Shown: positions 1 through 64,000 of the stretch, piece after piece
Layout of the letters: every line of letters begins with the position of its first letter
Numbering within the stretch: the stretch's first letter is position 1
Source of the DNA: Nisaea sp.
GTDB lineage: Bacteria; Pseudomonadota; Alphaproteobacteria; Thalassobaculales; Thalassobaculaceae
Length of the DNA: 64,000 nucleotides
Reading direction: 5' to 3'
Assembly (NCBI RefSeq): GCF_017640745.1
Contig: NZ_JAEPQA010000024.1
Coordinates: forward strand, 1-64,000
Notes under the pieces: model-generated
What the model was told of the DNA's origin: nothing
The model's input: the letters and a program-made list of their open reading frames with translations, nothing else
Database searches by the model: none
Position numbers and translations under genes: made by a program

Positions 1-250
1 CCGGGCAGTCGACGTGCGCATAGTGACGGTTCGCCGTCTCGTACTCGACGTGCGCCGTCGAAATCGTGATGCCGCGCGCGCGCTCTTCAGGCGCCTTGTC
101 GATCTGGTCGTACGCCGTAAACGACGCTCCGCCAGACTCCGCCAGCACCTTCGTGATCGCGGCCGTCAGCGACGTCTTACCGTGGTCGACGTGGCCGATC
201 GTCCCAATGTTGCAGTGCGGCTTATTCCGCTGAAACTTTTCCTTCGCCAT
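1..250 (-). CDS. tuf: Elongation factor Tu, N-terminal part (cut by window edge)
   Basis: This is the first 83 codons of EF-Tu, the GTPase that delivers aminoacyl-tRNA to the ribosome. The P-loop GHVDHGKTS lies near residue 19, followed by the switch I motif RGITIS, and the fragment ends in the DCPG G3 motif. The ATG is at 250 and reads leftwards out of the window. Upstream on the same strand lie tRNA-Gly and tRNA-Tyr, the common tRNA-tuf transcription unit. Identification is essentially certain; only completeness is unknown. Confidence 0.97.
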
Positions 251-350
251 CGCGCACGTGTTCCTGCTTGATTTGCCGGCCACGCTGGCGCTCCGCACCG
301 TGCATGACCCGAATTGATCCCTCTGCTCAGCCTGCCGCGGCGGGATGCGG

Positions 351-424
351 TGGAGCGGGTGATGGGAATCGAACCCACGTATTCAGCTTGGAAGGCTGCT
401 GCTCTACCATTGAGCTACACCCGC
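351..424 (-). tRNA. tRNA-Gly (anticodon TCC)
   Basis: A 74-nt cloverleaf can be folded by eye: acceptor GCGGGTG pairs with CACCCGC, the D-loop has the AGCTCAATGGTAGAG pattern, the anticodon loop is CTTCCAA (anticodon TCC), the T-arm is GTGGGTTCGATTCCCAT, and CCA is encoded. It lies between tRNA-Tyr and tuf on the same strand. Confidence 0.97.
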
Positions 425-533
425 CCAGCCTACCGCACACCGCGGCGGTGCCCGCGGCTTCCGCCCCGAACACCGGCCAAGCACTAACTTTTTTATCCCA
501 CTTTCCGGCCGGAAGCCGGCACGGCAAGCGGAA

Positions 534-618
534 TGGTGGTGGGGGTTGGATTCGAACCAACGTAGGCATAGCCAACGGGTTTACAGCCCGTCCCCTTTAG
601 CCACTCGGGCACCCCACC
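534..618 (-). tRNA. tRNA-Tyr (anticodon GTA)
   Basis: An 85-nt class II tRNA with a long variable arm. The acceptor GGTGGGG pairs with CCCCACC, the anticodon loop CTGTAAA gives anticodon GTA, the T-arm is TTGGTTCGAATCCAA, and CCA is encoded. It is the first gene of the tRNA-Tyr/tRNA-Gly/tuf unit. Confidence 0.97.
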
Positions 619-687
619 CGATTCCCGGACGCGAATTCCGTCGACCACTTTCGTGGCTGTTTCGGTCCCCGCGTTTGAAGGGAGTGC

Positions 688-717
688 GAAATATGAGAAA
701 TAGTCTCTGTTTGTCAA
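688..717 (-). promoter_or_regulatory. Sigma-70 type promoter of the tRNA-Tyr/tRNA-Gly/tuf unit
   Basis: On the minus strand a perfect -35 TTGACA (712-717) is followed after 17 bp by ATATTT, or after 18 bp by TATTTC, as the -10 (688-694). Transcription would begin about 60 bp ahead of tRNA-Tyr. The site and spacing are seen in the sequence; activity is inferred. Confidence 0.65.
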
Positions 718-816
718 CGCCAAAAAACATGGCAAAAGCGGTCACGCGGCATTCATTCCGCGAAACGGCGCTCTGTCTGCGACGGGCTGGAGCGATCTTA
801 TGACCAGGTGGGCCTC

Positions 817-1632
817 ATGAGCAAATTTCGATCCCGCAAACCCGCGCAAGGGCGTGCTCGCGGCAAACCGCAATCGGGACCCACGGCCTCGGGCAAGGAC
901 CTGCTTTGGGGTTGGCACGCTGTCTCGATGGCGCTTGCGAACGACAAACGGCAGATCAAGGGCCTGCTCTGTACCGCGCGGAGCGAAGCGGACCTCGCAG
1001 CACGTCTCGCCGCCCTTCCCGAACAGCGTCGCGAAAATCTTCCGCAACCGCTCATCAGGGACAAGGACACACTCGATGCCCTCGCGGGCGAAGGAGCCGT
1101 TCACCAGGGCATCATTGCCGAGGTCCGACCGCTTCCGGAGGTCGCGATCGAGGATGTTCTCGAGGATGCGGGCGAGGAATGCCTTCTCGTTCTGCTCGAT
1201 CAGGTTACCGACCCGCATAATGTCGGCGCGGTCCTGCGCTCCGCCGCGGCCTTCGGCGCCCGCGCCGTCATTGCCACCGACAGGAATGCGGCACCCACGA
1301 CCGGAGTGTTGGCGAAATCCGCGTCCGGCGCCCTCGACGCCATCGACCTGGTCTACGTGACCAATCTCAGCCGCTCGATGGAGATGCTTCAGGACGCGGG
1401 TTTCTGGTGTGTCGGGCTCGACGGGGAGGCAGAGAAAAAAATCGACGAAGCCGATCTCAAGGGACGGATCGCGATCGTCATGGGGTCGGAGGGGAGCGGC
1501 CTCAGGCGTCTGACGCGGGAGCATTGCGACCTGCTGGTCCGGCTGCCGACAATGGGGCCGGTCGCAACCCTCAACGTTTCCGCGGCAACCGCCGCCACGC
1601 TCTATGAAGTGGCGCGGCAGAAACAGGGTTAA
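817..1632 (+). CDS. rlmB: 23S rRNA (guanosine-2'-O-)-methyltransferase RlmB, SpoU/TrmH family
   Basis: A 271-residue SPOUT methyltransferase that would methylate 23S rRNA using S-adenosylmethionine. An N-terminal substrate-binding domain (about residues 20-105) precedes the SpoU domain. Motif 1 carries the diagnostic DPHNVGAVLRSA, motif 2 is VMGSEGSGLR and motif 3 is MGPVATLNVSAA, which forms the trefoil-knot cofactor site. I chose the ATG at 817 because AGGTGG sits five bases upstream; a GTG at 808 is in frame but lacks a ribosome site. The gene is divergent from the tRNA/tuf unit. Specificity for position 2251 is assumed from family resemblance. Confidence 0.9.
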   Translation: MSKFRSRKPAQGRARGKPQSGPTASGKDLLWGWHAVSMALANDKRQIKGLLCTARSEADLAARLAALPEQRRENLPQPLIRDKDTLDALAGEGAVHQGIIAEVRPLPEVAIEDVLEDAGEECLLVLLDQVTDPHNVGAVLRSAAAFGARAVIATDRNAAPTTGVLAKSASGALDAIDLVYVTNLSRSMEMLQDAGFWCVGLDGEAEKKIDEADLKGRIAIVMGSEGSGLRRLTREHCDLLVRLPTMGPVATLNVSAATAATLYEVARQKQG

Positions 1633-1779
1633 CATCTCGGCAGCCGCGTGGCTTATCCCACACGCATATTGGGTTGCGCATTATAGAACACGCGGGTTAT
1701 TCGTGGTCTAATTCGAAGGTAAACCACGCTAATTCCCTAGCAATCAGCAAGTTTTGTGCAGGTAACACCCGTAAACATC

Positions 1780-3252
1780 ATGACAGATCAGCAAAAAGCC
1801 GAGGCACAAAGCTTCAAGGACGCGATCTGCGAGGATGTGGCGGACTTCTACTCTCGCAAATCCCGTGACGCGATCGGTCGGGCCGCTGGGCGTTACTTGC
1901 AGTCCGTCCGCCTGACCCCAACCGAACTGCTGCATTCCACGCGCCACCAGCGCGCCTTCAGCGATGCGGGCCAGACCCTGATGCAGGCGGTGCAGAAGAC
2001 CTCCATCGCACAGGTGAAGGGAACCCAGATGCCCGTCAGCGAACGGGTACGCCGGCTTTATGAGCTGACCGACAGTCTCCACAAGCACTGTCTCGAAAAG
2101 CTGGAAAAGGAACCGCCGGCGAAACTGGACAAGGAAAATCTCCCGGACCTGATGGCCATGCGCAGCGGCGAGAAGCCGGCGGATCATGCATTCAGGGTTC
2201 GCGCCGTCCTGACGGAAACGCTCGACGGCGTAAACGACTGGGTGAAGAAATTCGAAACGCTCTACGAACTCGGCCACACCATCACCGGGATCGAGGCGTT
2301 CGGACATTTCGATCCCTTCATCGCCGAGATCCTTCGCGCACCGGACGCCGCGAAGAACATCTTCGGCGAAATGCGCTCGACCGGCGAAGAGGTCGAGCGG
2401 CTGATGGCGCTCCATCGTGGCGAGATCGAGCCGTTCGAGGCCCCGGACAAACCGGCGAACGCCAAGAAATTCTATATGCTGGCGAAGTCCGGCTACATCC
2501 CGGAGACCCGCGACGTCATCCTCCGGCTTCTGGTTCGGGCGCTGGAATCGAGCGGAAAGCTGACCAACGGGAATCTCGGCGCCGAACTCGAACAGGTCCG
2601 CACAATCTACAGGAAGATGAACACGCCGAATGGCTTCCTCGGCGGCGACGAATGCCGCATCGCGCTTGAGAAACGGGAAGCCTCCCTGTTGAGCGACGAG
2701 ACCATCGACCTCGTCGTGGGCGGACGCATCGAGGTCCAGGACAAGATCCTGATGGCCCTGCAATTGCGCAAGGGCGCGATCAGCGAGAAAGGCTCGGACT
2801 ATCTTTCGCGATACGTGACATCGGTGATGGGCCAGCCGGACTTCGAGCGCGCGGTCCGGAACAGTGAAGGCGGACTCGAGGACAAGCTCGCGCTGCTCGC
2901 CAAAGTCTTCAAGGAGGCCAGGGCAAACAAGTTCCCGCCGCGCATCGAGGACCGGATCTGCAATATCGTCGAGGAACTGCAGGCCTCGATGCTGGAACAA
3001 GCCGACTTCTACAAGAAGCTCGAAGCCCGCGCCGCCACGACCGCGGCGAAGGCGCTCAAGGTGATCGATTTGCTGGCCGACGGCACCGTGGTCGGCTCCG
3101 GCAATGTAAAGACCGCACGCAAGGCGGCGCACGATTTCATGAAGAAGCCAGATTTTCTCGAAAGCTATCTCGCGGACAGCAGCGACGCGCAGAAAAAGAA
3201 ATCGATGCTCAAGGACCTGGAACAGCGTCTCAAGGCCGCCGGTCTCGCCTGA
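1780..3252 (+). CDS. Orphan alpha-helical protein of unknown function
   Basis: I do not recognise this 490-residue protein. It looks soluble: no signal peptide, no membrane segment, no repeats and no obvious catalytic motif, with a charged, helix-favouring composition throughout and a lysine-rich C-terminus. Codon use and GC match the neighbours, so it is probably a resident gene. Start choice is uncertain: ATG 1780 gives a natural N-terminus (MTDQQKAE), while GTG 1756 is in frame and neither has a good Shine-Dalgarno. It ends six bases from the convergent cytochrome gene. Confidence 0.75.
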   Translation: MTDQQKAEAQSFKDAICEDVADFYSRKSRDAIGRAAGRYLQSVRLTPTELLHSTRHQRAFSDAGQTLMQAVQKTSIAQVKGTQMPVSERVRRLYELTDSLHKHCLEKLEKEPPAKLDKENLPDLMAMRSGEKPADHAFRVRAVLTETLDGVNDWVKKFETLYELGHTITGIEAFGHFDPFIAEILRAPDAAKNIFGEMRSTGEEVERLMALHRGEIEPFEAPDKPANAKKFYMLAKSGYIPETRDVILRLLVRALESSGKLTNGNLGAELEQVRTIYRKMNTPNGFLGGDECRIALEKREASLLSDETIDLVVGGRIEVQDKILMALQLRKGAISEKGSDYLSRYVTSVMGQPDFERAVRNSEGGLEDKLALLAKVFKEARANKFPPRIEDRICNIVEELQASMLEQADFYKKLEARAATTAAKALKVIDLLADGTVVGSGNVKTARKAAHDFMKKPDFLESYLADSSDAQKKKSMLKDLEQRLKAAGLA

Positions 3253-3258
3253 CCCTCT

Positions 3259-3906
3259 TTATCCCGGCGGACGCCGCAACGCCGCCTCTTCCTCCTGCCG
3301 TTGCCGCGTTTCCTCCGACCACTTGCTCTTCATGAAGGCAACCAGCGCCCAGATCCCGGCGTCCGAGATCTGCATTTCGAAGCCCGGCATGTCGTTCTTG
3401 TAACTGCGCGGCGAGAACGGCTGACCGCCATATTTGATAACGTCGAAAATATCGTCGTCGCTGAGCCGCCAGATCGGGGCGGTGCCGTCCAGCGGCAGCG
3501 CAGGCCTGTGGCCGCGCGGATAGTCACCGTCCCAACCAGCCTGCCCTTCGAGGGCATCGCCATGGCAGAATGCGCAATTGTTCCGGTAGAGCGCACGGCC
3601 TTCCGAGACCAGGACCGGATCCTGCCAGTCGGCCCGGACCGCGGTTTCGACGACCCGCCGCTCGTAATAGATCGACGCCGCCGTGATCGCGACGCCGATC
3701 AGGGTCGCAAAGGCGAGGAAGCGGCCTTTCGGACCAAGTTTGCGAGAGATGTTTGCCGCAAGGCTCCGTTCCGCTGCCTCGATCTCTTCTTCCGCCTCGT
3801 CGACAATCTCCCGCAATAACCGGTCGCTCCGGCGTTCTCCGCCGAGCGCCCGTGCCCGCATTCGCGCCAGCCTGCGGGACCGCCGCTCATCGCCGGTCCG
3901 GCTCAT
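3259..3906 (-). CDS. Membrane-anchored class I monoheme cytochrome c
   Basis: A 215-residue protein with a very basic cytoplasmic N-terminus (about 65 residues), one membrane segment (about 68-86) and a periplasmic cytochrome c domain. The heme site is CAFCH, and a methionine in the KNDMPGFEM segment is the likely sixth ligand. ATG 3906 is preceded by GGAGG six bases away, which decides against the longer TTG start at 3921. It is the last gene of the eight-gene electron-transfer operon, 79 bp after the large decaheme gene. It plausibly ferries electrons at the inner membrane to or from the multiheme proteins. Confidence 0.85.
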   Translation of the reverse strand: MSRTGDERRSRRLARMRARALGGERRSDRLLREIVDEAEEEIEAAERSLAANISRKLGPKGRFLAFATLIGVAITAASIYYERRVVETAVRADWQDPVLVSEGRALYRNNCAFCHGDALEGQAGWDGDYPRGHRPALPLDGTAPIWRLSDDDIFDVIKYGGQPFSPRSYKNDMPGFEMQISDAGIWALVAFMKSKWSEETRQRQEEEAALRRPPG

Positions 3907-3985
3907 CGCCCGCCTCCGCAATGGGTGAGATGTCTGACATGGTCCGGATCATACGCCATCGCGGCAGATCCGGCCAAGACGCGGG

Positions 3986-6900
3986 TCAATTGGCCTTTGC
4001 CTGCCGCCTGTCGCCGGCGGCGACGAAATCCTCTTGCCGGATCTCGTCACTGACGAAGTAGGGCGCGCCGGACTCGTTCAGATAGAAATGTTGCATCTCT
4101 TCCAGCGTGAACGGACGCGAACCGAGACGCCCGAAGATCGCGATCTGCCCCCCGGTCTCGTCCACACCGCGGTCCCGATCGAGCCCCTTCGAGAGCGCCA
4201 GAGCGGGATAGGCCGTCTTCTTCCAGGCGATCAGCTCCGGTTTCGGCTCCGGACTGAAGCCGTAGAAGCGCGGTTGCGTGTCCGGCGCGGTCAGCTGGAT
4301 CACCTTCAAACCGTTCACACCGTCCGCGACATAGGCGAAGAGCGACGCGTTGGTGGAGCCGACGACGACGTCACGGGCGTCAGAGATCGCCCCGTCCGCG
4401 TCGAACATCTGATGCAGCTTCGGCATCGTCGGATTCTTCACGTTGAGGATCGCCAGCCCGTCCCTGCCCGCGGCGACATAGGCATAGGTCCGCGCCACGT
4501 AGATCCGATGCGCGTCGGCAAGCGGGACCACTGCGCCCGGCACCCTGGAGATCTTCCGGGGATCGGTGACGTCGAAGACCTTTACGCCCTCGCGGTCGCT
4601 GACGAAGAGATAGCGGAACTGCACCGCCGTCGCCCGCGGATCGTCCATCGGAACCTGCTTCACCAGCGTCGGCGCGAGCGGATCGTCGAGATCGAGCACC
4701 ACGAGACTGTCCGGCGTCGTCACATAGACGAAATGACCGGCGACGGTGACATGGCGGGCACCGTCGAGCACGCCGTCTTCGTTCCAGGTCACTGCCCGGT
4801 CGAGGAAATTGTTGCGCGGTTCACCGTCGGCCATGGTGTTCACATTGACGAGGATCAGGCCTTCCTCGGCATCCGTGACCAGCGCGTAATTGTAGATCGG
4901 GTGGAACGGCTGTTCCTGGTTGGCCACCCGCATCAGCTCGCCCTCATTGCGCGGCGGATGGATCGGCTGGGTGCTCGGCAGCGCCATGCAGGTCGCATTC
5001 GCCGTCTCCACCTGGGTGTCGTGGCCGAGTTCGGAGAAGGGCGCGGTGATGATGCGCTGGCTGAAACCCTTGTTGGCGATCGAGGCGACATCATAGATAT
5101 GGAACCCACCCGGCCCCTCGGCGGTATAGAGATACTCGCCCCTGAGCTGCAGGCAGTTGGCCGCACCCGGCCCGTCATGTGCGTAGCTTTCCTTCAGTTC
5201 GCGTCCGGCCTTCTGGTGGTCCTCGTACCAGTCCGGATAGGCATAACGCTGCAGGTAGGAGCCGATCACCGCCTGCGGCTCGTCCCATTCGGTCACACGC
5301 ACCGCCTCGACACCGCCCTCGCCGCCGATCCAGGCGTTGTAGCCGACGAAATTCACGAAGTTGGTGCCGAGCAGCAGGAGTTGGGCCATCCGGGCGTTGT
5401 TGTCGTTCTTCTCCGAGAGGTGGCAGTCGGAGCAGGTCTTGGTCTCCTCCTTGCGCACCGTGTGCGGGAAATGCGGCGCGAAGGCCTGGCTGGAATAGCC
5501 CGCGGCCGCGATCGGCGCCTGCTGGATGTAGATTTTTTCGCGGTTTATGTTGGTCGAGGAGAGGATCAGCGCAGAGGAGGAGCGGACCGGCGCGATCGTG
5601 TTGCCCTTCGCTGTCGAGTGACGGCCGAGCTGGAACATCTGGTCGCGCACGACCTGCGGGTTATAGGTCGCGTAGTTGCGGGTCTCGCCGCCTTCGTAGT
5701 GATGACGCTCGGTTTTCCAGTTCGCCTGGATCGGCAGGTGACAGCCGGCGCAGCTCGTGGTCCAGGAGAGATGGCAGGTGAAGCACTCCATCTCGTCGTC
5801 CTTGTGCGCCCGCGCCTCCTTCGGCACGCCCGGCCCCCAGGACATATCGTCCGGATCGCCCTTCATCAGCTTCGCACGCGCCGCCTTGGCATTGTAGTCC
5901 GCGCTCGCAGGATCGACCGTGTTCTTCACCAGGCTGACCTGCCATTCGAGGCCCGGCCAGAGCGCGGAACGCTGGACCAGCGTCTTGCCGCGCCACTCGA
6001 AACGCCGGCTGCCATCCGAATTGCGGGTCAGTGAGATGTCGTTGCCGCCCTCCGGCGCCGCAGGCCCCGAGGTCAACAGGGTCGGATATTCGTCCGCCGT
6101 GCCGTGGCAGTCCTGACAGGTGATCTCGATGGCGTTTGCGACCTCGCCGTAGAGATGGCCGTTGCCATGCGCGTCCTGCTCGAAATGACAATCGACACAA
6201 TGCATGCCGACATCGAGATGGATCGAGGACATGTGCACGGCCTTCTTGAACTTGTCCGGGTCGTCCGGCGAGACGACGTTACCGTCCTTGTCGAGCAGGT
6301 TGCCGGCTTCGTCCTTCTTGAAGATCGCGCGGAAGTTCCAGCCGTGCCCGTGATAGTCGGCGAACTGGGTATTGTTCAGTTTCGGGTTCATCTCCGAAAC
6401 CTTGGCAAGGAAGGCCCTGTCGCCCCAGAGACCGCGGATCGCCGCCTCTTCCGGGTTGCGCTCGAGGATCGCGTGCATCTCCGCGTTGCTCGGATATTTC
6501 TGCTCCTTCGGCCACATGTGCGGCGCGTCGGACTCGTAGTCCCACATGGTGTAGCCGAGGAACGAGTTCACGAAGACGTTCGGCTGGTGCATGTGGCAGA
6601 CCATGCACTGGCTGGTCGGGATCGCGCTGGTAAACTCATGGCGCAGCGGGTGGCCCGGCTCGTTGCGCGGGATCGTCGGATCCTTGCTGTCCGTCACCCC
6701 CATGTGCCCGTGCTTCGAGTAGGGCCCGGAATGGCGCGGGTCGCGGTCGTTCGCATAGACCACATGGCAGGAGGCGCAGCCTGAGGAGCGGAAATCGCCC
6801 GGCTGGTCGTTGGTGCCGAGGAACCAGGTGAAGGGGTCGTTCAGGCGGGTCTTGTGGATGTTGATCACCGGCACCGCAATCCGGAGACCGGTTCCGGGGC

Positions 6901-7762
6901 CGCGGTTCGACTGTTTCAGATCCGGGCGGCCGGGTTCCTCCAGCCGCTGCAGCTGACCGAGCGCATTCGGCAGGCCGATTTCCGGGAACAGGTTGACGAT
7001 ATTGCGGCCGCCACGCTCGAAGACGCGGAAAATGTCGCCCGGCGGGATCACTTCCCAGGCCGGCATCGGCACCAGTTTCTCCAGCACGCCAGCGTCCTTC
7101 ATCTCGTCCGTCGGCGGCACCGGATTGGTCAGCGCCGCCGGCTGGCCGTCGCGGGTATAGGCTTCGCCGAGCAGGTAGTTCTTGTAGGGCAGGATACCGT
7201 TGTTATAGGCGGCTCCGCCCCAGAGCATTGCGCCGGTCGCCATCAGGCTGTTCTTCGCGGCGCGGATCTCCCGCGCGTGGCAGGCGCCGCAGGACTCGTC
7301 CACGACCCGGTAGTCGCTCGGATTGACGAAACGGATGAATTCCGGGCTCTCCCGGTTCAGCAGCGTGTAGGAGCGCTCCGGATTGGCGCTGGCCGGATAT
7401 TGCCAGCTCTCCGGATAGAGCGGCTGCACATGCGCCTTGTCGAGGGCGGTCCTGTAAGCCGTTTGCGAAGGCGCGCCTTCCGACGGCTTCATCACCGAGG
7501 CATTGCCGCCATGGCAGTCGGTACAGCCGAGCGGGACGCCGCCGCTCCGGTGCATGCTCGGCTCGTCCGTCTCGGTATGGCAGCTCATGCACCCGACGCT
7601 TTTGGCGTCGATCGCCTCCTTGGGCTGCCATTTCGGCGCCGGCGGCGTCGCGGTGTAGTGGATATCGCGCGGCTTCTCGCCTGATGCCGCCATCACCGCT
7701 CCCGGCGCAGCCGCAAGGAGCGTGAAAAGCAGGGCCAGGATGAGTGGAGTGCCGCGTCGCAT
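3986..7762 (-). CDS. Giant exported decaheme cytochrome c with C-terminal LVIVD-like beta-propeller
   Basis: A 1258-residue protein with a Sec signal peptide (cleavage near AVMA-AS, residue 25). I count ten CXXCH heme sites, with first cysteines at about residues 58, 80, 158, 329, 386, 522, 549, 660, 671 and 777. From about residue 870 to 1200 at least five repeats of the form YVTD..GL.V.DV..P appear (examples: YLFVSDREGVKVFDV, AYVAAGRDGLAILNV), typical of LVIVD-type propellers. It follows the outer-membrane barrel gene by 11 bp. I infer a periplasmic or cell-surface electron carrier whose propeller docks to the barrel or to a partner. No known terminal reductase signature such as a CXXCK site is seen. 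Confidence 0.88.
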   Translation of the reverse strand: MRRGTPLILALLFTLLAAAPGAVMAASGEKPRDIHYTATPPAPKWQPKEAIDAKSVGCMSCHTETDEPSMHRSGGVPLGCTDCHGGNASVMKPSEGAPSQTAYRTALDKAHVQPLYPESWQYPASANPERSYTLLNRESPEFIRFVNPSDYRVVDESCGACHAREIRAAKNSLMATGAMLWGGAAYNNGILPYKNYLLGEAYTRDGQPAALTNPVPPTDEMKDAGVLEKLVPMPAWEVIPPGDIFRVFERGGRNIVNLFPEIGLPNALGQLQRLEEPGRPDLKQSNRGPGTGLRIAVPVINIHKTRLNDPFTWFLGTNDQPGDFRSSGCASCHVVYANDRDPRHSGPYSKHGHMGVTDSKDPTIPRNEPGHPLRHEFTSAIPTSQCMVCHMHQPNVFVNSFLGYTMWDYESDAPHMWPKEQKYPSNAEMHAILERNPEEAAIRGLWGDRAFLAKVSEMNPKLNNTQFADYHGHGWNFRAIFKKDEAGNLLDKDGNVVSPDDPDKFKKAVHMSSIHLDVGMHCVDCHFEQDAHGNGHLYGEVANAIEITCQDCHGTADEYPTLLTSGPAAPEGGNDISLTRNSDGSRRFEWRGKTLVQRSALWPGLEWQVSLVKNTVDPASADYNAKAARAKLMKGDPDDMSWGPGVPKEARAHKDDEMECFTCHLSWTTSCAGCHLPIQANWKTERHHYEGGETRNYATYNPQVVRDQMFQLGRHSTAKGNTIAPVRSSSALILSSTNINREKIYIQQAPIAAAGYSSQAFAPHFPHTVRKEETKTCSDCHLSEKNDNNARMAQLLLLGTNFVNFVGYNAWIGGEGGVEAVRVTEWDEPQAVIGSYLQRYAYPDWYEDHQKAGRELKESYAHDGPGAANCLQLRGEYLYTAEGPGGFHIYDVASIANKGFSQRIITAPFSELGHDTQVETANATCMALPSTQPIHPPRNEGELMRVANQEQPFHPIYNYALVTDAEEGLILVNVNTMADGEPRNNFLDRAVTWNEDGVLDGARHVTVAGHFVYVTTPDSLVVLDLDDPLAPTLVKQVPMDDPRATAVQFRYLFVSDREGVKVFDVTDPRKISRVPGAVVPLADAHRIYVARTYAYVAAGRDGLAILNVKNPTMPKLHQMFDADGAISDARDVVVGSTNASLFAYVADGVNGLKVIQLTAPDTQPRFYGFSPEPKPELIAWKKTAYPALALSKGLDRDRGVDETGGQIAIFGRLGSRPFTLEEMQHFYLNESGAPYFVSDEIRQEDFVAAGDRRQAKAN

Positions 7763-7773
7763 GACCGCTCCCG

Positions 7774-9555
7774 TCAGTAGGTCAGGATCAGGTTCGCGAG
7801 AACCGTGTAGTAAGTGTCGTCATTGCGGTTCTGCTCGCCGTAGAGATCCTTGATGCCCTGCCCTGCGAACAGCACCGCACCCGAAAGGCGGAACACCACG
7901 TTCTGGGTGAAGAACGGACGGTAGATGAGTGCCGCCGACAGGTCCCAACCGATATCGCGCGAGATATCCTGCTGATTGCGCGCCACTTCGAGCACTGCGG
8001 TGTCGTCGAACTGCATGTAATTGAGGTTCGTCGAGAGCCGGAGTTCCGGAAGGATGTCGAAATCCGCACCGGCGCCGATCAAGCGGAAGCCCGGATTGTC
8101 GAAATTCGACTGACCGTGTTCCTTCGAGCCGCGCAATGACGGCAACATGGCGTTGCGGTTCGAAAGCACGACGCCGCCACCGCCGATCAGGGGAATTCCC
8201 TGGCGGATCCAGTAATTGGTGTCGGATCCGGCGATCTGCGGGTTCTCAAAGATCGCATCGAAGCCTCTCTGCGTGCCGTCGAACGGATCGTCGTCACCGG
8301 AGGCATAGACCAGCGAACCGCGCAGCCTGACCCAGTCGAAGTCGATCGACGGCTCCGCCGCCGCGAAGAAGGCGCTGACGTCCGCTTCCTCGTTGGTGAA
8401 CTGGCTGTTCCGGTTCGAGCCGAAGGCGTAATAGACCGAGGTCGTCAGGTTCAGGCGCCCGAAATGACCGTCGCCATTGTAGCCGATGTAGCCGACATCG
8501 TAGTTCCGTCCGCGCTCCGCCCCGAAGGAGGTCGGGCGCTGGATGAAATTGTTGTTGTCGAAGTAGAAATCGTCGCCTTCGCGGTTGCGGTTGTAGATGC
8601 CGGTGATCTGGCTCTGGTAACCGAGCGCCGGGAAATCCTGCCAGTAGAGATTGGCAACGAAGACATCGTCCTCCCGCAGCTTGCGGTCGACATCGTTGAG
8701 GCCGCTGTTGGTATCCTTCTCCAGCCGGCGGAACCAGGCGAGATTGTACTGGTAGATGTTGTTGTCGCGGTCGCCGAAGAAACGCACGCCGAGCTGGTTG
8801 TCCTGGAACAGGAAGCCTCGGAAGTCACTGGAGAAAGGCTGGATGCCGACACGGACCGAGTCGAAGTCGTAACGGTCCGAGACATTCCGGATGTGATAAT
8901 CGACGAAGGCTTCCTGCAGCGCGAAATGGGTGTCAGTGCGTTCCGTCCCCTGCCGCGGATCGGCATAGAGTACCCGGCGCTCCTGCACGTCCGCGTAATT
9001 GTAGTTGATGACCGGCGTCAGACGGAATTCGAGGTCCGGCGGCTTGAAGGCGGTGTCGCCCTTGATGAGCGACGCGCTGACGATGAAATTCTGGTTGAAG
9101 ACGAACTGATCGGTCTCACCGAAGAGATCGTAGTTCCCGGCATTGTCGGAGGACTGGACGCCGATCGGCGTCGGCACGCTGCGCGGTTCGGCGACCGTGT
9201 CGGAGATCGCGGCGATATTGACGAACCAGTCCTTGGTTCCGAGCAGCGGACGGTCACCTTTGATCGGGTTCCGGTTGTAGGGGTCGAGGATCGACTCCTC
9301 GACACCGACCGCCTCGATCAGACGCCAGCGGTCCGGAATGGGCGCGATATTAGACGGATCTTTCCGGCCCGGAGGCGCGACGCGCTGCTTGATCGCGGAA
9401 GACAGCGGCGCGCGCTGTTCGACCTCGGAGGGTGGCGTGCTGCCTGGCCGCTGACGCTCGATGCCTTGTGCGGAGAGATCGGACGCATAGCCGGCCGCCG
9501 CCAGCAATCCGCCGGCAAGCAGGACGCGGAGCATGCTCGTCACTTGCCGTTGCAT
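7774..9555 (-). CDS. Outer-membrane beta-barrel protein (porin-like) of the cytochrome operon
   Basis: A 593-residue exported protein with a signal peptide ending near LSAQG. The body is rich in alternating hydrophobic/polar aromatic strands (for example YDVGYIGYNGDGHFGRLNL) and it ends in a C-terminal tyrosine (VLANLILTY), as expected for a BAM-assembled barrel. ATG 9555 overlaps the upstream gene's stop by 16 bases and has GGAG about ten bases ahead; ATG 9534 is an alternative. About 100 further in-frame residues upstream are the shadow of the preceding gene. Lying between two cytochrome genes, it is the obvious candidate for the outer-membrane pore of a porin-cytochrome conduit. I do not see the N-terminal CXXC known from MtrB. 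Confidence 0.82.
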   Translation of the reverse strand: MQRQVTSMLRVLLAGGLLAAAGYASDLSAQGIERQRPGSTPPSEVEQRAPLSSAIKQRVAPPGRKDPSNIAPIPDRWRLIEAVGVEESILDPYNRNPIKGDRPLLGTKDWFVNIAAISDTVAEPRSVPTPIGVQSSDNAGNYDLFGETDQFVFNQNFIVSASLIKGDTAFKPPDLEFRLTPVINYNYADVQERRVLYADPRQGTERTDTHFALQEAFVDYHIRNVSDRYDFDSVRVGIQPFSSDFRGFLFQDNQLGVRFFGDRDNNIYQYNLAWFRRLEKDTNSGLNDVDRKLREDDVFVANLYWQDFPALGYQSQITGIYNRNREGDDFYFDNNNFIQRPTSFGAERGRNYDVGYIGYNGDGHFGRLNLTTSVYYAFGSNRNSQFTNEEADVSAFFAAAEPSIDFDWVRLRGSLVYASGDDDPFDGTQRGFDAIFENPQIAGSDTNYWIRQGIPLIGGGGVVLSNRNAMLPSLRGSKEHGQSNFDNPGFRLIGAGADFDILPELRLSTNLNYMQFDDTAVLEVARNQQDISRDIGWDLSAALIYRPFFTQNVVFRLSGAVLFAGQGIKDLYGEQNRNDDTYYTVLANLILTY

Positions 9556-11450
9556 GGCGTCTGCTCTCCGGAATCGAGGAACGGTGCGAACGGACAGGAG
9601 ACATAGCGGAGGCGCGTTCCCTGCGGAACGAGATTGTCCGCACGGATACCCGTCGGCGCATTGCCGATGCCGGTGCCGAGTTCGATCCCCGCATTGTGCA
9701 GTCCGAGGAAGGAAATCATGTCGTCCTGGTCGACGCCGTCGCCGGAGACGCCGATGCCGCCGACGAGCGTGCTGCCTCGATAGATCGGCACGCTGCCGGG
9801 GAAGATCTGAAACCCGTTCGCCGCCCGGCTTTTCCCGGTTTCCGGCTGGACCGGAAGGTTGCTGCAATTCTGCTGGGTATCGGTCGCACTCAGTCCGAGC
9901 AGGAAGGAGCGGTGCTGTACGATGTTCCCGATCACGGTGTCGAGCTGGAGGCCGGTATTGAACGGGCTCCAGACACTAATCGGCTGGCTGAACGGTCCGT
10001 TCGACGTTCCGTCGATCCCGTCCGGGAAATACGGGCGGGAGAGGTTACCGCCGGAACGGTCGGCGAAGGCGGTCCCGTCGGCAAGCGCCGTCGGCCCGAT
10101 GAAAGCACGGGCGTTCAGAACGTAGGTTCCGAGATTGCCCTGGATCAGCTCGGTCCCGGCGGTGGTGCTGGAGAAGAAGGCGGCGGTGCGCGCCTTCTGC
10201 AGGGAGACGTCTGTGCCGAAGACCGGCCCGTCCGGCGTCCGCACGATCCCGAGAATGTCGCCATTGGTATCCACCACCGAGATGGTTACCTGGGCATGGC
10301 TGCCGAGCGGACGGCGGATCTGTGCGCGGGCGCGGAAGGCGATGGAGAGCGCATTGCGCAGAATGGTCTGGACCTCGACCGCCGTCAGCGCGTCGGCGGT
10401 TCCTTCTGTCCCCGCCTTCGGCGTGAAGCGCGGCTGGTTCGCACTGTTGACGAGGACATAGGCGTCGAGATTGCCGAAGACGCCGCTGGTATCGGGCCGG
10501 TACCCGCTCGCCGCTGCGCCGAACACCGTCCCGGCCCGGATCGTGCCGTCGAAATAGGTCGCGACCGGCGTCAAACCGCCGACCGAAGCGGAGAGACTGT
10601 CGAAGGACGGCGCGGCGCCCGGCGTCGAGCGAAGCGCCGCGGAACCCCGGTCCGTAAAGCGGAAGGTCTTGCCTTCGACCGTGATCCGGTCGCCCCGGAC
10701 ATTCGCCGGCGCCTCGAACCCGACCGACCCGGCGACGGCGATCAACTCGTCACTGTCGGAATCGACATCGCCGACATTCAGGTCGGCGCTGTAGGTGCCG
10801 TCGGAAATCACCCCGATGGCGCCGACCGGCTCGTTGTTCTTGTAGAGCGGCACGCCCCCCGGATCGGCGGAGAGCCCGAGCGGAGAGCGCTTCGGGCCAA
10901 TCGTCACCGCCGCGCTGTTGGTCGCGATGGAGAGATCGGAACAGGGAAGCTGGCTGAACTGCACACCGAAGAGCGGTCCGCTCGGAGCGAACCGTTCGCG
11001 GGGATTGAAATGCTCCTGGACGATCTGGCTCGCGGTCCGGGTGGTGAAGGCATTGCCGCGCGAGGAGAGATAGGCGCCGGTGATGGCCTTTGCGATAGCC
11101 GCAACCGGTCCCGGTACGTCCACCCCTTCGAGACCGCCCTTGTTCGGGTCGCCAGAGGTCACGACGATGCAGCCGGTGGGCACCCCGCCAAGAGACACGG
11201 TGCAGTCGGTGCCCGAGATACTGAACTGCCGGTTTGCACCGATCATGTTGTAGACGGCGAGCACGTTGCCGACCCGGTCCGTCACCGCGATCGACGCAGG
11301 CGCGCCGCGTGCCTGGGCTTCCTGGATCGCCTGAGCGAGCACTCGCTTCACCTCCGCGACCGTCAGGCTCTCCTGCGCCTTCGCGGAGAAGCCAGCGGCG
11401 AGGCATACCAGCAGAACGCCGATCCCCAGAGCTCGAAACACTCTCTTCAT
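9540..11450 (-). CDS. Exported double GlcG/HbpS-like (DUF336) heme-binding protein
   Basis: A 636-residue exported protein (signal peptide ending GFSAKA). The first half contains the GlcG/HbpS signature (a helix like LTVAEVKRVLAQAIQEA, then SIAVTDRVGNVLAVY and a SSRGNAFTTRTAS segment). A second copy follows from about residue 360 (LTAVEVQTILRNALSIAF, then VVDTNGDILGIV). Known relatives bind or degrade heme. Paired cysteines such as TDCTVSLGGVPTGC could form disulfides. The start is ATG 11450, followed by a positively charged n-region. It sits in mid-operon between the small exported protein and the barrel. A heme-handling or structural role in assembling the decaheme proteins is inference. 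Confidence 0.8.
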   Translation of the reverse strand: MKRVFRALGIGVLLVCLAAGFSAKAQESLTVAEVKRVLAQAIQEAQARGAPASIAVTDRVGNVLAVYNMIGANRQFSISGTDCTVSLGGVPTGCIVVTSGDPNKGGLEGVDVPGPVAAIAKAITGAYLSSRGNAFTTRTASQIVQEHFNPRERFAPSGPLFGVQFSQLPCSDLSIATNSAAVTIGPKRSPLGLSADPGGVPLYKNNEPVGAIGVISDGTYSADLNVGDVDSDSDELIAVAGSVGFEAPANVRGDRITVEGKTFRFTDRGSAALRSTPGAAPSFDSLSASVGGLTPVATYFDGTIRAGTVFGAAASGYRPDTSGVFGNLDAYVLVNSANQPRFTPKAGTEGTADALTAVEVQTILRNALSIAFRARAQIRRPLGSHAQVTISVVDTNGDILGIVRTPDGPVFGTDVSLQKARTAAFFSSTTAGTELIQGNLGTYVLNARAFIGPTALADGTAFADRSGGNLSRPYFPDGIDGTSNGPFSQPISVWSPFNTGLQLDTVIGNIVQHRSFLLGLSATDTQQNCSNLPVQPETGKSRAANGFQIFPGSVPIYRGSTLVGGIGVSGDGVDQDDMISFLGLHNAGIELGTGIGNAPTGIRADNLVPQGTRLRYVSCPFAPFLDSGEQTPCNGK

Positions 11451-11469
11451 CACCCCCCGCACTTCCCCG

Positions 11470-11916
11470 TCAATGCGTGCCTGGATTCACCAATTCGACC
11501 ACTCCGAACTTGAAGCTGGATGCGGTCTCGTAGGCGATGGTCACCCGGATCGGGAACAGCTCGCCTCTCAGGTCCTCTCCCCTGAAGACCTTTACCTTCA
11601 TCACGTTGCCGGCAACCGGAGAGTGATTGTCCACCAGACTGTCGAGCCGGCCGTCCCACGGGATCCAGTAGCCGAGATTGGTCCGCTGCAGGACGTCCCC
11701 GTCCCCGGTCCGGGCGCTCACGTAATTGGCGGTCGGCTGGTCGCCCCCGAGTGAGACTTCGATCTCCACCGAGACGCTCGCACTGTCGACATTCACCTGG
11801 GCCAGCCGTGCGCCGTCCTCGCTGAGGACAACCGGATCGGCAAAGGCGGTTCCGCAGGCCACGGCGAGAAGAGAAAACACGACCAGGCCGCCGCGATATA
11901 AGTGCCGGAAATTCAT
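11470..11916 (-). CDS. Small exported protein of unknown function in the cytochrome operon
   Basis: A 148-residue protein with a signal peptide (MNFRHLYRGG start, cleavage near AFA-DP). The mature part is beta-rich with no cysteine or heme site and contains a hydrophobic-strand pattern around SVEIEVSLGG and KVKVFRGEDL. Its ATG overlaps the TGA of the FHA-decaheme gene (ATGA), so translation is probably coupled, and the DUF336 gene starts 19 bp downstream. I do not recognise the family. An accessory or assembly subunit of the conduit is a guess from position. Confidence 0.78.
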   Translation of the reverse strand: MNFRHLYRGGLVVFSLLAVACGTAFADPVVLSEDGARLAQVNVDSASVSVEIEVSLGGDQPTANYVSARTGDGDVLQRTNLGYWIPWDGRLDSLVDNHSPVAGNVMKVKVFRGEDLRGELFPIRVTIAYETASSFKFGVVELVNPGTH

Positions 11917-13622
11917 TGCGCCGCAGTCTCCCTTGCCGGATGCATCGGCGGCATGCCGTCCAGATGGAAAGCATGACAGGTTACGCAGGGGCTGGGTACC
12001 CGGTCCGAGACGGTCTCCCCGCCGTGACAGTCGCGGCAGACGGCGATCTTCGGCAGCAGCACATCGGAACTCTCGACGGACTCCGCCGCCGCGTGGCAAT
12101 CGGCGCAGACAACATCCTCATGTGCGCCGTGATCGAAACGTGCCTTCGGATGCCAGACCGCCGCGACCTTCACCGGCGCGACGGAAAGCTCCTGCGGCGC
12201 ACCTTCCGTGTTCGTGAGCACATGACAGCTCCCGCACTGGCTCTTGGAGAACAGATAGCGCGCCGCCCAGTCCGCCTTCTGCCGGGCCCAGGCCAGCGCC
12301 TCGGGCCGCTCTTCCGCCGTCAGCGGCGTGCCCGGACGCCGCCGCACCACGGCCGGCGCCTCCGGCTCCTGCACGCCGCCGTCAAGCGCGCGGGCGGCAT
12401 AGAATTCCTGCACCTCGCGATAAACCAGCTCCGGCTTGCCATGGGAGACGGTGCGCTTCGGCGCATCCTGATCGAAGGTCAGCTTGTGGCACCCGCCGCA
12501 ATTGTCCTCCATGACCAACGGCTTCATGAGTGCGCCGCCGGCTTCCGGCACGTGGCAGCTGGCGCATTCGAGCTGTGTGTTCTGGCCCGTCTCCGGATCC
12601 TTCATCTTCTTCGGGTCGAGGTGGGTCTTGTGCGGGAAGCGCAGGTTCGAAACTTCCTTCGGGGTGTCGTCCAAGCTGATGCGCGCCTGTTTCCCGGCCC
12701 CCGGATCGGTCCAGACGGTCGCCCGGAACTGGGGATGCGCCGTGCCGAAGTCGCCTGCGTTCAGAAGCGCCGTCTGCGGCCACGCCTTGTCGAGACTCTC
12801 GTGACAGGAAGAGCAAAGCCGCTGGCGCTCGGAGCGGATCGGCTCCGGCCCATTATGCTCCGTGTGACAGGTTGCGCAGCGGGTCTCCGTGATGCCGGTC
12901 GCGACAGAGGCGTCCAGCGTCGCATGCGCATGCTGTGCGGTGTGGCAGGAGGCGCAGGCCGCGTCTTCGACCTGGATGAAAGGCTTGGTGTGGCAAGCGC
13001 TGCAATTGTCCGCGAAAAACTTGTGCGAGTTCATCATCTCGCCGGGATTCCAACTGATGTCGAACCCCATCTCATGCCCCTTCGCCATCGCGGCACCCGC
13101 GGCGGCGGCATCCACCGGCGCGTCCTTCTCCGGCGCAAGGAAGGGCCAGATCACCGGTACGGCGAGGAACATAGCAAGGATGAGCAGCGAGAGAACCCAC
13201 GCGGTCCCGCGCTTGCTAATGCCCGATTCGGCGACCGAGAGGCAGGACCGGCGGCGGAGTTCCTCGAGATCGTCGCCAAGCGGCTGCGTCAGTTCCAGCG
13301 TCACCCCGAGATCGAAACCGTCCGGCTTTTTCTCGACGACGATCTCGTAGGGACCGGCGCCGAGCGTGTCCCCGGACTTGAGCAACGCCGTCCGGGTCAC
13401 TGCGCCGTTCACGCGCAGGTCGACGCTCCCGACAGCCTCGACGAATAACCCGTCATTGTTCAGGTGGATGACACCGAGATGGAGCGGCACACGGGGATCC
13501 GGCAGAAAGATCTCGTTGTCGCTGCCCCGCCCGATGCGCAGGACTTCCGCGGAGACGAGCTCTTCCCTCCGGCCGATCCCGCCCTTGGCCCGTCGTGTCA
13601 GTGTGGTGATCCGCGCGTCCAT
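11913..13622 (-). CDS. FHA domain - transmembrane - decaheme cytochrome c fusion
   Basis: A 569-residue protein with three parts. Residues about 20-100 form a forkhead-associated domain (core RIGRGSDNEIFLPDP, then HLGVIHL and VNG turns). A single membrane helix lies at about 141-161. The periplasmic part carries ten CXXCH sites, with first cysteines at about 207, 223, 249, 270, 353, 375, 463, 506, 529 and 546. FHA domains bind phosphothreonine or mediate protein contacts, and here the domain must face the cytoplasm. The gene starts 7 bp after the cytochrome b gene and overlaps the next by four bases. I infer an inner-membrane-anchored periplasmic electron bridge that may be controlled by phosphorylation. 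Confidence 0.88.
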   Translation of the reverse strand: MDARITTLTRRAKGGIGRREELVSAEVLRIGRGSDNEIFLPDPRVPLHLGVIHLNNDGLFVEAVGSVDLRVNGAVTRTALLKSGDTLGAGPYEIVVEKKPDGFDLGVTLELTQPLGDDLEELRRRSCLSVAESGISKRGTAWVLSLLILAMFLAVPVIWPFLAPEKDAPVDAAAAGAAMAKGHEMGFDISWNPGEMMNSHKFFADNCSACHTKPFIQVEDAACASCHTAQHAHATLDASVATGITETRCATCHTEHNGPEPIRSERQRLCSSCHESLDKAWPQTALLNAGDFGTAHPQFRATVWTDPGAGKQARISLDDTPKEVSNLRFPHKTHLDPKKMKDPETGQNTQLECASCHVPEAGGALMKPLVMEDNCGGCHKLTFDQDAPKRTVSHGKPELVYREVQEFYAARALDGGVQEPEAPAVVRRRPGTPLTAEERPEALAWARQKADWAARYLFSKSQCGSCHVLTNTEGAPQELSVAPVKVAAVWHPKARFDHGAHEDVVCADCHAAAESVESSDVLLPKIAVCRDCHGGETVSDRVPSPCVTCHAFHLDGMPPMHPARETAAQ

Positions 13623-13629
13623 GATCCGG

Positions 13630-14457
13630 TCACCAGTAGTAGAAGACGGAAATGATATGCGCGGTCAGCGCGGCGAGCAGCGCGAAAGACAGCGGCACAT
13701 GCAGATGCAGCCAGATGTCCATCAGCGCCTTCAGCTGGATATCGCGCCGGACGGTCGCGAGCAGCGAGCATTTCTTGCCGATCAGCGTCAGCAGCTTGCG
13801 CACCGACGGTCCATGCTCCGGGCCGACATTGGTGCTCACGCGGCGCAGCTCCTCGAACGCCTCGGCAGCCGCGCATTTGCGATCCCTGCCGGAAAGCTGC
13901 CTCCAGCAAGAGCCTCCGATCCGGGTCTCGTTGCTGGACTTCAACACCAGCGACGCGATCTCGTCCGGCAGATTGGCCGAGACCTGACGGCATTCCCGGT
14001 CGATATCGCCGATCTGGCTGAGAAACTCGTCAAGCGACAGGCCCCGCCGGTTCTCGGTCATCATCCGCGGATAACGGGCATAGGCGTAGATCCCGAAAGC
14101 GCCGCTCGCGATCACCAGCATCATCAGCACGTAGGCCAGCGTGTGCACGTTCCAGCCGAGTTGAAATCCGGTATGCAGGGTCGCAACCACGATCAGGCTG
14201 AGCCCGAGATAGACATGAGCGGAGAGCCAGGAACGCAGACGGAAGGCGCCGCCGTAGCGCCGCTTGCGGATGCCGAACCACATCAGCCAGACGATCAGCA
14301 CGGCCCCGATCGTCCCGAGACCGTAGCCGAGCCAGGTCCCGCCGCTCTGCACGTCGAGCGGATCGTAGATCGCATAGGCGACGGCCGAGAGGATGCAGAG
14401 CGCGCTCGCCCATTTCAGGAATTTGAAATTGCTGTGAACCAGGAACCCCTCGTGCAT
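13630..14457 (-). CDS. Membrane cytochrome b-like protein (candidate diheme quinone/electron transfer subunit)
   Basis: A 275-residue membrane protein with about five hydrophobic helices: residues 13-31, 42-62, 77-98, 105-125 and 250-272. Histidines inside helices at about 81 and 95 (SAHVYLG, TLHTGF) and at 251/253 and 267 (WLHLHVP, LTAHII) are spaced as bis-histidine ligands for two b hemes. A soluble loop of about 115 residues separates helices four and five and contains two cysteines (GGSCWRQ, KKCSLL). ATG 14457 has GGAGG five bases ahead and lies 2 bp after the stop of the oxidoreductase gene. It most likely carries electrons between the ferredoxin module and the periplasmic decaheme protein. 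Confidence 0.8.
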   Translation of the reverse strand: MHEGFLVHSNFKFLKWASALCILSAVAYAIYDPLDVQSGGTWLGYGLGTIGAVLIVWLMWFGIRKRRYGGAFRLRSWLSAHVYLGLSLIVVATLHTGFQLGWNVHTLAYVLMMLVIASGAFGIYAYARYPRMMTENRRGLSLDEFLSQIGDIDRECRQVSANLPDEIASLVLKSSNETRIGGSCWRQLSGRDRKCAAAEAFEELRRVSTNVGPEHGPSVRKLLTLIGKKCSLLATVRRDIQLKALMDIWLHLHVPLSFALLAALTAHIISVFYYW

Positions 14458-14459
14458 CC

Positions 14460-16853
14460 CTACCTCCCGAACCGTGCGAGGTTGGTGATGGAGAGAAACT
14501 CCTCGGGTCTGACGCGGATCGCGGCCCCCGTCGGGCAGGCGCTGACGCAGGACGCGCCACCGGTGATGTCCTTGCACATGTCGCATTTCACTGCGGACTC
14601 ACGGGCGCCGTCCGGCTTCACCACCGGGCGCTTGTCCTCGCCCGGTCCCGGACCGCTTCCGAACAGCAACCACGAGAGCAGCCCCGGCTTCTTGGGGCGC
14701 GGATAGGCCATCTGGATCACGTTATAGGGGCAGTCGCGGGCGCAATTGCCGCAGCCGATGCACTTGTCGTCGATGAAGACCTCGCCGTCCGGCGCGCGGT
14801 GGATCGCGTCGGCCGGACAGTCCGCCATGCAATGTGGATGCTCGCAATGCCGGCAGGAGGTCGGGACATGCAGCGTGCCGAAGGTCGGGCCGGCCTCGCG
14901 GTTGAGGCGCGAGACACCGCCATGGGTCTCCGCGCAGGCCTTCTCGCAATTGTCGCAGCGCACGCAGAGGCTCTCGTCGATCAGCAGGATGTCGGTCGCC
15001 TCGCCGACGCCCTGATTGACCAGGAAGTCGATGATATCGCCGGACTCGGGCCGGGTTTCCGTCTGCACGTTCTCGACCAGCCGGTCCTGGAAGCGGGATT
15101 CGATCTCCCGCCGCAGATCCGGCTCGCGGTCCAGCAGGCTCCGGAAGGCCGCGGCATTGATCCTGATTGCCTCGGAGGCGACCGTCGCCTTCACGGTGGC
15201 CGAGCGCGGCGTGTTCCCGAGCAACGCCATCTCGCCGATATAGTTTCCGGCAGGAATGTAGGAGAGCACGATATCGCGGCCGGCGATGCGCCGGGAAACG
15301 GTCATCGAGCCGGTGCGGATCAGATAGACGTCGTTACTCGTCTCGCCTTCGGTGATCACGGTGTCGCCCGCTGAGAAACTCTCGATCTCGGCGGTCTCGA
15401 CAACCTCCCGCAGCATCTCCGGATCGATGTTCGGCGCCAGATGCATCTGGATCTGGCGCGAGATCGCGGCCTGGTCGAGGACCCGGCGCGCCGCCGGGAC
15501 CGAGTTGATCAGGCGCAGCATGGCGCGGCGCGGCGTCTCGACCAGGAAGCACTGCTCGCGGGCGACGATCGTCGCCGTCCGGCGACGGCCCGCGATCAGG
15601 CCCATCTCTCCGAAGAACGAGCCCGCACCGAGGGTGACGACCTCGCTCGGATCCAGCGGATTGATCTGCACATCGACGGCGCCGTTCACGATGGAATAGA
15701 CGCTGTTGGTGTAGTCGTTCCGCTCGAAGATCACGTCGCCCGGCTGCTTCAGATGCACCGTACTGTCGATCATGAATTCGCGGAGCTGCAGCATCGTCAT
15801 GGAGGAGAGAAGCGGCACGTTCGACTGGATCGCGCCCAGGACGTCCTCGACCTTCACATTGCCGAGGACCCTGAACTTGTTCTCGAGGAGCGGCTCGTCG
15901 GCGGGCTTCACCTCGTTGCCCATGATCGTCTCGACGACCTCGTACCCCTGGTTCATCGCCAGCTTGATCAGCGGATAGCCTGCCAGCGCGCCGATGACAT
16001 AGAGGCCGGGGACGGAGGATTCATAAGTCTGGGAGAGCTCGGGCAGCGCGCCCGGATCGTCGCTCGCGAAACTGATACCGCATGCTTCGACGAATTTACG
16101 CGGCGGGTTCGCACCGAGACGGGCGATGACCCGGTCGCAGGCCACCACACTTTCACCTTCCGGCACTTTCAGCGTGATCCGGCCCGGCTCGACGCTGAGC
16201 GGTGCGGCATCGTAGAAGCATTCGATCCTGCCGCTTTCGATCGCTTCCGTGATCAGCGACAGGTTGCCCGGCTTGGCGCGCGCGAACTCGCCGCGCCGGT
16301 TGACGATCACCACATTGTTCTGGGCCGCGAGCCCGATGGCGTTCTCGATCGCCGCATCGCCTGCACCGACCACGACAATCGTTTCGTCCTCGTATTCCAG
16401 CGGATCGTCGAGCTGATACTGCACACGCTCCCATTCAGCTCCCGGAACCCCGAGCTTGCGGAGGTTCCCCTGCAATCCGATGGACAGCACGACATGTCCG
16501 GCGGAGACGGTATCTCCATTTGCCAGCGTGACCGTGAAATCGCCCTTCTGGCCGCTGATCCCGGTGACCTCCGCCTTGTACCGGATATTTACCCCGAGGT
16601 TTTCCAGCTCCCGGTCCCAGGTGCCGAGAATGTCCTCGCGAACGCCAGCCTCGAAACTCATGTCGCTTCGCAGCGGCATGATGTCGGGCGTCGCCATGAC
16701 GAATTTCTTTTTCTGGTATTTGAAAATGGTGTCGGCGGCGTGGTCCGTGCGCTCCAGCAGCAGATGCGGAATGCCTCGTTCGGCCGCACGTCCGGCAGCG
16801 CTGAGCCCAGCGGGACCAGATCCGACGATCACAATTTCAAAGCGATCAATCAC
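14460..16853 (-). CDS. FAD/NAD(P) oxidoreductase fused to two cNMP-binding domains and a four-cluster ferredoxin
   Basis: A 797-residue cytoplasmic protein. Residues 1-315 form a thioredoxin-reductase-like flavoprotein (FAD motif GSGPAG near 11, pyridine-nucleotide motif GAGDAAIE near 163), but with no redox CXXC, which points to a ferredoxin reductase-like role. Two cyclic-nucleotide domains follow (about 340-455 and 475-595), both keeping the phosphate cassette (FFGEMGLI..RRRTA and YIGEMALL..PRSA). Residues 625-790 carry four cysteine groups (CVRCDNCEKAC, CRHCEHPHCMADC, CIGCGNCARDC, CDMCKD..CVSAC), enough for four [4Fe-4S] clusters in the NrfC/HybA style. The start is GTG 16853. It is the first gene of the operon and probably the electron entry point, gated by cAMP or cGMP. 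Confidence 0.9.
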   Translation of the reverse strand: MIDRFEIVIVGSGPAGLSAAGRAAERGIPHLLLERTDHAADTIFKYQKKKFVMATPDIMPLRSDMSFEAGVREDILGTWDRELENLGVNIRYKAEVTGISGQKGDFTVTLANGDTVSAGHVVLSIGLQGNLRKLGVPGAEWERVQYQLDDPLEYEDETIVVVGAGDAAIENAIGLAAQNNVVIVNRRGEFARAKPGNLSLITEAIESGRIECFYDAAPLSVEPGRITLKVPEGESVVACDRVIARLGANPPRKFVEACGISFASDDPGALPELSQTYESSVPGLYVIGALAGYPLIKLAMNQGYEVVETIMGNEVKPADEPLLENKFRVLGNVKVEDVLGAIQSNVPLLSSMTMLQLREFMIDSTVHLKQPGDVIFERNDYTNSVYSIVNGAVDVQINPLDPSEVVTLGAGSFFGEMGLIAGRRRTATIVAREQCFLVETPRRAMLRLINSVPAARRVLDQAAISRQIQMHLAPNIDPEMLREVVETAEIESFSAGDTVITEGETSNDVYLIRTGSMTVSRRIAGRDIVLSYIPAGNYIGEMALLGNTPRSATVKATVASEAIRINAAAFRSLLDREPDLRREIESRFQDRLVENVQTETRPESGDIIDFLVNQGVGEATDILLIDESLCVRCDNCEKACAETHGGVSRLNREAGPTFGTLHVPTSCRHCEHPHCMADCPADAIHRAPDGEVFIDDKCIGCGNCARDCPYNVIQMAYPRPKKPGLLSWLLFGSGPGPGEDKRPVVKPDGARESAVKCDMCKDITGGASCVSACPTGAAIRVRPEEFLSITNLARFGR

Positions 16854-16925
16854 GGCTCACCGCTAGACCCCAGATATATCTCTCAAGTTTATTCGGACTA
16901 TTGATTGCCCTTTAACGACAAGACG

Positions 16926-16954
16926 ACGATATGCGTTAACTCACATGCTGTCAA
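16926..16954 (-). promoter_or_regulatory. Candidate promoter of the eight-gene electron-transfer operon
   Basis: On the minus strand a perfect -35 TTGACA (16949-16954) is separated by exactly 17 bp from TATCGT (16926-16931), a four-of-six match to the -10 consensus. It would place the transcript start about 65-70 bases before the GTG at 16853. No other good promoter was noticed between the later genes of the operon, whose gaps are small. Confidence 0.55.
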
Positions 16955-17018
16955 AATTGAGGTTCTTGAAATCACATGAAAATTTGACGTTCTTGCACCT
17001 CGTCCGGATGTATTTCGG

Positions 17019-17816
17019 TCAAAGGCCCGCAATCCAGGCGACCCAGCCCGCCAACGCAAGGAAGGGACCGAAGGAAATTCGGGCATTGCGCGCAATAGAT
17101 CCGCGCGCGATTCCTGCGCCGGCAAGCACCGCAAGCGCCCCGCCGGAGGCCATCAGGATCATCAGGGGCAGGGCGCCGACGCCGATCCAGGCACCAAGCC
17201 CGGCAATCAGTTTCACGTCGCCCAATCCGAGCCCGTCGGTTCCCCGGCAACGCTGGTAAGCGACTCCGACCAGCCAGGCGCCGCCGCCGCCGAGCACTGC
17301 TCCGGCGGCACTTTCGACCGGAGATACCGGCCCCGCCACGAACGAGAATCCCAGCCCGGCGACCAGCAAAGGCAGAGTGACAGCGTCCGGGAGCCGACCG
17401 GTGCGCAGATCGTGAAAGCCGAGAAAGACGAGCGCGAGCCCGAATGCGATACCGGCAGCGACGCGGGGAGAGAACGTCCAACCCGCCTCGATCAGTGCGG
17501 ATGCGACAATTATGGCAGCCATCACCTCCATCAACGGGAACAATGGATCGATCTTGTTCCCGCATGTCGCGCAGCGCCCCCGCAATGCAATGTATCCGAG
17601 CAAGGGCACCAGCGCGAAAACCGGAACCGGATCGCCGCACTCTGCGCAATGCGACCGTCTGGCGCCGAAAACGGGGACATGGCGGGCACTGCGCGAGACG
17701 CAAGTAGCCAGAAAACTGCCGATTGCCAGCGCTGCCGCCAGCAAAATCGCACCATGAATGAAGCGGTCTTCAGCCAAAAAAACCAGTCTCCCGATGCCCG
17801 TGCTCTTGTCACCCAC
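17019..17816 (-). CDS. gspO: Prepilin peptidase / N-methyltransferase of the type II secretion system
   Basis: A 265-residue polytopic membrane protein of the GspO/PilD family, which cleaves and N-methylates pseudopilins. The cytoplasmic zinc site is present (CAEC and CATC), and the two aspartate motifs are seen as FHDLRTGRLPD and GLGDVKL, the active site of these aspartic peptidases. About eight hydrophobic helices are visible. The start (GTG 17816) has no clear ribosome site, so it may begin slightly later. It lies apart from the main gsp operon (19647-30855) but on the same strand, directly upstream of the electron-transfer operon, and would process the GspG, I, J and K pseudopilins. Confidence 0.9.
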   Translation of the reverse strand: MGDKSTGIGRLVFLAEDRFIHGAILLAAALAIGSFLATCVSRSARHVPVFGARRSHCAECGDPVPVFALVPLLGYIALRGRCATCGNKIDPLFPLMEVMAAIIVASALIEAGWTFSPRVAAGIAFGLALVFLGFHDLRTGRLPDAVTLPLLVAGLGFSFVAGPVSPVESAAGAVLGGGGAWLVGVAYQRCRGTDGLGLGDVKLIAGLGAWIGVGALPLMILMASGGALAVLAGAGIARGSIARNARISFGPFLALAGWVAWIAGL

Positions 17817-17858
17817 GAGTTTAAGGTGTGAAACTCCCCGTAACGAACGGGGCGGATT

Positions 17859-18212
17859 ATGTCGAGAAACGATACGCTAGCACTTCTGCTCGCGAGTGCC
17901 GCGGCCTGCTCCGTCTTTGTCGGCGCCGGGACCTGGATTGCGGGTTTGCCACGGGATGTCGCACGGCCAACGGCGGGATCCGGGCCGTCTTTACCTGACG
18001 CACAGATCGAGAACCTTCTTGTTCATCTGCAGAAAGATCCGCGCGACGTCGAAGCCTTGAAGCGGCTCGGTGCACTCTACGCCGAAACCGGCCAACTGAA
18101 GGAAGCCGTGTCGGCCTACGTCTCTGCCTCCATCGAAAACCCCGGCGATGCCGAAACTAAACGTGCCGTGATGGAGCTGCAGGCCCGGGCGCAGCAAAAA
18201 GGAAAACATTAG
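17859..18212 (+). CDS. Small anchored TPR protein
   Basis: A 117-residue protein with one N-terminal membrane or signal segment (LALLLASAAACSVFVGAG) and a short TPR region (NLLVHLQKDPRDVEALKRLG, then LYAETGQLKEAVSAYVSA), as found in the C-terminal part of cytochrome c biogenesis protein CcmI/CycH. It is divergent from gspO and 69 bp upstream of the cytochrome c554-like gene. A chaperone-like part in maturing that cytochrome is a reasonable guess but not shown. Confidence 0.75.
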   Translation: MSRNDTLALLLASAAACSVFVGAGTWIAGLPRDVARPTAGSGPSLPDAQIENLLVHLQKDPRDVEALKRLGALYAETGQLKEAVSAYVSASIENPGDAETKRAVMELQARAQQKGKH

Positions 18213-18281
18213 GCGCTATCATCGGCCGAAAAGAGCCGAGCGGCGAAACGAGAACAACGGATGGGGAGCTCCGGAGGGACT

Positions 18282-19604
18282 ATGCTGAAGCGTATTTTCG
18301 TCACTGGGACCGTCGCAGTCCTGCTGCTTGGCGCGGGGCCACGGGATGGATTGGCCACCCCTGACCTCCCGCAAAACCGGTCGGACATCCATCTCGGCGT
18401 GACGTCCTGCGCCGGGAGCACCTGCCACGGCGCAGCCAGCGCCTGGGAAAAATCCACGGTACTCCAGAACGAGTACGTGACCTGGTCGCAGAAGGACAGC
18501 CACTCCAAGGCCTATACCGTCCTGATGAACGACGCCTCGAAGCGGATCGCGGCAAATCTCGGTCTGCCGAACGCGCACGAAGCGGATGTCTGCCTCGATT
18601 GCCACGCAGACAACGTTGCCCCGGCAGCGCGCGGAAGGGTGTTCCAGATTTCCGACGGCGTCGGTTGCGAAGCCTGTCACGGCGGCGCGGAACGCTGGCT
18701 CGGCCTGCATGTCGCCGGCATCGCCGGACATGCGGAGAACGTCGCCGCGGGCATGTATCCGACCGAGGATCCGGTGAAGCGCGCCGAACTCTGCCTCTCC
18801 TGCCATTTCGGCGACGAAAGCAAGTTCGTGACGCACCGGATCATGGGCGCAGGCCATCCCCGCATGAGCTTCGAGCTCGACACCTTCACGGCCATCCAGC
18901 CCGCGCATTACGTGGTGGACGACGATTACCGCAAACGCAAGCAGGTGGCGAACGGGATCCAGACCTGGGCCATCGGCCAGGCAATCGCGCTGGAACGCCG
19001 GATCGACGCCCTGCTCGACCCCAAGCGGGGAATGGACGGGATCTTCCCCGAACTGGTGCTGTTCGACTGCCAGGCCTGCCACCATTCGCTGACCGAACCG
19101 CGCTGGCAGGCGCGGCCGAGCACCGGCCTCGGCCCCGGCGTCGTCCGTTTCGACGATTCCAATCTGCTGATGTTGCGGGTGCTGGTGAGCAGCCTCGACC
19201 CGGACAAGGGCGCCAGGCTCGTGGAGCAGACCAAACAGCTGCACACGGCCAGCACCCAGAGCGTGGAGGCCTTCCATGCGGCAGCGAAGGACCTGAAACA
19301 GACCACGGGTGACCTCGTCGCAATGTTCTCGGGACATTCGTTCGGCAAGACCGACGTCTCAAAGCTTCTCGGCGGCCTGATCGAGGAAGCGAAGAAAGCG
19401 GAATTCTCCGACTACGCAGGCGCCGAGCAGGCCACCATGGCGATCGGGGCGGTGCTCTCCGCCGCCACGCAGATGGGGATGACGGAACTGGCGGAAGCCG
19501 CGAAGGACCCGCTGGACAAGGCTTTTGCGGCTTTGGCGAAGTATGATGCCTGGGATTACCCGGGCTTCCGCAGCGCCATCGAGGCGATCCCGGTCCCGAA
19601 CTGA
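18282..19604 (+). CDS. Cytochrome c554-like multiheme cytochrome
   Basis: A 440-residue exported protein (signal peptide ending near DGLA) of the cytochrome c554/c-prime-like family. Four CXXCH sites are at about residues 104, 129, 171 and 263, and an additional CX4CH site (CAGSTCH) is at 43, giving up to five hemes. The KDSHSKAY segment with its histidine is typical of this family. The C-terminal 160 residues contain no heme site and are helical. ATG 18282 has GGAGG four bases upstream, which favours it over the in-frame ATG 18261. It is likely a periplasmic electron carrier; a nitrification role is not supported because no hydroxylamine oxidoreductase is nearby. Confidence 0.85.
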   Translation: MLKRIFVTGTVAVLLLGAGPRDGLATPDLPQNRSDIHLGVTSCAGSTCHGAASAWEKSTVLQNEYVTWSQKDSHSKAYTVLMNDASKRIAANLGLPNAHEADVCLDCHADNVAPAARGRVFQISDGVGCEACHGGAERWLGLHVAGIAGHAENVAAGMYPTEDPVKRAELCLSCHFGDESKFVTHRIMGAGHPRMSFELDTFTAIQPAHYVVDDDYRKRKQVANGIQTWAIGQAIALERRIDALLDPKRGMDGIFPELVLFDCQACHHSLTEPRWQARPSTGLGPGVVRFDDSNLLMLRVLVSSLDPDKGARLVEQTKQLHTASTQSVEAFHAAAKDLKQTTGDLVAMFSGHSFGKTDVSKLLGGLIEEAKKAEFSDYAGAEQATMAIGAVLSAATQMGMTELAEAAKDPLDKAFAALAKYDAWDYPGFRSAIEAIPVPN

Positions 19605-19608
19605 CGAG

Positions 19609-19646
19609 AGGCGCCACCGGGCCGATCGAGGCTCGGCGGCGCCTTT
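19609..19646. terminator. Bidirectional rho-independent terminator
   Basis: AGGCGCC (19609-19615) pairs with GGCGCCT (19638-19644), extended internally by CCGGGCC with GGCTCGG including one G-U pair, and is followed by TTTCT. It lies exactly between the convergent cytochrome c554-like gene and the last gene of the gsp operon, so it can serve both. Confidence 0.75.
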
Positions 19647-20723
19647 CTATTCCTCCCTGACGCTGAGGCCGAACGGCCCGGTTCCGGCGCAACAGTGCCG
19701 GACCTCAAGCGTATAGGCCCCCGCCGCCAGATCCGCTTCGAGGGCGAAATTGTAGCCGTCGCCGCCATCGTCGTTTCGGGCGACGACCGTCCCGTCCGCC
19801 GAACGCAGCACCGCCTCGACATCGCTCGGACCGGTCGACGTGACGGCGAGCCGGCCGCCTTCGGTTGCGGGAAGGGTGAAACGGACCGTCTCCCCGGCCT
19901 GGGTGATCGACGCCGCGACACCGTCCTGCAGAGGCCTCGGTCCGGCGGAAGCGGGCGGCTCCCGCCCGGGCGTCCGGGGCGCGGCTCCGTCGCGGACCGA
20001 GACGTCGCGTTCTGCAACAGGCCGAAACCGCACGCCCTCACGGTACCCGAGTACGGCCTGACGCCCTTCCGCTCCCGGAACAGCCGAGATGCTGGCGGCC
20101 ACACCGCCCCCCTCGAGCGGTTCCGAACGCACCTCAAGTCCGGCGGTCCCGACCGCGATATCGGCCTCGGAGAAGGTCAGCGTCCGAGCCCCGCCAGGAT
20201 CGAGAATGATGGGCCCGCTGTTTTCGGCAAGCGCTTCGTCGAGCGCGCCCGCCAGAGAGGCAAGAGACGCGTCGACCGGAGTTGAGCGGGCGATTTCGGC
20301 AAGGCTCTCCGGCACCGCCATGCTGCGCGCAAGCAACAGCCGCAACAGATCGGACAGGGCGGCTTCCGGTGCGTCGAACCAGCGGCCGGGCGCCCCGGCG
20401 AGCGAGAAGAAATAGCGTTCGCCGTCGCGCCGGAAGCGGAGACGGCCTTCCGGCTTTTCCCCGCCAAGCTGACGGTAGAGGTCGTAGATCCCGAGACAGC
20501 GCTCGGCCCAGGCCCGGTCTCCCGGACCGTAAGGCTGCCCGCCTTCGCCGCCGGCAAGATCCTCGCCCGCGTCGTAGAACATCAGCGTGCCGAGCACGGA
20601 ACCCGAATTGTGCGCTTCACCGAGAACTCTCTCGGCTCCCGCGCGGATCGTCGCGGCCGAGACCGGTGACAGCGCCACGAGCAGAAGCGCGCCGCCTGCC
20701 AGCAGGAGAGAGGCGGCGCGCAT
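19647..20723 (-). CDS. Exported protein with C-terminal PPC-like domain
   Basis: A 358-residue protein with a clear signal peptide (MRAASLLLAGG start, cleavage near VSA-AT). The last 95 residues (from about DGVAASITQAGETVRFTLPA to the end) look like a bacterial pre-peptidase C-terminal domain, a beta-sandwich common on secreted enzymes. The remainder has no motif I recognise, although it carries a FYDAGEDL segment near the N-terminus. ATG 20723 has GAGGA seven bases ahead and is preferred over ATG 20729. It is the last gene of the gsp operon, 10 bp after the dehydrogenase, and could be a T2SS substrate. Confidence 0.72.
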   Translation of the reverse strand: MRAASLLLAGGALLLVALSPVSAATIRAGAERVLGEAHNSGSVLGTLMFYDAGEDLAGGEGGQPYGPGDRAWAERCLGIYDLYRQLGGEKPEGRLRFRRDGERYFFSLAGAPGRWFDAPEAALSDLLRLLLARSMAVPESLAEIARSTPVDASLASLAGALDEALAENSGPIILDPGGARTLTFSEADIAVGTAGLEVRSEPLEGGGVAASISAVPGAEGRQAVLGYREGVRFRPVAERDVSVRDGAAPRTPGREPPASAGPRPLQDGVAASITQAGETVRFTLPATEGGRLAVTSTGPSDVEAVLRSADGTVVARNDDGGDGYNFALEADLAAGAYTLEVRHCCAGTGPFGLSVREE

Positions 20724-20733
20724 CGTCATGTCC

Positions 20734-21873
20734 TCAGGCCGCCGCGTGCGGCGTCAGGATCTGCCGGATGGCCGATCCGTCGGCGAGGCGGTCGAAGCCT
20801 TCGTTGATGTCCTCGAACCCGACCGAGCGGCTGATCAATGCGTCGATCGGCAGACGCCCCTGACGGTAGAGATCGATGAAGCGCGGAATGTCCCTGACCG
20901 GCACGCAGCCGCCCATGTAGCTGCCGCGGATCGCCTTCTCGTCCGAGACCAGTTGCGGCGGACTGAAGGAAAACTTGCTGTCGGCGGGCGCGAGCCCGGC
21001 GATCACCAGTTCGCCGCCGGTGCGCAGCAGGCTGTAGCCGGTTTCCAGCGCGGGAACCACGCCGGCGAAATCGAAGGCGAAATCCACTCCGCCCCTTGTG
21101 ATGTCGCGGACCTGTTCCGTCAACTTCGGGTCGGCCGCGTTGAAGGTGTGGGTCGCGCCGAGCTGGCGCGCGAGGCCGAGCCGATCGTCGTTCAGATCGA
21201 TGGCGATGACGGCGCCTGCACCGGCCACCTTCGCGCCGAGCAGCCCGTTCAGCCCGACTCCGCCGAGCCCGATCACCGCGACCGTGTCGCCGGCCCGGAT
21301 CCGGGCGGTGTTCAGCACGGCGCCGACGCCGGTCATCACCGCGCAGCCGAAGATCGCCGCCGTCTCCAGCGGGATGTCGCTGTCGACCTTCACGCAGCTG
21401 CCCCGGTCGATGACGGCATATTCGGCAAAGCAGGAGACGCCGGAATGATGCGCCAGCATCTCACCGTCGGCCGCCTTCAGCCGCCGGCCGCCGCCCATAA
21501 GCTCGCCCTTGGCGCGAGCCGCTGCATTGACCTCGCAGATCTGCGGCCGGCCTTCGAGGCATCGGCGGCAGCGTCCGCAATTGGCGCTGAACTGGAAAAC
21601 CACGGGATCGCCCGGCTTCAGGTCGCGAATGCCGGGCCCGACCTCGACCACCTCGCCCGCGCCTTCATGGCCGAGCACCAGCGGCAGCGGACGCGGCCGG
21701 CTGCCGTTGATCACGGAAAGGTCGGAATGGCAGAGCCCGCCGCCGATCACCCGGACCAGCAGCTCGCCCGCCTCGGGCTTCGAGAGTTCGATCTCCTCGA
21801 CCGAAATCGGCTGCGATGTCTCATATGGCGCTTTCGCCCCGCTCTGCCGCAGCACGGCCGCCCGCATCTTCAT
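20734..21873 (-). CDS. Zinc-dependent medium-chain alcohol dehydrogenase
   Basis: A 379-residue MDR-family dehydrogenase that would oxidise an alcohol with NAD+. Catalytic zinc ligands are present (GGLCHSDLS cysteine, then GHEGAGEV). The structural zinc lobe has four cysteines (CGRCRRCLEGRPQIC), and the Rossmann motif is GLGGVGLNG, followed by an acidic residue in IDLNDDR that suggests NAD specificity. AGGGG lies seven bases before ATG 21873. It is 14 bp after gspD on the same strand, an unusual companion for a secretion operon. Its substrate cannot be told from sequence. Confidence 0.9.
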   Translation of the reverse strand: MKMRAAVLRQSGAKAPYETSQPISVEEIELSKPEAGELLVRVIGGGLCHSDLSVINGSRPRPLPLVLGHEGAGEVVEVGPGIRDLKPGDPVVFQFSANCGRCRRCLEGRPQICEVNAAARAKGELMGGGRRLKAADGEMLAHHSGVSCFAEYAVIDRGSCVKVDSDIPLETAAIFGCAVMTGVGAVLNTARIRAGDTVAVIGLGGVGLNGLLGAKVAGAGAVIAIDLNDDRLGLARQLGATHTFNAADPKLTEQVRDITRGGVDFAFDFAGVVPALETGYSLLRTGGELVIAGLAPADSKFSFSPPQLVSDEKAIRGSYMGGCVPVRDIPRFIDLYRQGRLPIDALISRSVGFEDINEGFDRLADGSAIRQILTPHAAA

Positions 21874-21887
21874 GTTTCATCCCCTGA

Positions 21888-23945
21888 TTATTGTTTTGGT
21901 GCGACCGGAGCAGAAGTGTCCGGCGCCTGGAACTGGTCGATCAGTCCCCTATACTGGCGCAAAAGCGCGCGCGTCGCATCCGTCGCCTCTTCACGGTTTC
22001 GGATCACCCTGGGGGTGATCAGCACGACCAGCTCGGTGCGCTGAGTCGACTTGTCCGTCGTACCGAAAAGATCGCCGACGACGGGCAGCTGATGCAGGAC
22101 CGGAATGCCGGACTTCACGTCGTTCTGGATCTCACGGATCAGCCCGGCCAGCAGCACCGTCGTCCCGCTTTCCACCGCCGCGGTGCTGACCACCCGGCGC
22201 TGCTGGATCGTTGGCGAGTCGATGTCGGAGCTGTCCGTCCGCACCACATCGCTGACTTCCTGCGAGACCTCGAGCGTTACCACGCCGCTCGCCTTCACCT
22301 TCGGCGTGACATTGAGCGTGACCCCGGTGTCGCGGTACTCGATCTCGTTCACGATCCGGTTGTCGTCGGTCACCGTCGCCGAAGAGGTCCGGGTCACGAT
22401 CGGTACCTGGTCGCCGACATGGAGCCGCGCCGTGCCGCCGTCGAGCACCAAAAGCTGCGGCGAGGAGACGACCCGGACATCGGTCAGTTCGGAAAGCGCG
22501 TCGATCACGATCTTGCTGCTGTTCGGCCCGCCGATCGAAATCCCGAAACCGGGGGTCAGGGGAGATACCGTGTTCGCATTCGTCCCGCGCGTGAAGATCG
22601 CGCTGAACTCGCCGGTCTCGATGAAATACTGCAGTCCGTAGCGCAGGTCGTCCTGCAGCGAGACCTCCAGCACAGTGCCTTCGATCAGCACCTGCAGCGG
22701 CGTGATGTCGAGCTTGGCGAGCACCTCGGAGATCAGCTCGTATTCCCGCCCGGTCGCCCAGACCAAGATCGCATTGCTCGACCCGTCGGCGTTGAAGCGC
22801 GGCCCGCTGCCGCGGACCCTCTCTGCGCCATCGCCACCTGCAACGCCGGCCGCATTCTTGTCCGGGACAGAACCACCGAGGAAGCCGTCATCCTTGAAGG
22901 CGCCTTCGAGCGTCTTCACCAGCGAGGCGGCCTCGCCATGCTTCACGAAATAGACGAAGAGTCGGCGCTCGTCCGCGTTGCGGGTGCGGTCGAGCCGCTT
23001 GATCCAGGTCCGCGCCCGGACCACCTGCCCCTCGTCCGCCGCGATCACCAGGATGGCGTTGAGCCGGTCGATCGGCGTGAAGCGGACGATGCCGTTCGCC
23101 CCCTCGCCACCGGCGGAGAAAAGCTCGTTCAGTTCCGGGATCACCGCGTCGACGGAGGCATTGGCGAGCCCGATGATCGCCACCGACCGTCCCGCGAGCC
23201 GGTCCACGTCCAGCAGCCCGATCGCCCGCTCCGCCGCGCGGCGCTCGGTCGCCGGTCCCGAGACGAGCACGAGATCGTCCGCGAGCCCCACCGGCAGGAC
23301 ACGTCCGGCACGGACGAAAGGTTCGAGCAACCGTACCATCTGCGTCGCCGAGACATAGCTGAGGGAGAAGACCTCGGCGCCGGAGCCCGGACCTCCAGCC
23401 AGTCCGATGCCGGTGCCGCCTTCGCTGCCTGCCGCCCCGCGCACCACGCGGACGAGATCGCCCTCATAGACAGCAGAAAGCCCGTGCGAGGCCAGCAATC
23501 CTTCCAGCAGGACCGTCATCTGGCCCCGTGTCAGGGGCCGCGCGGTGCGGAGCGTGACCCGGCCGGTCAGATCCGGCGGCAGCACGTAGGAGAGCCCGAG
23601 CTGATCGCCGATGATGACCTTCAGAGCCTGTTCAAGCCCGGCACCGTCAAAGGAGACGGAGAGCGTGCCGACCGGACGTGGCGAGGTCTCGGCGACGCGA
23701 CCGGCGCCGCGCGCGGTTCCCGGATAAACCTCGTCCACCGGCGCGAGCGTCGCGGGATCGGTACTCGAAAGCTCGGAATCGACACGTGTGGCGCCGGGCT
23801 TTCCGGCATCGCCTTCGTCCAGCGCATTCGCGATCGAGGGAACGTCGCGTCCGGCCTCGGGACGCCCCCCGCCAATCCGGTCGCACGCGGCGAGACCGGT
23901 AACAATAATCGCGGCCAGAAGCGCGAAGCGAAGAGACGCCATCAT
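21888..23945 (-). CDS. gspD: Type II secretion secretin GspD (lipoprotein form)
   Basis: A 685-residue outer-membrane secretin. The signal peptide ends in a lipobox (TGLAAC), so it may be lipidated and insert without a separate pilotin. An STN-like N0 domain (SVSFDGAGLEQALKVIIGDQLGLSY) is followed by N1-N3 repeats. The secretin domain contains VEGTVLEVSLQDDL-type residues, then VPIVTRTSSA and the C-terminal VLLAGLIRE and LVVLITPRVI motifs. ATG 23945 overlaps the TGA of the upstream gene. It forms the exit pore of the secretion system encoded by the operon. Confidence 0.95.
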   Translation of the reverse strand: MMASLRFALLAAIIVTGLAACDRIGGGRPEAGRDVPSIANALDEGDAGKPGATRVDSELSSTDPATLAPVDEVYPGTARGAGRVAETSPRPVGTLSVSFDGAGLEQALKVIIGDQLGLSYVLPPDLTGRVTLRTARPLTRGQMTVLLEGLLASHGLSAVYEGDLVRVVRGAAGSEGGTGIGLAGGPGSGAEVFSLSYVSATQMVRLLEPFVRAGRVLPVGLADDLVLVSGPATERRAAERAIGLLDVDRLAGRSVAIIGLANASVDAVIPELNELFSAGGEGANGIVRFTPIDRLNAILVIAADEGQVVRARTWIKRLDRTRNADERRLFVYFVKHGEAASLVKTLEGAFKDDGFLGGSVPDKNAAGVAGGDGAERVRGSGPRFNADGSSNAILVWATGREYELISEVLAKLDITPLQVLIEGTVLEVSLQDDLRYGLQYFIETGEFSAIFTRGTNANTVSPLTPGFGISIGGPNSSKIVIDALSELTDVRVVSSPQLLVLDGGTARLHVGDQVPIVTRTSSATVTDDNRIVNEIEYRDTGVTLNVTPKVKASGVVTLEVSQEVSDVVRTDSSDIDSPTIQQRRVVSTAAVESGTTVLLAGLIREIQNDVKSGIPVLHQLPVVGDLFGTTDKSTQRTELVVLITPRVIRNREEATDATRALLRQYRGLIDQFQAPDTSAPVAPKQ

Positions 23946-24457
23946 TGTTTCTGTCCGGCGGCCGGCAGCCATCTCGTGTTGCGCCCGCCGCTCCCGGCGG
24001 ATGTCTCCTCGGCGTCACTCAACAGATCGACGCGGGTCTCCCCATGGGAGAGAATCACAGCCGTCTCCGCAATGCTCTCGACCGTCCAGCCGTCCACGCT
24101 TTCCCCCTCGACCAATTGCACCGACGAACCGCCGGGTGTTTCCAACAGAATCATGCTTCTTGCCCCCGTGCTGACTATACCGGTCAGGCGATAGCCGACA
24201 AGCTGCGGCGGTGCCGGAGCGGGAGCCTGAACGACCGGCGCATCGGGAACGGGCCTCCGGGTCGAGCGGAACAGTGGACGGCGCAGGGTCTCGGGATAGC
24301 TTGTCTCCGCTCCGGGCAGCACGAGTTCCGGCAATGGCGGGGGCGCCCATTCCGGCGCCTCGGATACGACTGGCTCCGGAGCCTGCAACCATGGCATGGC
24401 GGCGGTCCCGAGCCCGAACAGGACAACCGCAGGCATCAGGAATTTCAATCCGCGCAT
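23942..24457 (-). CDS. gspC: GspC-like type II secretion protein (HR domain)
   Basis: A 171-residue protein with one N-terminal membrane segment, a proline-rich linker, and a domain (YRLTGIVSTGARSMILLE then VEGESVDGWTVESI and RVDLLS) that matches the homology region of GspC, which links the inner-membrane platform to the secretin. No PDZ domain follows, so this is a short form. It starts 1 bp after the end of gspM and overlaps gspD by four bases. Confidence 0.75.
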   Translation of the reverse strand: MRGLKFLMPAVVLFGLGTAAMPWLQAPEPVVSEAPEWAPPPLPELVLPGAETSYPETLRRPLFRSTRRPVPDAPVVQAPAPAPPQLVGYRLTGIVSTGARSMILLETPGGSSVQLVEGESVDGWTVESIAETAVILSHGETRVDLLSDAEETSAGSGGRNTRWLPAAGQKQ

Positions 24458-24458
24458 C

Positions 24459-25001
24459 TCAATGTTCCTTCGCGGACAGTGCGCGCAGACCGAGCGACAG
24501 GCGAAGCGGTCGCTCCGCCGATACCGTCCGGATCGAGACCTCCTCGAGGAGGATCACGGGACGCGCGTTCGAGAGCGCGATCAGGAGGGACTGGATCTGT
24601 TCGAGCGATCCGTCGCCGTCGATCCTGAGCGCGTGACGGCGATACAGTTCCTCCGTCTCGACCTCGCCGACCTGAAGCCGGGTGAGCGCGACACCCGCGG
24701 CGGATGCGAGATCGCGGAGCTGAGCCTGAAAGGCCGCCTGCACGGCGCCGTCGCCGCCGGAGCGGAGAATGTCCCAGCGTTTCTCGGCCTCAACCGCGCG
24801 GACGCGCGCCGTCTCGATCGTTTCCACCTGTCCCAGCAGGGCCGTCTGCCGGGCAAGGATCTGTTTCTGCCGGTCGAGTTGCCGGGCGGCCTCGGCGCTC
24901 CAGTCCTGCAAAGGCGACAGCAGCCCGGCCCAGAGGGCGGCGAGCAGGGCGAGGAGCAGAGCCCAGGAGAGCAGCGGAGAAATGCGGTTTACGCCCGTCA
25001 T
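24459..25001 (-). CDS. gspM: Type II secretion inner-membrane protein GspM
   Basis: A 180-residue bitopic protein: one membrane helix (LLSWALLLALLAALWAGLL), a coiled-coil stretch rich in Q, R and A (about 35-75), and a small ferredoxin-like C-terminal domain as in the GspM family. Its ATG overlaps the GspL stop (ATGA), and GspL-GspM pairs are the usual order. Sequence identity in this family is low, so the call rests mainly on topology and position. Confidence 0.8.
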   Translation of the reverse strand: MTGVNRISPLLSWALLLALLAALWAGLLSPLQDWSAEAARQLDRQKQILARQTALLGQVETIETARVRAVEAEKRWDILRSGGDGAVQAAFQAQLRDLASAAGVALTRLQVGEVETEELYRRHALRIDGDGSLEQIQSLLIALSNARPVILLEEVSIRTVSAERPLRLSLGLRALSAKEH

Positions 25002-26008
25002 CGTGCCGAAGGCTCCAGAGCGGCGCCGATCCGGAAGCGTTCGCCGCCGCCGGGATCGCGGGTGACCGGCGCCTCGAACCTGACTTCCGTCACCCCTGGC
25101 AGGGCCTGGAGTTCCTCGAGCAGACCGCTCGCGTCACGCGCGAAGCCTTCGAGGGTAAGCCGCCCGGGCCGGACCTCAAAGCCGGTCAGCCAGGCATCGT
25201 CCGGCAGCGCCTGCGTGACCGCATCAAGCAGCCCCGGCGCGTCCGGGCTCGCCGCGAGGGCTGTCTGAAGCTGTTCCGCAAGCGTCCGGTGCCGGTCGAG
25301 CGCGGCCCGTGCCGATTGAACCGACGCGACCTCGGACCGCAGACGGTCGATCCCGGCGGAAACGTCCTGCAATTCGACATAGGGCTTCGGCAGTGGCGAG
25401 AGCAGCGCCAGCAGGATCGAGAGGGTTGCCATTGCGGGCCAGAGGAAGCCGCGCCGGCCCTGCGCCGTGACGGGCGCAGCATTGAAATCGAGCGCTGAGG
25501 ATGCCCGGATTTGCTCGGCCCCGGCGATCATCAGGGCGGGCTTGCCGCCGCCTGCGGCCTCGAATTGCCGGAGCGCCGCTTCAAGCCGGGTCTTGGGAAC
25601 CACGTGCAGACGGATCTGCAGCTTACCGTCGCGCTCCTCCAGCAGATCGTAGGCCAGCCTGACCTCCCCGCGCTTGAAAGGGGTCAGCCGCTCCACCTCG
25701 CCATCCAGCAGGGAACCGAGCGCGCGGCGGGCGGATGCGGGGACGGACAGCGGTGCGCTCACCCGGTCGGCCGCCGGCACCACGAGCGCGACAGGCGATC
25801 CGAGGGCAGCCAGATGTCTTGCCAGGTCACCAGTGCTTGCTGTGCCTTTCGGCTGAACGTTCCCGCTACGCGCGGCAAACAGCAGAAATCCGCCGGCTAC
25901 CGGCTCGACGATTGTCAGGGAACGGCCGAGCATGGAACGGAGGCGCCGCGGCAAACCTGCCGCCAGCCCCTCTCCCCATGCTCCGATAATTGCACCGAGC
26001 CCCGTCAC
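24998..26008 (-). CDS. gspL: Type II secretion protein GspL / PilN-like
   Basis: A 336-residue protein with an N-terminal actin-like cytoplasmic portion, one membrane helix (around LWPAMATLSILLALL) and a PilN-like periplasmic domain preceded by a coiled coil. GspL recruits the ATPase GspE to the membrane. I moved the start to GTG 26008 because GGAGG lies four bases upstream; the longer reading from a TTG at 26068 has no ribosome site. It overlaps gspM by four bases. Confidence 0.82.
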   Translation of the reverse strand: MTGLGAIIGAWGEGLAAGLPRRLRSMLGRSLTIVEPVAGGFLLFAARSGNVQPKGTASTGDLARHLAALGSPVALVVPAADRVSAPLSVPASARRALGSLLDGEVERLTPFKRGEVRLAYDLLEERDGKLQIRLHVVPKTRLEAALRQFEAAGGGKPALMIAGAEQIRASSALDFNAAPVTAQGRRGFLWPAMATLSILLALLSPLPKPYVELQDVSAGIDRLRSEVASVQSARAALDRHRTLAEQLQTALAASPDAPGLLDAVTQALPDDAWLTGFEVRPGRLTLEGFARDASGLLEELQALPGVTEVRFEAPVTRDPGGGERFRIGAALEPSAR

Positions 26009-26074
26009 CTGTCCTCCCGCCCCTGGGTTCGTTTCGCGCCATGGTACAAGGCCGGACAGAAGCGGCAAACGGAC

Positions 26075-26821
26075 TTACTCACTTGACCGCCATTCAAGAA
26101 TGCGCACGGGCCGCTGGATGTCGTGAGAAAGTGCGATTACAGCGCTCACGGCGACCAGCGTGCCGGGACCGGTCTCGCGCTCGGCGGAGAGGTGCCACGT
26201 GCGCCCGCCGCCACGTCCACTGATCCCGACACCGTCGGTCCGCTCGGCCCGCCGCACCGCCGCTGCCAGCTCCGGCGCGGCATGATCGGTATCGACGAAC
26301 TCAGCCCCGCAATGCACCGTCGCATTGTTCGCGAGCCCTTCCCGCTCGTGGGCGTTCAGCCCCGGAAGTGCCAGCATTTGCGAGACGTCGACGAAGGGTT
26401 CCTGCGCAAAGCGCGCCTCTCTCAGGAGATCGACGACAGAGGCCGCGCGCGATGTTTCCGCTCCGAAACCGGCCAACAGTTCCGCCAGGACATCGAGATT
26501 GCCGCGATTGACGTCCCAGCGCCCGCAGATATCCGCGACCTTCACCTCGACGTCCTCCTCGCCCACACGCACGGTCCGGACAGTCGCCCGTTCCCCGATC
26601 TTCCCGGCCACCGTCTCGTCGAACAATTCCGGGATCACCGCCTGGATCGCGCTCTCAAGCAGGACCGCATTCCCGGAGCGCGCAACGGCTGTTCCCGTAC
26701 TGCCGACCGTTGAACGCCCCAGCCCCGTCAATCCGAGGAGGAGGCCGGACGCAACTGCCAGAAGCACCAGCGCCAACAGCATCGCCGTGCCGTTTTCGCC
26801 TGTCGAACCGCGCCGCGTCAC
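26075..26821 (-). CDS. gspK: Minor pseudopilin GspK
   Basis: A 248-residue minor pseudopilin. It has a short basic leader and a hydrophobic N-terminal helix without the glutamate at position +5 (GTAMLLALVLLAVASGLL), which is the hallmark of GspK. The body contains the DVNRGNLDVLAELL and FVDVSQMLALPG stretches seen in the GspK alpha-domain. GTG 26821 overlaps the gspJ stop (GTGA). It caps the pseudopilus tip with GspI and GspJ. Confidence 0.88.
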   Translation of the reverse strand: MTRRGSTGENGTAMLLALVLLAVASGLLLGLTGLGRSTVGSTGTAVARSGNAVLLESAIQAVIPELFDETVAGKIGERATVRTVRVGEEDVEVKVADICGRWDVNRGNLDVLAELLAGFGAETSRAASVVDLLREARFAQEPFVDVSQMLALPGLNAHEREGLANNATVHCGAEFVDTDHAAPELAAAVRRAERTDGVGISGRGGGRTWHLSAERETGPGTLVAVSAVIALSHDIQRPVRILEWRSSE

Positions 26822-27375
26822 TGGTCCGCCCTTTCCGCAGGGATGGCGACGACCAGCCCCGGAGCCTCGTCCATTTCGAGCCGGATCAGGCGCGGCGGCA
26901 CCAGCTCGCCCGCCCAGACCTCATGCCATCCCGGTTCCGTTTCACCGTTTCTCAGGCCGTAATAGGAGATACTTTGTGCACCCGGGGCGAAACGCGCGAT
27001 CGCTTCCGCGAAGCGACCTTCGCGCAACTCGACCGCGCCCTCTCCGGCAATGGAGAGGACCCGGCGGCGTGGCCCGTCCCCTGCCGCAGCAATAAATCGG
27101 AAGCTCAGGCTGTCTCCCGCAAAACTGCTCTCCGGCCGGCCGGACTCGTAGTCCAGCAGGGGCAGCACCGCGTTCATCTCCCGTCGGAGCCGGCGTTCGA
27201 AGGCGATTCGGTCCCCGATCTCCGCGGCTCGCTGAGCGAGGCGGCGCTCGCCGTCGGCGGCGAACCGGATGAGACCCGTCGCGAGCAACGAGACCAGACC
27301 GATCAGAGCGAGGGCGACCAGCAGCTCCATCAGGGTGAAGCCGGCATCGCGGGCGGCGGAGCTGGACCGCTTCAC
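26818..27375 (-). CDS. gspJ: Minor pseudopilin GspJ
   Basis: A 185-residue pseudopilin with a canonical type IV prepilin leader (cleavage G|FTLMELLVALALIG, with glutamate at +5) and a C-terminal beta domain. Its length and position between gspI and gspK identify it as GspJ. It overlaps both neighbours by four bases, so the cluster is translated as a coupled unit. The leader would be cut by the GspO encoded at 17019-17816. Confidence 0.87.
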   Translation of the reverse strand: MKRSSSAARDAGFTLMELLVALALIGLVSLLATGLIRFAADGERRLAQRAAEIGDRIAFERRLRREMNAVLPLLDYESGRPESSFAGDSLSFRFIAAAGDGPRRRVLSIAGEGAVELREGRFAEAIARFAPGAQSISYYGLRNGETEPGWHEVWAGELVPPRLIRLEMDEAPGLVVAIPAERADQ

Positions 27376-27737
27376 CGGCTCTCTCCGAGCGGCACGGTCT
27401 TGACCGCATCGAGGGTCACGCCGGATCCATCGAGGGTCACGTCAAGCCTGATGTCGTAGCTGACGAGAAGGCCCGTCCGCACCCGTTCGGCAACCGCCGC
27501 GGTCCAGCCGCCGCCCGCACCGAACTCGCCGGACATCTCGCCCGGACGAAGCGGCCGGCTGACACCGAGTTCCGCCAGAACGGACCGCGCCGCGCTCATC
27601 GCCCCCGCGCTCCGTTCCGCCTTTCCGGAGGCGAATATCCCCGCGCCAAGCGTCTCCGCCAGCAGCATGGCCACGAGCGCGATCAGCGTCAGGCCGACCA
27701 GGGTTTCAAGCAGGGAGAACCCGTCGTCCCGGTTCAT
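27372..27737 (-). CDS. gspI: Minor pseudopilin GspI
   Basis: A 121-residue pseudopilin with the leader site G|FSLLETLVGLTLIA, a hydrophobic N-terminal helix and a short globular part. Size and order (G-I-J-K) fit GspI. No gspH lies between gspG and gspI, where it is often found. The gene overlaps gspG and gspJ by four bases each. Confidence 0.83.
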   Translation of the reverse strand: MNRDDGFSLLETLVGLTLIALVAMLLAETLGAGIFASGKAERSAGAMSAARSVLAELGVSRPLRPGEMSGEFGAGGGWTAAVAERVRTGLLVSYDIRLDVTLDGSGVTLDAVKTVPLGESR

Positions 27738-28186
27738 GGTTTGTGGAGGTCGGAATCCTCGCCCTCACCGCCCGGCGCGCCATCCGCGCCGAGTGTCGAC
27801 AGGCGATAGGGCGCCTTGTTCTCGCCCGGCTGCCGGTAGAGATAGGGCCGCGACCAGGGATCCAGCGGCACCGTCTCGCTCTGCAGATAGGGACCGTTCC
27901 ACCGCTCCATGCCAGAGGGTTTCGCGACAAGCGCCCGAAGCCCCTCCTCTGTGTTTGGATAGCGCCCCGCATCGAGATGGAGCAGATCGAGCGCGGTCCC
28001 GAGATTGTCCATCTGCGCCGCCGCGACATCGCCCTTCGCCTTGCCGAGCACACCCATGACGCGGGGACCGACAAGTGCGGCGAGGAGTCCGAGAATGACC
28101 AGCACGACCAGCAGTTCAAGCAGGGTGAAGCCTTCCTCGCCCCGACGTCTGCGGCTGTCCGGTCCGGACCTTCGCTTCAGGATCAT
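27734..28186 (-). CDS. gspG: Major pseudopilin GspG
   Basis: A 150-residue major pseudopilin. The leader is basic (RRRRGEE) and cleaved at G|FTLLELLVVLVILGLLAA. The C-terminal region holds the GspG signature (DAGRYPNTEEGLRALV, then WNGPYL, DPWSRPYLY and the calcium-loop region ending ...GEGEDSD). ATG 28186 has GGAGGA about five bases ahead, which is better than the longer reading from 28222. It builds the pseudopilus shaft. Confidence 0.94.
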   Translation of the reverse strand: MILKRRSGPDSRRRRGEEGFTLLELLVVLVILGLLAALVGPRVMGVLGKAKGDVAAAQMDNLGTALDLLHLDAGRYPNTEEGLRALVAKPSGMERWNGPYLQSETVPLDPWSRPYLYRQPGENKAPYRLSTLGADGAPGGEGEDSDLHKP

Positions 28187-28208
28187 ACGCTCCTCCCCAG
28201 AGCCCCCA

Positions 28209-29234
28209 TCAGAGCAATGCATCGTTCAGGCTCGTCACGGTCAGCATCAGGGCGACGGTGACGATGGCCACGATGCCGCCCAATACTAGGATGATGACCG
28301 GCTCGATCAAAGCCGTCAGCCGCGCGAGCCGGCCACGCGCCTCCCCGCCGTGATACTCCGCCGCGCGCTCCAGCATCATATCGAGATTTCCGCTCTCCTC
28401 GCCGATCCGGATCAATTGGATCGCCGCCTCCGGGAAGCGCCCGCTTTCCGCCGCCGCCGTGGAGAGCGAACGCCCTTCCCGCACCCGGTCCGCCAGGATA
28501 TCTCCCGCCTCCCGCATCACCGCGTTCGAGAAAAGTGCCGCCGCGATGCGCAGAGCCTCCGGCAGGGAAACGCCGCGCCCGGCCAGCAAAGCAAGGCCGC
28601 GCGCCCAGCGCTCGACCTCGAGGCTTTCGAGCAGACGCCCGAAGAGAGGCAGTCGCAGCAGGGCCTCGTCGGCCTGTCGGCGTCCCGCCGGGGTAAACAG
28701 ACCGGCCAGAAGAACACCGATCAGCATCAGGCCGATCCAGCCGAAATCGCGAATGCCTTGCGAGAGCGTCAGAAGCGCCTCTGTCAGAGCCGGCATGTCC
28801 GTCCGGCCCTGGCGGAAGATCGGCTCGAAGCGGGGAATGACGAAGACCATCAGCGCCGTGATCGCCGCGAGCGCGGCGACGGTCAGGACCGCCGGATAGG
28901 TCAGCGCCGAGCGCAGCTTCTCCCGCTCCGCGTGGCGGGCCTCGTGGTGGCGGGCAAGCGCCGCGATGCCGGGGCCGAGTTCCCCGGTCTTTTCCGCAGC
29001 CGCGATGACGGCGCGGTCGAACCCGTCAAAAGGTCCGTCCAACGCCTCGATCGCCGCAGAGAGACTTTCGCCCGCCTCGATCCGTCCGGCGATTCCGGCC
29101 GCCAGCTCCGAAAGACCGGCCATCGACCGGTCCCCGGCCACCACGCGGAAAGCGCGATCCACCGGAAGACCGGCCTCAAGCAGGGTGGAAAGCTGACGGA
29201 AGAACAGCCGGAGATCACCCTGCGAAACGGCCAT
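28209..29234 (-). CDS. gspF: Type II secretion inner-membrane platform protein GspF
   Basis: A 341-residue protein with two T2SSF domains, each followed by hydrophobic helices, three membrane spans in total (near 115-145, 165-190 and 310-335). The repeated signature is seen as FFRQLSTLLEAGLPVDRAF and WARGLALLAGRGVSLPEALR. ATG 29234 follows the gspE stop by one base, so it is probably translationally coupled. About 94 extra in-frame residues upstream are a shadow of gspE. Confidence 0.93.
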   Translation of the reverse strand: MAVSQGDLRLFFRQLSTLLEAGLPVDRAFRVVAGDRSMAGLSELAAGIAGRIEAGESLSAAIEALDGPFDGFDRAVIAAAEKTGELGPGIAALARHHEARHAEREKLRSALTYPAVLTVAALAAITALMVFVIPRFEPIFRQGRTDMPALTEALLTLSQGIRDFGWIGLMLIGVLLAGLFTPAGRRQADEALLRLPLFGRLLESLEVERWARGLALLAGRGVSLPEALRIAAALFSNAVMREAGDILADRVREGRSLSTAAAESGRFPEAAIQLIRIGEESGNLDMMLERAAEYHGGEARGRLARLTALIEPVIILVLGGIVAIVTVALMLTVTSLNDALL

Positions 29235-29235
29235 T

Positions 29236-30855
29236 TCAGATCCGCGCGCCGCCGAGGACGGAAAGCACCTCTTCTGCCGTTGTCTCGCCCGCAATGAGAC
29301 GCCGGCGCGCGTCTGCCAGCATCGAGAGATCGGGGTCGAGCACCGAACGCAGCCGCCCCGCATCCGCCCGTTCGGCGATCGCGGTCTCGAGGCGGCTGTC
29401 CATCGGCATGATTTCCGAGAGAACAAGACGTCCACGATACCCTGTCTCGTGGCACCGCGCGCAGCCGACCGCGCGGCCGATTTCCGTTCCGGGCTCAAGC
29501 CCGAGACGTTCAGCAACCGAGGCCTCTGACGGTTCCATCGTCCTGCAGTCGGGACAGAGCCGGCGGACGAGACGCTGCGCCAGAATGGCTCTCAGCGACG
29601 CGCTCAGGAGATAGGGTTCGATCCCCATATCCATCAGCCGCGCCGCGGCGCCCGGCGCATCGTTGGTGTGCAGCGTGGAGAGCACGAGATGCCCGGTCAA
29701 AGCCGCCTGCACAGCAAGCCGAGCCGTCTCCTCGTCGCGGATCTCGCCGACCATGATGATGTCCGGATCGTGCCGGAGAACGGAGCGCAGGAGGTTGGCG
29801 AAGCCAAGGCCGATGCGCGGATTGACCTGGATCTGGTTCACCCCGTCGAGCCGGTACTCGATCGGATCCTCCAATGTGACGATCTTGCGCTCGGCGAGGT
29901 TGAGCCGGCGCAGGGCCGCGTAAAGCGTCGTGGTCTTGCCGCTGCCGGTCGGGCCGGTCGCCAGCACCATGCCGTGGGGCGCCGAAAGCACATCAGTCAG
30001 GGCAGACGCCACCGGCCCGGCGAGACCGAGACTCTCGATATCGGTCGGGCCGCGCTCCGGATCGAGCAGGCGAAGAACGATGCTTTCCCCGTTCAGCGTC
30101 GGCGCAGTCGAGACCCGGATATCGATTTTCCGGCCCGCCACGTTCATGCTCGCCCGCCCGTCCTGCGGCAGCCGTTTCTCGGCGATGTTGAGTCCGGCGA
30201 GCACCTTGATCCGGCCGATCAGCATATCTGTCAGATAGGCGGGCGGGCGGGCACCGAGTTCCATCAGCCTCCCGTCGATACGGTAGCGAAGGCGAAGTCC
30301 TCCCGCCGCGGGTTCAAGATGCAGGTCGGAGGCGCGGTTCGAAATCGCGGTACGAACCAGATCCTCCAGCAGCCGGACGGCCGGTCCATCCTCGGCGGGC
30401 GTCCGGGCCGCGGCCTCGCCGCCCCGCACGGATACGCCATCCCCGCTCTTGCCGTAGAGACGGTCGAAGGCCCGGTCGAGATCCGAGGGACTTGCGACCT
30501 CAAGACAGATTTCCTTGCCGACGAGCAAACCCATCGCCTGCACAGCGTCGCGGTCGAGCGGATCCGCCATGGCGAGGGTCAGGCTGCCCGCATCCTCCGC
30601 AACCGGCAGAACTCGGGACTGCCGGAGAAAAGACAGTGTCGCCCCGCCGGCGGCAAGAGGTGCCGCGGGAAAGCGCTCCGGTCCGGCGAACGGAATGTTC
30701 AGATAGGCGGCGAGGGCCTCAGCCATTTCGGCCTCGCCGACGAGACCGGCGGAGACCAGAGCCCGGTCCGGACGCCCGGGGGCCGGGGGATCGCCATCCG
30801 GAACGTCGTGCCCGCGTTCGCGCAGTAGGTCCCGCAATCCTGTATAGTCGATCAT
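29236..30855 (-). CDS. gspE: Type II secretion traffic ATPase GspE
   Basis: A 539-residue secretion ATPase. An N1E/MshEN-like N-terminal domain (about 1-130) precedes the catalytic core with Walker A GPTGSGKTTTLY, the aspartate box ITLEDPIEYR-like segment, Walker B (IIMVGEIRDEETA) and the histidine box (TLHTNDAPGA). A tetracysteine zinc site follows (CPDC and CARC). ATG 30855 is chosen because the upstream extension is not conserved-looking. This is the first gene of the gsp operon and diverges from the adenylate cyclase across 153 bp that must hold both promoters. Confidence 0.96.
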   Translation of the reverse strand: MIDYTGLRDLLRERGHDVPDGDPPAPGRPDRALVSAGLVGEAEMAEALAAYLNIPFAGPERFPAAPLAAGGATLSFLRQSRVLPVAEDAGSLTLAMADPLDRDAVQAMGLLVGKEICLEVASPSDLDRAFDRLYGKSGDGVSVRGGEAAARTPAEDGPAVRLLEDLVRTAISNRASDLHLEPAAGGLRLRYRIDGRLMELGARPPAYLTDMLIGRIKVLAGLNIAEKRLPQDGRASMNVAGRKIDIRVSTAPTLNGESIVLRLLDPERGPTDIESLGLAGPVASALTDVLSAPHGMVLATGPTGSGKTTTLYAALRRLNLAERKIVTLEDPIEYRLDGVNQIQVNPRIGLGFANLLRSVLRHDPDIIMVGEIRDEETARLAVQAALTGHLVLSTLHTNDAPGAAARLMDMGIEPYLLSASLRAILAQRLVRRLCPDCRTMEPSEASVAERLGLEPGTEIGRAVGCARCHETGYRGRLVLSEIMPMDSRLETAIAERADAGRLRSVLDPDLSMLADARRRLIAGETTAEEVLSVLGGARI

Positions 30856-31008
30856 CGTCGGCTCTCGCGAAAGACTGGGCCGGACTCTACGCTGCAGAAC
30901 CGCGTCCCGCAATCGCCCCGGCGCCGCAAAAGCGTCGGGAATCAGTATTCTAGCGGCAGCAGCCGTGGCAGACTGTCTGCTCGGCGTGGTTCCGACGGGC
31001 GGAGAGGC

Positions 31009-33258
31009 ATGAGATTTCTGGGCGGTAAGAAACTGCAGATCCTGTTCCCTGCCGTGGTCCTGTTTCTTGCCGTTGCCTTCCGCATAGCCGACCCGATCCT
31101 GCTGGAAGAGTTCCGTCTCCGCATCTTCGACAACTACCAGCGCCTATCGCCGCGACTTTATCAGGACGTGCCCGTGGTGGTGGTGGATCTGGACGAGGAG
31201 ACCATGAAACGGCACGGTCAATGGCCGTGGCCGCGCACGAGGATCGCCGAGCTGGTACAGCGTCTGAGCGATCACGGCGCGGCGCTGGTCGCCTTCGACA
31301 TCGTGTTCTCGGAACCCGACAGGACATCTCCGGCCCGACTGCTCGCGGAACTGGCCGGCCGGGATAGTTCCGGCAGGATCTCGGCGCTGATCCGGGAGAG
31401 CGGCACGCTCGACCACGACGCCCTGCTCGCCGAGACCATGGCGTCGGTCCCGGCGGCGACCGTTTCAGGTTTTATCCTGACGCAGCAGGACATCGGGGCA
31501 ACACCTCCGGTCAAAGCAGGCTTTGCGACCACCGGCGACGATCCGCTCCAGTTTCTCACGCAATTTGCAGGCGCCACGCCGAACCTGCCGGAGATCGACG
31601 AGGCGGCATCCGGCATCGGCAGTCTGAATGCCTTCACCGACAGCGACGGCGTGGTACGGCGCGTGCCGATGTTCGTCGCACATAAGGGCAGGCTGTACCC
31701 GTCCCTCTCGGCCGAGATTCTCCGGGTCGCCCAGGGCGCCTCGACCTTCGTCGTGAAATCCTCCGGCGCCAGTGGCCAGGAGGCGTTCGGCGAGGCGACC
31801 GGGATCGTCGAGGTCAAGGTCGGCCAGATCGTCCTGCCGACGGACAAGGGCGGACGAGTCCTGCTGCACGATACCGGGCCGGTGCCGGATCGCTCGCTTG
31901 CCGCCTGGAAGGTCTTCGAGGCGACGGAGCCCCTGCCGCGACTCGAAGGTGCGATCGCGATCATCGGCACCAGCGCCGTCGGCCTGAAGGACCAGCAGAC
32001 CACGCCGCTCGATCCCAACGCGGCGGGAGTCACCGTCCACGCGCAGGTGATCGAACAGGCTTTCTTCGGCGACTTCCTGCTCCGCCCGGACTGGGCCGAC
32101 GGAGCAGAAATCCTGCTGCTGCTGTTCCTCGGCGGCCTGATCATCCTGATCTTCGCCCTGCCGCAGATCGCGACCCTGCCGGCGACGCTGTTCAGCCTCG
32201 GCATCGTCGGCGCCGGCGTCGCCGCAAGCTGGTACGCCTATACCGACCATGCCCTTCTGCTCGACCCGATCTATCCCGGCATCATGGGGATCGCGGTCTA
32301 TACCAGCGCCTCGCTCCTGCGCTTCGTCTCGACCGAGCGCGAGCGCAAGCAGATCCGCACCGCCTTCGGCCAGTATATGGCGCCCGCCCTGATCGAGCGC
32401 CTGGCACAGGATCCGGGCCAGCTCCGGCTCGGCGGCGAGATCCGGCCCCTGACCTTGCTCTTCTGCGACATCCGCGGTTTCACGACGATCTCGGAAAAGC
32501 TGAACGCGGAGGAACTGACCCACCTGATCAACCGCTTCCTGACGCCAATGACCAACATCATCATGAGCCGGCAGGGCACGATCGACAAATATATGGGCGA
32601 CTGCATCATGGCCTTCTGGAACGCGCCTCTGGACGTGCCGGACCATGGCCGGCAGGGCGTTGATTCCGCCCTCGCGATGCGCGAACGGCTGGTGCTGCTG
32701 AATTCGGAACTGAAGCTCGAGGCGGCGGCGAGGCGCCAGCCGGATATCGAGATCGGCATCGGCATCGGGCTCAATACCGGCGAAGCCTGTGTCGGCAATG
32801 TCGGCTCCGACCAGCGCTTCGACTATTCCGCACTCGGCGACAGTGTGAACCTCGCCTCGCGTCTGGAAGGCCAATGCAAGACCTACGGCGTCGAGATCGT
32901 CGTCAGCGAAAGCACGAAAGACGAGGTCAAGGACTACGCAGTGCTGGAACTCGATCTGATCACCGTGAAGGGCAAGACGGTCCCGATCCGGATCTTCACC
33001 GTGCTCGGCGATTCCGGGAAAGCCGCCGATCCCGCCTTCCAGGCGCTTGCGGATGAGAACGCGGCCATGATCGACGCCTTCCGGGCGCAGCGCTGGGACG
33101 ATGCGGCGGAGCATTTGGCGGCCGCCCGACAACGCGCCGGCGGGCTCCGGGAAAGGCTGGACGAATTCTACGATCTCTACGAGGCGCGGATCGCCAGCTT
33201 CAGGATGGATCCGCCACCGGCGGACTGGGACGGGGTTTACGTCTCGCGCGAGAAATGA
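31009..33258 (+). CDS. CHASE2-domain class III adenylate/guanylate cyclase
   Basis: A 749-residue membrane signalling enzyme. After an N-terminal membrane helix comes a periplasmic CHASE2 sensor (about 35-345, core DVPVVVVDLDEETMKRHGQWPWPR and IIGTSAVGLKDQQTTP), then three membrane helices (about 360-445) and a class III cyclase domain (about 475-650). Metal aspartates are present in FCDIRGFTT and DKYMGDCIMAF, and the transition-state Asn/Arg are in LGDSVNLASRLEG. GGAGAG lies just before ATG 31009. It is expected to make cAMP in response to an unknown envelope signal, and could feed the cNMP domains of the electron-transfer operon (inference). Confidence 0.92.
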   Translation: MRFLGGKKLQILFPAVVLFLAVAFRIADPILLEEFRLRIFDNYQRLSPRLYQDVPVVVVDLDEETMKRHGQWPWPRTRIAELVQRLSDHGAALVAFDIVFSEPDRTSPARLLAELAGRDSSGRISALIRESGTLDHDALLAETMASVPAATVSGFILTQQDIGATPPVKAGFATTGDDPLQFLTQFAGATPNLPEIDEAASGIGSLNAFTDSDGVVRRVPMFVAHKGRLYPSLSAEILRVAQGASTFVVKSSGASGQEAFGEATGIVEVKVGQIVLPTDKGGRVLLHDTGPVPDRSLAAWKVFEATEPLPRLEGAIAIIGTSAVGLKDQQTTPLDPNAAGVTVHAQVIEQAFFGDFLLRPDWADGAEILLLLFLGGLIILIFALPQIATLPATLFSLGIVGAGVAASWYAYTDHALLLDPIYPGIMGIAVYTSASLLRFVSTERERKQIRTAFGQYMAPALIERLAQDPGQLRLGGEIRPLTLLFCDIRGFTTISEKLNAEELTHLINRFLTPMTNIIMSRQGTIDKYMGDCIMAFWNAPLDVPDHGRQGVDSALAMRERLVLLNSELKLEAAARRQPDIEIGIGIGLNTGEACVGNVGSDQRFDYSALGDSVNLASRLEGQCKTYGVEIVVSESTKDEVKDYAVLELDLITVKGKTVPIRIFTVLGDSGKAADPAFQALADENAAMIDAFRAQRWDDAAEHLAAARQRAGGLRERLDEFYDLYEARIASFRMDPPPADWDGVYVSREK

Positions 33259-33307
33259 TGGCGCGCTATAGAAGCCGTCCGTCCTGACCGATCCGAAGAG
33301 CCAGCCA

Positions 33308-33763
33308 ATGTCCCTGACCTTCCGCCGCGCCAGCGAAGCCGATCTCCCGGCCATCATCGCCATGCTCGCCGACGACGACCTCGGCAGACAGCGCGAGGAT
33401 ACCAGCGTTCCGGTCGCGGACTGCTATCGGGAGGCCTTCTCGGCAATCGACAAGGACAGTAACCAGTTGCTCGCCGTCGCCGAACGCGGGGGCGAGATTG
33501 TCGGAACCCTGCAGCTGACCTTCCTGCCGGGCCTCTCGCATCAGGGCCTCTGGCGCGGCCAGATCGAGTCGGTGCGGGTATCCTCGAGCACGCGGGGCGG
33601 CGGTATCGGCCGCAAGTTGCTCGAATGGGCGATCGCGACCTGCAGGGAGCGCGGCTGCCGCATCATCCAGCTGACCAGCGACAAGAGCCGGACCGACGCG
33701 ATCCGGTTCTACGAGAGCCTCGGTTTCACGGCGAGCCACGAAGGCTTCAAGCTGAAGCTCTAG
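33308..33763 (+). CDS. GNAT family N-acetyltransferase
   Basis: A 151-residue GNAT acetyltransferase. The acetyl-CoA pyrophosphate loop is seen as VSSSTRGGGIGRKLLEWA (R-x-x-G-x-G type), followed by the usual RIIQLTSDKSRTDAIRFYESLGF motif near the C-terminus. The family transfers acetyl from acetyl-CoA to an amine; the substrate is unknown. It lies 49 bp after the cyclase, possibly co-transcribed, and its stop overlaps the convergent methyltransferase gene by four bases. Confidence 0.87.
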   Translation: MSLTFRRASEADLPAIIAMLADDDLGRQREDTSVPVADCYREAFSAIDKDSNQLLAVAERGGEIVGTLQLTFLPGLSHQGLWRGQIESVRVSSSTRGGGIGRKLLEWAIATCRERGCRIIQLTSDKSRTDAIRFYESLGFTASHEGFKLKL

Positions 33764-35001
33764 CCCCGCGGCAGGCAATAGAGGATCGACTCGTACCGCG
33801 TCATCGAATAGCTCCCGAAGCGGAACTCGTAATTCTCGCACATGGCCATCATTTGCAGCGGCATTTCCCAGAGATGCCGGGTCGCGTGATAGACGCTGAG
33901 CGCGATCTGCGGGCGGTAGCGGGCGACGATCTCCGGTAGGTCGTCGATCAGCATTTCCTCCGCGCCCTCGACGTCGAATTTCATCAGGTCGATCCGCTCG
34001 GGCGCGATCTCTCCAATCAGGGTAGAAAGCTTGCGCGTCGGATAGACAGGGAGGGGCTTACCGCTCCGCGCCTTCGCCTCGGCCTTCATGGCATGAGCAT
34101 GCGAAGCGGCCTGGCCATCGTCGTACTGGAGAAAGTCCGTCTCCCCGTCCTGGTCAGTGACGCAATAGGGAAACAGCTCGACGAGCCCCTCATATTGGTC
34201 GATCGCATCGCGGACATAGCGGCTGAGATAGGTATGGCCGAGCGGGTCTATATTGATCAGACGCCCTTCCCCGTGCATCAGGGCCGCGAAACCCGGTATT
34301 TCGAATCCGTCGAACACGCCGAAATTCAGCACCGTGTCGCCCGGCGAGATCCGGACATGCTCGAAATACTGCTGCCCTCGCAGCATGGTGCCGACGAAGG
34401 CATCGAGCCGCGCGTGTGGCGGATCCCGCAGAACGGACAGATAGGCGCTCCGGCTCCGTTCGTTGGCGAGCGCATCGTGGACCCGGCGGATGTCGCCGGC
34501 GCCCTGTTTGAGACGATTGGGCTCGTGTACAGACGGATAGAGCGTGGAAGAGATCCCGATACGGCCACCTTCGAGCTTCGCGATGCCCTCGCGCATCAGG
34601 ATCGTAGTTGCCATGTCCTGTGGCAGGTGAACCCTATCCGGACCGTCCGATACGTCGACGAGATCGGACATTTCGTTCAGGAACCGGGAAAAGCCGCTGG
34701 ATGGGCAATCGACCGCCAGCGGCAGGACCATGACTTGTTCGGCAGACCAACCGGCCCCGGAAAGCCGGCGCGCCCGCTCCTCCCAGTCCGCATCTGTGAT
34801 CAAGACGAAGCCCGCTCCCTGCGGCGCGGGAAGCTCCTGGTCCGGTCCGATCACGCCAAGGCAATCGGCCCCCGGGCGGAGCCGCGCGACGAGCCGGACC
34901 AGCTTCTGTGTCAGGGCATCGGCGCCATAGACCCAATAGGGCTTCACAGGCAGGTGGATCGGATGGGAGACGGCCCTGTAGGCAGCGCTCGAATATGACA
35001 T
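33760..35001 (-). CDS. FkbM family methyltransferase
   Basis: A 413-residue protein whose C-terminal half is an FkbM-type SAM-dependent methyltransferase: DTVLNFGVFDGFEIPGF as motif I, a later LINIDPLG acidic loop, and the diagnostic IDLMKFDVEGAEEMLI. The N-terminal 170 residues do not match a domain I know and may be a second nucleotide-binding fold. ATG 35001 has AAGG six bases ahead. Such enzymes often O-methylate sugars of glycans or polyketides; no glycan cluster surrounds it, so the substrate is open. Confidence 0.82.
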   Translation of the reverse strand: MSYSSAAYRAVSHPIHLPVKPYWVYGADALTQKLVRLVARLRPGADCLGVIGPDQELPAPQGAGFVLITDADWEERARRLSGAGWSAEQVMVLPLAVDCPSSGFSRFLNEMSDLVDVSDGPDRVHLPQDMATTILMREGIAKLEGGRIGISSTLYPSVHEPNRLKQGAGDIRRVHDALANERSRSAYLSVLRDPPHARLDAFVGTMLRGQQYFEHVRISPGDTVLNFGVFDGFEIPGFAALMHGEGRLINIDPLGHTYLSRYVRDAIDQYEGLVELFPYCVTDQDGETDFLQYDDGQAASHAHAMKAEAKARSGKPLPVYPTRKLSTLIGEIAPERIDLMKFDVEGAEEMLIDDLPEIVARYRPQIALSVYHATRHLWEMPLQMMAMCENYEFRFGSYSMTRYESILYCLPRG

Positions 35002-35080
35002 GGCGCCTTGGTTCCAGATTTCGGGGGGCTTGTAAATAGATCCGACACGCCGACATGCGGGTGATTCCGAGAATTCCGGC

Positions 35081-35112
35081 AAAAACGAAAGCGGCCTCCG
35101 GAGAGGCCGCTT
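35081..35112 (-). terminator. Rho-independent terminator after the SDR gene
   Basis: A perfect ten-base stem, AAGCGGCCTC with GAGGCCGCTT and a CGGA loop (35089-35112), is followed on the minus strand by TTCGTTTTTG. It lies 22 bases downstream of the SDR stop and separates it from the FkbM gene. Confidence 0.85.
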
Positions 35113-35133
35113 CCACGAGGTTCATGGTAAGTT

Positions 35134-35901
35134 TCAGCGGTAGGTCTGGCCGCCGTCGAGATCGACCACGATTCCGGTCGCCCAGCCGGCACGCGGCGAG
35201 CAAAGGAAGGTCACGACGTCGGCGATCTCCTCAACCGTCGCGGCCCGTCCGAGCGGCTGGCCCGCCAGGAAATCCTGCCAGCGGCTCTCGTCGCCCTTTT
35301 CCGCCGATGCCTTGGTCTTCAACAGGGTGACGAGCCGGTCGGTCGCGACCAGACCCGGATTGACCCCGAGTACCCGCATGCCGTCGGCGAGCGCGTTCGA
35401 CCCCATCGCCTTGGTGAAGGCATTGAGCGAGGCATTGCCCGCCGTTCCCGCTATGTATTTCGGATCCAGCTTCACGCCGGCGAGGCCGATGACGTTGAAG
35501 ATCACGCCGCCGCCCTTCGCCTTCATCATAGGATAAAAGGCGCGGGCCATGTTGATGTAGCCGAACACCTTCAGATCCCAGGCCTGACGCCAGGTCGCCT
35601 CGTCGATCGCCTGCAGGTCGCCGCCCGGGATCGCACCCGCGTTATTGACGACAATATCCGGCACCGGAACGGCCTCGCTGAGCCGCTCGACGGCGCCTGG
35701 CGCGGAGAGATCCAGCGGATGGATCGCGCAGTCCGCGCCCGCACTGGCCAGCAGGTCCCGCGCCTGTTCCAGCCGGTCCTTGTCGCGGGCAACGAGATCG
35801 AGAGTACAGCCCTCAGCCGCAAACGCGCGCGCACATCCGAGGCCGATGCCTTTCGACGCGCCCGTCACCAGGACGCGCTTGCCTTTCAGTCCGAGATCCA
35901 T
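35134..35901 (-). CDS. Short-chain dehydrogenase/reductase family protein with degenerate active site
   Basis: A 255-residue SDR fold protein. The cofactor site is intact (TGASKGIG near residue 13, NNAG near 88), and the C-terminal VVDLDGGQTYR is typical. The catalytic region is not: where SDRs have Ser, and Tyr-x3-Lys, this protein reads NVIGLAG and then GTAGNASL, so Ser, Tyr and Lys appear replaced by Ile/Gly, Gly and Asn. Either it uses a different chemistry or it is a binding protein. It is monocistronic with a strong terminator. Confidence 0.85.
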   Translation of the reverse strand: MDLGLKGKRVLVTGASKGIGLGCARAFAAEGCTLDLVARDKDRLEQARDLLASAGADCAIHPLDLSAPGAVERLSEAVPVPDIVVNNAGAIPGGDLQAIDEATWRQAWDLKVFGYINMARAFYPMMKAKGGGVIFNVIGLAGVKLDPKYIAGTAGNASLNAFTKAMGSNALADGMRVLGVNPGLVATDRLVTLLKTKASAEKGDESRWQDFLAGQPLGRAATVEEIADVVTFLCSPRAGWATGIVVDLDGGQTYR

Positions 35902-36327
35902 CCCTTTGCTCCCTTGTTTATTAGCGCCATGATTTTACTGGATTGGTAGCACCGGCATGCGGAGCGCGCAAAGCAGGGAAACTTGCTATGCAAGGTGATT
36001 CGCCCCCATCCGGTTGACCCGCGGTCCGTTCGGAGTCACGCTTTCTTCGTCCCATCCGGACAAGGCGAAACCCAAAGAGGGAGATCGTTACGCGATGGAA
36101 CCACCGATGCAGGAAGCGCGTCTCTGACGAAGGGACGCGACGGCAACGAGGCGGCCCGGGCCGCCGGTAAGTCCGCAGAAATATGAAAAGCAGAGAGCCT
36201 TGGGCTCGACAGTCTGTCTTATGCAACAGACGTTAAAAAATGCTATGCCCCACCTGACGCAGACGCGCGGTGGGGCTTTGCATTTCGGCCCTCCGCCGTC
36301 GCCCGCACGGAACGGAAACCGGCATCG
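35902..36327. other. 426-bp intergenic region, structured; possible small RNA
   Basis: No convincing ORF is present here. The region contains a hairpin (CGCGTC with GACGCG, about 36114-36137), a perfect 16-bp palindrome GGCGGCCCGGGCCGCC (36150-36165) and a strong stem-loop at 36247-36276. The nonamer CCCATCCGG occurs twice near 36005 and 36051. It must also hold the promoters of the divergent SDR and exonuclease genes. I could not match it to a known RNA family by eye. Confidence 0.4.
36247..36283 (+). terminator. Stem-loop, probable terminator upstream of the exonuclease gene
   Basis: GCCCCACC (36247-36254) pairs perfectly with GGTGGGGC (36269-36276) around a 14-base loop and is followed by TTTGCATTT. 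It lies 45 bp before the exonuclease ATG and after no recognised gene, so it may end a small RNA or act as a leader element. Confidence 0.45.
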
Positions 36328-36915
36328 ATGCACAAGAATCTCCGGCACGACCGCGTTCTGGTCGTCGATCTCGAACTGACCTGCTGGGACGGTCCGCCGC
36401 CGGAGGGCGAGCGTCCGGAGATCATCGAGATCGGGCTCGCCGAAATTGACCTGAAACGCGACGAGATCGTCCGTACCGCCTCGATCCTGACCAAGCCGGT
36501 AGACTCGCAGATCTCGGCATTCTGTTCCGACTTCACGGGGATCACCGCGGAGATGATCGCCGCCGACGGGATCCGGTTCCAGGACGCCTGCCACCGGCTG
36601 CGCAAGACATACGGGGCGAGTTCGAAACTCTGGCTCGGCTGGGGCTCGGACAACGAGCTATTCGATACCGAGGTCCGGGCGAAAAAAGCCGTCGACCCCT
36701 CCTCTCACTGCTATCTGGATCTCTGCCAGGTGCAGGAATACGTGCTCGCCGGCGGACGCCGAATCTCGCTCGACGAGGCGCTCGAGGTCATGAAGCTGGA
36801 GCGCGCCGGTACCGCGCACCGGGCCGAGGGAGACGCGATCGACACCGCGCGGCTGTTCCTTGCCTGGCGCGAACGGTTCGGCCTTGGTTACCTGCCGCAC
36901 GAACATTTCGATTGA
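36328..36915 (+). CDS. DEDDh 3'-5' exonuclease (ERI1/KapD-like)
   Basis: A 195-residue RNase T-fold exonuclease. The acidic residues are all present: D and E in VVDLELTCWDG, D in WGSDNELFD, and the final H and D in HRAEGDAIDTARLF, giving the DEDDh type. The pattern of a DLELTCW start with an FxG.T.eMI segment resembles ERI1/KapD exonucleases that trim RNA 3' ends. No partner domain is fused. It is preceded by a structured intergenic region. Confidence 0.85.
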   Translation: MHKNLRHDRVLVVDLELTCWDGPPPEGERPEIIEIGLAEIDLKRDEIVRTASILTKPVDSQISAFCSDFTGITAEMIAADGIRFQDACHRLRKTYGASSKLWLGWGSDNELFDTEVRAKKAVDPSSHCYLDLCQVQEYVLAGGRRISLDEALEVMKLERAGTAHRAEGDAIDTARLFLAWRERFGLGYLPHEHFD

Positions 36916-36930
36916 AGCGGAAGGCCGGTC

Positions 36931-37413
36931 TCAGCGGCCGAAAAGCTCCGCGACCGTATCCAGCCAGAGCCTGTCCGCGGCCTCGCCGTCGAGGGTGCCG
37001 TACGCAGCCATGTAGATTTCGGCGACCTGAAGGAACCTTTGCTTTTCGGTGCGGACCCATTCCTCGTAGGACCAGGGCAGATCCGTCGGCGCGATATTGC
37101 TCACCGCGCCGCAGAAATGGGCGTCCTCCGGGCCGGCCGCCGTTTCGACCACGGTCTGTTCGATGGCGAAATCGAAATCCTCGAAATAGCGGATCCGCCG
37201 GTCGTCCTCGTCGGTATAGTTCCGCAGCAGCAGCCCGTCGACGCGGGCGCCGGGCGCGCTGACGAGCGCGGGATAAGGCTCGTTCGTGACCCTGACGCGC
37301 GCGTACCCATGCAGAGTGGCTGAGGAGGAAAGCGCCCCGGGCGACCGCCTGAGCACCAGCTGCAACACGTCCGGATCCATCAGGGTCCCGAAGAAGAAAT
37401 AGGGAAGGCGCAT
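36931..37413 (-). CDS. Gamma-glutamylcyclotransferase (AIG2-like) family protein
   Basis: A 160-residue protein of the AIG2/GGCT fold. The N-terminal YFFFGTLMDPDVL matches the conserved YGtL substrate loop (here FGTL), and a conserved acidic residue is plausible in RYFEDFDF. The family opens gamma-glutamyl amines to 5-oxoproline, but many members have unknown substrates. ATG 37413 is chosen; about 70 in-frame residues upstream are a shadow of the preceding gene. It starts 7 bp after that gene's stop. Confidence 0.75.
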   Translation of the reverse strand: MRLPYFFFGTLMDPDVLQLVLRRSPGALSSSATLHGYARVRVTNEPYPALVSAPGARVDGLLLRNYTDEDDRRIRYFEDFDFAIEQTVVETAAGPEDAHFCGAVSNIAPTDLPWSYEEWVRTEKQRFLQVAEIYMAAYGTLDGEAADRLWLDTVAELFGR

Positions 37414-37420
37414 CGTCGCG

Positions 37421-37885
37421 TTACCTGTCCGCGGCGAGATGTACCGTGCAGCGGGTCGAGCCTTCCCGGGTGAAGATGTAGACGCCCTGCTCGATCGGGT
37501 AATTGCGCGGCCGCCGGATGTCGCGCGCGCGGGCAGCCCTGTAGGTTCGCCCGCCGATCCGCGCGATGCCGCCGCCGAAGCGGTTGAAGCGACCGTCGCG
37601 GCAGGCGTCCGTCGCCTGCTTGTCAAAATCGGCCACCTGTCTCAAGGCCCGGCTCTCCAGCATGAGCAGGCCGCGCTTCGCCGCGTTCTCGTAGATCGTG
37701 CTTTTTTCCAGGGTCACCCGCTTCATCCGCCATTCCGGCCGCTCCGGCGCGCGCGACATGTGCCGCGGGTTCGTCTTGTCCGGAGAAACACGCTCCGCCG
37801 TGGCCGGACCGGCGACACCGAACGCGCCCGCCAGCACGGCCATGCAGATCACGGCAAGAGACAGATTGCGGAACGGTTTAGCCAA
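37421..37885 (-). CDS. Small exported basic protein of unknown function
   Basis: A 154-residue protein with a signal peptide (LAKPFRNLSLAVICMAVLAG, ending near ATA-ER). The mature region is strongly basic with two or three cysteines (TDACRDG, TRCTVHL) and no motif I recognise. I chose TTG 37885 because GGGAAG lies six bases upstream and it gives a proper n-region; the longer ORF start at 37939 overlaps the upstream gene. It sits between the acetamidase-like gene and the cyclotransferase, all on the minus strand. Confidence 0.65.
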   Translation of the reverse strand: MAKPFRNLSLAVICMAVLAGAFGVAGPATAERVSPDKTNPRHMSRAPERPEWRMKRVTLEKSTIYENAAKRGLLMLESRALRQVADFDKQATDACRDGRFNRFGGGIARIGGRTYRAARARDIRRPRNYPIEQGVYIFTREGSTRCTVHLAADR

Positions 37886-37901
37886 AACGATCTTCCCGAA
37901 A

Positions 37902-38843
37902 TTACCCGGCGGCCAGCAGATGCTTCGCCAGCATAACATGGATGCCCTTGTTTCCGTTCACCATTTGGGTGACGCGCAAGTCCGCCGCAAGGCTGCAAAG
38001 CATGTAGGCCTCGGGCCGGCTGCGGTTGGTCCGCTCGGTGATGAGGTCCAGCATCTGGCGCAGCGCCTCGCGGCCCGCCTCGTCCAGATCCTCGTTGAAG
38101 GCCATGGTGATGAAGTGATCCGGCGTCTCCGCGCGCGGCAGCTTCAGGCTCATGTCCTTGCGCACGGTCAGACGGAAGCGGCCCTGCAGCGCCATCTCGA
38201 TAGCCGTGACATTGACTTCCCCGTCGCCCTGGCAACCATGCCCGTCGCCCGCCGAGAACAGCGCACCCTCGACGAAAACCGGCAGATAGAGGGTGCTGCC
38301 CGCGACCAGCTCCTTGTTGTCGAGATTGCCGCCATTGGCCCGCGGCTGGATCGTGCTCACCCGCCCCCAGGCCGGCGGCGGCGCGACGCCCATGACGCCG
38401 AAGAACGGCGCGAGCGGGAGCTCGAGCCCCCAGGGCAGACGCCCCACGTTGCGCTCCATGTCGATTGCGATAGTCGCATGGCTGATCTCGTCGAATTCGT
38501 CCGGCAGCGTACCCTTGAGCGGCGCACTGTAGTTGAAGCCCCAGTCCTGGCGCGGCTTGACGTCTAGGATATCGACCTGCAGCACGTCGCCCGGCTTCGC
38601 GCCCTCGACATGGACCGGCCCGGTCAGGATATGCCCGGGAAGGCCCGGCCGCATCGTCTCGATGACTTCAAGGTGCTCCGGCAGAACGGTGTAACCCGGG
38701 CCCGGCAGGACCGGCTTGTCGCCGGATATGCTCGAAATTATCACTTCGTCGCCGGAGGCCACCCGCAGGACCGGTTCCAGCGCTGCGTCGAAGAAGCCCC
38801 AGTGAACCGTCTTCGGACTGCTATCAAGTCTGTGCTCGCTCAT
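37902..38843 (-). CDS. Acetamidase/formamidase family protein
   Basis: A 313-residue protein of the FmdA/AmdA family, which hydrolyses short amides to ammonia and the acid. Typical segments are GPVHVEGAKPGDVLQVDILDV, NLDNKELVAGSTLYLPVFVEG and GDGHGCQGDGEVNVTAIE, including the conserved acidic and histidine residues that bind metal. The length is usual for the shorter bacterial branch. No amide transporter lies nearby, so the natural substrate is unclear. Confidence 0.87.
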   Translation of the reverse strand: MSEHRLDSSPKTVHWGFFDAALEPVLRVASGDEVIISSISGDKPVLPGPGYTVLPEHLEVIETMRPGLPGHILTGPVHVEGAKPGDVLQVDILDVKPRQDWGFNYSAPLKGTLPDEFDEISHATIAIDMERNVGRLPWGLELPLAPFFGVMGVAPPPAWGRVSTIQPRANGGNLDNKELVAGSTLYLPVFVEGALFSAGDGHGCQGDGEVNVTAIEMALQGRFRLTVRKDMSLKLPRAETPDHFITMAFNEDLDEAGREALRQMLDLITERTNRSRPEAYMLCSLAADLRVTQMVNGNKGIHVMLAKHLLAAG

Positions 38844-38874
38844 CTGGCTCCCCCACCCGACGAAAAGAAAACAA

Positions 38875-39474
38875 TCAGCGACCGTTTTCCGCGATCGCCT
38901 GCCCCGACTTCGGCGCCGCCTTCTTCCGCGCCGCTTTCCTGGCCTGGCGCTCCCGCCGCGCCTTCTTGAACCGCTCGATATAGACGTGGCTCCAGCGGTA
39001 GCTCAGCCAGCCGCCGCCGATCATCCAGGGAAGACAGCCGACGAACAGCGGCAGTCCCCACTCGTCCAGCATCGCGGTGAAATAGACCCAGACCGCCATG
39101 ATCCCGGAAATGTCCTGCCCGAGAATCTGATCGAGACGCGCCGCGAAATGCTCGAACGCGCTGAGATTGTCCCAGCGCCCCAGCATCAGGTTACCTGTCT
39201 GCAGAAAAATGTAATAGACGATCGGCACCGTGAAGACGTTGGTCAGCCATGTCCAGGCCAGTGCAACGACGAGATTGAAGGTCCAGTTCGGACGCAACAG
39301 GCGGATAAGCGACCAGATCCCGGCAACGATCGGCATCTGAATCCCGACCAGCGGCGTCAGGGAAACGGCGACGCCGATGCCGACCCCGCGGGCGGTATAG
39401 TCCGGCAAATCGGTTCCCCGCAGAATGGGAATAACGAGCCGGTAACGCATGAGGCGCCTGAGCGGAGTGATCAT
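38875..39474 (-). CDS. DUF2062 membrane protein
   Basis: A 199-residue membrane protein with the DUF2062 pattern: ARGVGIGVAVSLTPLVGIQM followed by helices with NLVVALAWTWLTNVFTVP, then two further hydrophobic helices and a lysine/arginine-rich tail (RERQARKAARKKAA). ATG 39474 is chosen among several in-frame starts, and none has a convincing ribosome site. The molecular function of the family is not established. Confidence 0.83.
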   Translation of the reverse strand: MITPLRRLMRYRLVIPILRGTDLPDYTARGVGIGVAVSLTPLVGIQMPIVAGIWSLIRLLRPNWTFNLVVALAWTWLTNVFTVPIVYYIFLQTGNLMLGRWDNLSAFEHFAARLDQILGQDISGIMAVWVYFTAMLDEWGLPLFVGCLPWMIGGGWLSYRWSHVYIERFKKARRERQARKAARKKAAPKSGQAIAENGR

Positions 39475-39624
39475 ATGTTCGGTCAAACAGGTCGAAAGTT
39501 GCCAATCGGCGTCACGGTCAAGCCATAGCAAGCCGCAGCGGCCGCGCGCAAAGAGAGATTTGCACGATTGTCTTTACATTTCGTGACCGCATCCAGCTTT
39601 AGTAAGACCCCTGCGACGAAATAG

Positions 39625-40440
39625 CTATGGACGCTCGCCTTTCGCCAGCCGGGCCGAGATATCGTCGACGACGTCGAGCAGCGAGGCAACGCTGTCGATC
39701 AGATAGTGCGGATTGGCGCTCCTGAGGGTCTTCTCCGCCTTCTTCTTGCGCGCGGCGAAGCTCGCCTCGTCAAGCGCTTCGGTCTCCTCGCGGGAGAGCC
39801 CGAAGGCATTGCCCGAGACTGTGACGCCAACGGTCCAGCAGCCCGCAGCATTGCCTTCCGCGATACCGGGCTCGGTATCGTCGACCTTGATGCAGGCCGC
39901 CGCCGGCCAGACGTCGAGATCGAGGAAGCATTTGTACATCATCAGCGGCGTCGGCCGGCCATGTGCAAGATCTCCCGCGCAGACCAGATTGTCCGGCGCG
40001 TAGCCGAGATCGCGGGCGATCGGCACCAGCCGCTCCATGATCTCGCGGTTGTAGCCGGTTGTGGAGCCGATCTTCAGACCGCGTTCCCGCAAGGTGCCGA
40101 CGGTTTCAAGCGCCCCCGGGATCATGTCCGCGAAATCCGGGATCACGTCGACATTCATCGGTACGAAGACCTCGTAGATCCTGTCGACATCGGCATCGGT
40201 GAATGCCGCGCCGTGCGCTTTCTCCCAGACTTCCGCGATCCGCGGCTGGGTTCCGACGGCCTTGATGTGATCCCATTTCGGCAATCCCATCGGCGCGCGC
40301 GCCTCATCGATGGTGATCTCAACGTCGAAGGCCGCGAAGGCTCGCTGGAAAACCCCCATCGGGGCCCGGCTGCCATGATCGATGATCGTACCGGCCCAAT
40401 CGAAAATGACGGCTTTCAGCTCGAGTGTTTCCGCGGACAT
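39625..40440 (-). CDS. phnX: Phosphonoacetaldehyde hydrolase (phosphonatase)
   Basis: A 271-residue HAD-superfamily enzyme that cleaves phosphonoacetaldehyde to acetaldehyde and phosphate. The nucleophile motif is FDWAGTIIDHGSRAP, and the lysine in MGLPKWDHI corresponds to the Schiff-base lysine unique to phosphonatase. HAD motifs follow (STTGYN, and VDDTEPGI with paired acidic residues). It lies 18 bp downstream of a TIGR03364-type FAD oxidase, a pairing known from aminophosphonate degradation loci. No phnW transaminase is in the window. Confidence 0.93.
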   Translation of the reverse strand: MSAETLELKAVIFDWAGTIIDHGSRAPMGVFQRAFAAFDVEITIDEARAPMGLPKWDHIKAVGTQPRIAEVWEKAHGAAFTDADVDRIYEVFVPMNVDVIPDFADMIPGALETVGTLRERGLKIGSTTGYNREIMERLVPIARDLGYAPDNLVCAGDLAHGRPTPLMMYKCFLDLDVWPAAACIKVDDTEPGIAEGNAAGCWTVGVTVSGNAFGLSREETEALDEASFAARKKKAEKTLRSANPHYLIDSVASLLDVVDDISARLAKGERP

Positions 40441-40458
40441 CTGGAACTCCTTCCGAAT

Positions 40459-41595
40459 TTATGACGCCGCGCCGTAGAGCGATGCGACGGTTTCCTCACC
40501 GAGCGCGAACGCGGTGCTCATCCCCGTGCCGCTGGAGACGACAAGAATGCGCACACCCTCGGACGGACTGTCGATGAAGGCCGTGCGGTCGGCGGCGGAC
40601 GGATAGACCCCGGTCCAGCGCTCGATGACCTTGCTGTTCTTCAACGCCAGCACGCGGCCCGCTTCCTCGAGGATCAGATCCTCCACCGCGGCCGGCGCGA
40701 ACGGATCCGGCGTCGCGGCATAGTGATGGGAATCACCTACCACGAGGGAGCCGTCAGCCCCCTGCACGACGATCAGGTGAATGCCATGGGCCAGCCATTG
40801 CGGCTGTTCCCGGTCGAGACGCGCCCGCAGGGCCTTGGAGGCTGCAAGCCCCGTATAGCCCTCGTAGCGCACCAGGCTGAGATCCGACATGACCGCGCCG
40901 GGCAGCTTCCATTCCGGAGGTTGCGGCGCAACGCGCAGCATCTGCAGCTTGCAGAGCCGAAGATCGTAGGCAGCGAGACGTTCGGGAAACAGGGTTGCCA
41001 GATCGGGCCCGGGACAGACGACCACCCCCTCTGCCTCGACCGTGCCCGCGGTCGTCTCCACGCCCCCGTCAGAAACACCGATCACGGCGGTCGACCAACG
41101 GAAGTCGACGCCACATTCGGCCTGCAGGTACTGCGCGATCCTCGGCAGCGCCTGGCGCGGTTCGACGCGCGCCTCGTGCGGGCTCCACATCGCCGCGGCG
41201 AGACGGTCCGCCGCCAGCACCGGCGCCTTCGCCGCCGCCTCCTGCGCCGTCAACAGCCTGCATTCCCGGCCCATTTCGGTCGCGGTGAACTCTTCCAGCA
41301 CTGCGACCGCTTCGGAGCGTTGTGCCGTGACCAGAAGCCCCTCATGCAGCACCGGAATGCCTGCCTTGGGGGCGATATCGCGCCAGACTTCGGCGGACCG
41401 GCGCGCCCGCCCCCAGGTCTCGCCCGCTTTCTGACCGGTGACGGTGACGAAGCCGAAATTCCGCACCGAGGCGCCGTTCGACTGGGCGTCACGGTCGATG
41501 ACAATGACGCGCTTGCCGCGCTTGGAAGCCGCCAGCGCCGTCGCCAGACCGCAGATGCCGCCGCCGACAATCGCGAGATCGTAGGAATTTGCCAT
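40459..41595 (-). CDS. TIGR03364-type FAD-dependent amine oxidase linked to phosphonate breakdown
   Basis: A 378-residue DAO-fold flavoprotein. The dinucleotide motif is GGGICGLATALAASKRG with acidic VIDRD, followed by SNGASVRNFGFVTVTGQ, which is characteristic of the TIGR03364 group found next to phnX. The C-terminal GTGMSTAFALGEE closes the FAD site. Related enzymes are reported to oxidise N-alkylated aminoethylphosphonate to feed phnX; that assignment is by family and neighbourhood. ATG 41595 replaces the longer 41643 start. Confidence 0.85.
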   Translation of the reverse strand: MANSYDLAIVGGGICGLATALAASKRGKRVIVIDRDAQSNGASVRNFGFVTVTGQKAGETWGRARRSAEVWRDIAPKAGIPVLHEGLLVTAQRSEAVAVLEEFTATEMGRECRLLTAQEAAAKAPVLAADRLAAAMWSPHEARVEPRQALPRIAQYLQAECGVDFRWSTAVIGVSDGGVETTAGTVEAEGVVVCPGPDLATLFPERLAAYDLRLCKLQMLRVAPQPPEWKLPGAVMSDLSLVRYEGYTGLAASKALRARLDREQPQWLAHGIHLIVVQGADGSLVVGDSHHYAATPDPFAPAAVEDLILEEAGRVLALKNSKVIERWTGVYPSAADRTAFIDSPSEGVRILVVSSGTGMSTAFALGEETVASLYGAAS

Positions 41596-41667
41596 TTTCG
41601 CCCGCCCGAACTGAGGTGCCGGCTGCGGATAGCATACCGACATGACAAGTAGGTTACTCAGTAGTGC

Positions 41668-42282
41668 CTAAAGCACCGGCGCATCAACGGCGAAAAATGC
41701 GTATTGCTCGGAGATGTCAAGCCACGAGCCGTCCTCGAAAATCTGGACATGCGGCAAGGCGGGCGGCATTTCGTGCTCGAAAACCTGCACCATAAAAGCC
41801 ATGTCAGCGTTCCTGCCGTCGCGGGAAAGCGGCATCATCAGGCGGGACGTCCGCAGCATACGCCCTTCGTCCCAGCGAAACTGGCTGTGCGAGAAGACCG
41901 GAAGTCTCCGTTTGCAGGTGAGCATGAAGAGGCCGTGGATGAAGTCGTAGTAGCTTCCCCGCAGAACCTCGGAGAGGTCTATGCCTGTAATGTCCCGGCC
42001 GAAACTCTCGGCCACGCTCGTTCCGACCACCCTGTGGCGCACGTTCCCGACCGCGAGATCAACATCCGTCAGCAGACTGTGAGGAAGCAGCGCCGGCCCC
42101 ATATCCATCGGGTCCAGATCGCGGCGCATTGGCATCGCCGCCCCGTTGCCGATGCGAGTCCAATAGTCGAACGCGCGACCGAGAACGCCGTTCCCCAATA
42201 CAGATTCCGTGCTATTCCGCAACGCAACACGCCCCAAACGCGATGCAGGAGAGCCAGCATTAGCTCGCTCCGGTCCAAACAC
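41668..42282 (-). CDS. PAS-domain protein (PAS_5/DUF1457-like)
   Basis: A 204-residue single-domain protein with the alphaproteobacterial PAS_5 pattern: WTRIGNGAAMPMRRDLDPMDMGPALLP, a middle RVVGTSVAESFGRDITGIDLSEV and a C-terminal MVQVFEHEMPP strand. No output domain is attached. The start (GTG 42282) is the only early candidate and lacks a good ribosome site. It follows an AT-rich stretch (42290-42370) that is probably its promoter region. Confidence 0.8.
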   Translation of the reverse strand: MFGPERANAGSPASRLGRVALRNSTESVLGNGVLGRAFDYWTRIGNGAAMPMRRDLDPMDMGPALLPHSLLTDVDLAVGNVRHRVVGTSVAESFGRDITGIDLSEVLRGSYYDFIHGLFMLTCKRRLPVFSHSQFRWDEGRMLRTSRLMMPLSRDGRNADMAFMVQVFEHEMPPALPHVQIFEDGSWLDISEQYAFFAVDAPVL

Positions 42283-42355
42283 GAATCTATCATTTCATTT
42301 TAATTTAACTCAAACTCTTTTCGCATTGAAAAACAAAGAAAATACAAACCTATTT

Positions 42356-42382
42356 GGTGCAGAGAATTTATTTCTGCACCTT
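42356..42382. repeat. Inverted repeat GGTGCAGA/TCTGCACC
   Basis: A perfect eight-base inverted repeat (42356-42363 and 42373-42380) with a nine-base AT loop, downstream of the TIGR01244 gene and upstream of the PAS gene on the same strand. There is no strong T-run on the minus strand, so it may be a weak terminator or an operator. Confidence 0.4.
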
Positions 42383-42424
42383 TAACGGATATTGATCAGA
42401 AACTCGTTCAGGCGTGGATTCTCT

Positions 42425-42865
42425 TCAGCGGCCAAATTCCGTCCGGTACCCCTCGAGAAGCGGCACGAAACCGGAAAGGTCGTATCCTTGTGCCGCGGCG
42501 GCCGAAGAAACCTCGGCGATCGACTTGCCATGAAAACAAACCTTGGCAAGCGCCCAGAGGATCGTCGACCTGGTCCCGCTGCGGCAGAACGCAAAGACGG
42601 GTCCATCGGCCGACTCGATCGCCGCGTTATGCTCTGCCACCAGTTCGGGGGTGAGCGTCGGCATGGTCATCGGAATAAACCGGTACGACAGCCCGGCGGC
42701 TTCGGCAGCGGACCTCAGATCGGCTTCAGAAGCCTGTCCCGGCTCCTCGCCGTCCGGCCGGTTGTTGATCACGAATTTAAAGCCTCGATCAGCTATAGCT
42801 TGCATATCTGAAGGAAATACCTGACCATCAACCGCATATTGCTCGCTGATCTCTCTTATATTCAT
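42425..42865 (-). CDS. TIGR01244 family sulfur transferase / dual-specificity phosphatase-like protein
   Basis: A 146-residue protein of the DUF442/TIGR01244 family with a phosphatase/rhodanese-like fold. The active-site loop is CRSGTRS, matching the CX5R signature, and the FVINNRPDGEEPGQ region is typical. Family members often lie with sulfide oxidation or persulfide genes, but none is adjacent here. It is probably monocistronic. Confidence 0.85.
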   Translation of the reverse strand: MNIREISEQYAVDGQVFPSDMQAIADRGFKFVINNRPDGEEPGQASEADLRSAAEAAGLSYRFIPMTMPTLTPELVAEHNAAIESADGPVFAFCRSGTRSTILWALAKVCFHGKSIAEVSSAAAAQGYDLSGFVPLLEGYRTEFGR

Positions 42866-42997
42866 TACAACCTACTCCGCCTCAACAACCCAGAAACCCG
42901 ACTGATTTTTCTCACAAAGCCGCACTCAAAACGACTCTCAACCAGTCACAGGTTATCCGTTACGTGATGAATCGCACCGCCAATTTTGTCTACTTGG

Positions 42998-43025
42998 TTC
43001 ATTATCATATGCGATCTGATATAAA
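42998..43025 (+). promoter_or_regulatory. Candidate promoter of the first pentapeptide-repeat gene
   Basis: TTCATT (42998-43003) and TATAAA (43020-43025) are separated by 16 bp in an unusually AT-rich stretch 87 bp ahead of the GTG at 43112. The -10 is good, the -35 weak. Confidence 0.35.
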
Positions 43026-43111
43026 ATATGCTCATGATCACCATGCCGCGCACTTCACTTCCAGTGCTTCCAGTAAGTCTGGAATAGGACGTGGGTTTGG
43101 GGGAACCTATA

Positions 43112-44314
43112 GTGTCACGGTCGATTGACCAGCATCTTCTGCAGGAAGACGCCCAGAAATTCATGGGCACATTCCTTTCAGAGCACAAGAAGTGGCTGCA
43201 GCGCAAACCCGGCGGCAAGCAGTGCGATCTGTCGCGCCTGGATCTTGCCGGCATCGACCTTAAGAACGCATTGCTCCCGCGCGCCATTCTGGTCGGAACC
43301 GGTCTACAGAACGCCCAGATGGAAGGCGCCGACCTGAGCGAGTCCGATCTGTTCGGCGCAAAACTGCAGGGCGCGAACCTGAAGCGGGCCAAGCTGAAAC
43401 GCACGATCCTGCGCGGCGTCAACCTGAAGAATGCCGACCTGTCCCACGCCGATCTCGAGGATGCGGATTTCCGCGGCGGCCTGGTCCTCGGAGACTCGCC
43501 GGGTGAAACGATCGGCATGGAGCAGAGCGATCTCAGTGCCTGCCTGATGGATTTCGCCCGCGGTCAACGGGCCAAGTTCTCCAACGTGGATCTGAGTGGC
43601 GCCAGCCTGCGGGAAGCAAATCTGAAGGGTGCCGAGCTTTTCGGATCCGACCTGTCCGGAGTGGACCTCACCGGCGCCAATCTCGAGGATGCCGATCTTT
43701 CGGACACCCGCCTGACCGACGCCAAGCTCGAGCGCACGATCCTGAAGGGCGCGCGCCTCGCCAACAGCATGGTCAGCGAGGATGCTCTCGCCAGGGCAGA
43801 GACGGACTCGCACGTCTTCGACGAGATCAACAACGTCAAACTCAGCATCGACCTCGACACCACCGGGGATTTCAAATCCCTGCCCCAGGAATTGCGGATC
43901 GCGCTGGCCCAGCATTTCGAATGGCTGCAGTCAAACGGCGAACGGGGAACCCGCGCGATCATCAAATCGATGTCGCTGCGTAAATTGAAGTTGCGGCGCC
44001 AGAACCTGACTGGCGTATCGCTCTATTCCTGCGATCTGAGCGATGCCGATCTGTCTTTCGCCAACCTGGTGCTGGCGGATCTTGAGAAGTGCAATCTGAT
44101 GAATGCCACGCTCTCCGGAGCGCTGATGTTCGGCACCAATCTGAAAGGCGCATTCCTGAGCGGAGCGGACCTTTCCAACGCCCATGTCGGCGCCATGCCG
44201 ATTTTCGGGGCCGACGGCAAGCGGACCGGCAAGGTGCGCAAGACCGACATGAGCGCGGCAAACCTGAACAACGTCAAATTTGACGGCGTCGACATGGAAA
44301 GCATCGTCAAATAA
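43112..44314 (+). CDS. Pentapeptide-repeat protein 1
   Basis: A 400-residue protein made largely of A(D/N)LxX pentapeptide repeats, which fold as a right-handed four-sided helix (for example ADLSESDLFGAKLQGANL). Two motifs of the form Hx2WL..G..x.. (HKKWLQRKPGGKQ near the start, HFEWLQSNGERGTR near 285) introduce separate repeat blocks. GTG 43112 has GGGGGA seven bases ahead, better than GTG 43091. No enzymatic domain and no signal peptide are present. It resembles the second copy at 45635-46873 in architecture, so the two probably arose by duplication. Confidence 0.85.
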   Translation: MSRSIDQHLLQEDAQKFMGTFLSEHKKWLQRKPGGKQCDLSRLDLAGIDLKNALLPRAILVGTGLQNAQMEGADLSESDLFGAKLQGANLKRAKLKRTILRGVNLKNADLSHADLEDADFRGGLVLGDSPGETIGMEQSDLSACLMDFARGQRAKFSNVDLSGASLREANLKGAELFGSDLSGVDLTGANLEDADLSDTRLTDAKLERTILKGARLANSMVSEDALARAETDSHVFDEINNVKLSIDLDTTGDFKSLPQELRIALAQHFEWLQSNGERGTRAIIKSMSLRKLKLRRQNLTGVSLYSCDLSDADLSFANLVLADLEKCNLMNATLSGALMFGTNLKGAFLSGADLSNAHVGAMPIFGADGKRTGKVRKTDMSAANLNNVKFDGVDMESIVK

Positions 44315-44327
44315 GGCGCAGCGCGCC

Positions 44328-45443
44328 TCAGCTCTTCGGCGAACTCCGCAGATCCTGATGCTGCAACCCGGCGAAAATCGATTTCGCTTCCTTCATGTGG
44401 GTATTGACCTTGGCGTTGTAGCAGATGTGCTCGAAACCGTGCTTGTCCACGATCTTGATCTTCTGATTGCGGAACCGGGCTTCGTCCTTCGGCCCGGTGA
44501 GGTAGAACCTGATTTCCTCGACCCGGTCGCCGAAAACGTTAAAGCCTCTGAAGCCATCCAATACTTTGTTTGCTGCCATGACATAGCGGTGCGCTGTCCA
44601 GACGTCTGAGCCCAGGGTGAGGTTCGCGCAGTCGCCCACCAGGATCTGATCCGTGCGTGCCTTGCCGATGAGGCGGGCGACATTGATGGTGACGTCGCCG
44701 ACGATATATTCGTGCCGCGCGACATATTTCGGGCTCGGCTCGTAGAATACGTAATGGCTGCCGCCGCTGAGTGCCAATCTGAGGTCCGGCAGCGGCATCT
44801 TGTCGGCCATCTCCCGCTGCAGGCTCTTGTAGTAGAGCGAGAACAGGCTCATCAGCACAAAGAGGCTGATATCCTCCTCGATGCCGGTCTCGAGGTTCCA
44901 GACGTAATACCCGTCGCCTGTCGTCGAGCGCCCCATGACCATCGGCAGCCCTTTCTGATGCAGGGTCGCCTCGGCGAGCGAAAGACAGAATTGCAGCGTT
45001 GACAGATGATTCGCCTGTTCTTCCGGGCTGTATTTCGAGAATCCGACGACATCGATCAGAAAAACCATACGGAAGCGGGCGAATCCGATCGAATATCTGG
45101 AAATGACGGATTCGACATCGTCGTGCGACAGCCCGTTTCCGCTACCGCCGATCGGGAAATCCAGCCGTATTTCCGTAGGCTGCACGCCCAGAAAACTCAC
45201 GATGAGCTTGAATTCCTCGTCCGTGCAGTAACGCGGTCCCTCGAATATCCGTTCCTCCGGCTCCTTCAGCTGAAAGAGGCGGGTCTTCGGCAGCAGGACG
45301 ATCTCAAGGCCCTTGCCTGACGGACGCCAGGCCACGACCGCATTCGAGCCGAACTGCGACAGACCGAAGAGAAGCTGATTCAAGGAAAGGCGCAGGTCGT
45401 CCCTGCGTCCGACGGTCAGCTGCGATCTCACGGTCTCCTGCAT
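44328..45443 (-). CDS. Class III nucleotide cyclase-homology protein, catalytic Asn apparently altered
   Basis: A 371-residue cytoplasmic protein with a cyclase-homology domain at about 125-285. Both metal aspartates look present (VFLIDVVGFSKYS and TTGDGYYVWN), and the later GDVTINVARLIGKART aligns with the usual GDxVNxAxRL. In that alignment the catalytic Asn position is Ile, so activity is doubtful. The N-terminal 120 residues contain no known domain, and the C-terminal region (after about 290) is also unmatched. It lies between, and opposite to, two pentapeptide-repeat genes. Confidence 0.75.
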   Translation of the reverse strand: MQETVRSQLTVGRRDDLRLSLNQLLFGLSQFGSNAVVAWRPSGKGLEIVLLPKTRLFQLKEPEERIFEGPRYCTDEEFKLIVSFLGVQPTEIRLDFPIGGSGNGLSHDDVESVISRYSIGFARFRMVFLIDVVGFSKYSPEEQANHLSTLQFCLSLAEATLHQKGLPMVMGRSTTGDGYYVWNLETGIEEDISLFVLMSLFSLYYKSLQREMADKMPLPDLRLALSGGSHYVFYEPSPKYVARHEYIVGDVTINVARLIGKARTDQILVGDCANLTLGSDVWTAHRYVMAANKVLDGFRGFNVFGDRVEEIRFYLTGPKDEARFRNQKIKIVDKHGFEHICYNAKVNTHMKEAKSIFAGLQHQDLRSSPKS

Positions 45444-45634
45444 ACGCGTTCACCAAGTGTAAAGGATTGCCCCATAACCTAAGCCATACTAAGGCGGCCG
45501 GAAACTACCTTGAACCTGAACAGAAAATGCGTCCTGTAGCATTCGCCGGACGCACGATTTTGCAAATTCCGGGAGTTCCACCGTCACGTGCATTCGCGCC
45601 GCGCGCGGCAAGTATTGAAACTTCGAGTGTCTGC

Positions 45635-46873
45635 ATGACCGTGGCATTTGAGATATCCGAGCATCGCCCCATCCCCGAAGAGGTTATGGCCTCGATCAAG
45701 TCGCACCACGCATATATCGCCGGGCGACCGGGCGGGATTCGGCTCAATCACAACGACCTCGACGTCTCGAAATGCCGCTTCGACTACATGTCCCTGACGC
45801 AGGCGGTCATTCCCTGCGCTGATTTCACCGAGAGCTCGTGCGGGCGCACCGACTTCAGCAAATCCGATCTCTACGGTTCCAATTTCGCCTGGGCAGACCT
45901 GAAGGGCGCGATCTTCACCAAGGCGGATCTCCGCGGCGCGAACTTCACGATGGCCGACCTGACCGGCGCCTCCCTGCTGGAAGCAGACATGCGGCCCGGC
46001 CAGATCGTCCGCTGGTCCGGCAAGAGCAATGGCGGCACCACGAGCACAAATCTGGACGGCGCCAACATGAGCGACGTCGATCTACGCGGAGCCGACCTTC
46101 AGGACGCCAATCTCACGAATGTTCGCGCCATCGGCACGATGTTCACTGACGACGACATGCACGCGGTCAACCTCGCCGGCGCCACCTTGGACGGGGCCGA
46201 CCTTTCAGGGTCCAAGCTGCGCGGGGTCATACTTGCCGGCGCTTCAGTTGTCGGCACCAACCTTTCACACTGCGACCTGTCCGGAGCCAATCTGCGCAAT
46301 GTCGACCTGTCGAAAGCCAAATTGCACAATACCAATCTCGACGGCGCGATCACGCTGGAGAATAGCGCCGACCTCCCTAGCAACATCGCGGAGATGATTG
46401 GCTTGCACAGCAAGTGGATCGTCTCCAACGGCGAGGTCGGGGACAGGGCCGATTTCAGCGGCATGGATCTTCGCAACATCGAGCTGACCGGTTGCGATCT
46501 ACGCGGCGCGACGTTTTCCGGTGCCAAACTGGACGGCGCGACATTCGACCAGTCCGAATTGATGCTCGCCAATTTCTCCGGCGCCAGCCTGGTTCGTGCA
46601 AGCTTCATCGGTGCGGCCCTCCGCGGCACAGTGTTCTCCAACGCGGATCTGCGGGAAACGAAGTTCATGGGCGCGCGTCTCGAAGTCGCAGAGATCTTCA
46701 ATGCGAAACACCAGCGGACTGGCAAGACGATACCGGTCATGTTCAACGGCGCCGGCCTTCACGGCACCAATTTCAGCCGTGCCAAGATCGATGGCGCGAT
46801 TTTCAGCGACTCGGTTCAGGTCGACACGATCTGGGAACATGCCAGAATAGAAAACTGCACCGGCATTATCTGA
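45635..46873 (+). CDS. Pentapeptide-repeat protein 2
   Basis: A 412-residue pentapeptide-repeat protein with two repeat blocks, for example ADLKGAIFTKADLRGANF and ADFSGMDLRNIELTGCDL. Each block follows a linker like that of protein 1 (SHHAYIAGRPGGIRL and HSKWIVSNGEVGDRA). I place the start at ATG 45635 (MTVAFEISEH), and the longer in-frame extension to 45467 would carry 56 residues of unlikely composition. The ribosome site is weak. It diverges from the cyclase-homology gene across 191 bp and is followed 13 bp later by the PilZ-like frame. Confidence 0.82.
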   Translation: MTVAFEISEHRPIPEEVMASIKSHHAYIAGRPGGIRLNHNDLDVSKCRFDYMSLTQAVIPCADFTESSCGRTDFSKSDLYGSNFAWADLKGAIFTKADLRGANFTMADLTGASLLEADMRPGQIVRWSGKSNGGTTSTNLDGANMSDVDLRGADLQDANLTNVRAIGTMFTDDDMHAVNLAGATLDGADLSGSKLRGVILAGASVVGTNLSHCDLSGANLRNVDLSKAKLHNTNLDGAITLENSADLPSNIAEMIGLHSKWIVSNGEVGDRADFSGMDLRNIELTGCDLRGATFSGAKLDGATFDQSELMLANFSGASLVRASFIGAALRGTVFSNADLRETKFMGARLEVAEIFNAKHQRTGKTIPVMFNGAGLHGTNFSRAKIDGAIFSDSVQVDTIWEHARIENCTGII

Positions 46874-46886
46874 CGAGGACCGGACA

Positions 46887-47264
46887 ATCGCATCTTCAAT
46901 CACATCACCCGCGCCAGAAGGCCAACCGGAACGCCGCAGCTTCAATCGTCGCGAGACATCGCTGACGGCGACGATCTCGACGTTGCCGGACTTCAAGGAA
47001 AGCTGGCCTGTAGCGGTGCAGGACATCTCGCTCATCGGCATGCATATCGTCGGCGCACTGCCCGTTTTTGATTCATCCCGCATCTATTTCCGTCTCGCGG
47101 GAACGAAGACCTGTATCGCCTGCGAACGGATTTCCCAGAACGATGAGGGCCTCCGCGTAAAGATCGAGCTCGCGCATCTGGAGCTTCAGAAGCTGATATT
47201 GGAATCCGACGTTTACGCCTCCCTTGTCCTCGAAGCTATCCCTGACGAACTTCCGTCGACCTAA
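46887..47264 (+). CDS. PilZ-domain protein, probable non-AUG start (ATC)
   Basis: A single PilZ-like domain of about 125 residues. The c-di-GMP-binding RxxxR box is read as ERRSFNRRE, followed by the D-x-S-x2-G box as QDISLIGMHI. The open frame continues upstream to a stop at 46850 but holds no ATG, GTG or TTG before the RxxxR box; the first usual start (TTG 46983) would remove it. GAGGA (46875-46879) sits seven bases before ATC 46887, so initiation at ATC is my best reading. A sequencing error or a decayed start is possible. Confidence 0.55.
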   Translation: MASSITSPAPEGQPERRSFNRRETSLTATISTLPDFKESWPVAVQDISLIGMHIVGALPVFDSSRIYFRLAGTKTCIACERISQNDEGLRVKIELAHLELQKLILESDVYASLVLEAIPDELPST

Positions 47265-47336
47265 TCCATAAACTCCATTCAACCAACTGAAATTATTAAT
47301 ATTTAAAGAAGACCAATTTAGTATCTGATTAGCTAT

Positions 47337-47362
47337 TGCAATTGAGAATGACTTTCAATAAG
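47337..47362. promoter_or_regulatory. Fur-type iron box upstream of the imelysin gene
   Basis: The stretch TTGCAATTGAGAATGACTTT continuing to CAATAA resembles a Fur-family operator; read on the other strand it gives the familiar CATTCTCAATTGC. It lies about 60 bp ahead of the imelysin ATG in an AT-rich promoter region. Iron-dependent repression is inferred from the box and from the genes it precedes. Confidence 0.6.
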
Positions 47363-47423
47363 GTTCTCTCATCGACACCGGAACCGACGGCTCCGACCGG
47401 TCGGACAAATCAAGGCGAGAGAT

Positions 47424-48713
47424 ATGAAGACCACGATTTTTGCACAGTTGGTGATCGCGGCAGCGACGGTCGCCGGCGTCCTGACCGGTCTGCCGGCCAG
47501 CGCCGACGAGAGCGGCTCCAAGAAAGCAGTGCTCGCAACCTATGCGGATATCGCCGCTGCGGGCTATGCCGACTCTCTCGCGGGCGTTCAGTCTCTCCGC
47601 AGTGCGATTTCCACGCTGCTTGCCGCGCCGACCGAGGCCAATCTGGCCGTGGCGCGCACCGCCTGGATTGCCGCGCGCGAGCCTTACCAGCAGACCGAAG
47701 CCTACCGGTTCGGCAACGCGATCGTCGACGACTGGGAGGGCAAGGTGAACGCCTGGCCGCTCGACGAAGGCCTGATCGACTACGTGAAGACCGACTATTA
47801 CGGTTCCGAGTCGGACGCGAACCCGTACTACACCGCGAACGTGATCGCGAACCCGGCCGTGACGATCGGCGGCAAGACCATCGATGCCAAGACCATCGAC
47901 CGGGCACTGGTCGAGTCGCTGCACGAGATCGATGAGATCGAGGCAAATGTCTCGACCGGCTACCATGCGATCGAGTTCCTGCTCTGGGGCCAGGACCTGA
48001 ACGGCACCGATCCGGGCGCAGGAGACCGCAAGGCCAGCGATTTCGATACGGACAACTGCACCAACGGCAATTGCGCGCGCCGCGCCGCCTATCTCGCCGT
48101 CGCCACCGACATGCTGGTGGATGAGCTTGAGTGGATGTCGGCCCAGTGGGCCGACGGCGGCGCCGCGCGCACCGGCCTCCTCGAGGGCGATGCGGACAAG
48201 GGCATCGCGACGATCCTGACCGGCATGGGCAGCCTCTCCTACGGCGAACTCGCCGGCGAACGGATGAAACTCGGCCTCATGCTCCACGATCCCGAGGAAG
48301 AGCATGATTGCTTCAGCGATAACACCCACCGCTCGCACTACAACGACGCGCTGGGAATCCGGAACGTCTATCTCGGCGAGTACAAGCGGACCAACGGCGC
48401 GGTCGTGAAAGGCGCGAGCCTGTCCGCCCTGGTCGCCGCCAAGGACAAGGCTGCCGACGACGAGCTGCGCGCCGCCCTGGACGCCACCATGAACAAGATG
48501 ACGGTCCTCTCGGACGAAGCCGAGAAGGGACACCGTTATGACCAGATGCTCGCGGAAGGAAACGCGCGCGGGAACGAGATCGTTCAAGCCGCCGTCGACG
48601 CCCTTACCGCGCAAACCAAGTCGATCGAGCGTGTCGTCGCAGCGCTCGGTCTGTCTGCCCTCGAGTTCGAAGGCTCCGACAGTCTCGACAACCCGGGAGC
48701 TGTCTTTCAGTAA
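47424..48713 (+). CDS. Imelysin family iron-regulated periplasmic protein (IrpA-like)
   Basis: A 429-residue exported protein (signal peptide ending PASA-DE) of the imelysin/IrpA family. It contains the conserved GxHxxE motif as GYHAIEFLLWGQDL, and the two four-helix-bundle repeats expected for this fold. Members bind or help import iron and are typically Fur-repressed, matching the box at 47337-47362. It is the first gene of an iron-associated operon, but a strong terminator follows it, so it may be expressed in excess over the downstream genes. Confidence 0.9.
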   Translation: MKTTIFAQLVIAAATVAGVLTGLPASADESGSKKAVLATYADIAAAGYADSLAGVQSLRSAISTLLAAPTEANLAVARTAWIAAREPYQQTEAYRFGNAIVDDWEGKVNAWPLDEGLIDYVKTDYYGSESDANPYYTANVIANPAVTIGGKTIDAKTIDRALVESLHEIDEIEANVSTGYHAIEFLLWGQDLNGTDPGAGDRKASDFDTDNCTNGNCARRAAYLAVATDMLVDELEWMSAQWADGGAARTGLLEGDADKGIATILTGMGSLSYGELAGERMKLGLMLHDPEEEHDCFSDNTHRSHYNDALGIRNVYLGEYKRTNGAVVKGASLSALVAAKDKAADDELRAALDATMNKMTVLSDEAEKGHRYDQMLAEGNARGNEIVQAAVDALTAQTKSIERVVAALGLSALEFEGSDSLDNPGAVFQ

Positions 48714-48744
48714 GCGGGTGCGACACCAGCATATCTCTCCCACT

Positions 48745-48776
48745 AGGGGGCGGCTCACGCCGCCCCCTCTTTTATT
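48745..48776 (+). terminator. Rho-independent terminator after the imelysin gene
   Basis: A perfect ten-base stem AGGGGGCGGC / GCCGCCCCCT (48745-48754 and 48759-48768, TCAC loop) followed by CTTTTATT. It lies between the imelysin and diheme oxidoreductase genes, so the latter probably needs read-through or its own promoter. Confidence 0.88.
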
Positions 48777-48809
48777 CCGGGAGATGACCGGACTGCGTTA
48801 AAAGGTCCC

Positions 48810-48859
48810 GTTCCCTTGCAATGGAACGGCCCATGTTCTTGCGATAGAACTGGCACATG
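48810..48859. repeat. Tandem imperfect palindromes GTTC..TTGCRATRGAAC before the diheme oxidoreductase gene
   Basis: Two adjacent similar units of 26 and 25 bases, each holding an inverted repeat (GTTCC..GGAAC, then GTTCT..AGAAC) around a TTGCRAT core and each ending in CATG. The second unit ends in the start codon at 48857. This may be a double operator or an RNA element; no Shine-Dalgarno is visible there. Confidence 0.5.
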
Positions 48860-50350
48860 TTGAACAGAAAGATCCTGCTGCTGACCGCGCTGCTCGCCGG
48901 CGCCGGCGGCGCTTACGGGAACGCCGCCGCGAGCGACGCGGAGCGGGTCGCGCGCGTGACAGCACCGACAACGGATTTCTCCTCCGCCGAGAAATATGAG
49001 TCCATGCAGGGCGGCGCGACGACCCACCGGAAGCGGGTCAATGGCGACGTCTTTTCCCATCCCTCGACCAATATGGCCTTCGACCGCCGGCTCTATTTCG
49101 AGCTCGGCGACGGCATCTTCAAGAAAATGTGGGTGAGCTCACCCGCCAGCACGAAATCCTCCGACGGCCTCGGCCCGCTCTACAATGCGCGCTCCTGCCA
49201 GCGCTGCCACCTGAAGGACGGCAGAGGCGCGCCACCGGAAGGCGCCCAAGCGGATTCCGTCGCTCTGCTGATCCGGCTGAGCGTTCCGCCGCAGAACGAC
49301 GCGGAGCGGACACTTCTGGAGACCGGGGCGGCCCACTCGATCCCCGACCCGGTCTATGGCGGTCAGCTGCAACCTTTCGCGGTCCCCGGCCAGAATGCCG
49401 AGGCGCGGGTCGAGATCCGTTACGAAACCTTGCCGATTGCGCTGGACGACGGCACGGTCGTCGAGCTCCGCAAACCCACGGTCACGCTTGCGGATCCTGC
49501 CTTCGGAGCGCTCCGCGACGACCTCATGATGTCGGCCCGCATCGCCACGCCGATGATCGGCCTCGGCCTTCTGGAAGCGCTTTCCGAAAAGGATATCCTG
49601 AGCTGGGCCGATCCCGAGGACCGGGACGGAGACGGGATATCCGGACGGCCGAACCGGGTCATGAGTGCGATGCACCGGCAGATCATGCTCGGCCGCTTCG
49701 GCTGGAAGGCCAACGAGCCGACCCTGAAGGATCAGGTCTCCGGCGCCTTTTCCGGCGACATCGGCATTTCCTCGAGCCTCCATCCCGCCAATGCCGGCGA
49801 CTGCACGAAGGCGCAGCCGGTCTGCCTCGGTGCCCCGCATGGCGGCGATGCCGAGGCCGGCGACGTCGAGGTGAATGACCACCTGCTCGATCTGGTGACC
49901 TTCTACAGCCGCAATCTTTCAGTCCCCGCACGGCGCGATGTCGGAGATCCGTCGGTGCTGGCCGGCAAGAAGATCTTCTACGAGGCCGGTTGCATTGCCT
50001 GCCACCGCCCGAAATATGTGACACCGCGCGATCCCTTGCGCCCGGAACAATCCTTCCAGCTGATCTGGCCCTATACGGACATGCTGCTGCACGACATGGG
50101 CGACGGTCTCGCCGACAACCGCACCGACGGAAACGCGGACGGACGGGAATGGCGCACGCCGCCGCTCTGGGGCATCGGCCTTACCGAGACCGTCAACGGT
50201 CATACCTATTTCCTGCATGATGGACGCGCACGGAACCTGCTGGAGGCCATCCTCTGGCACGGCGGCGAGGCCGCGGCCGCCCGCGACCGGGTGACCGCCC
50301 TCACCAAGCAGGAGCGCGAGCATCTGCTGCGTTTCCTGAATTCCCTCTGA
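48857..50350 (+). CDS. Diheme c-type oxidoreductase (DHOR / DUF1111 family)
   Basis: A 497-residue exported protein with a signal peptide (ending NAAA-SD). It has two heme sites, CQRCH near residue 114 and CIACH near 377, and family-typical stretches (SCQRCHLKDGRGAPP, and WRTPPLWGIGLTETVNGHTYFLHDGRARNL). DHOR proteins accompany imelysins in iron-regulated operons and are thought to oxidise or reduce a periplasmic iron or copper partner. ATG 48857 lies inside a tandem palindrome, so its translation may be controlled. Confidence 0.9.
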   Translation: MLNRKILLLTALLAGAGGAYGNAAASDAERVARVTAPTTDFSSAEKYESMQGGATTHRKRVNGDVFSHPSTNMAFDRRLYFELGDGIFKKMWVSSPASTKSSDGLGPLYNARSCQRCHLKDGRGAPPEGAQADSVALLIRLSVPPQNDAERTLLETGAAHSIPDPVYGGQLQPFAVPGQNAEARVEIRYETLPIALDDGTVVELRKPTVTLADPAFGALRDDLMMSARIATPMIGLGLLEALSEKDILSWADPEDRDGDGISGRPNRVMSAMHRQIMLGRFGWKANEPTLKDQVSGAFSGDIGISSSLHPANAGDCTKAQPVCLGAPHGGDAEAGDVEVNDHLLDLVTFYSRNLSVPARRDVGDPSVLAGKKIFYEAGCIACHRPKYVTPRDPLRPEQSFQLIWPYTDMLLHDMGDGLADNRTDGNADGREWRTPPLWGIGLTETVNGHTYFLHDGRARNLLEAILWHGGEAAAARDRVTALTKQEREHLLRFLNSL

Positions 50351-50363
50351 AGAGGAGGAAGAA

Positions 50364-51458
50364 ATGATACGCATCGCAGCTTCAGCGGCCATCGCCCTCT
50401 CGATGGCCTTCTTTCCGCAACCGGACGGCGCACGCGCCCAGGATGCCGAGACGAATTACACGGCCATCGCCGCGGCCAGCGTCACCAACCATATTCTTCC
50501 GCGCTACAAGCACCTCGCCGAAACCGGTGCCACGCTCGCCGGCGACGCGGACGCCTATTGCGCGGACCCGGATGCTGCGGCCTTTTTCGCGCTCGACCGG
50601 GCCTTTCGCGATTTCTGGCTCAGCTGGGCCGGCATTCGTCACATCCAGTTCGGCCCGATCACCTATCTCGACCGAGCCTACCGGATCCAGTTCTGGCCGG
50701 ACACGCGCAACAAGATCGGCAAGCAGCTCAGCCGCACCCTCGCCGACGCCGACAGTGCTGCGTTGTCCCCGGAGCGCTTCACCGCCACCAGCGTCGCGAT
50801 CCAGGGACTTCCCGCGCTGGAGAGATTGCTGGCCGAGGGCCATGACGGCTATGCCGGTGCCAACGGGGCTTTTCGCTGTGCGCTGACCCGCGCGATCGCC
50901 CGGAACCTGGCCACGATCTCCGCGGAGCTTATCACCAACTGGAACCCGAACGACGGCTATGCCCATCTGATCGCCGAGGCCGGCACCGGCACCGGTCCCT
51001 ATAGCGAAACCTATCAGGTTCCGGTCGATCTGCTGCAGAGCCTTCTTGGAGAAATCGAGGCGAACCGCGACACCCGGCTCGGCCATCCTCTCGGCTCGAC
51101 TGTCGAGACCGCGCGGCCGAAACTCGCCGAGGCCTGGCGCAGCGGTCTCTCGCGCGAGATCCTGGCGGCGTCGGTCAGCGGGATCGAGGACCTCTACCTG
51201 AACGGCGGTTTCGATGCCGCCCTCCGAACCGGCGGGGAAGACGCCCTCGCGGACCGGATCAAGGTACTCTTCACCCGGATTGCGAAGGATATTTCGACGA
51301 TCGGAATGCCGCTCTACGACGCTTTCGGCTCGACCGAGGGCCGCGAGAAGCTGCAGACCATCCGCGCCGGGCTCAAGGAACTTGCCGCCCTCGCCGGGAC
51401 CGATCTTGCCGTCGCGCTCGATATCTCGCCCGGTTTCAACAGCCGGGACGGAGACTGA
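50364..51458 (+). CDS. Second imelysin family protein
   Basis: A 364-residue exported protein (signal peptide ending GARA-QD) of the imelysin superfamily. The motif where the first copy has GxHxxE is here degenerate (IQGLPALERLL), a known variant in the short imelysin group. AGGAGGAAG just before ATG 50364 is a strong ribosome site. It follows the diheme oxidoreductase by 13 bp and precedes the DUF1513 gene by 4 bp, a conserved order in iron-regulated clusters. Confidence 0.85.
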   Translation: MIRIAASAAIALSMAFFPQPDGARAQDAETNYTAIAAASVTNHILPRYKHLAETGATLAGDADAYCADPDAAAFFALDRAFRDFWLSWAGIRHIQFGPITYLDRAYRIQFWPDTRNKIGKQLSRTLADADSAALSPERFTATSVAIQGLPALERLLAEGHDGYAGANGAFRCALTRAIARNLATISAELITNWNPNDGYAHLIAEAGTGTGPYSETYQVPVDLLQSLLGEIEANRDTRLGHPLGSTVETARPKLAEAWRSGLSREILAASVSGIEDLYLNGGFDAALRTGGEDALADRIKVLFTRIAKDISTIGMPLYDAFGSTEGREKLQTIRAGLKELAALAGTDLAVALDISPGFNSRDGD

Positions 51459-51462
51459 CGTC

Positions 51463-52590
51463 ATGATTACGCGCCGCAATTTCCTCGCAGGCCTCGCCGC
51501 TTCGGGTGCGACGGCGCTGTTCGCCAAGCCGCTGACCGCAGGCAGCGGCGACGATGGCCTGCTGATTTCCGCAGCCCGCAGGAGCGACGGAAGCTTTGTC
51601 CTCGTCGGCTGCACCGAGAACGGGGAAATCACCTTCGAACTGCCGCTTCCGGGACGTGGCCACGCCACGACGCTCTCGCCCGACGGCAAAACGGCCGTGC
51701 ACATGGCCCGCCGCCCGGGGCGCTTCATGCTGGCGGTGGATATCGCGACAGGGACGCTCCGCGAATTCGTCAATGCACCTGAAGGCCGCCATTTCTACGG
51801 TCATGCCGGCTTCTCGCCGGACGGGAAACTGCTCTTCACGACGGAGAACGACTTCGATCGCGGCCGCGGCGTGATCGGCATCTGGGACTGCCGCGACGGA
51901 TACCGGCGCGCCGGCGAATGGGACAGTTTCGGCATCGGTCCGCACGATCTGACGCTGCTGCCGGGCGGTACCGTCATGGCGATTGCAAATGGCGGCATCC
52001 TCACCCATCCGGACAGCGGACGGGCAAAGCTGAACATCGCTGACATGAAGCCGAACCTGACCTTCGTCGACGCACGTGACGGCACCTTCATCCGCCGGAT
52101 CGAGCTGCCTTCCGAGCTGCACAAGAACAGCATCCGCCATCTCGATTCCGGTCCCGACGGCAGCGTGCTTTTCGGCATGCAGTATCAGGGTGCCAAGACC
52201 GATGCGCCGCCGCTGGTCGGACATGTCGGGCCCGACGGCACATGCACTCTGTTCGATGCGCCGGAAACACTGACGCCGCAATTGCAGGGTTACTGCGCAG
52301 ATGTGGCGATCGACGGCTCCGGCCGGTTCGGCGCCAGCACCTTCCCCCGCGGAGACAGGATCGCGATCTGGTCCATCCCGGACGGCAAGCTGATGATGCT
52401 CAACACGGTCCGGGACAGCGCCGGAATCGCCACCGACTCCCACCCCGGCGCCTTCCGCTTCTCCACCGGTTTCGGCCGCCTGCTGACCCGTGTGGCCGGA
52501 CCGGACGGAACGATCGCCGAACACGGTGCGCGCCGTTTTGCCGGCCTCGCCTTCGACAATCACATGACCCTGGCTGATCGGCACATCTAG
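51463..52590 (+). CDS. DUF1513 protein with Tat-type signal peptide
   Basis: A 375-residue beta-propeller-like protein of the DUF1513 family. The N-terminus MITRRNFLAGLAASGATALF is a Tat signal, so it is exported folded. Repeated blade-like segments (AANGGILTHPDSGR, DGTFIRRIELP) support a propeller. ATG 51463 is preferred over the long overlapping frame from 51214. As the last gene after the imelysin pair, it belongs to the same iron-associated module; its biochemical role is not known. Confidence 0.87.
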   Translation: MITRRNFLAGLAASGATALFAKPLTAGSGDDGLLISAARRSDGSFVLVGCTENGEITFELPLPGRGHATTLSPDGKTAVHMARRPGRFMLAVDIATGTLREFVNAPEGRHFYGHAGFSPDGKLLFTTENDFDRGRGVIGIWDCRDGYRRAGEWDSFGIGPHDLTLLPGGTVMAIANGGILTHPDSGRAKLNIADMKPNLTFVDARDGTFIRRIELPSELHKNSIRHLDSGPDGSVLFGMQYQGAKTDAPPLVGHVGPDGTCTLFDAPETLTPQLQGYCADVAIDGSGRFGASTFPRGDRIAIWSIPDGKLMMLNTVRDSAGIATDSHPGAFRFSTGFGRLLTRVAGPDGTIAEHGARRFAGLAFDNHMTLADRHI

Positions 52591-52747
52591 GACACGGTCA
52601 CGGCTTTACGCGGCCAGTCATATCGGCAAGTGTATGCAACGTCGGCATCGGAAAGCGGTGCGACAGTTCGCCGACTGGGCTGAGTGTGAAAGCCTGCCTA
52701 TATCCCGTCCGTTACCGAGCCACCGGCCAGAAACTGTGGAGAGAGAA

Positions 52748-53131
52748 ATGTTGCGCAAAGCCGCCTATGCCGCCGCCGTCCTGACCCTGATCGCCAGCCC
52801 GGCCCTCGCCTCCGGCGACGCGGACCAGGGCAAGAAGGTCTTCAACAAGTGCAAGGCCTGCCACGTCGCTGACCAGGAAAAGAACCGGGTCGGCCCGCAC
52901 CTTGTCGGGATCTTCGGGCGCAAGGCCGGCGCCGTCGAAAGCTTCAAATATTCCAAGGCAATGACGGAAAAGGGCGAAGAGGGTCTCGTCTGGACCGAGG
53001 AGACCATGAGCGAATATCTGAAATCCCCGAAGACCTATATCAAAGGCACCAAGATGTCCTTTGCCGGCCTCAAGAAAGAGGACGATATCGAGAACGTGAT
53101 CGCCTACCTGAAGGCCGAGACCGCGAAGTAA
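52748..53131 (+). CDS. cycA: Cytochrome c2
   Basis: A 127-residue periplasmic class I cytochrome c (signal peptide ending SPALA-SG). The heme site is CKACH, and the sixth ligand methionine lies in IKGTKMSFAGLK, both standard for the mitochondrial-like alphaproteobacterial cytochrome c2. GGAGAG lies close ahead of ATG 52748. It shuttles electrons between the bc1 complex and terminal oxidases, and in this window could also receive electrons from or feed the multiheme proteins. Confidence 0.93.
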   Translation: MLRKAAYAAAVLTLIASPALASGDADQGKKVFNKCKACHVADQEKNRVGPHLVGIFGRKAGAVESFKYSKAMTEKGEEGLVWTEETMSEYLKSPKTYIKGTKMSFAGLKKEDDIENVIAYLKAETAK

Positions 53132-53154
53132 CCGCGGCGTCCCGAAATTCCGAG

Positions 53155-53191
53155 CCGCGCTGCCGGTCCGCCGGTGGCGCGGTTTCTATTT
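53155..53191. terminator. Bidirectional terminator between cycA and the ChaN-like gene
   Basis: CCGCGC (53155-53160) pairs with GCGCGG (53177-53182), with an inner CCGG/CCGG stem and a TTTCTATTT tail. It lies between two convergent genes. Confidence 0.65.
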
Positions 53192-54097
53192 GTGCTTTCC
53201 GAACCTGGCTGCCAGTTCGGCACAATAGTCCCGGTCGGGCTGCGCCTGCTCCGTGAACCAGACGAAATCGAACTTCCGGGAGAGCGCGGCATCGGGGATG
53301 GCAGGGTTATCGGCATCGCGCTCGAGCAGCGCCAGCGATGCGACTTCCAGCGCACCGAACCGGCGGATCAGGTGATAGCCGGCACCGATATCCCGGCGCG
53401 CATGTTGTCCGCCGGCGATCAGCACCGCGCCGTCCGCCATCGCCGCGGCGCGGACCATCGCTTCCGCAAGGCTCGCGTCCCTGGCGACCTGAACCCGGAT
53501 CATCGGCTCCAGCCGGTCGCGCGGCACCAGCTCGCAATGCCCCCGATAGACCTCTTCTTCAACCGCATCCCTGACCGCTTCAGGTAAGGGGTCGTTCAGG
53601 CGGAGCGCGTCCATCAGGTCCTTATCGGCGCTTTCGGGATCACTCGCCAGTTGCCTGACCGTCCCGCGGTCGATATTTCCGGCGACCATCGGCAATCCGG
53701 CCGCCAGCGCGACTTCGGCTATCGGCCGGTAATATTTCCAGTCCGGCCATCCGGATTCCGCCCAGCCGACGGCGTCGGCGAACCGGTCCGGATCGGCATT
53801 GCCGCCGGCCGCCAGATCATCGATGGCGGGTTGCTTGCCGCGCGGGACCATTTCCCACACCAGTGCCGGCCGGCGCCCGAGATCGACCATCTGCGCGAGC
53901 AGACGCGCCTGGATCCGATGATGCTCGGGATTGTCGTGCTTTTCGCCGAGCAGCACGAGGCGGTGCGATGCGAGTTCCCGGGCAAGATATGCCTCGGGAT
54001 CCATCGTGCCCGCCGGTAACGGCGACGCGAGCATTGGAACGAGTGCAAACGCCAGCAGCAGGACGGGCAGACGACCAGGTATCAGGTTTAAGAACAC
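53186..54097 (-). CDS. ChaN-like (DUF399) exported protein, heme/iron associated
   Basis: A 303-residue exported protein of the ChaN/DUF399 family. The conserved core is seen as LVLLGEKHDNPEHHRIQ, ALVWEMVPRGKQ, YYRPIAEVALAAGLPMVAGN and VLIAGGQHARRDIG, which supply the histidine and acidic residues involved in heme binding in characterised members. GTG 54097 is chosen because GGAGG precedes it by about eight bases and it gives a proper signal peptide (LPVLLLAFALVPMLAS). It fits the nearby iron-regulated locus. Confidence 0.82.
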   Translation of the reverse strand: MFLNLIPGRLPVLLLAFALVPMLASPLPAGTMDPEAYLARELASHRLVLLGEKHDNPEHHRIQARLLAQMVDLGRRPALVWEMVPRGKQPAIDDLAAGGNADPDRFADAVGWAESGWPDWKYYRPIAEVALAAGLPMVAGNIDRGTVRQLASDPESADKDLMDALRLNDPLPEAVRDAVEEEVYRGHCELVPRDRLEPMIRVQVARDASLAEAMVRAAAMADGAVLIAGGQHARRDIGAGYHLIRRFGALEVASLALLERDADNPAIPDAALSRKFDFVWFTEQAQPDRDYCAELAARFGKHK

Positions 54098-54354
54098 ACC
54101 GCTTCCCCTCCTGCAGTCGCCTCGGAACAGATAGCCCGGAAGAAGAGATAGGGCGCTGCGACGAAATGTCAGAAGGTGCCCGAATCCGCAGCCCCTGCCG
54201 CTTGCCTCTGGATCGAGCCCCCCTTCCGGCCAGACGGGTGGGCGTTTCGTTGCGACTACGCATTTTCCATCGCGCAAAGGCTTGCCCCCATTCTCGACTG
54301 ACCGCAAGATCGGCGATCCTTTTTGCCTCCCAGTCAGCGTCCGGAGTTTCCTGC

Positions 54355-55278
54355 TTGTCTCTTCCCCTACCGGAACGGAAACGCAAGAGGTGCGTGCTCA
54401 TCGCCCTCTTTGCCGTCGCTTTATCGTGCTTCTTCAATCTTCCGGCCGATGCGATTGCGGGCAATTTCCCGCCTCTCAACACACCCGATTTCGCAGCCTA
54501 TCGCAGCCAATTCGATGAAGACCGGGCGCGACTTGAGCGGGATCCGGCAGGTTTTTTCGCCGACGGGCAAACCGGCATCGAATGCGGCATGAGCCGGGAG
54601 CAGCAAAAGGAATTTGTCGAGGGCTCCTTCATTCGCGACATCAGCTGGAATATCCCGGGCTATGTGCTTTCAAAGCAGAGCTGGGACGTGGAGACGGTGC
54701 TCCCGATATTCGACCGGCACGAGATCCGGGTACTGGACGGCAGCTGCTCCGATGGAATGATCGAGGGTCCGGCGACCGTCGTCGCCAGTTTTGTGGCTAT
54801 CCAGCCCAGGGGCCAGTTCGGCAATCGCATCTTTCGCATCTTCGAGGTGAAGCTTAGGGAAACTTGCCAATATCGCGGCTCCATCCGCAACGGCGAGTGC
54901 CGCCGGGCCGAGACGGCGACGACTTTCCTCAGCTATCTGAACGACAATGGATTTCTGGAGAAGGACACCGGATACCCGGCGACCGGACTCACGATTTTCG
55001 ATTACGGTTTCTACGAAGAGAACCGCGAGACCGGTCCGGGGACCAGCTTCCAGATCGCCGCGTTGCCGGGATACTTCAAGTACGAAACCCTGACCCGGCG
55101 CAAGCAGGCGGGCAGCCTGCGCTACGAAAGCTATCTGGACGGAGACCGCGTCATCTGGACCTATTTCCGGCGCCAGTCGGATCTGGTCCTGCACGGTCCG
55201 GCAATCTGGCCCGCGCCCAACTTCACCTGTTTCGAGGACGGCAAGAAGGTCGAGCGCATGGAGTGCCCCGAACCGTGA
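54355..55278 (+). CDS. Exported protein of unknown function (module gene 1)
   Basis: A 307-residue protein with a signal peptide of unusual length in its basic n-region (LPLPERKRKRC, then the hydrophobic core LIALFAVALSCFFNL, cleavage near AIA-GN). The mature part has several cysteines (GIECG, DGSCSDG, ETCQYR, GECRR) that probably form disulfides, and no domain I recognise. TTG 54355 has GGAG eight bases ahead and gives this N-terminus; 164 further in-frame residues upstream are antisense to the ChaN-like gene. Its stop overlaps the next start (GTGA). Confidence 0.68.
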   Translation: MSLPLPERKRKRCVLIALFAVALSCFFNLPADAIAGNFPPLNTPDFAAYRSQFDEDRARLERDPAGFFADGQTGIECGMSREQQKEFVEGSFIRDISWNIPGYVLSKQSWDVETVLPIFDRHEIRVLDGSCSDGMIEGPATVVASFVAIQPRGQFGNRIFRIFEVKLRETCQYRGSIRNGECRRAETATTFLSYLNDNGFLEKDTGYPATGLTIFDYGFYEENRETGPGTSFQIAALPGYFKYETLTRRKQAGSLRYESYLDGDRVIWTYFRRQSDLVLHGPAIWPAPNFTCFEDGKKVERMECPEP

Positions 55279-56303
55279 TCATACGAGCCCTTATCGCTCT
55301 CGCCCTGCTCTGGTTTCCGGTCTCCGCCGCAAACGCCCAGGAGATCTATCAACTGAGTCCCGATGCCCTGGAGAAGGTCCGCCAGACCAGCCAGAAGATG
55401 GCGCCTCGGATCGAGCGCCAGCATACCCACGAACTGCGCGCCGACGGACCTGAGACGAAGACAGGTGTCTCCTTCATCGCGCAGTCCATCTATGTCGGGC
55501 GGTACCGGAAAGTCGTTTCCCCGGCGACCGGACGCCTGCAGCAATGGGCCTTCGACGCAGGACTGTTCGTGAACCGTCTGCAGGATCGCTATGCGGGGAC
55601 TTTCTATTTCTTCTTCGATCCTCGCTCGGAACGAAGACAGGCGGCAACGGAGGTTACGTCGGAAGGGACCTATATCCTTGTCGGGACGGAAATGCTCCGC
55701 GACGGCAGCCTGAGAACTGGCATCTTCAAGGCCGAACAGTCCTCGACGAAACCACTGGCCTGGAGCCATGCGGACCCGGAGTGGCTGGCCCAGTTCGAAC
55801 GGGACAACAAGGCCGCCGTGGAGCGGACGAAAGCGATGATCCGCAAACGGCAGGCCGAGGACCGCGCCGCGGCGGCGAGCGGCTTCTCCTTCGGTCAGCT
55901 CCTCGCGCTCGGGCTCGGCGCCGGAGGCCTCGCTTTCGCCGACATCCCGACCGGCGATATGATCCAGATCGGCAGCGCGTTTGCGAGTGACGTGCTCAGC
56001 AAGGGACAGACCACCCAGCTGAACGATCTGGTCGCTTCCAAACGCCCAGGACCAGCGGCCACCACGACGGCGAACGCCGGCCAGACACCGACTCCGGCAG
56101 CAGGCGGCTACACGACCGAAAAAGTGCGGATCACCTGCGCGAGCGGGGTGAGCAATACGGTTCCTCTCACCTTCAAGACGCGAACCTGCCGCAACGCAAT
56201 GGAGAATTACGCGCGGGTCTATGCCTGCAACCTGATCGACGATATGCAGGCGGCGGCGCAACGGTGCAAACAGGCATGCGGACATATCCAATGCGCGGAG
56301 TGA
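55275..56303 (+). CDS. Exported protein of unknown function (module gene 2)
   Basis: A 342-residue protein with a signal peptide (IIRALIALALLWFPVSA, ending NAQ-EI). The middle contains YAGTFYFFFDPRSERRQA and a second hydrophobic stretch (FGQLLALGLGAGGLAFA, about 205-221) that could be a membrane helix; the C-terminus carries six cysteines (RITCASG, RTCRNA, VYACNL, AQRCKQACGHIQC). I do not recognise the family. GTG 55275 overlaps the previous stop by four bases. Confidence 0.68.
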   Translation: MIIRALIALALLWFPVSAANAQEIYQLSPDALEKVRQTSQKMAPRIERQHTHELRADGPETKTGVSFIAQSIYVGRYRKVVSPATGRLQQWAFDAGLFVNRLQDRYAGTFYFFFDPRSERRQAATEVTSEGTYILVGTEMLRDGSLRTGIFKAEQSSTKPLAWSHADPEWLAQFERDNKAAVERTKAMIRKRQAEDRAAAASGFSFGQLLALGLGAGGLAFADIPTGDMIQIGSAFASDVLSKGQTTQLNDLVASKRPGPAATTTANAGQTPTPAAGGYTTEKVRITCASGVSNTVPLTFKTRTCRNAMENYARVYACNLIDDMQAAAQRCKQACGHIQCAE

Positions 56304-56308
56304 CACGG

Positions 56309-56707
56309 ATGAAGACCGCCATCCTCGGCCTCACAATTTCCCTCGGTATTCTGACCGGCACATCGAACGCCGCCGAGCTTCCGGCGCCGGATTTCACGAA
56401 GCTCGACGACGCGACGATCTCCGCACTCGACACCGCCTGCGCCAGTTGGGTGATGACGGAGCGAAAAGCCAATCTGCAGCCCTGGATCGGCGCGATCGGA
56501 CCACTCTGCGAAGCAGCCAGGAATCGCCCCGTGCAACCGGTCGCGGCCGAACCGGGGTTCCGTGCCTCGCCGGCCGCTTCCGCTCCGGCGGCAAACGGAC
56601 TCGGAGACAAGCTGCAGCAACTGAAGGCGCTGCTCGATCAGGGCCTGATCACGCAGGACGACTACGACAAAACCAAGGCCAAGCTGCTGACCGGGTTCGC
56701 AAACTGA
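56309..56707 (+). CDS. Exported SHOCT-domain protein (module gene 3)
   Basis: A 132-residue exported protein (signal peptide ending SNAA-EL). The C-terminus reads LGDKLQQLKALLDQGLITQD then DYDKTKAKLL, a SHOCT-type short helical domain normally found at the ends of proteins. The start is ATG 56309, five bases after the previous stop, with GGAG about nine bases upstream. It completes a three-gene set of exported proteins. Confidence 0.72.
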   Translation: MKTAILGLTISLGILTGTSNAAELPAPDFTKLDDATISALDTACASWVMTERKANLQPWIGAIGPLCEAARNRPVQPVAAEPGFRASPAASAPAANGLGDKLQQLKALLDQGLITQDDYDKTKAKLLTGFAN

Positions 56708-56720
56708 CCCGTCGGGAAGC

Positions 56721-57233
56721 TCAGTCGAACAGACTGTCGATCGCGGCCTGATCCATGATGTCGTCGATCTCGGCCTGGTCGTAGCGCGGCACGGTGCCGT
56801 TTATCACGCCGGATATCTGCTCCAGGGTGGTCTTGATCTCGCGGACCTTCGCCATGGTCTGATGCTGGAACGCGTCCTGGGGGACCGTTCCGTTCAGCTT
56901 TTTCAGAAGGTCGGTCGCCGAGAAGATCTGCTCGTTCGCTGCCGCGACAAGATCCTCGAAGGCATCGATATATTCCCGGGGCGCGTTCTCGTAGGCCCAG
57001 ATGGCGAGTTCCTTGTCGGAGAATCCGCTGGCGGCGAAATGCTCGATATAGGTCGCCGGCTCCCATTGCTCGACCTCCTCAAGCATCTCCGGCATGTCCG
57101 GAACGAGCTCGAGCAGCATGACCACTTCGTTGAAGTGATTCAGGTAATCCGTTGCCAGAAGGGACGTCTCATTGATGTTCGTCCCCCGAACAAGCAATCG
57201 GTAGGTCTTGGTCAGGCGAGGCTGCGTATCCAT
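56721..57233 (-). CDS. Soluble acidic protein of unknown function
   Basis: A 170-residue acidic protein, mostly helical by composition, without signal peptide or membrane segment. It contains LVRGTNINETSLLATDYLNH near the start and an IDDIMDQAAID tail. I do not recognise it. ATG 57245 and ATG 57233 are both in frame and neither has a clear ribosome site; I give the shorter one. The upstream 130 bp are AT-rich and probably carry its promoter. It is convergent with the SHOCT gene. Confidence 0.65.
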   Translation of the reverse strand: MDTQPRLTKTYRLLVRGTNINETSLLATDYLNHFNEVVMLLELVPDMPEMLEEVEQWEPATYIEHFAASGFSDKELAIWAYENAPREYIDAFEDLVAAANEQIFSATDLLKKLNGTVPQDAFQHQTMAKVREIKTTLEQISGVINGTVPRYDQAEIDDIMDQAAIDSLFD

Positions 57234-57377
57234 CGCAACAACCATAGCGCATTCCCGGCATTGTACAGACGCAATTATCCAAGATAACGCCCCAACTCAT
57301 TAAGATTACGTATATTTTAATCATATTGCCGGTACTTTCGGGGACACGCCCCAGCCCCACCGAATTCCGGCGCCGGG

Positions 57378-58262
57378 TCAGTCTTCGAGATCGAAACGCC
57401 GCAGTTTGTCTGGATTGCGCGTAATCATGATTTCCTCCACCCGGTTATCGCCGCCGACCGCGAAGGTCACGATCGCTTCCGTCCGGGCACCGGCGCGGGC
57501 GATCAGCGCGCGCTGCGCGTTGATCTCGGCGACGGCGACCTGATAGTTCGCGTACCAGCGCGAGAGATAGCGGGTGACGAACTGGAGAATCACTTCAGCA
57601 CCCCGGAGCGGTTTGCGGATCGAGTCCGCCTTTCCGCCGCTGTCCGCAGTCAGCACCGCGTGGCTCGACAGCAGGGCGGCAAGCCCGTCGGCGACGCCCG
57701 TCGTCACGGCGGCCTGGAAGGCCTCGACCAGACGCTCCTGGATGTGTTTCGGAGCTGGCCTGGTATTTCCAGCGCTGCGGACATTGACCCGCGCGCGAGA
57801 CGCCAGCTTGCGGCAGGCGGCCTCGCTGACCTGCAGGCTTTCCGCGATCTCCGCGTACTCCATCCCGAAAACGTCATGCAGGATGAAGGCCGCGCGCTCC
57901 TTGGGCGCCAGACGCTCGAGCACGAGCAGGAACGCCATGGTGACGCTCTCGCTCATGAGGAAATCGGTCTCCGGTGTCGCTTCCTGCGCCGTTTCCATCG
58001 GCTCCGGGAGCCAGGATCCGACATATTCGGTCCGGCTGCGGCGCGCCGATTTCAGCACGTCGAGCGACCGCCGCGTGGCCACCGAAGTGAGCCAGCCCCG
58101 CCGGTTTTCGATCTCGTCGCGGTTTGCCGCATCCCAGGCGAGAAAGGTGTCCTGCACGACGTCCTCCGCCTCGGCGCGGCTTCCGAGCAGGCGGTAGGCG
58201 AGACCGGTCAGCATCGGTCTCGCCTCCTCGAATGCCTCTATGTGATCCAACGGCCGTTCCAT
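57378..58262 (-). CDS. ECF41-type extracytoplasmic function sigma factor
   Basis: A 294-residue sigma factor with region 2 (ARPMLTGLAYRLLGSRAEAED and VVQDTFLAW, the hallmark of this group), region 4 (MEYAEIAESLQVSEAACRKL) and a C-terminal SnoaL-like domain (about 190-294) containing the ECF41-typical DSGGKADSI segment. Promoter recognition is controlled by that domain, not by an anti-sigma factor. Its ATG overlaps the stop of the carboxymuconolactone decarboxylase gene, a standard ECF41 partnership. Confidence 0.92.
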   Translation of the reverse strand: MERPLDHIEAFEEARPMLTGLAYRLLGSRAEAEDVVQDTFLAWDAANRDEIENRRGWLTSVATRRSLDVLKSARRSRTEYVGSWLPEPMETAQEATPETDFLMSESVTMAFLLVLERLAPKERAAFILHDVFGMEYAEIAESLQVSEAACRKLASRARVNVRSAGNTRPAPKHIQERLVEAFQAAVTTGVADGLAALLSSHAVLTADSGGKADSIRKPLRGAEVILQFVTRYLSRWYANYQVAVAEINAQRALIARAGARTEAIVTFAVGGDNRVEEIMITRNPDKLRRFDLED

Positions 58263-58693
58263 CAGTGGTTCGAGATCTGGATCCGATTCCAGAGATTGAT
58301 CATCGCCACGATCGCCGTCAGCGTCGAGATCTCGCGCTCCGTGAAATGCTCCCTCAACTCCCGCCGCAATGGACCTAGATCTGCCTTCGGGTCGGGCTCT
58401 GTCAGCGCTTCGGTCCAGGCCAGCGCAGCCTTTTCCGCAGGCGTGAAGTCCCGCACATGGCGCCAGACGACGACGCGGTCGATCCGGTCCTGGCTCTCGC
58501 CGTCCTTGCGCGCTTCCTCGATGTGCATCCTGACGCAGAAGGCGCACTGATTGATCTGCGATGCCCTGAGCTTCACCAGGTGGTGGAGAAGCCTGTCGAA
58601 TCCGGCCCCCTCGATCTCCTTCTCGACGGCCTCCAGACGGCCGAAAATGTTTTCTGCATTGGCGTGAAAATTCACGGCTGCGGTCCCCTTCAC
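58262..58693 (-). CDS. Carboxymuconolactone decarboxylase / AhpD-like protein
   Basis: A 143-residue AhpD-like protein with the redox motif CAFCVRMH (CX2C-x3-H) that supports peroxidase or disulfide chemistry. GTG 58693 has GGAGG five bases ahead, so the longer reading from 58858 is discarded. It is translationally coupled to the ECF41 sigma factor. Members of this pair are often the sigma factor's own target, giving an autoregulated oxidative-type response (family knowledge). Confidence 0.9.
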
Positions 58694-58836
58694 CTTTTCC
58701 TCCTTCGCGGCGTTTCGGTGTGGTTTCACAGACCTGTCGAGCCAGCGCCCGCTGCTGTGACGTGGGGCTGCATTTTTTTCGCCGCGACGGCGACGTACGC
58801 TGGAAGTCGCCAGGCCGACGGGGTAGCTTTCCGGCC

Positions 58837-59571
58837 ATGACGAAGCGCCTGATAGCATTCGGGAATCTGTTTCTGGGCACGGTCCGAGACGTGCTCCCGA
58901 TCATCGTCGTCGTCGCCTTTTTCCAGCTCGTCGTCCTGCAGCAGCCGTTTCCCAACCTGACGGAAACGCTGATCGGGCTCGTGATCGTGGTGCTCGGCCT
59001 CACTTTGTTCCTGCAGGGTCTGGAGATGGCGCTGTTCCCGATCGGCGAGTTCCTGGCCGGAGCGCTGGCGCGGAAAGGCAGCCTGCTCTGGCTTCTGCTC
59101 TTTGCCTTCGGACTCGGATTCGGCACCACGGTCGCCGAACCCTCGCTCATCGCCGTCGGCGAGGAAGCGGCCCGCGTCATGGCCGAGAGCGGTTTCATCC
59201 AGCACGACCCGCGCGCCATGGCCGACTATGCGCTGGCACTGCGCTACACCGTCGCCGTCTCGGTCGGCGTGGCCATCGTCGTCGGCGTCTTCCGCATCCT
59301 GAAGGGATGGCCGCTGCACTGGATCATGATCGGCGGCTATGTCGTCGTGCAGGGACTGACGGCCGTCGCGCCGGAGGAGATCATCGGCATCGCCTATGAC
59401 AGCGGCGGCGTCACCACCTCGACGGTTACCGTGCCGCTGGTCACCGCGCTCGGCGTCGGGCTCGCCACCGTGATCCGCGGCCGAAATCCGGCCATCGACG
59501 GGTTCGGCCTGATCGCCTTCGCCAGCCTGTCTCCTATGATATTCGTGCTGATCTTCGGAATGGTGGTCTGA
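58837..59571 (+). CDS. DUF1538 membrane protein, subunit 1
   Basis: A 244-residue polytopic protein with about six helices. Conserved segments include [34 protein letters not shown] and [17 protein letters not shown]. These two charged, glycine- and threonine-rich stretches recur in the partner and probably line a transport path. It overlaps the next gene by one base (TGATG). The substrate is unknown. Confidence 0.85.
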
Positions 59572-60398
59572 TGACGGACTGGCTCGCCGCGCTCGCAGAC
59601 GCCTTCTTCGGCACCATCCTCGACGTATTGCCGATCGCCGGCATCCTCGTTTTCTTCCAGCTCATCGTCCTCAGGCAACGCATTCCGCACCTCGGACGCG
59701 TGCTCACCGGTTTCGTCTATGTGATCATCGGCCTCGCGCTGTTCCTCGTCGGCCTCGAGAAAGCCCTCTTCCCGATCGGCGAGCATATGGCGAAACAACT
59801 CACCGATCCGGGCTTCATCGCCCATGGCCGACCGGCGGACTCGATCAGCTGGGCAGACTATTACTGGGTCTATCTCTTCGCCGCCGCGATCGGCTTTTCG
59901 ACGACCATCGCCGAGCCCTCGCTGATCGCCGTCGCGAACAAGGCGAGCGACCTCACCGGTGGGTCGATCAGCGGCTGGGGCCTCCGGATGGCCGTCGCCA
60001 TCGGCGTCGCGCTCAGCATCGCTGTCGGCGCCTTCCGGATCGTCACAGGCACGCCGCTGTATCTCTACATGATCGTGGGCTACAGCCTCGTCGTCCTGCA
60101 GACGATCTATGCCCCGCGCATGATCATACCGCTCGCCTACGACAGCGGCGGCGTCACCACCTCGACCGTGACCGTTCCGCTGGTCACCGCGCTCGGCCTC
60201 GGGCTGGCCTCCACGGTGCCCGGCCGCAATCCGGTGCTCGATGGCTTCGGCCTGATCGCCCTCGCGAGCCTGTTCCCCATGCTCAGCGTGATGAGCTACG
60301 CGCAGGCCGGCGCCTGGCTCACGGCGCGGCGCAAAAAGCGGGAGCGGGAACGCGAAGAATTCGATAAAGCGACCCCACAGACAGGGAGTGAGCGATGA
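59571..60398 (+). CDS. DUF1538 membrane protein, subunit 2
   Basis: A 275-residue homologue of subunit 1 with the same segments ([53 protein letters not shown]), followed by a basic tail (RRKKREREREEFDK). The pair probably forms a heterodimer in which each half supplies one inverted-looking unit. ATGA overlap links it to the PII-like gene. Confidence 0.85.
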   Translation: MTDWLAALADAFFGTILDVLPIAGILVFFQLIVLRQRIPHLGRVLTGFVYVIIGLALFLVGLEKALFPIGEHMAKQLTDPGFIAHGRPADSISWADYYWVYLFAAAIGFSTTIAEPSLIAVANKASDLTGGSISGWGLRMAVAIGVALSIAVGAFRIVTGTPLYLYMIVGYSLVVLQTIYAPRMIIPLAYDSGGVTTSTVTVPLVTALGLGLASTVPGRNPVLDGFGLIALASLFPMLSVMSYAQAGAWLTARRKKREREREEFDKATPQTGSER

Positions 60399-60745
60399 AG
60401 TTCAAACTGATTGTCGCCGTGGTGAATGACGAGAAGACCGACATCGTCGTCGACACCGCCCGCAGCTGCGGCGGCACTGGAAGCACGGTGATCACCAACG
60501 TCCGCGGCGAGGGTCTGAAGCCGTCCTCGACCTTTCTCGGACTCACCCTTGAAGGTCAGCGCGACATCGTGCTGCTTGTGGTCGAGGAGCATATGGCCCG
60601 CCATATCCTCGAGGAAATCTGCAAGGCGGCCCGGTTCGACGAGGATGTCGGAAGCGGTGTGGCGTTCCAGATCGACATCGAGGACGCCGTCGGCCTGACC
60701 TCGCAAATGAAAACCATCGAGAAAGAAATCGAGGAAGAAATATGA
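60395..60745 (+). CDS. P-II family (GlnB-like) regulatory protein
   Basis: A 116-residue PII-fold protein (MKFKLIVAVVN start, GGTGSTVITNVRGEG as the T-loop/Walker-like loop region, RDIVLLVVEEHMARHILEE). It lacks the uridylylatable tyrosine of GlnB in the T-loop, so it resembles PII-like transporter regulators such as SbtB more than true nitrogen sensors. It is translationally coupled to both neighbours by ATGA overlaps. PII-like proteins bind adenine nucleotides and gate membrane transporters, which suits this context. Confidence 0.82.
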   Translation: MKFKLIVAVVNDEKTDIVVDTARSCGGTGSTVITNVRGEGLKPSSTFLGLTLEGQRDIVLLVVEEHMARHILEEICKAARFDEDVGSGVAFQIDIEDAVGLTSQMKTIEKEIEEEI

Positions 60746-61149
60746 GCCAGCACCCATACGTGAAGGTGGAGGACGTGATGACCGGCAATCCGCACGTCAT
60801 CGACGGCCTCGCGACCGTGCGCGACGCGATCGACAGGATGCGGGAGCACCATGTCAGTTCCCTCGTCATCGAGCGCCGGCACGAGGGGGACGAGTATGGC
60901 GTCGTGACCGTCGGCGATATCGCCGCGCATGTCGCCAGCAAGGACCGTTCGCCGGAGCGCACCAGCGTCTACGAGATCATGTCCAAGCCGGTCCTGACAG
61001 TCGATGTCGGCATGGATATCAAATACGCGATCCGGATGCTGAACCGCTTCAAGCTGACCCGCGCCCTCGTGACGCGCCAGGGCGAGATGGTCGGCATCGT
61101 GACGCTGCGCGATATGGTGGTACGCTACACTTCGAACGGATCCGATTGA
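60742..61149 (+). CDS. CBS-domain pair protein
   Basis: A 135-residue protein with two CBS motifs (VEDVMTGNPHVI then VVTVGDIAAHV; VYEIMSKPVLTV then IVTLRDMVVRY). CBS pairs bind AMP, ADP or ATP and act as energy sensors. The last gene of the four-gene DUF1538 unit, it probably gives a second nucleotide input to the transporter. Confidence 0.9.
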   Translation: MSQHPYVKVEDVMTGNPHVIDGLATVRDAIDRMREHHVSSLVIERRHEGDEYGVVTVGDIAAHVASKDRSPERTSVYEIMSKPVLTVDVGMDIKYAIRMLNRFKLTRALVTRQGEMVGIVTLRDMVVRYTSNGSD

Positions 61150-61171
61150 CGGCCGGGAGGAAAGACGCGGC

Positions 61172-62545
61172 GTGAACGGGCCCCTCGGTAACAGCGCCTA
61201 CCGGCACCTCTTCGCCGCGCAGGCACTTTCGCTTCTCGGCACCGGGCTTACGACGGTAGCGCTCGGACTTCTGGCTTACGATCTCGCCGGCCCAGACGCC
61301 GGCCTGGTTCTCGGCACGGCTCTCGCGATCAAGATGATTGCCTATGTCGGCCTCGGTCCGGTCGGCGCCGCAATCGCGGAACGGTTTCCCCGCCGGCCCT
61401 ATCTCGTCGCCCTCGACCTGATCCGTGCCGCACTCGTTCTTGTCCTGCCGTTCGTCTCCGAGATCTGGCAGATCTACCTGCTGATCTTCCTGTTCCAGGC
61501 CTGTTCCGCCGCCTTCACGCCGACCTTCCAGGCAACTATCCCGGATCTTCTGCCGGACGAGAAGGACTATACGCGGGCACTTTCCCTCTCCCGGATGCTC
61601 TACGATCTCGAACAGTTGCTCAGTCCGGTACTGGCAGGTGTTCTGCTGACCCTCGTCAGCTTTCACTGGCTGTTCGTCGGGAACACGATCGGCTTTCTCG
61701 CCTCGGCCGCCTTCATTGTCACCGCGGCCATTCCGCCTCAGACGAACGAAGAGAACCGGCGTGGCTTCTGGCAGCGCGTGACGCGGGGCAGTTGGATCTA
61801 TCTGAAGACACCCCGTCTGCTCGGTCTGCTCTCGCTCAGTTTCGCCGTCGCCTCGGCAGGGTCTATGGTGATCGTCAATACCGTCGTCTTCGTCCGCTCC
61901 GTGCTTGGCGGCGACGAAACCGATGTGGCGATCTTCTTCGCCGCCGCAGGGCTCGGCTCGATGGCGATCGCCTTGACCCTGCCCCGGCTGCTGGACCGGA
62001 TCGCGACGCGGCCGGTCATGATCTGCGGCGGAGCGGTCCTTTGCGCCGGACTGATTGCAGGGCTTTGGGCGGAAACCTATGCCGGCGCGCTCGCGGTCTG
62101 GGTTTGCCTCGGTGCCGGCTCGTCCCTGGTCATGACGCCGTCCGGGCTTCTGCTACGACGGTCCAGCCATGCCGAGGACAGGCCCGCACTGTTCGCGGCG
62201 CAATTCGCCCTCTCCCACGGGTGCTGGCTGATCGCCTATCCCGTCGCCGGATGGGTGGGCGCGCGCTTCGGAATGAACGCGGCTTTCATCGTGCTCGCGG
62301 TCGGCGCGGCGGCTGGCTGCGCCGCTGCCCTGTTGCTCTGGCCGCGGAACGATCCCGCCGAGCTGGAACATGAGCACGAGGAAGTGGTCCATGCACATGT
62401 GCCAACAGCCGACGGGCATCACCGGTCGGACCAGATCTCCAGGGACGATGATAGATCAGAAAAAAAGCACCGGCACCGGAAGTTCCGGCACCGGCACGTG
62501 TTCGTTATCGACGACCATCATACGGCCTGGCCGCGATCCGGTTGA
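61172..62545 (+). CDS. MFS transporter with histidine-rich C-terminal tail
   Basis: A 457-residue major facilitator with about twelve helices (GNSAYRHLFAAQALSLLGTG start, RFPRRPYLVALD in the cytoplasmic loop). From about residue 393 the tail is histidine-rich (AELEHEHEEVVHAHVPTA, DGHHR, then KKHRHRKFRHRH), as in nickel exporters of the NreB type and other metal carriers. Metal efflux is therefore plausible, but the drug:H+ antiporter fold is not itself diagnostic. The start is GTG 61172, 23 bp after the CBS gene. Confidence 0.85.
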   Translation: MNGPLGNSAYRHLFAAQALSLLGTGLTTVALGLLAYDLAGPDAGLVLGTALAIKMIAYVGLGPVGAAIAERFPRRPYLVALDLIRAALVLVLPFVSEIWQIYLLIFLFQACSAAFTPTFQATIPDLLPDEKDYTRALSLSRMLYDLEQLLSPVLAGVLLTLVSFHWLFVGNTIGFLASAAFIVTAAIPPQTNEENRRGFWQRVTRGSWIYLKTPRLLGLLSLSFAVASAGSMVIVNTVVFVRSVLGGDETDVAIFFAAAGLGSMAIALTLPRLLDRIATRPVMICGGAVLCAGLIAGLWAETYAGALAVWVCLGAGSSLVMTPSGLLLRRSSHAEDRPALFAAQFALSHGCWLIAYPVAGWVGARFGMNAAFIVLAVGAAAGCAAALLLWPRNDPAELEHEHEEVVHAHVPTADGHHRSDQISRDDDRSEKKHRHRKFRHRHVFVIDDHHTAWPRSG

Positions 62546-62572
62546 TGCCGGATCACGGCCGGTAGGAGCCGC

Positions 62573-63016
62573 CTACCAGGTGCCGGTATTCTGCATCGAG
62601 GCCCAGGGCTCGGCCGGGGCCAGCGCCTCGCCTTCCTGCAGGATCTCGATCGAGATGCCGTCCGGCGACTTCACGAAGGCCATGTAGCCGTCCCGCGGCG
62701 GGCGGTTGATGGTGACGCCCGCGTCCATGATCTTCTGGCAGGTCTCGTAGATGTTCTCGACGCGGAAGGCGAGATGGCCCCAGGCCCGGCCGGTCTTGTA
62801 CTCTTCCGGATCCCAGTTGTAGGTCAGCTCGATCACCGGCGCGCGCTTGTCGGACGCGGCGGTCGCCTCGTCGCCCGGAGCGTAGAGGAAGATGTTGGTG
62901 AAACGGCCCTTCTCGCTGTCGTAGCGATGGACTTCCTTCAGGCCAAGAATGTCGCAGTAGAATTTCATGCTCTCGTCGATGTCGCTGATCCGGACCATCG
63001 TGTGCAGATAACGCAT
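62573..63016 (-). CDS. gloA: Lactoylglutathione lyase (glyoxalase I)
   Basis: A 147-residue glyoxalase I. The metal ligands are visible: His in MRYLHTMVRI, Glu in PVIELTYNW, His in WGHLAFRV and Glu in SIEILQEG. The enzyme converts the hemithioacetal of methylglyoxal and glutathione to S-lactoylglutathione. GGGAG lies eight bases before ATG 63016, favoured over the longer reading from 63088. Confidence 0.93.
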   Translation of the reverse strand: MRYLHTMVRISDIDESMKFYCDILGLKEVHRYDSEKGRFTNIFLYAPGDEATAASDKRAPVIELTYNWDPEEYKTGRAWGHLAFRVENIYETCQKIMDAGVTINRPPRDGYMAFVKSPDGISIEILQEGEALAPAEPWASMQNTGTW

Positions 63017-63118
63017 GGGTTCGCTCCCGTTCCGCAAGCTGGTGAATGATTGGCTGGTACTGACATCGCGCAGCGGCGGCCGTGACACAACCCCGCTTTC
63101 CGCAATTCCTTCGTTCCG

Positions 63119-63751
63119 CTACGCGGCCTTGCCTGTCTTCCAGGCCGCGATCAGGTCCGCCGCATCCGCGCCGATGCGCTCGACCGGCTTGCCGGGCTTG
63201 AAGATCGAGGAGCCGACCGCAACGGCCATTGCCCCGGCCGCGAAGAACTCCGCGATATTTCCGACACCAACACCGCCCGTGACCACGATACCGGCCTCAG
63301 GCGGCAGGACCGCACGGAGCGCGCCGACGACCTTCGGCTGCACGGCATCGCCGGGGAAGAGTTTTAGATAATCCGCCCCCGCCTCGAGCGCCTGAAAGGC
63401 CTCGGTCGGGGTGAAGAAGCCCGGCAGAGAGACCAGTCCGAGCTTCTTGGTTTCGGCAATCACGCGCTCATCCGTGTTCGGTGCCACGATCAGACGCCCG
63501 CCGGCGCGGTCCACGTCCCTCACCGCCTGAGCCGAAAGCACGGTTCCCGCACCGATCACCGCACGCTCGCCAAGAGCCTTGGCAAGCATGGCTATACTCT
63601 GCAGGGGCCTTGGAGAATTGAGCGGCACTTCGATGATGCGGATCCCGGCCTCGAAAAGAACCGCGCCCACCGCGCCGGCCTGCTCCGGTTCAAGACCGCG
63701 CAAGATCGCGATGACCGGCGCCGCTTCAAGCGCTTCCTCGAAAGTGATCAC
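63119..63751 (-). CDS. dgoA: 2-dehydro-3-deoxy-6-phosphogalactonate aldolase
   Basis: A 210-residue KDPG/KDPGal aldolase (class I). Key residues: Glu in [20 protein letters not shown] (typical of DgoA rather than Eda), GAGTVL, VAPNTD and the Schiff-base lysine in YLKLFPGD. It splits the phosphorylated keto-deoxy acid to pyruvate and glyceraldehyde-3-phosphate. GTG 63751 has GGGGG five bases ahead. No dgoK kinase is seen in the window. Confidence 0.87.
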
Positions 63752-63829
63752 ATTCGCCCCCAGATCGTAACCCGGCCCAGTATGACGCGCCGCCTTTCGC
63801 AAGGCCACCGCTGCAGAGCCGAAGCCGGA

Positions 63830-64000
63830 TCATTCGAGACAGGAGCGGAAGCCCTCGGCAAGTCCGAGCATCAGGGCGTCATAATTGTCCGGCCCAAAAT
63901 CCAGCGAGCTGCCGACAGGGTCGAGCAATCCGAGCCGCGCCCCGGTGCCCTCGGCGACGATTTCGGCCAGACGGGATGAGAACTGCACCTCCCGGAAGAT
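63830..64000 (-). CDS. Zinc-type ABC transporter substrate-binding protein, C-terminal part (cut by window edge)
   Basis: The last 56 codons of a ZnuA-like cluster A-I metal-binding lipoprotein or periplasmic protein. It reads VQFSSRLAEIVAEGTGARLG, then LLDPVGSSLD and YDALMLGLAEGFRSCLE, matching the conserved C-terminal DP.G..l..GP..Y..l segment of zinc/manganese binding proteins. The N-terminus with the metal ligands lies beyond the window. The short length limits confidence in the metal, not in the family. Confidence 0.72.
   Translation of the reverse strand: MFREVQFSSRLAEIVAEGTGARLGLLDPVGSSLDFGPDNYDALMLGLAEGFRSCLE

Follow-up and report, generated by a model that had tools for sequence, protein, structure and literature searches.

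A conserved gene set in Nisaea encoding a candidate NAD(P)H-fed, cyclic nucleotide-gated chain for electron export

The window, a stretch of 64,000 nucleotides from Nisaea sp. (contig NZ_JAEPQA010000024.1), carries a conserved gene set that is common to many bacteria and for which searches of open-licence PMC papers gave no name, as judged from titles and the opening lines of abstracts. The system consists of seven minus-strand genes, g1–g7 (3986–16853), and a divergent plus-strand gene, g9 (18261–19604), for a pentaheme c554-like cytochrome. We think it somewhat probable that these genes encode an electron-export chain across the cell envelope, with NAD(P)H as its source and cyclic nucleotides (cNMP) as its gate, that runs from g1–g3 via g9 to g5–g7. 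Electron exit from the cell is plausible. The relevant features are as follows.

3259–3921, minus: g8, monoheme cytochrome c; backbone gene, outside the system
3986–7762, minus: g7, decaheme cytochrome with C-terminal LVIVD β-propeller, 1258 aa (domain matches, model)
7774–9555, minus: g6, predicted outer-membrane barrel, 593 aa (structure model, 18 strands, AlgE/OprD-like)
9540–11450, minus: g5, double HbpS/GlcG-like domain, probably exported (domain matches)
11470–11916, minus: g4, small protein, probably exported, 148 aa; no known family
11913–13622, minus: g3, weak FHA domain, TM segment and decaheme; ten CxxCH motifs plus ten additional invariant His
13630–14457, minus: g2, membrane cytochrome b-like, 275 aa (invariant His pattern)
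14460–16853, minus: g1, FAD/NAD(P), two tandem cNMP domains and ferredoxin domain, 797 aa (domain matches, ligand conservation)
16926–16954, minus: promoter-like TTGACA-N17-TATCGT 5′ of g1, 10/12 match; such sites are no more numerous than chance
17019–17816, minus: A24 prepilin peptidase (Pfam Peptidase_A24)
17859–18212, plus: small TPR protein (sub-threshold Pfam matches)
18261–19604, plus: g9, c554-like pentaheme cytochrome; one CX4CH and four CxxCH
19647–20729, minus: protein with signal-like N-terminus and sub-threshold PPC match; possible type II secretion cargo
20734–21873, minus: zinc alcohol dehydrogenase; backbone gene between two blocks, outside the system
21888–30912, minus: type II secretion genes; gspE, F, G, M and D by Pfam, gspL by its PilN domain, gspI, J, K and C/N by position or look only
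31009–33258, plus: CHASE2-adenylate/guanylate cyclase (PF05226, E 5.6e-54; PF00211, E 9.1e-19)

A preliminary description of this DNA had read 3259–16853 as an eight-gene operon under one promoter. Eight minus-strand ORFs do fill this interval, separated by gaps of 2, 7, about 19 (7 with a GTG start), 11 and 64–79 nt or overlapping by 4 and 16 nt, and the domains assigned to them were borne out (FAD/NAD(P) with two cNMP and 4Fe-4S, ten CxxCH per decaheme, double HbpS, LVIVD, monoheme c). The single promoter fared less well, since two promoter-like sites were found, one 5′ of g1 and one 5′ of g8, against 1.8 expected by chance. The limits of the operon also had to be redrawn. Genes g1–g7 stand, but two congeners (G002 and G003) retain g8 at the identical site without g1–g7, which places g8 outside the system and removes the monoheme cytochrome from the chain; g9, the type II secretion genes and the CHASE2-cyclase had been overlooked. 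The zinc alcohol dehydrogenase was rejected as a component, being a backbone gene. Separately, CcmF and CcmI were assigned from appearance or position, without a family match.

Relatives of g7 are encoded by at least 594 of the at least 595 pattern matches in named genomes. We fetched and studied the best 80 of these relatives, and hence our counts lean towards close ones; 37 of the 80 loci have full flanks and 64 are testable for g6. Because greedy ORF calling failed to pick up genes at some loci, gene presence was recounted by tblastn (ORF-based counts are lower). By this measure, 63 of the 64 testable loci have g6 upstream of g7 at a distance of no more than 600 bases, g5 lies upstream of g7 in 58 of 59, and g1, g2 and g3 are each present in 36 of the 37 loci with full flanks; g9 was found in 25 of these 37, and g4 in a minority, chiefly loci with alphaproteobacterial titles. 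The order g1–g7 is identical in all nine fetched relatives with a complete set and is widely kept beyond them, an arrangement that cannot be ascribed to chance. Conservation in relatives, which the preliminary description had proposed as a check within the Rhodospirillales, thus holds well beyond that group. For all ligand counts given below, five doubly represented genomes and sequences at least 98% alike were removed.

At the cytoplasmic end, the FAD/NAD(P) part of g1 is YpdA/thioredoxin-reductase-like, and conserved Cys of g1 are confined to the Fe-S part. Its ferredoxin domain is HybA/HycB-like and has 16 invariant Cys (four 4Fe-4S), kept in 50 of 50 relatives. The cNMP cassettes are nearly invariant, and the best PDB matches for this part include PKA regulatory subunits. 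Given two such domains and a CHASE2-cyclase nearby, built-in cNMP control of the chain, as originally suggested, appears well supported by sequence. In g2, five His are present in 37 of 37 relatives: H84/H98 and H256/H270, each pair spaced H-x13-H, and H108 (numbered in a 278-residue frame). A Pfam scan of g2 gave nothing over the cut-off, only a sub-threshold match, and a PDB search returned no significant relative.

The c-type cytochromes are equally constant. Ten CxxCH motifs and exactly ten more His occur in g3 of 50/50 relatives, and the CX4CH and four CxxCH of g9 in 50/50; g7 has ten CxxCH and thirteen further His in 81/81, with one more His in 78/81. Each c haem thus has a possible second ligand, which suggests that these proteins act as wires. 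An FHA domain in g3, and FHA control with it, had also been claimed. A profile of the g3 family does match FHA domains of solved structure (6cah, E 8.9e-4), but the Pfam score falls below the gathering value (14.9 versus 20.7 bits, E 0.036) and the domain is absent from the g3 N-termini of Limnobacter and two Duganella.

Predicted structure bears on the outer-membrane module. As had been anticipated, the 593-residue g6 models as a barrel (18 strands, pLDDT 80.3). In a fold search, AlgE was the best match (Z 29) and OprD-type porins were nearly equal; MtrB and PioB were absent among the 50 matches listed, an absence that excludes nothing. A profile search of the PDB with g6 gave no significant match, and the same was true of g4. 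The model, being 18-stranded and AlgE-like, lends no support to an MtrB-like wide barrel, and a cytochrome threaded through g6 looks unlikely. Polysaccharide export was considered in view of the AlgE fold, but no glycosyltransferase was recognised among the scanned neighbours (none was specifically sought), and the match to OprD-type porins is almost as close. For g5, whose HbpS domain we take to be the former DUF336, the best PDB match was EfgA (E 4.3e-6), and a lipobox is present in many other lineages.

The best named relative of g7 is ExtM (75.6 bits, E 2.5e-21), far under the NCBIfam cut-off of 800. The haem region of g7 aligns colinearly with ExtM-like cytochromes of 10–12 haems (up to E 1e-19, about 20–27% identity), and a search for the ExtM family in 398 genomes yielded 27 with matches, none over the NCBIfam cut-off. 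A profile search of the PDB gave a best E of 0.68, which is not significant. The fold search recovered propellers of many kinds; the haem part of the model is of low confidence and too poor for such use. A lipobox is mostly lacking in g7, with 13 of 90 positive in a loose scan, whose sequence set includes five genomes twice, and four of the six listed examples being haem motifs or lying mid-protein. We infer that the outer membrane is the most likely site of g7 action and that, in the window's family, this may be the cell surface, reached with the aid of the linked type II secretion system.

That secretion system is identified by matches over the Pfam cut-off for Secretin, T2SSE, T2SSF, T2SSG, T2SSM_b and Peptidase_A24. 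The cytochromes, the secretion genes and the cyclase are jointly missing at this site in G002 and G003; in the window's genus, the chain genes are accompanied by a type II secretion system and a CHASE2-cyclase. The genome-wide search of these two congeners covered g7, T2SSG and CHASE2, and absence of the other block genes refers to this site; both genomes carry other CHASE2 proteins elsewhere. Across family f1, T2SSG was found in 13 of 14 g7-positive versus 4 of 22 g7-negative genomes, although the Fisher value of 1.5e-5, computed from family-genome counts, overstates independence because the genomes are related. In two of the 13 (G014 and G018), the T2SSG gene may belong to another system, as no other Gsp protein of the window is found around it; in G006, type II secretion genes are present and the cytochromes are not beside them. 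No such link is seen in family f13 (15 of 27 g7-positive versus 19 of 52 g7-negative genomes), where 12 of the 27 g7-bearing genomes have no T2SSG match. These data argue against obligate dependence on type II secretion as a general rule. Together with the scarcity of a lipobox in g7 they also weaken the case for electrons reaching the outer surface, on which co-inheritance in the window's genus bears indirectly.

The claim that the locus has a component for every step is upheld as far as the outer membrane: each step from NAD(P)H onwards has its redox or structural part. Gene content and order, co-inheritance in the genus, ligand conservation and the barrel model come directly from the analysis, whereas the sequence and direction of electron steps, the position of g7 and the signalling are deduced. 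In the chain that we propose, g1 would take hydride from NAD(P)H onto FAD and pass single electrons to four [4Fe-4S] clusters, gated by its two tandem cNMP domains, probably through cAMP from the neighbouring CHASE2-cyclase. Electrons would cross the inner membrane via two b haems of g2, enter the ten presumably bis-His haems of inner-membrane-anchored g3, and pass to g9 and then to an outer-membrane module of g6, g5 and g7. Since flow would be outward from NAD(P)H and no oxidase or quinone step was recognised in the cluster, redox disposal, or else reduction of an external substrate, fits better than energy-conserving respiration. A wider reading, which we advance tentatively and hold a little short of probable, is that cAMP-gated, NAD(P)H-fed export is widespread in largely aerobic Proteobacteria, leading from the cytoplasm through both membranes to a surface decaheme-propeller cytochrome, bypassing the quinone pool and using a narrow AlgE-type rather than an MtrB-type barrel.

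A different end point is a serious rival, though we rate it the less likely: a periplasmic reductase of oxyanions or other soluble small molecules with its own porin, in which g6 would admit the substrate and g7 and g9 would reduce it with electrons from g1–g3, as proposed for Geobacter ext in selenite and tellurite reduction. The relationship of g7 to ExtM, which belongs to the selenite/tellurite operon, and to other ExtM-like cytochromes is consistent with this, as is the normal bore of the modelled g6 barrel, which would suit a small-solute pore. Loss of the porin-like ExtI impairs reduction of both selenite and tellurite (PMC5877670 and PMC6148476). However, the invariant His suffice for bis-His ligation of all c haems, so that no catalytic haem is obvious; in the window's genus, gain or loss of the block extends to a whole type II secretion system; g5 carries a lipobox in many lineages; and PMC6148476 regards the ext cluster, too, as a putative conduit of the outer membrane. 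A known dedicated reductase nearby, which the preliminary description had held would speak against a conduit, was not recognised among the Pfam-scanned neighbours.

Acceptors of other kinds, or a reversed direction, seem more doubtful. Reductive acquisition of iron or haem, with g7 reducing extracytoplasmic Fe(III) or haem and HbpS-like g5 holding it, is quite improbable in our view: the matches of g5 include 4nkp, a "putative extracellular heme-binding protein" (E 0.0012), but ten-haem wires seem excessive for assimilation, and the neighbours that were inspected showed no recognisable siderophore receptor, TonB system or ferrous transporter (none was specifically sought). We give less credence still to electron uptake, in which an extracellular donor would feed electrons inward to NAD(P)+. 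Chains of this kind are reversible in principle, and one locus (L097, Haliea) comes from an isolate whose recorded name begins Biocath. Nevertheless, reduction of NAD(P)+ requires a donor below about –0.3 V, a Pfam scan of the operon revealed neither a quinone reductase nor an oxidase, and those hosts that can be recognised from their names are for the most part described as heterotrophs living aerobically.

If export as proposed is correct, cytoplasmic reducing power leaves many bacteria by a dedicated, second-messenger-gated route, and extracellular electron transfer reaches beyond specialist anaerobes, with ties to signalling by cAMP and, for one lineage, to type II secretion. Many of these hosts are, to our knowledge, not regarded as metal reducers. 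Even with a soluble acceptor, this is a common and strongly conserved redox system for which no name was found. Direct testing is feasible, as g7 loci occur in genera of which cultured strains exist (Sphingobium, Limnobacter, Duganella, Parahaliea and Steroidobacter).

Among known systems, Geobacter extHIJKLMNOPQS likewise combines an outer-membrane porin (ExtI), multihaem cytochromes (ExtM/N) and an inner-membrane cytochrome b (ExtP), and ExtM is distantly homologous to the haem region of g7, below the NCBIfam ExtM cut-off. A Geobacter strain with extHIJKL alone shows partial reduction of Fe(III) and Mn(IV) oxides (PMC6148476). The ext cluster contains a Rieske protein, a rhodanese and a putative selenoprotein (PMC5877670), whereas no Rieske (ExtO) or rhodanese (ExtH) domain was found among the eight operon genes, g9 and the scanned neighbours (for g1, among the best 25 of 27 families). 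The window's system differs further in its own NAD(P)H/cNMP/4Fe-4S protein, double HbpS protein, LVIVD propeller and predicted AlgE-like barrel.

As in MtrCAB and PioAB, a barrel and decaheme cytochromes are encoded together. In Shewanella, surface cytochromes are exported via type II secretion (PMC7096707). The match of g7 to the MtrC domain is only sub-threshold (Pfam, E 0.0022), and a profile of the g3 family has a weak match in 6r2q_A (E 5.4e-5; listed as cystathionine beta-synthase), which we take to be MtrA of an MtrCAB structure. The MtrB barrel is wide, with 26 strands, in contrast to the 18 modelled for g6, and MtrCAB is fed by quinol via CymA rather than by NAD(P)H. Eukaryotic NADPH oxidases and ferric reductases, in which paired H-x12/13-H helices bind the two b haems of a path from NADPH through FAD, offer a functional analogy only; a PDB search with g2 found no sequence similarity, and the window's system would add 4Fe-4S clusters after FAD and c haems after the b haems.

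The preliminary description placed eight minus-strand reading frames at 3259-16853, and all are present. Genes g1 and g2 are separated by 2 nt, g2 and g3 by 7 nt, g4 and g5 by about 19 nt (or 7 with a GTG start), g6 and g7 by 11 nt, and g7 and g8 by 64-79 nt, depending on the choice of start codon; g3 overlaps g4 by 4 nt and g5 overlaps g6 by 16 nt. The idea of one promoter is not supported: promoter-like sites lie ahead of both g1 and g8, but they are no more frequent than chance would give (two found versus 1.8 expected). Pfam identifies cNMP, Pyr_redox and Fer4 domains in g1, Cytochrome_C7/c3 in g3, an HbpS-like family in g5, LVIVD plus c3 in g7 and a monoheme cytochrome c in g8. The cytochrome b-like g2 has a sub-threshold match only, and the small protein g4 and the 593-aa g6 gave no Pfam match. 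One further cytochrome gene lies nearby:

18261-19604, + strand, g9, pentaheme c554-like cytochrome (the window's own copy)

Two genes separate g9 from g1, one for a TPR protein and the other for a prepilin peptidase. Past g9, a PPC-like gene is followed by the locus of a type II secretion system (T2SS) and then by a CHASE2 cyclase. Elsewhere, the window contains a di-haem oxidoreductase (DHOR) gene flanked by two imelysin genes, with a gene for a monoheme cytochrome c after this cluster (47424-53131), and two DUF1538 proteins side by side (58720-60398).

From these parts, we infer a chain that would carry electrons from NAD(P)H to an outer-membrane module, in the order NAD(P)H - FAD - four [4Fe-4S] - two b haems - ten c haems - five c haems - outer-membrane module; the presence of an NAD(P)H end suggests this direction of flow. 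To assess ligand conservation, relatives were thinned to <98% identity. Sixteen Cys are kept in 50/50 g1 relatives, which fits four 4Fe-4S clusters. Five His are kept in 37/37 g2 relatives (two H-x13-H pairs plus one), ten CxxCH and exactly ten other His in 50/50 for g3, and ten CxxCH and thirteen other His in 81/81 for g7, with one more His in 78. For g9, one CX4CH, four CxxCH and five other His are found in 50/50, with a sixth His in 45, while g5 keeps four Cys in 55/55. Among labelled ORFs, 87/89 for g7 and 58/61 for g3 have exactly ten CxxCH; the five exceptions (two g7, three g3) all run to the end of their own locus. The second Rossmann motif of g1 is likewise retained (G163 and G165 in 56/56 rows, R186 in 54, five genomes being counted twice), as are both cNMP cassettes (R425 and R550 in 56/56 of the same rows). 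At the sequence level, Cys/His conservation fits the proposed chain.

Conservation of gene order, which the preliminary description had left to be checked, is borne out. The complete series g1-g2-g3-g4-g5-g6-g7 occurs in identical order in nine fetched regions, with g7 cut by the contig end in one, and shorter regions agree as far as each reaches. A g7 search matched 16/61 genomes, own genome counted, several with fragments only. One of these 16, in G057, was rejected as g7, being an ExtM-like cytochrome. Across the phylum, 11/398 genomes, again including our own, encode g7 at E 1e-30 or better; among named genomes, 594 of the 595 pattern matches listed encode a relative. The best 80 of at least 594 titles, many of them MAGs, include Oceanibacterium, Limnobacter, Duganella, Parahaliea, Haliea, Steroidobacter, Nitrosomonas, Methylococcus, Woeseiaceae and Lysobacterales. 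In tblastn analysis of loci from these best 80, g6 lies ≤600 bases upstream of g7 in 63/64 testable loci, and g5 lies upstream in 58/59. Where flanks are full, g1, g2 and g3 are each found in 36/37 loci, g9 in 25/37, g4 in 9/37, and g1, g2, g3, g5, g6, g7 and g9 together in 24/37. Some loci have variant layouts, with g1 last or g1-g3 on the opposite strand. Thirteen plasmid records carry g7 (12 Sphingobium, 1 Sphingopyxis). On Sphingobium herbicidovorans plasmid pMSHV (L144:1-10656), the module adjoins a CHASE2 gene, a transporter of the two-partner secretion type and a gene for a protein of 2092 aa that contains no CxxCH. Proteins near the module in nine loci (L055, L057, L089, L093, L096, L101, L113, L119, L127) resemble cytochrome c maturation factors (CcmF/CcmI).

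Control of the system by signalling is suggested by its cNMP domains, nearby cyclases and PP2C/FHA genes. One cyclase lies near the window copy, and cyclase-like matches occur near 7/91 loci within the fetched flanks; PP2C genes are found in 16/91 and FHA genes in 12/91. In the four of these loci that were inspected (L098, L111, L116, L134), a PP2C phosphatase and an FHA-type protein directly follow g9. The stretches concerned in L111 (Parahaliea maris) are 14979-17113 and 20145-23669, and this locus also has Ser/Thr kinase and caspase-domain genes at a greater distance. Together these genes possibly form a phospho-signalling arm.

Congeners help to define the boundaries of the system. G002 and G003 (98 and 100% complete) gave no g7 or T2SSG match, T2SSG being a Pfam family of the T2SS, and their corresponding site reads L1756 - g8 - alcohol dehydrogenase - GNAT. 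Blocks 3986-20729 and 21888-33258 are jointly missing there, and both are present in G001 and G004. Hence cytochromes, T2SS and cyclase travel jointly in this genus. Because G002 and G003 keep g8 and the alcohol dehydrogenase without the two blocks, we regard both genes as backbone; g8, previously counted as a component, drops out of the system. The T2SS, PPC and g9 genes adjoin one another, with no alcohol dehydrogenase between them, in three genomes that belong to two other genera (G010, G020, G026). The single stretch in G026 continues via TPR and prepilin peptidase genes and g1 up to g3.

Within the window's own family, T2SSG occurs in 13/14 g7-positive versus 4/22 g7-negative genomes. The sole g7-positive genome without it, G033, is 59% complete. 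Among the four g7-negative genomes with a T2SSG match, G009 has a weak T2SSG match with two stops, and in G030 and G032 (62 and 71% complete) contigs end inside the T2SS. G006 has a T2SS with no cytochromes beside the locus; this locus (G006:C174; L167, L171) is of the window's kind, an exception to co-inheritance. In G014 and G018, two of the 13, no further window Gsp protein was found in the stretch around T2SSG, and hence their T2SS may be a different system. In another family, f13, the link is weak (15/27 g7-positive versus 19/52 g7-negative).

The g6 protein models as a barrel, as anticipated (pLDDT 80.3 from 40 sequences; 18 strands of ≥9 residues by count). Its best structural match is AlgE (Z 29, 364 residues, 2.9 Å), OprD-type porins coming next, and by this prediction g6 is a barrel of normal bore. 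The g7 model (mean pLDDT 62.9) is confident only in most of the C-terminal propeller and in patches elsewhere. A lipobox-like site is seen in 35/65 g5 sequences, none of them from loci of the window's family. Two observations point towards an outer-membrane or surface role: the T2SS is co-inherited in one genus, and g5 has a lipoprotein form. The same two observations speak against the live alternative that a soluble acceptor takes the electrons, a reading with which the narrowness of the modelled g6 barrel and the relationship of g7 to ExtM agree.

Judging from titles and the starts of abstracts, we found no published name for the cluster. Passages of one report describe T2SS export of Shewanella surface cytochromes (PMC7096707). 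The Geobacter ext cluster, as outlined in part of another, comprises a porin, cytochromes, a cytochrome b and a Rieske protein (PMC5877670). Deletion of extI, its porin gene, impairs selenite and tellurite reduction, and extHIJKL is also regarded as a putative conduit that sustains metal-oxide reduction in part, according to excerpts of PMC6148476. Twelve-haem ExtM-like cytochromes also occur in Proteobacteria (L030:9209-11560; L146:715-3279; L147:1144-3525; L148:1111-3558), scoring 181-198 bits to ExtM, under the ExtM cut-off. The haem region of g7 is itself a distant, colinear relative of the ExtM-type cytochromes.
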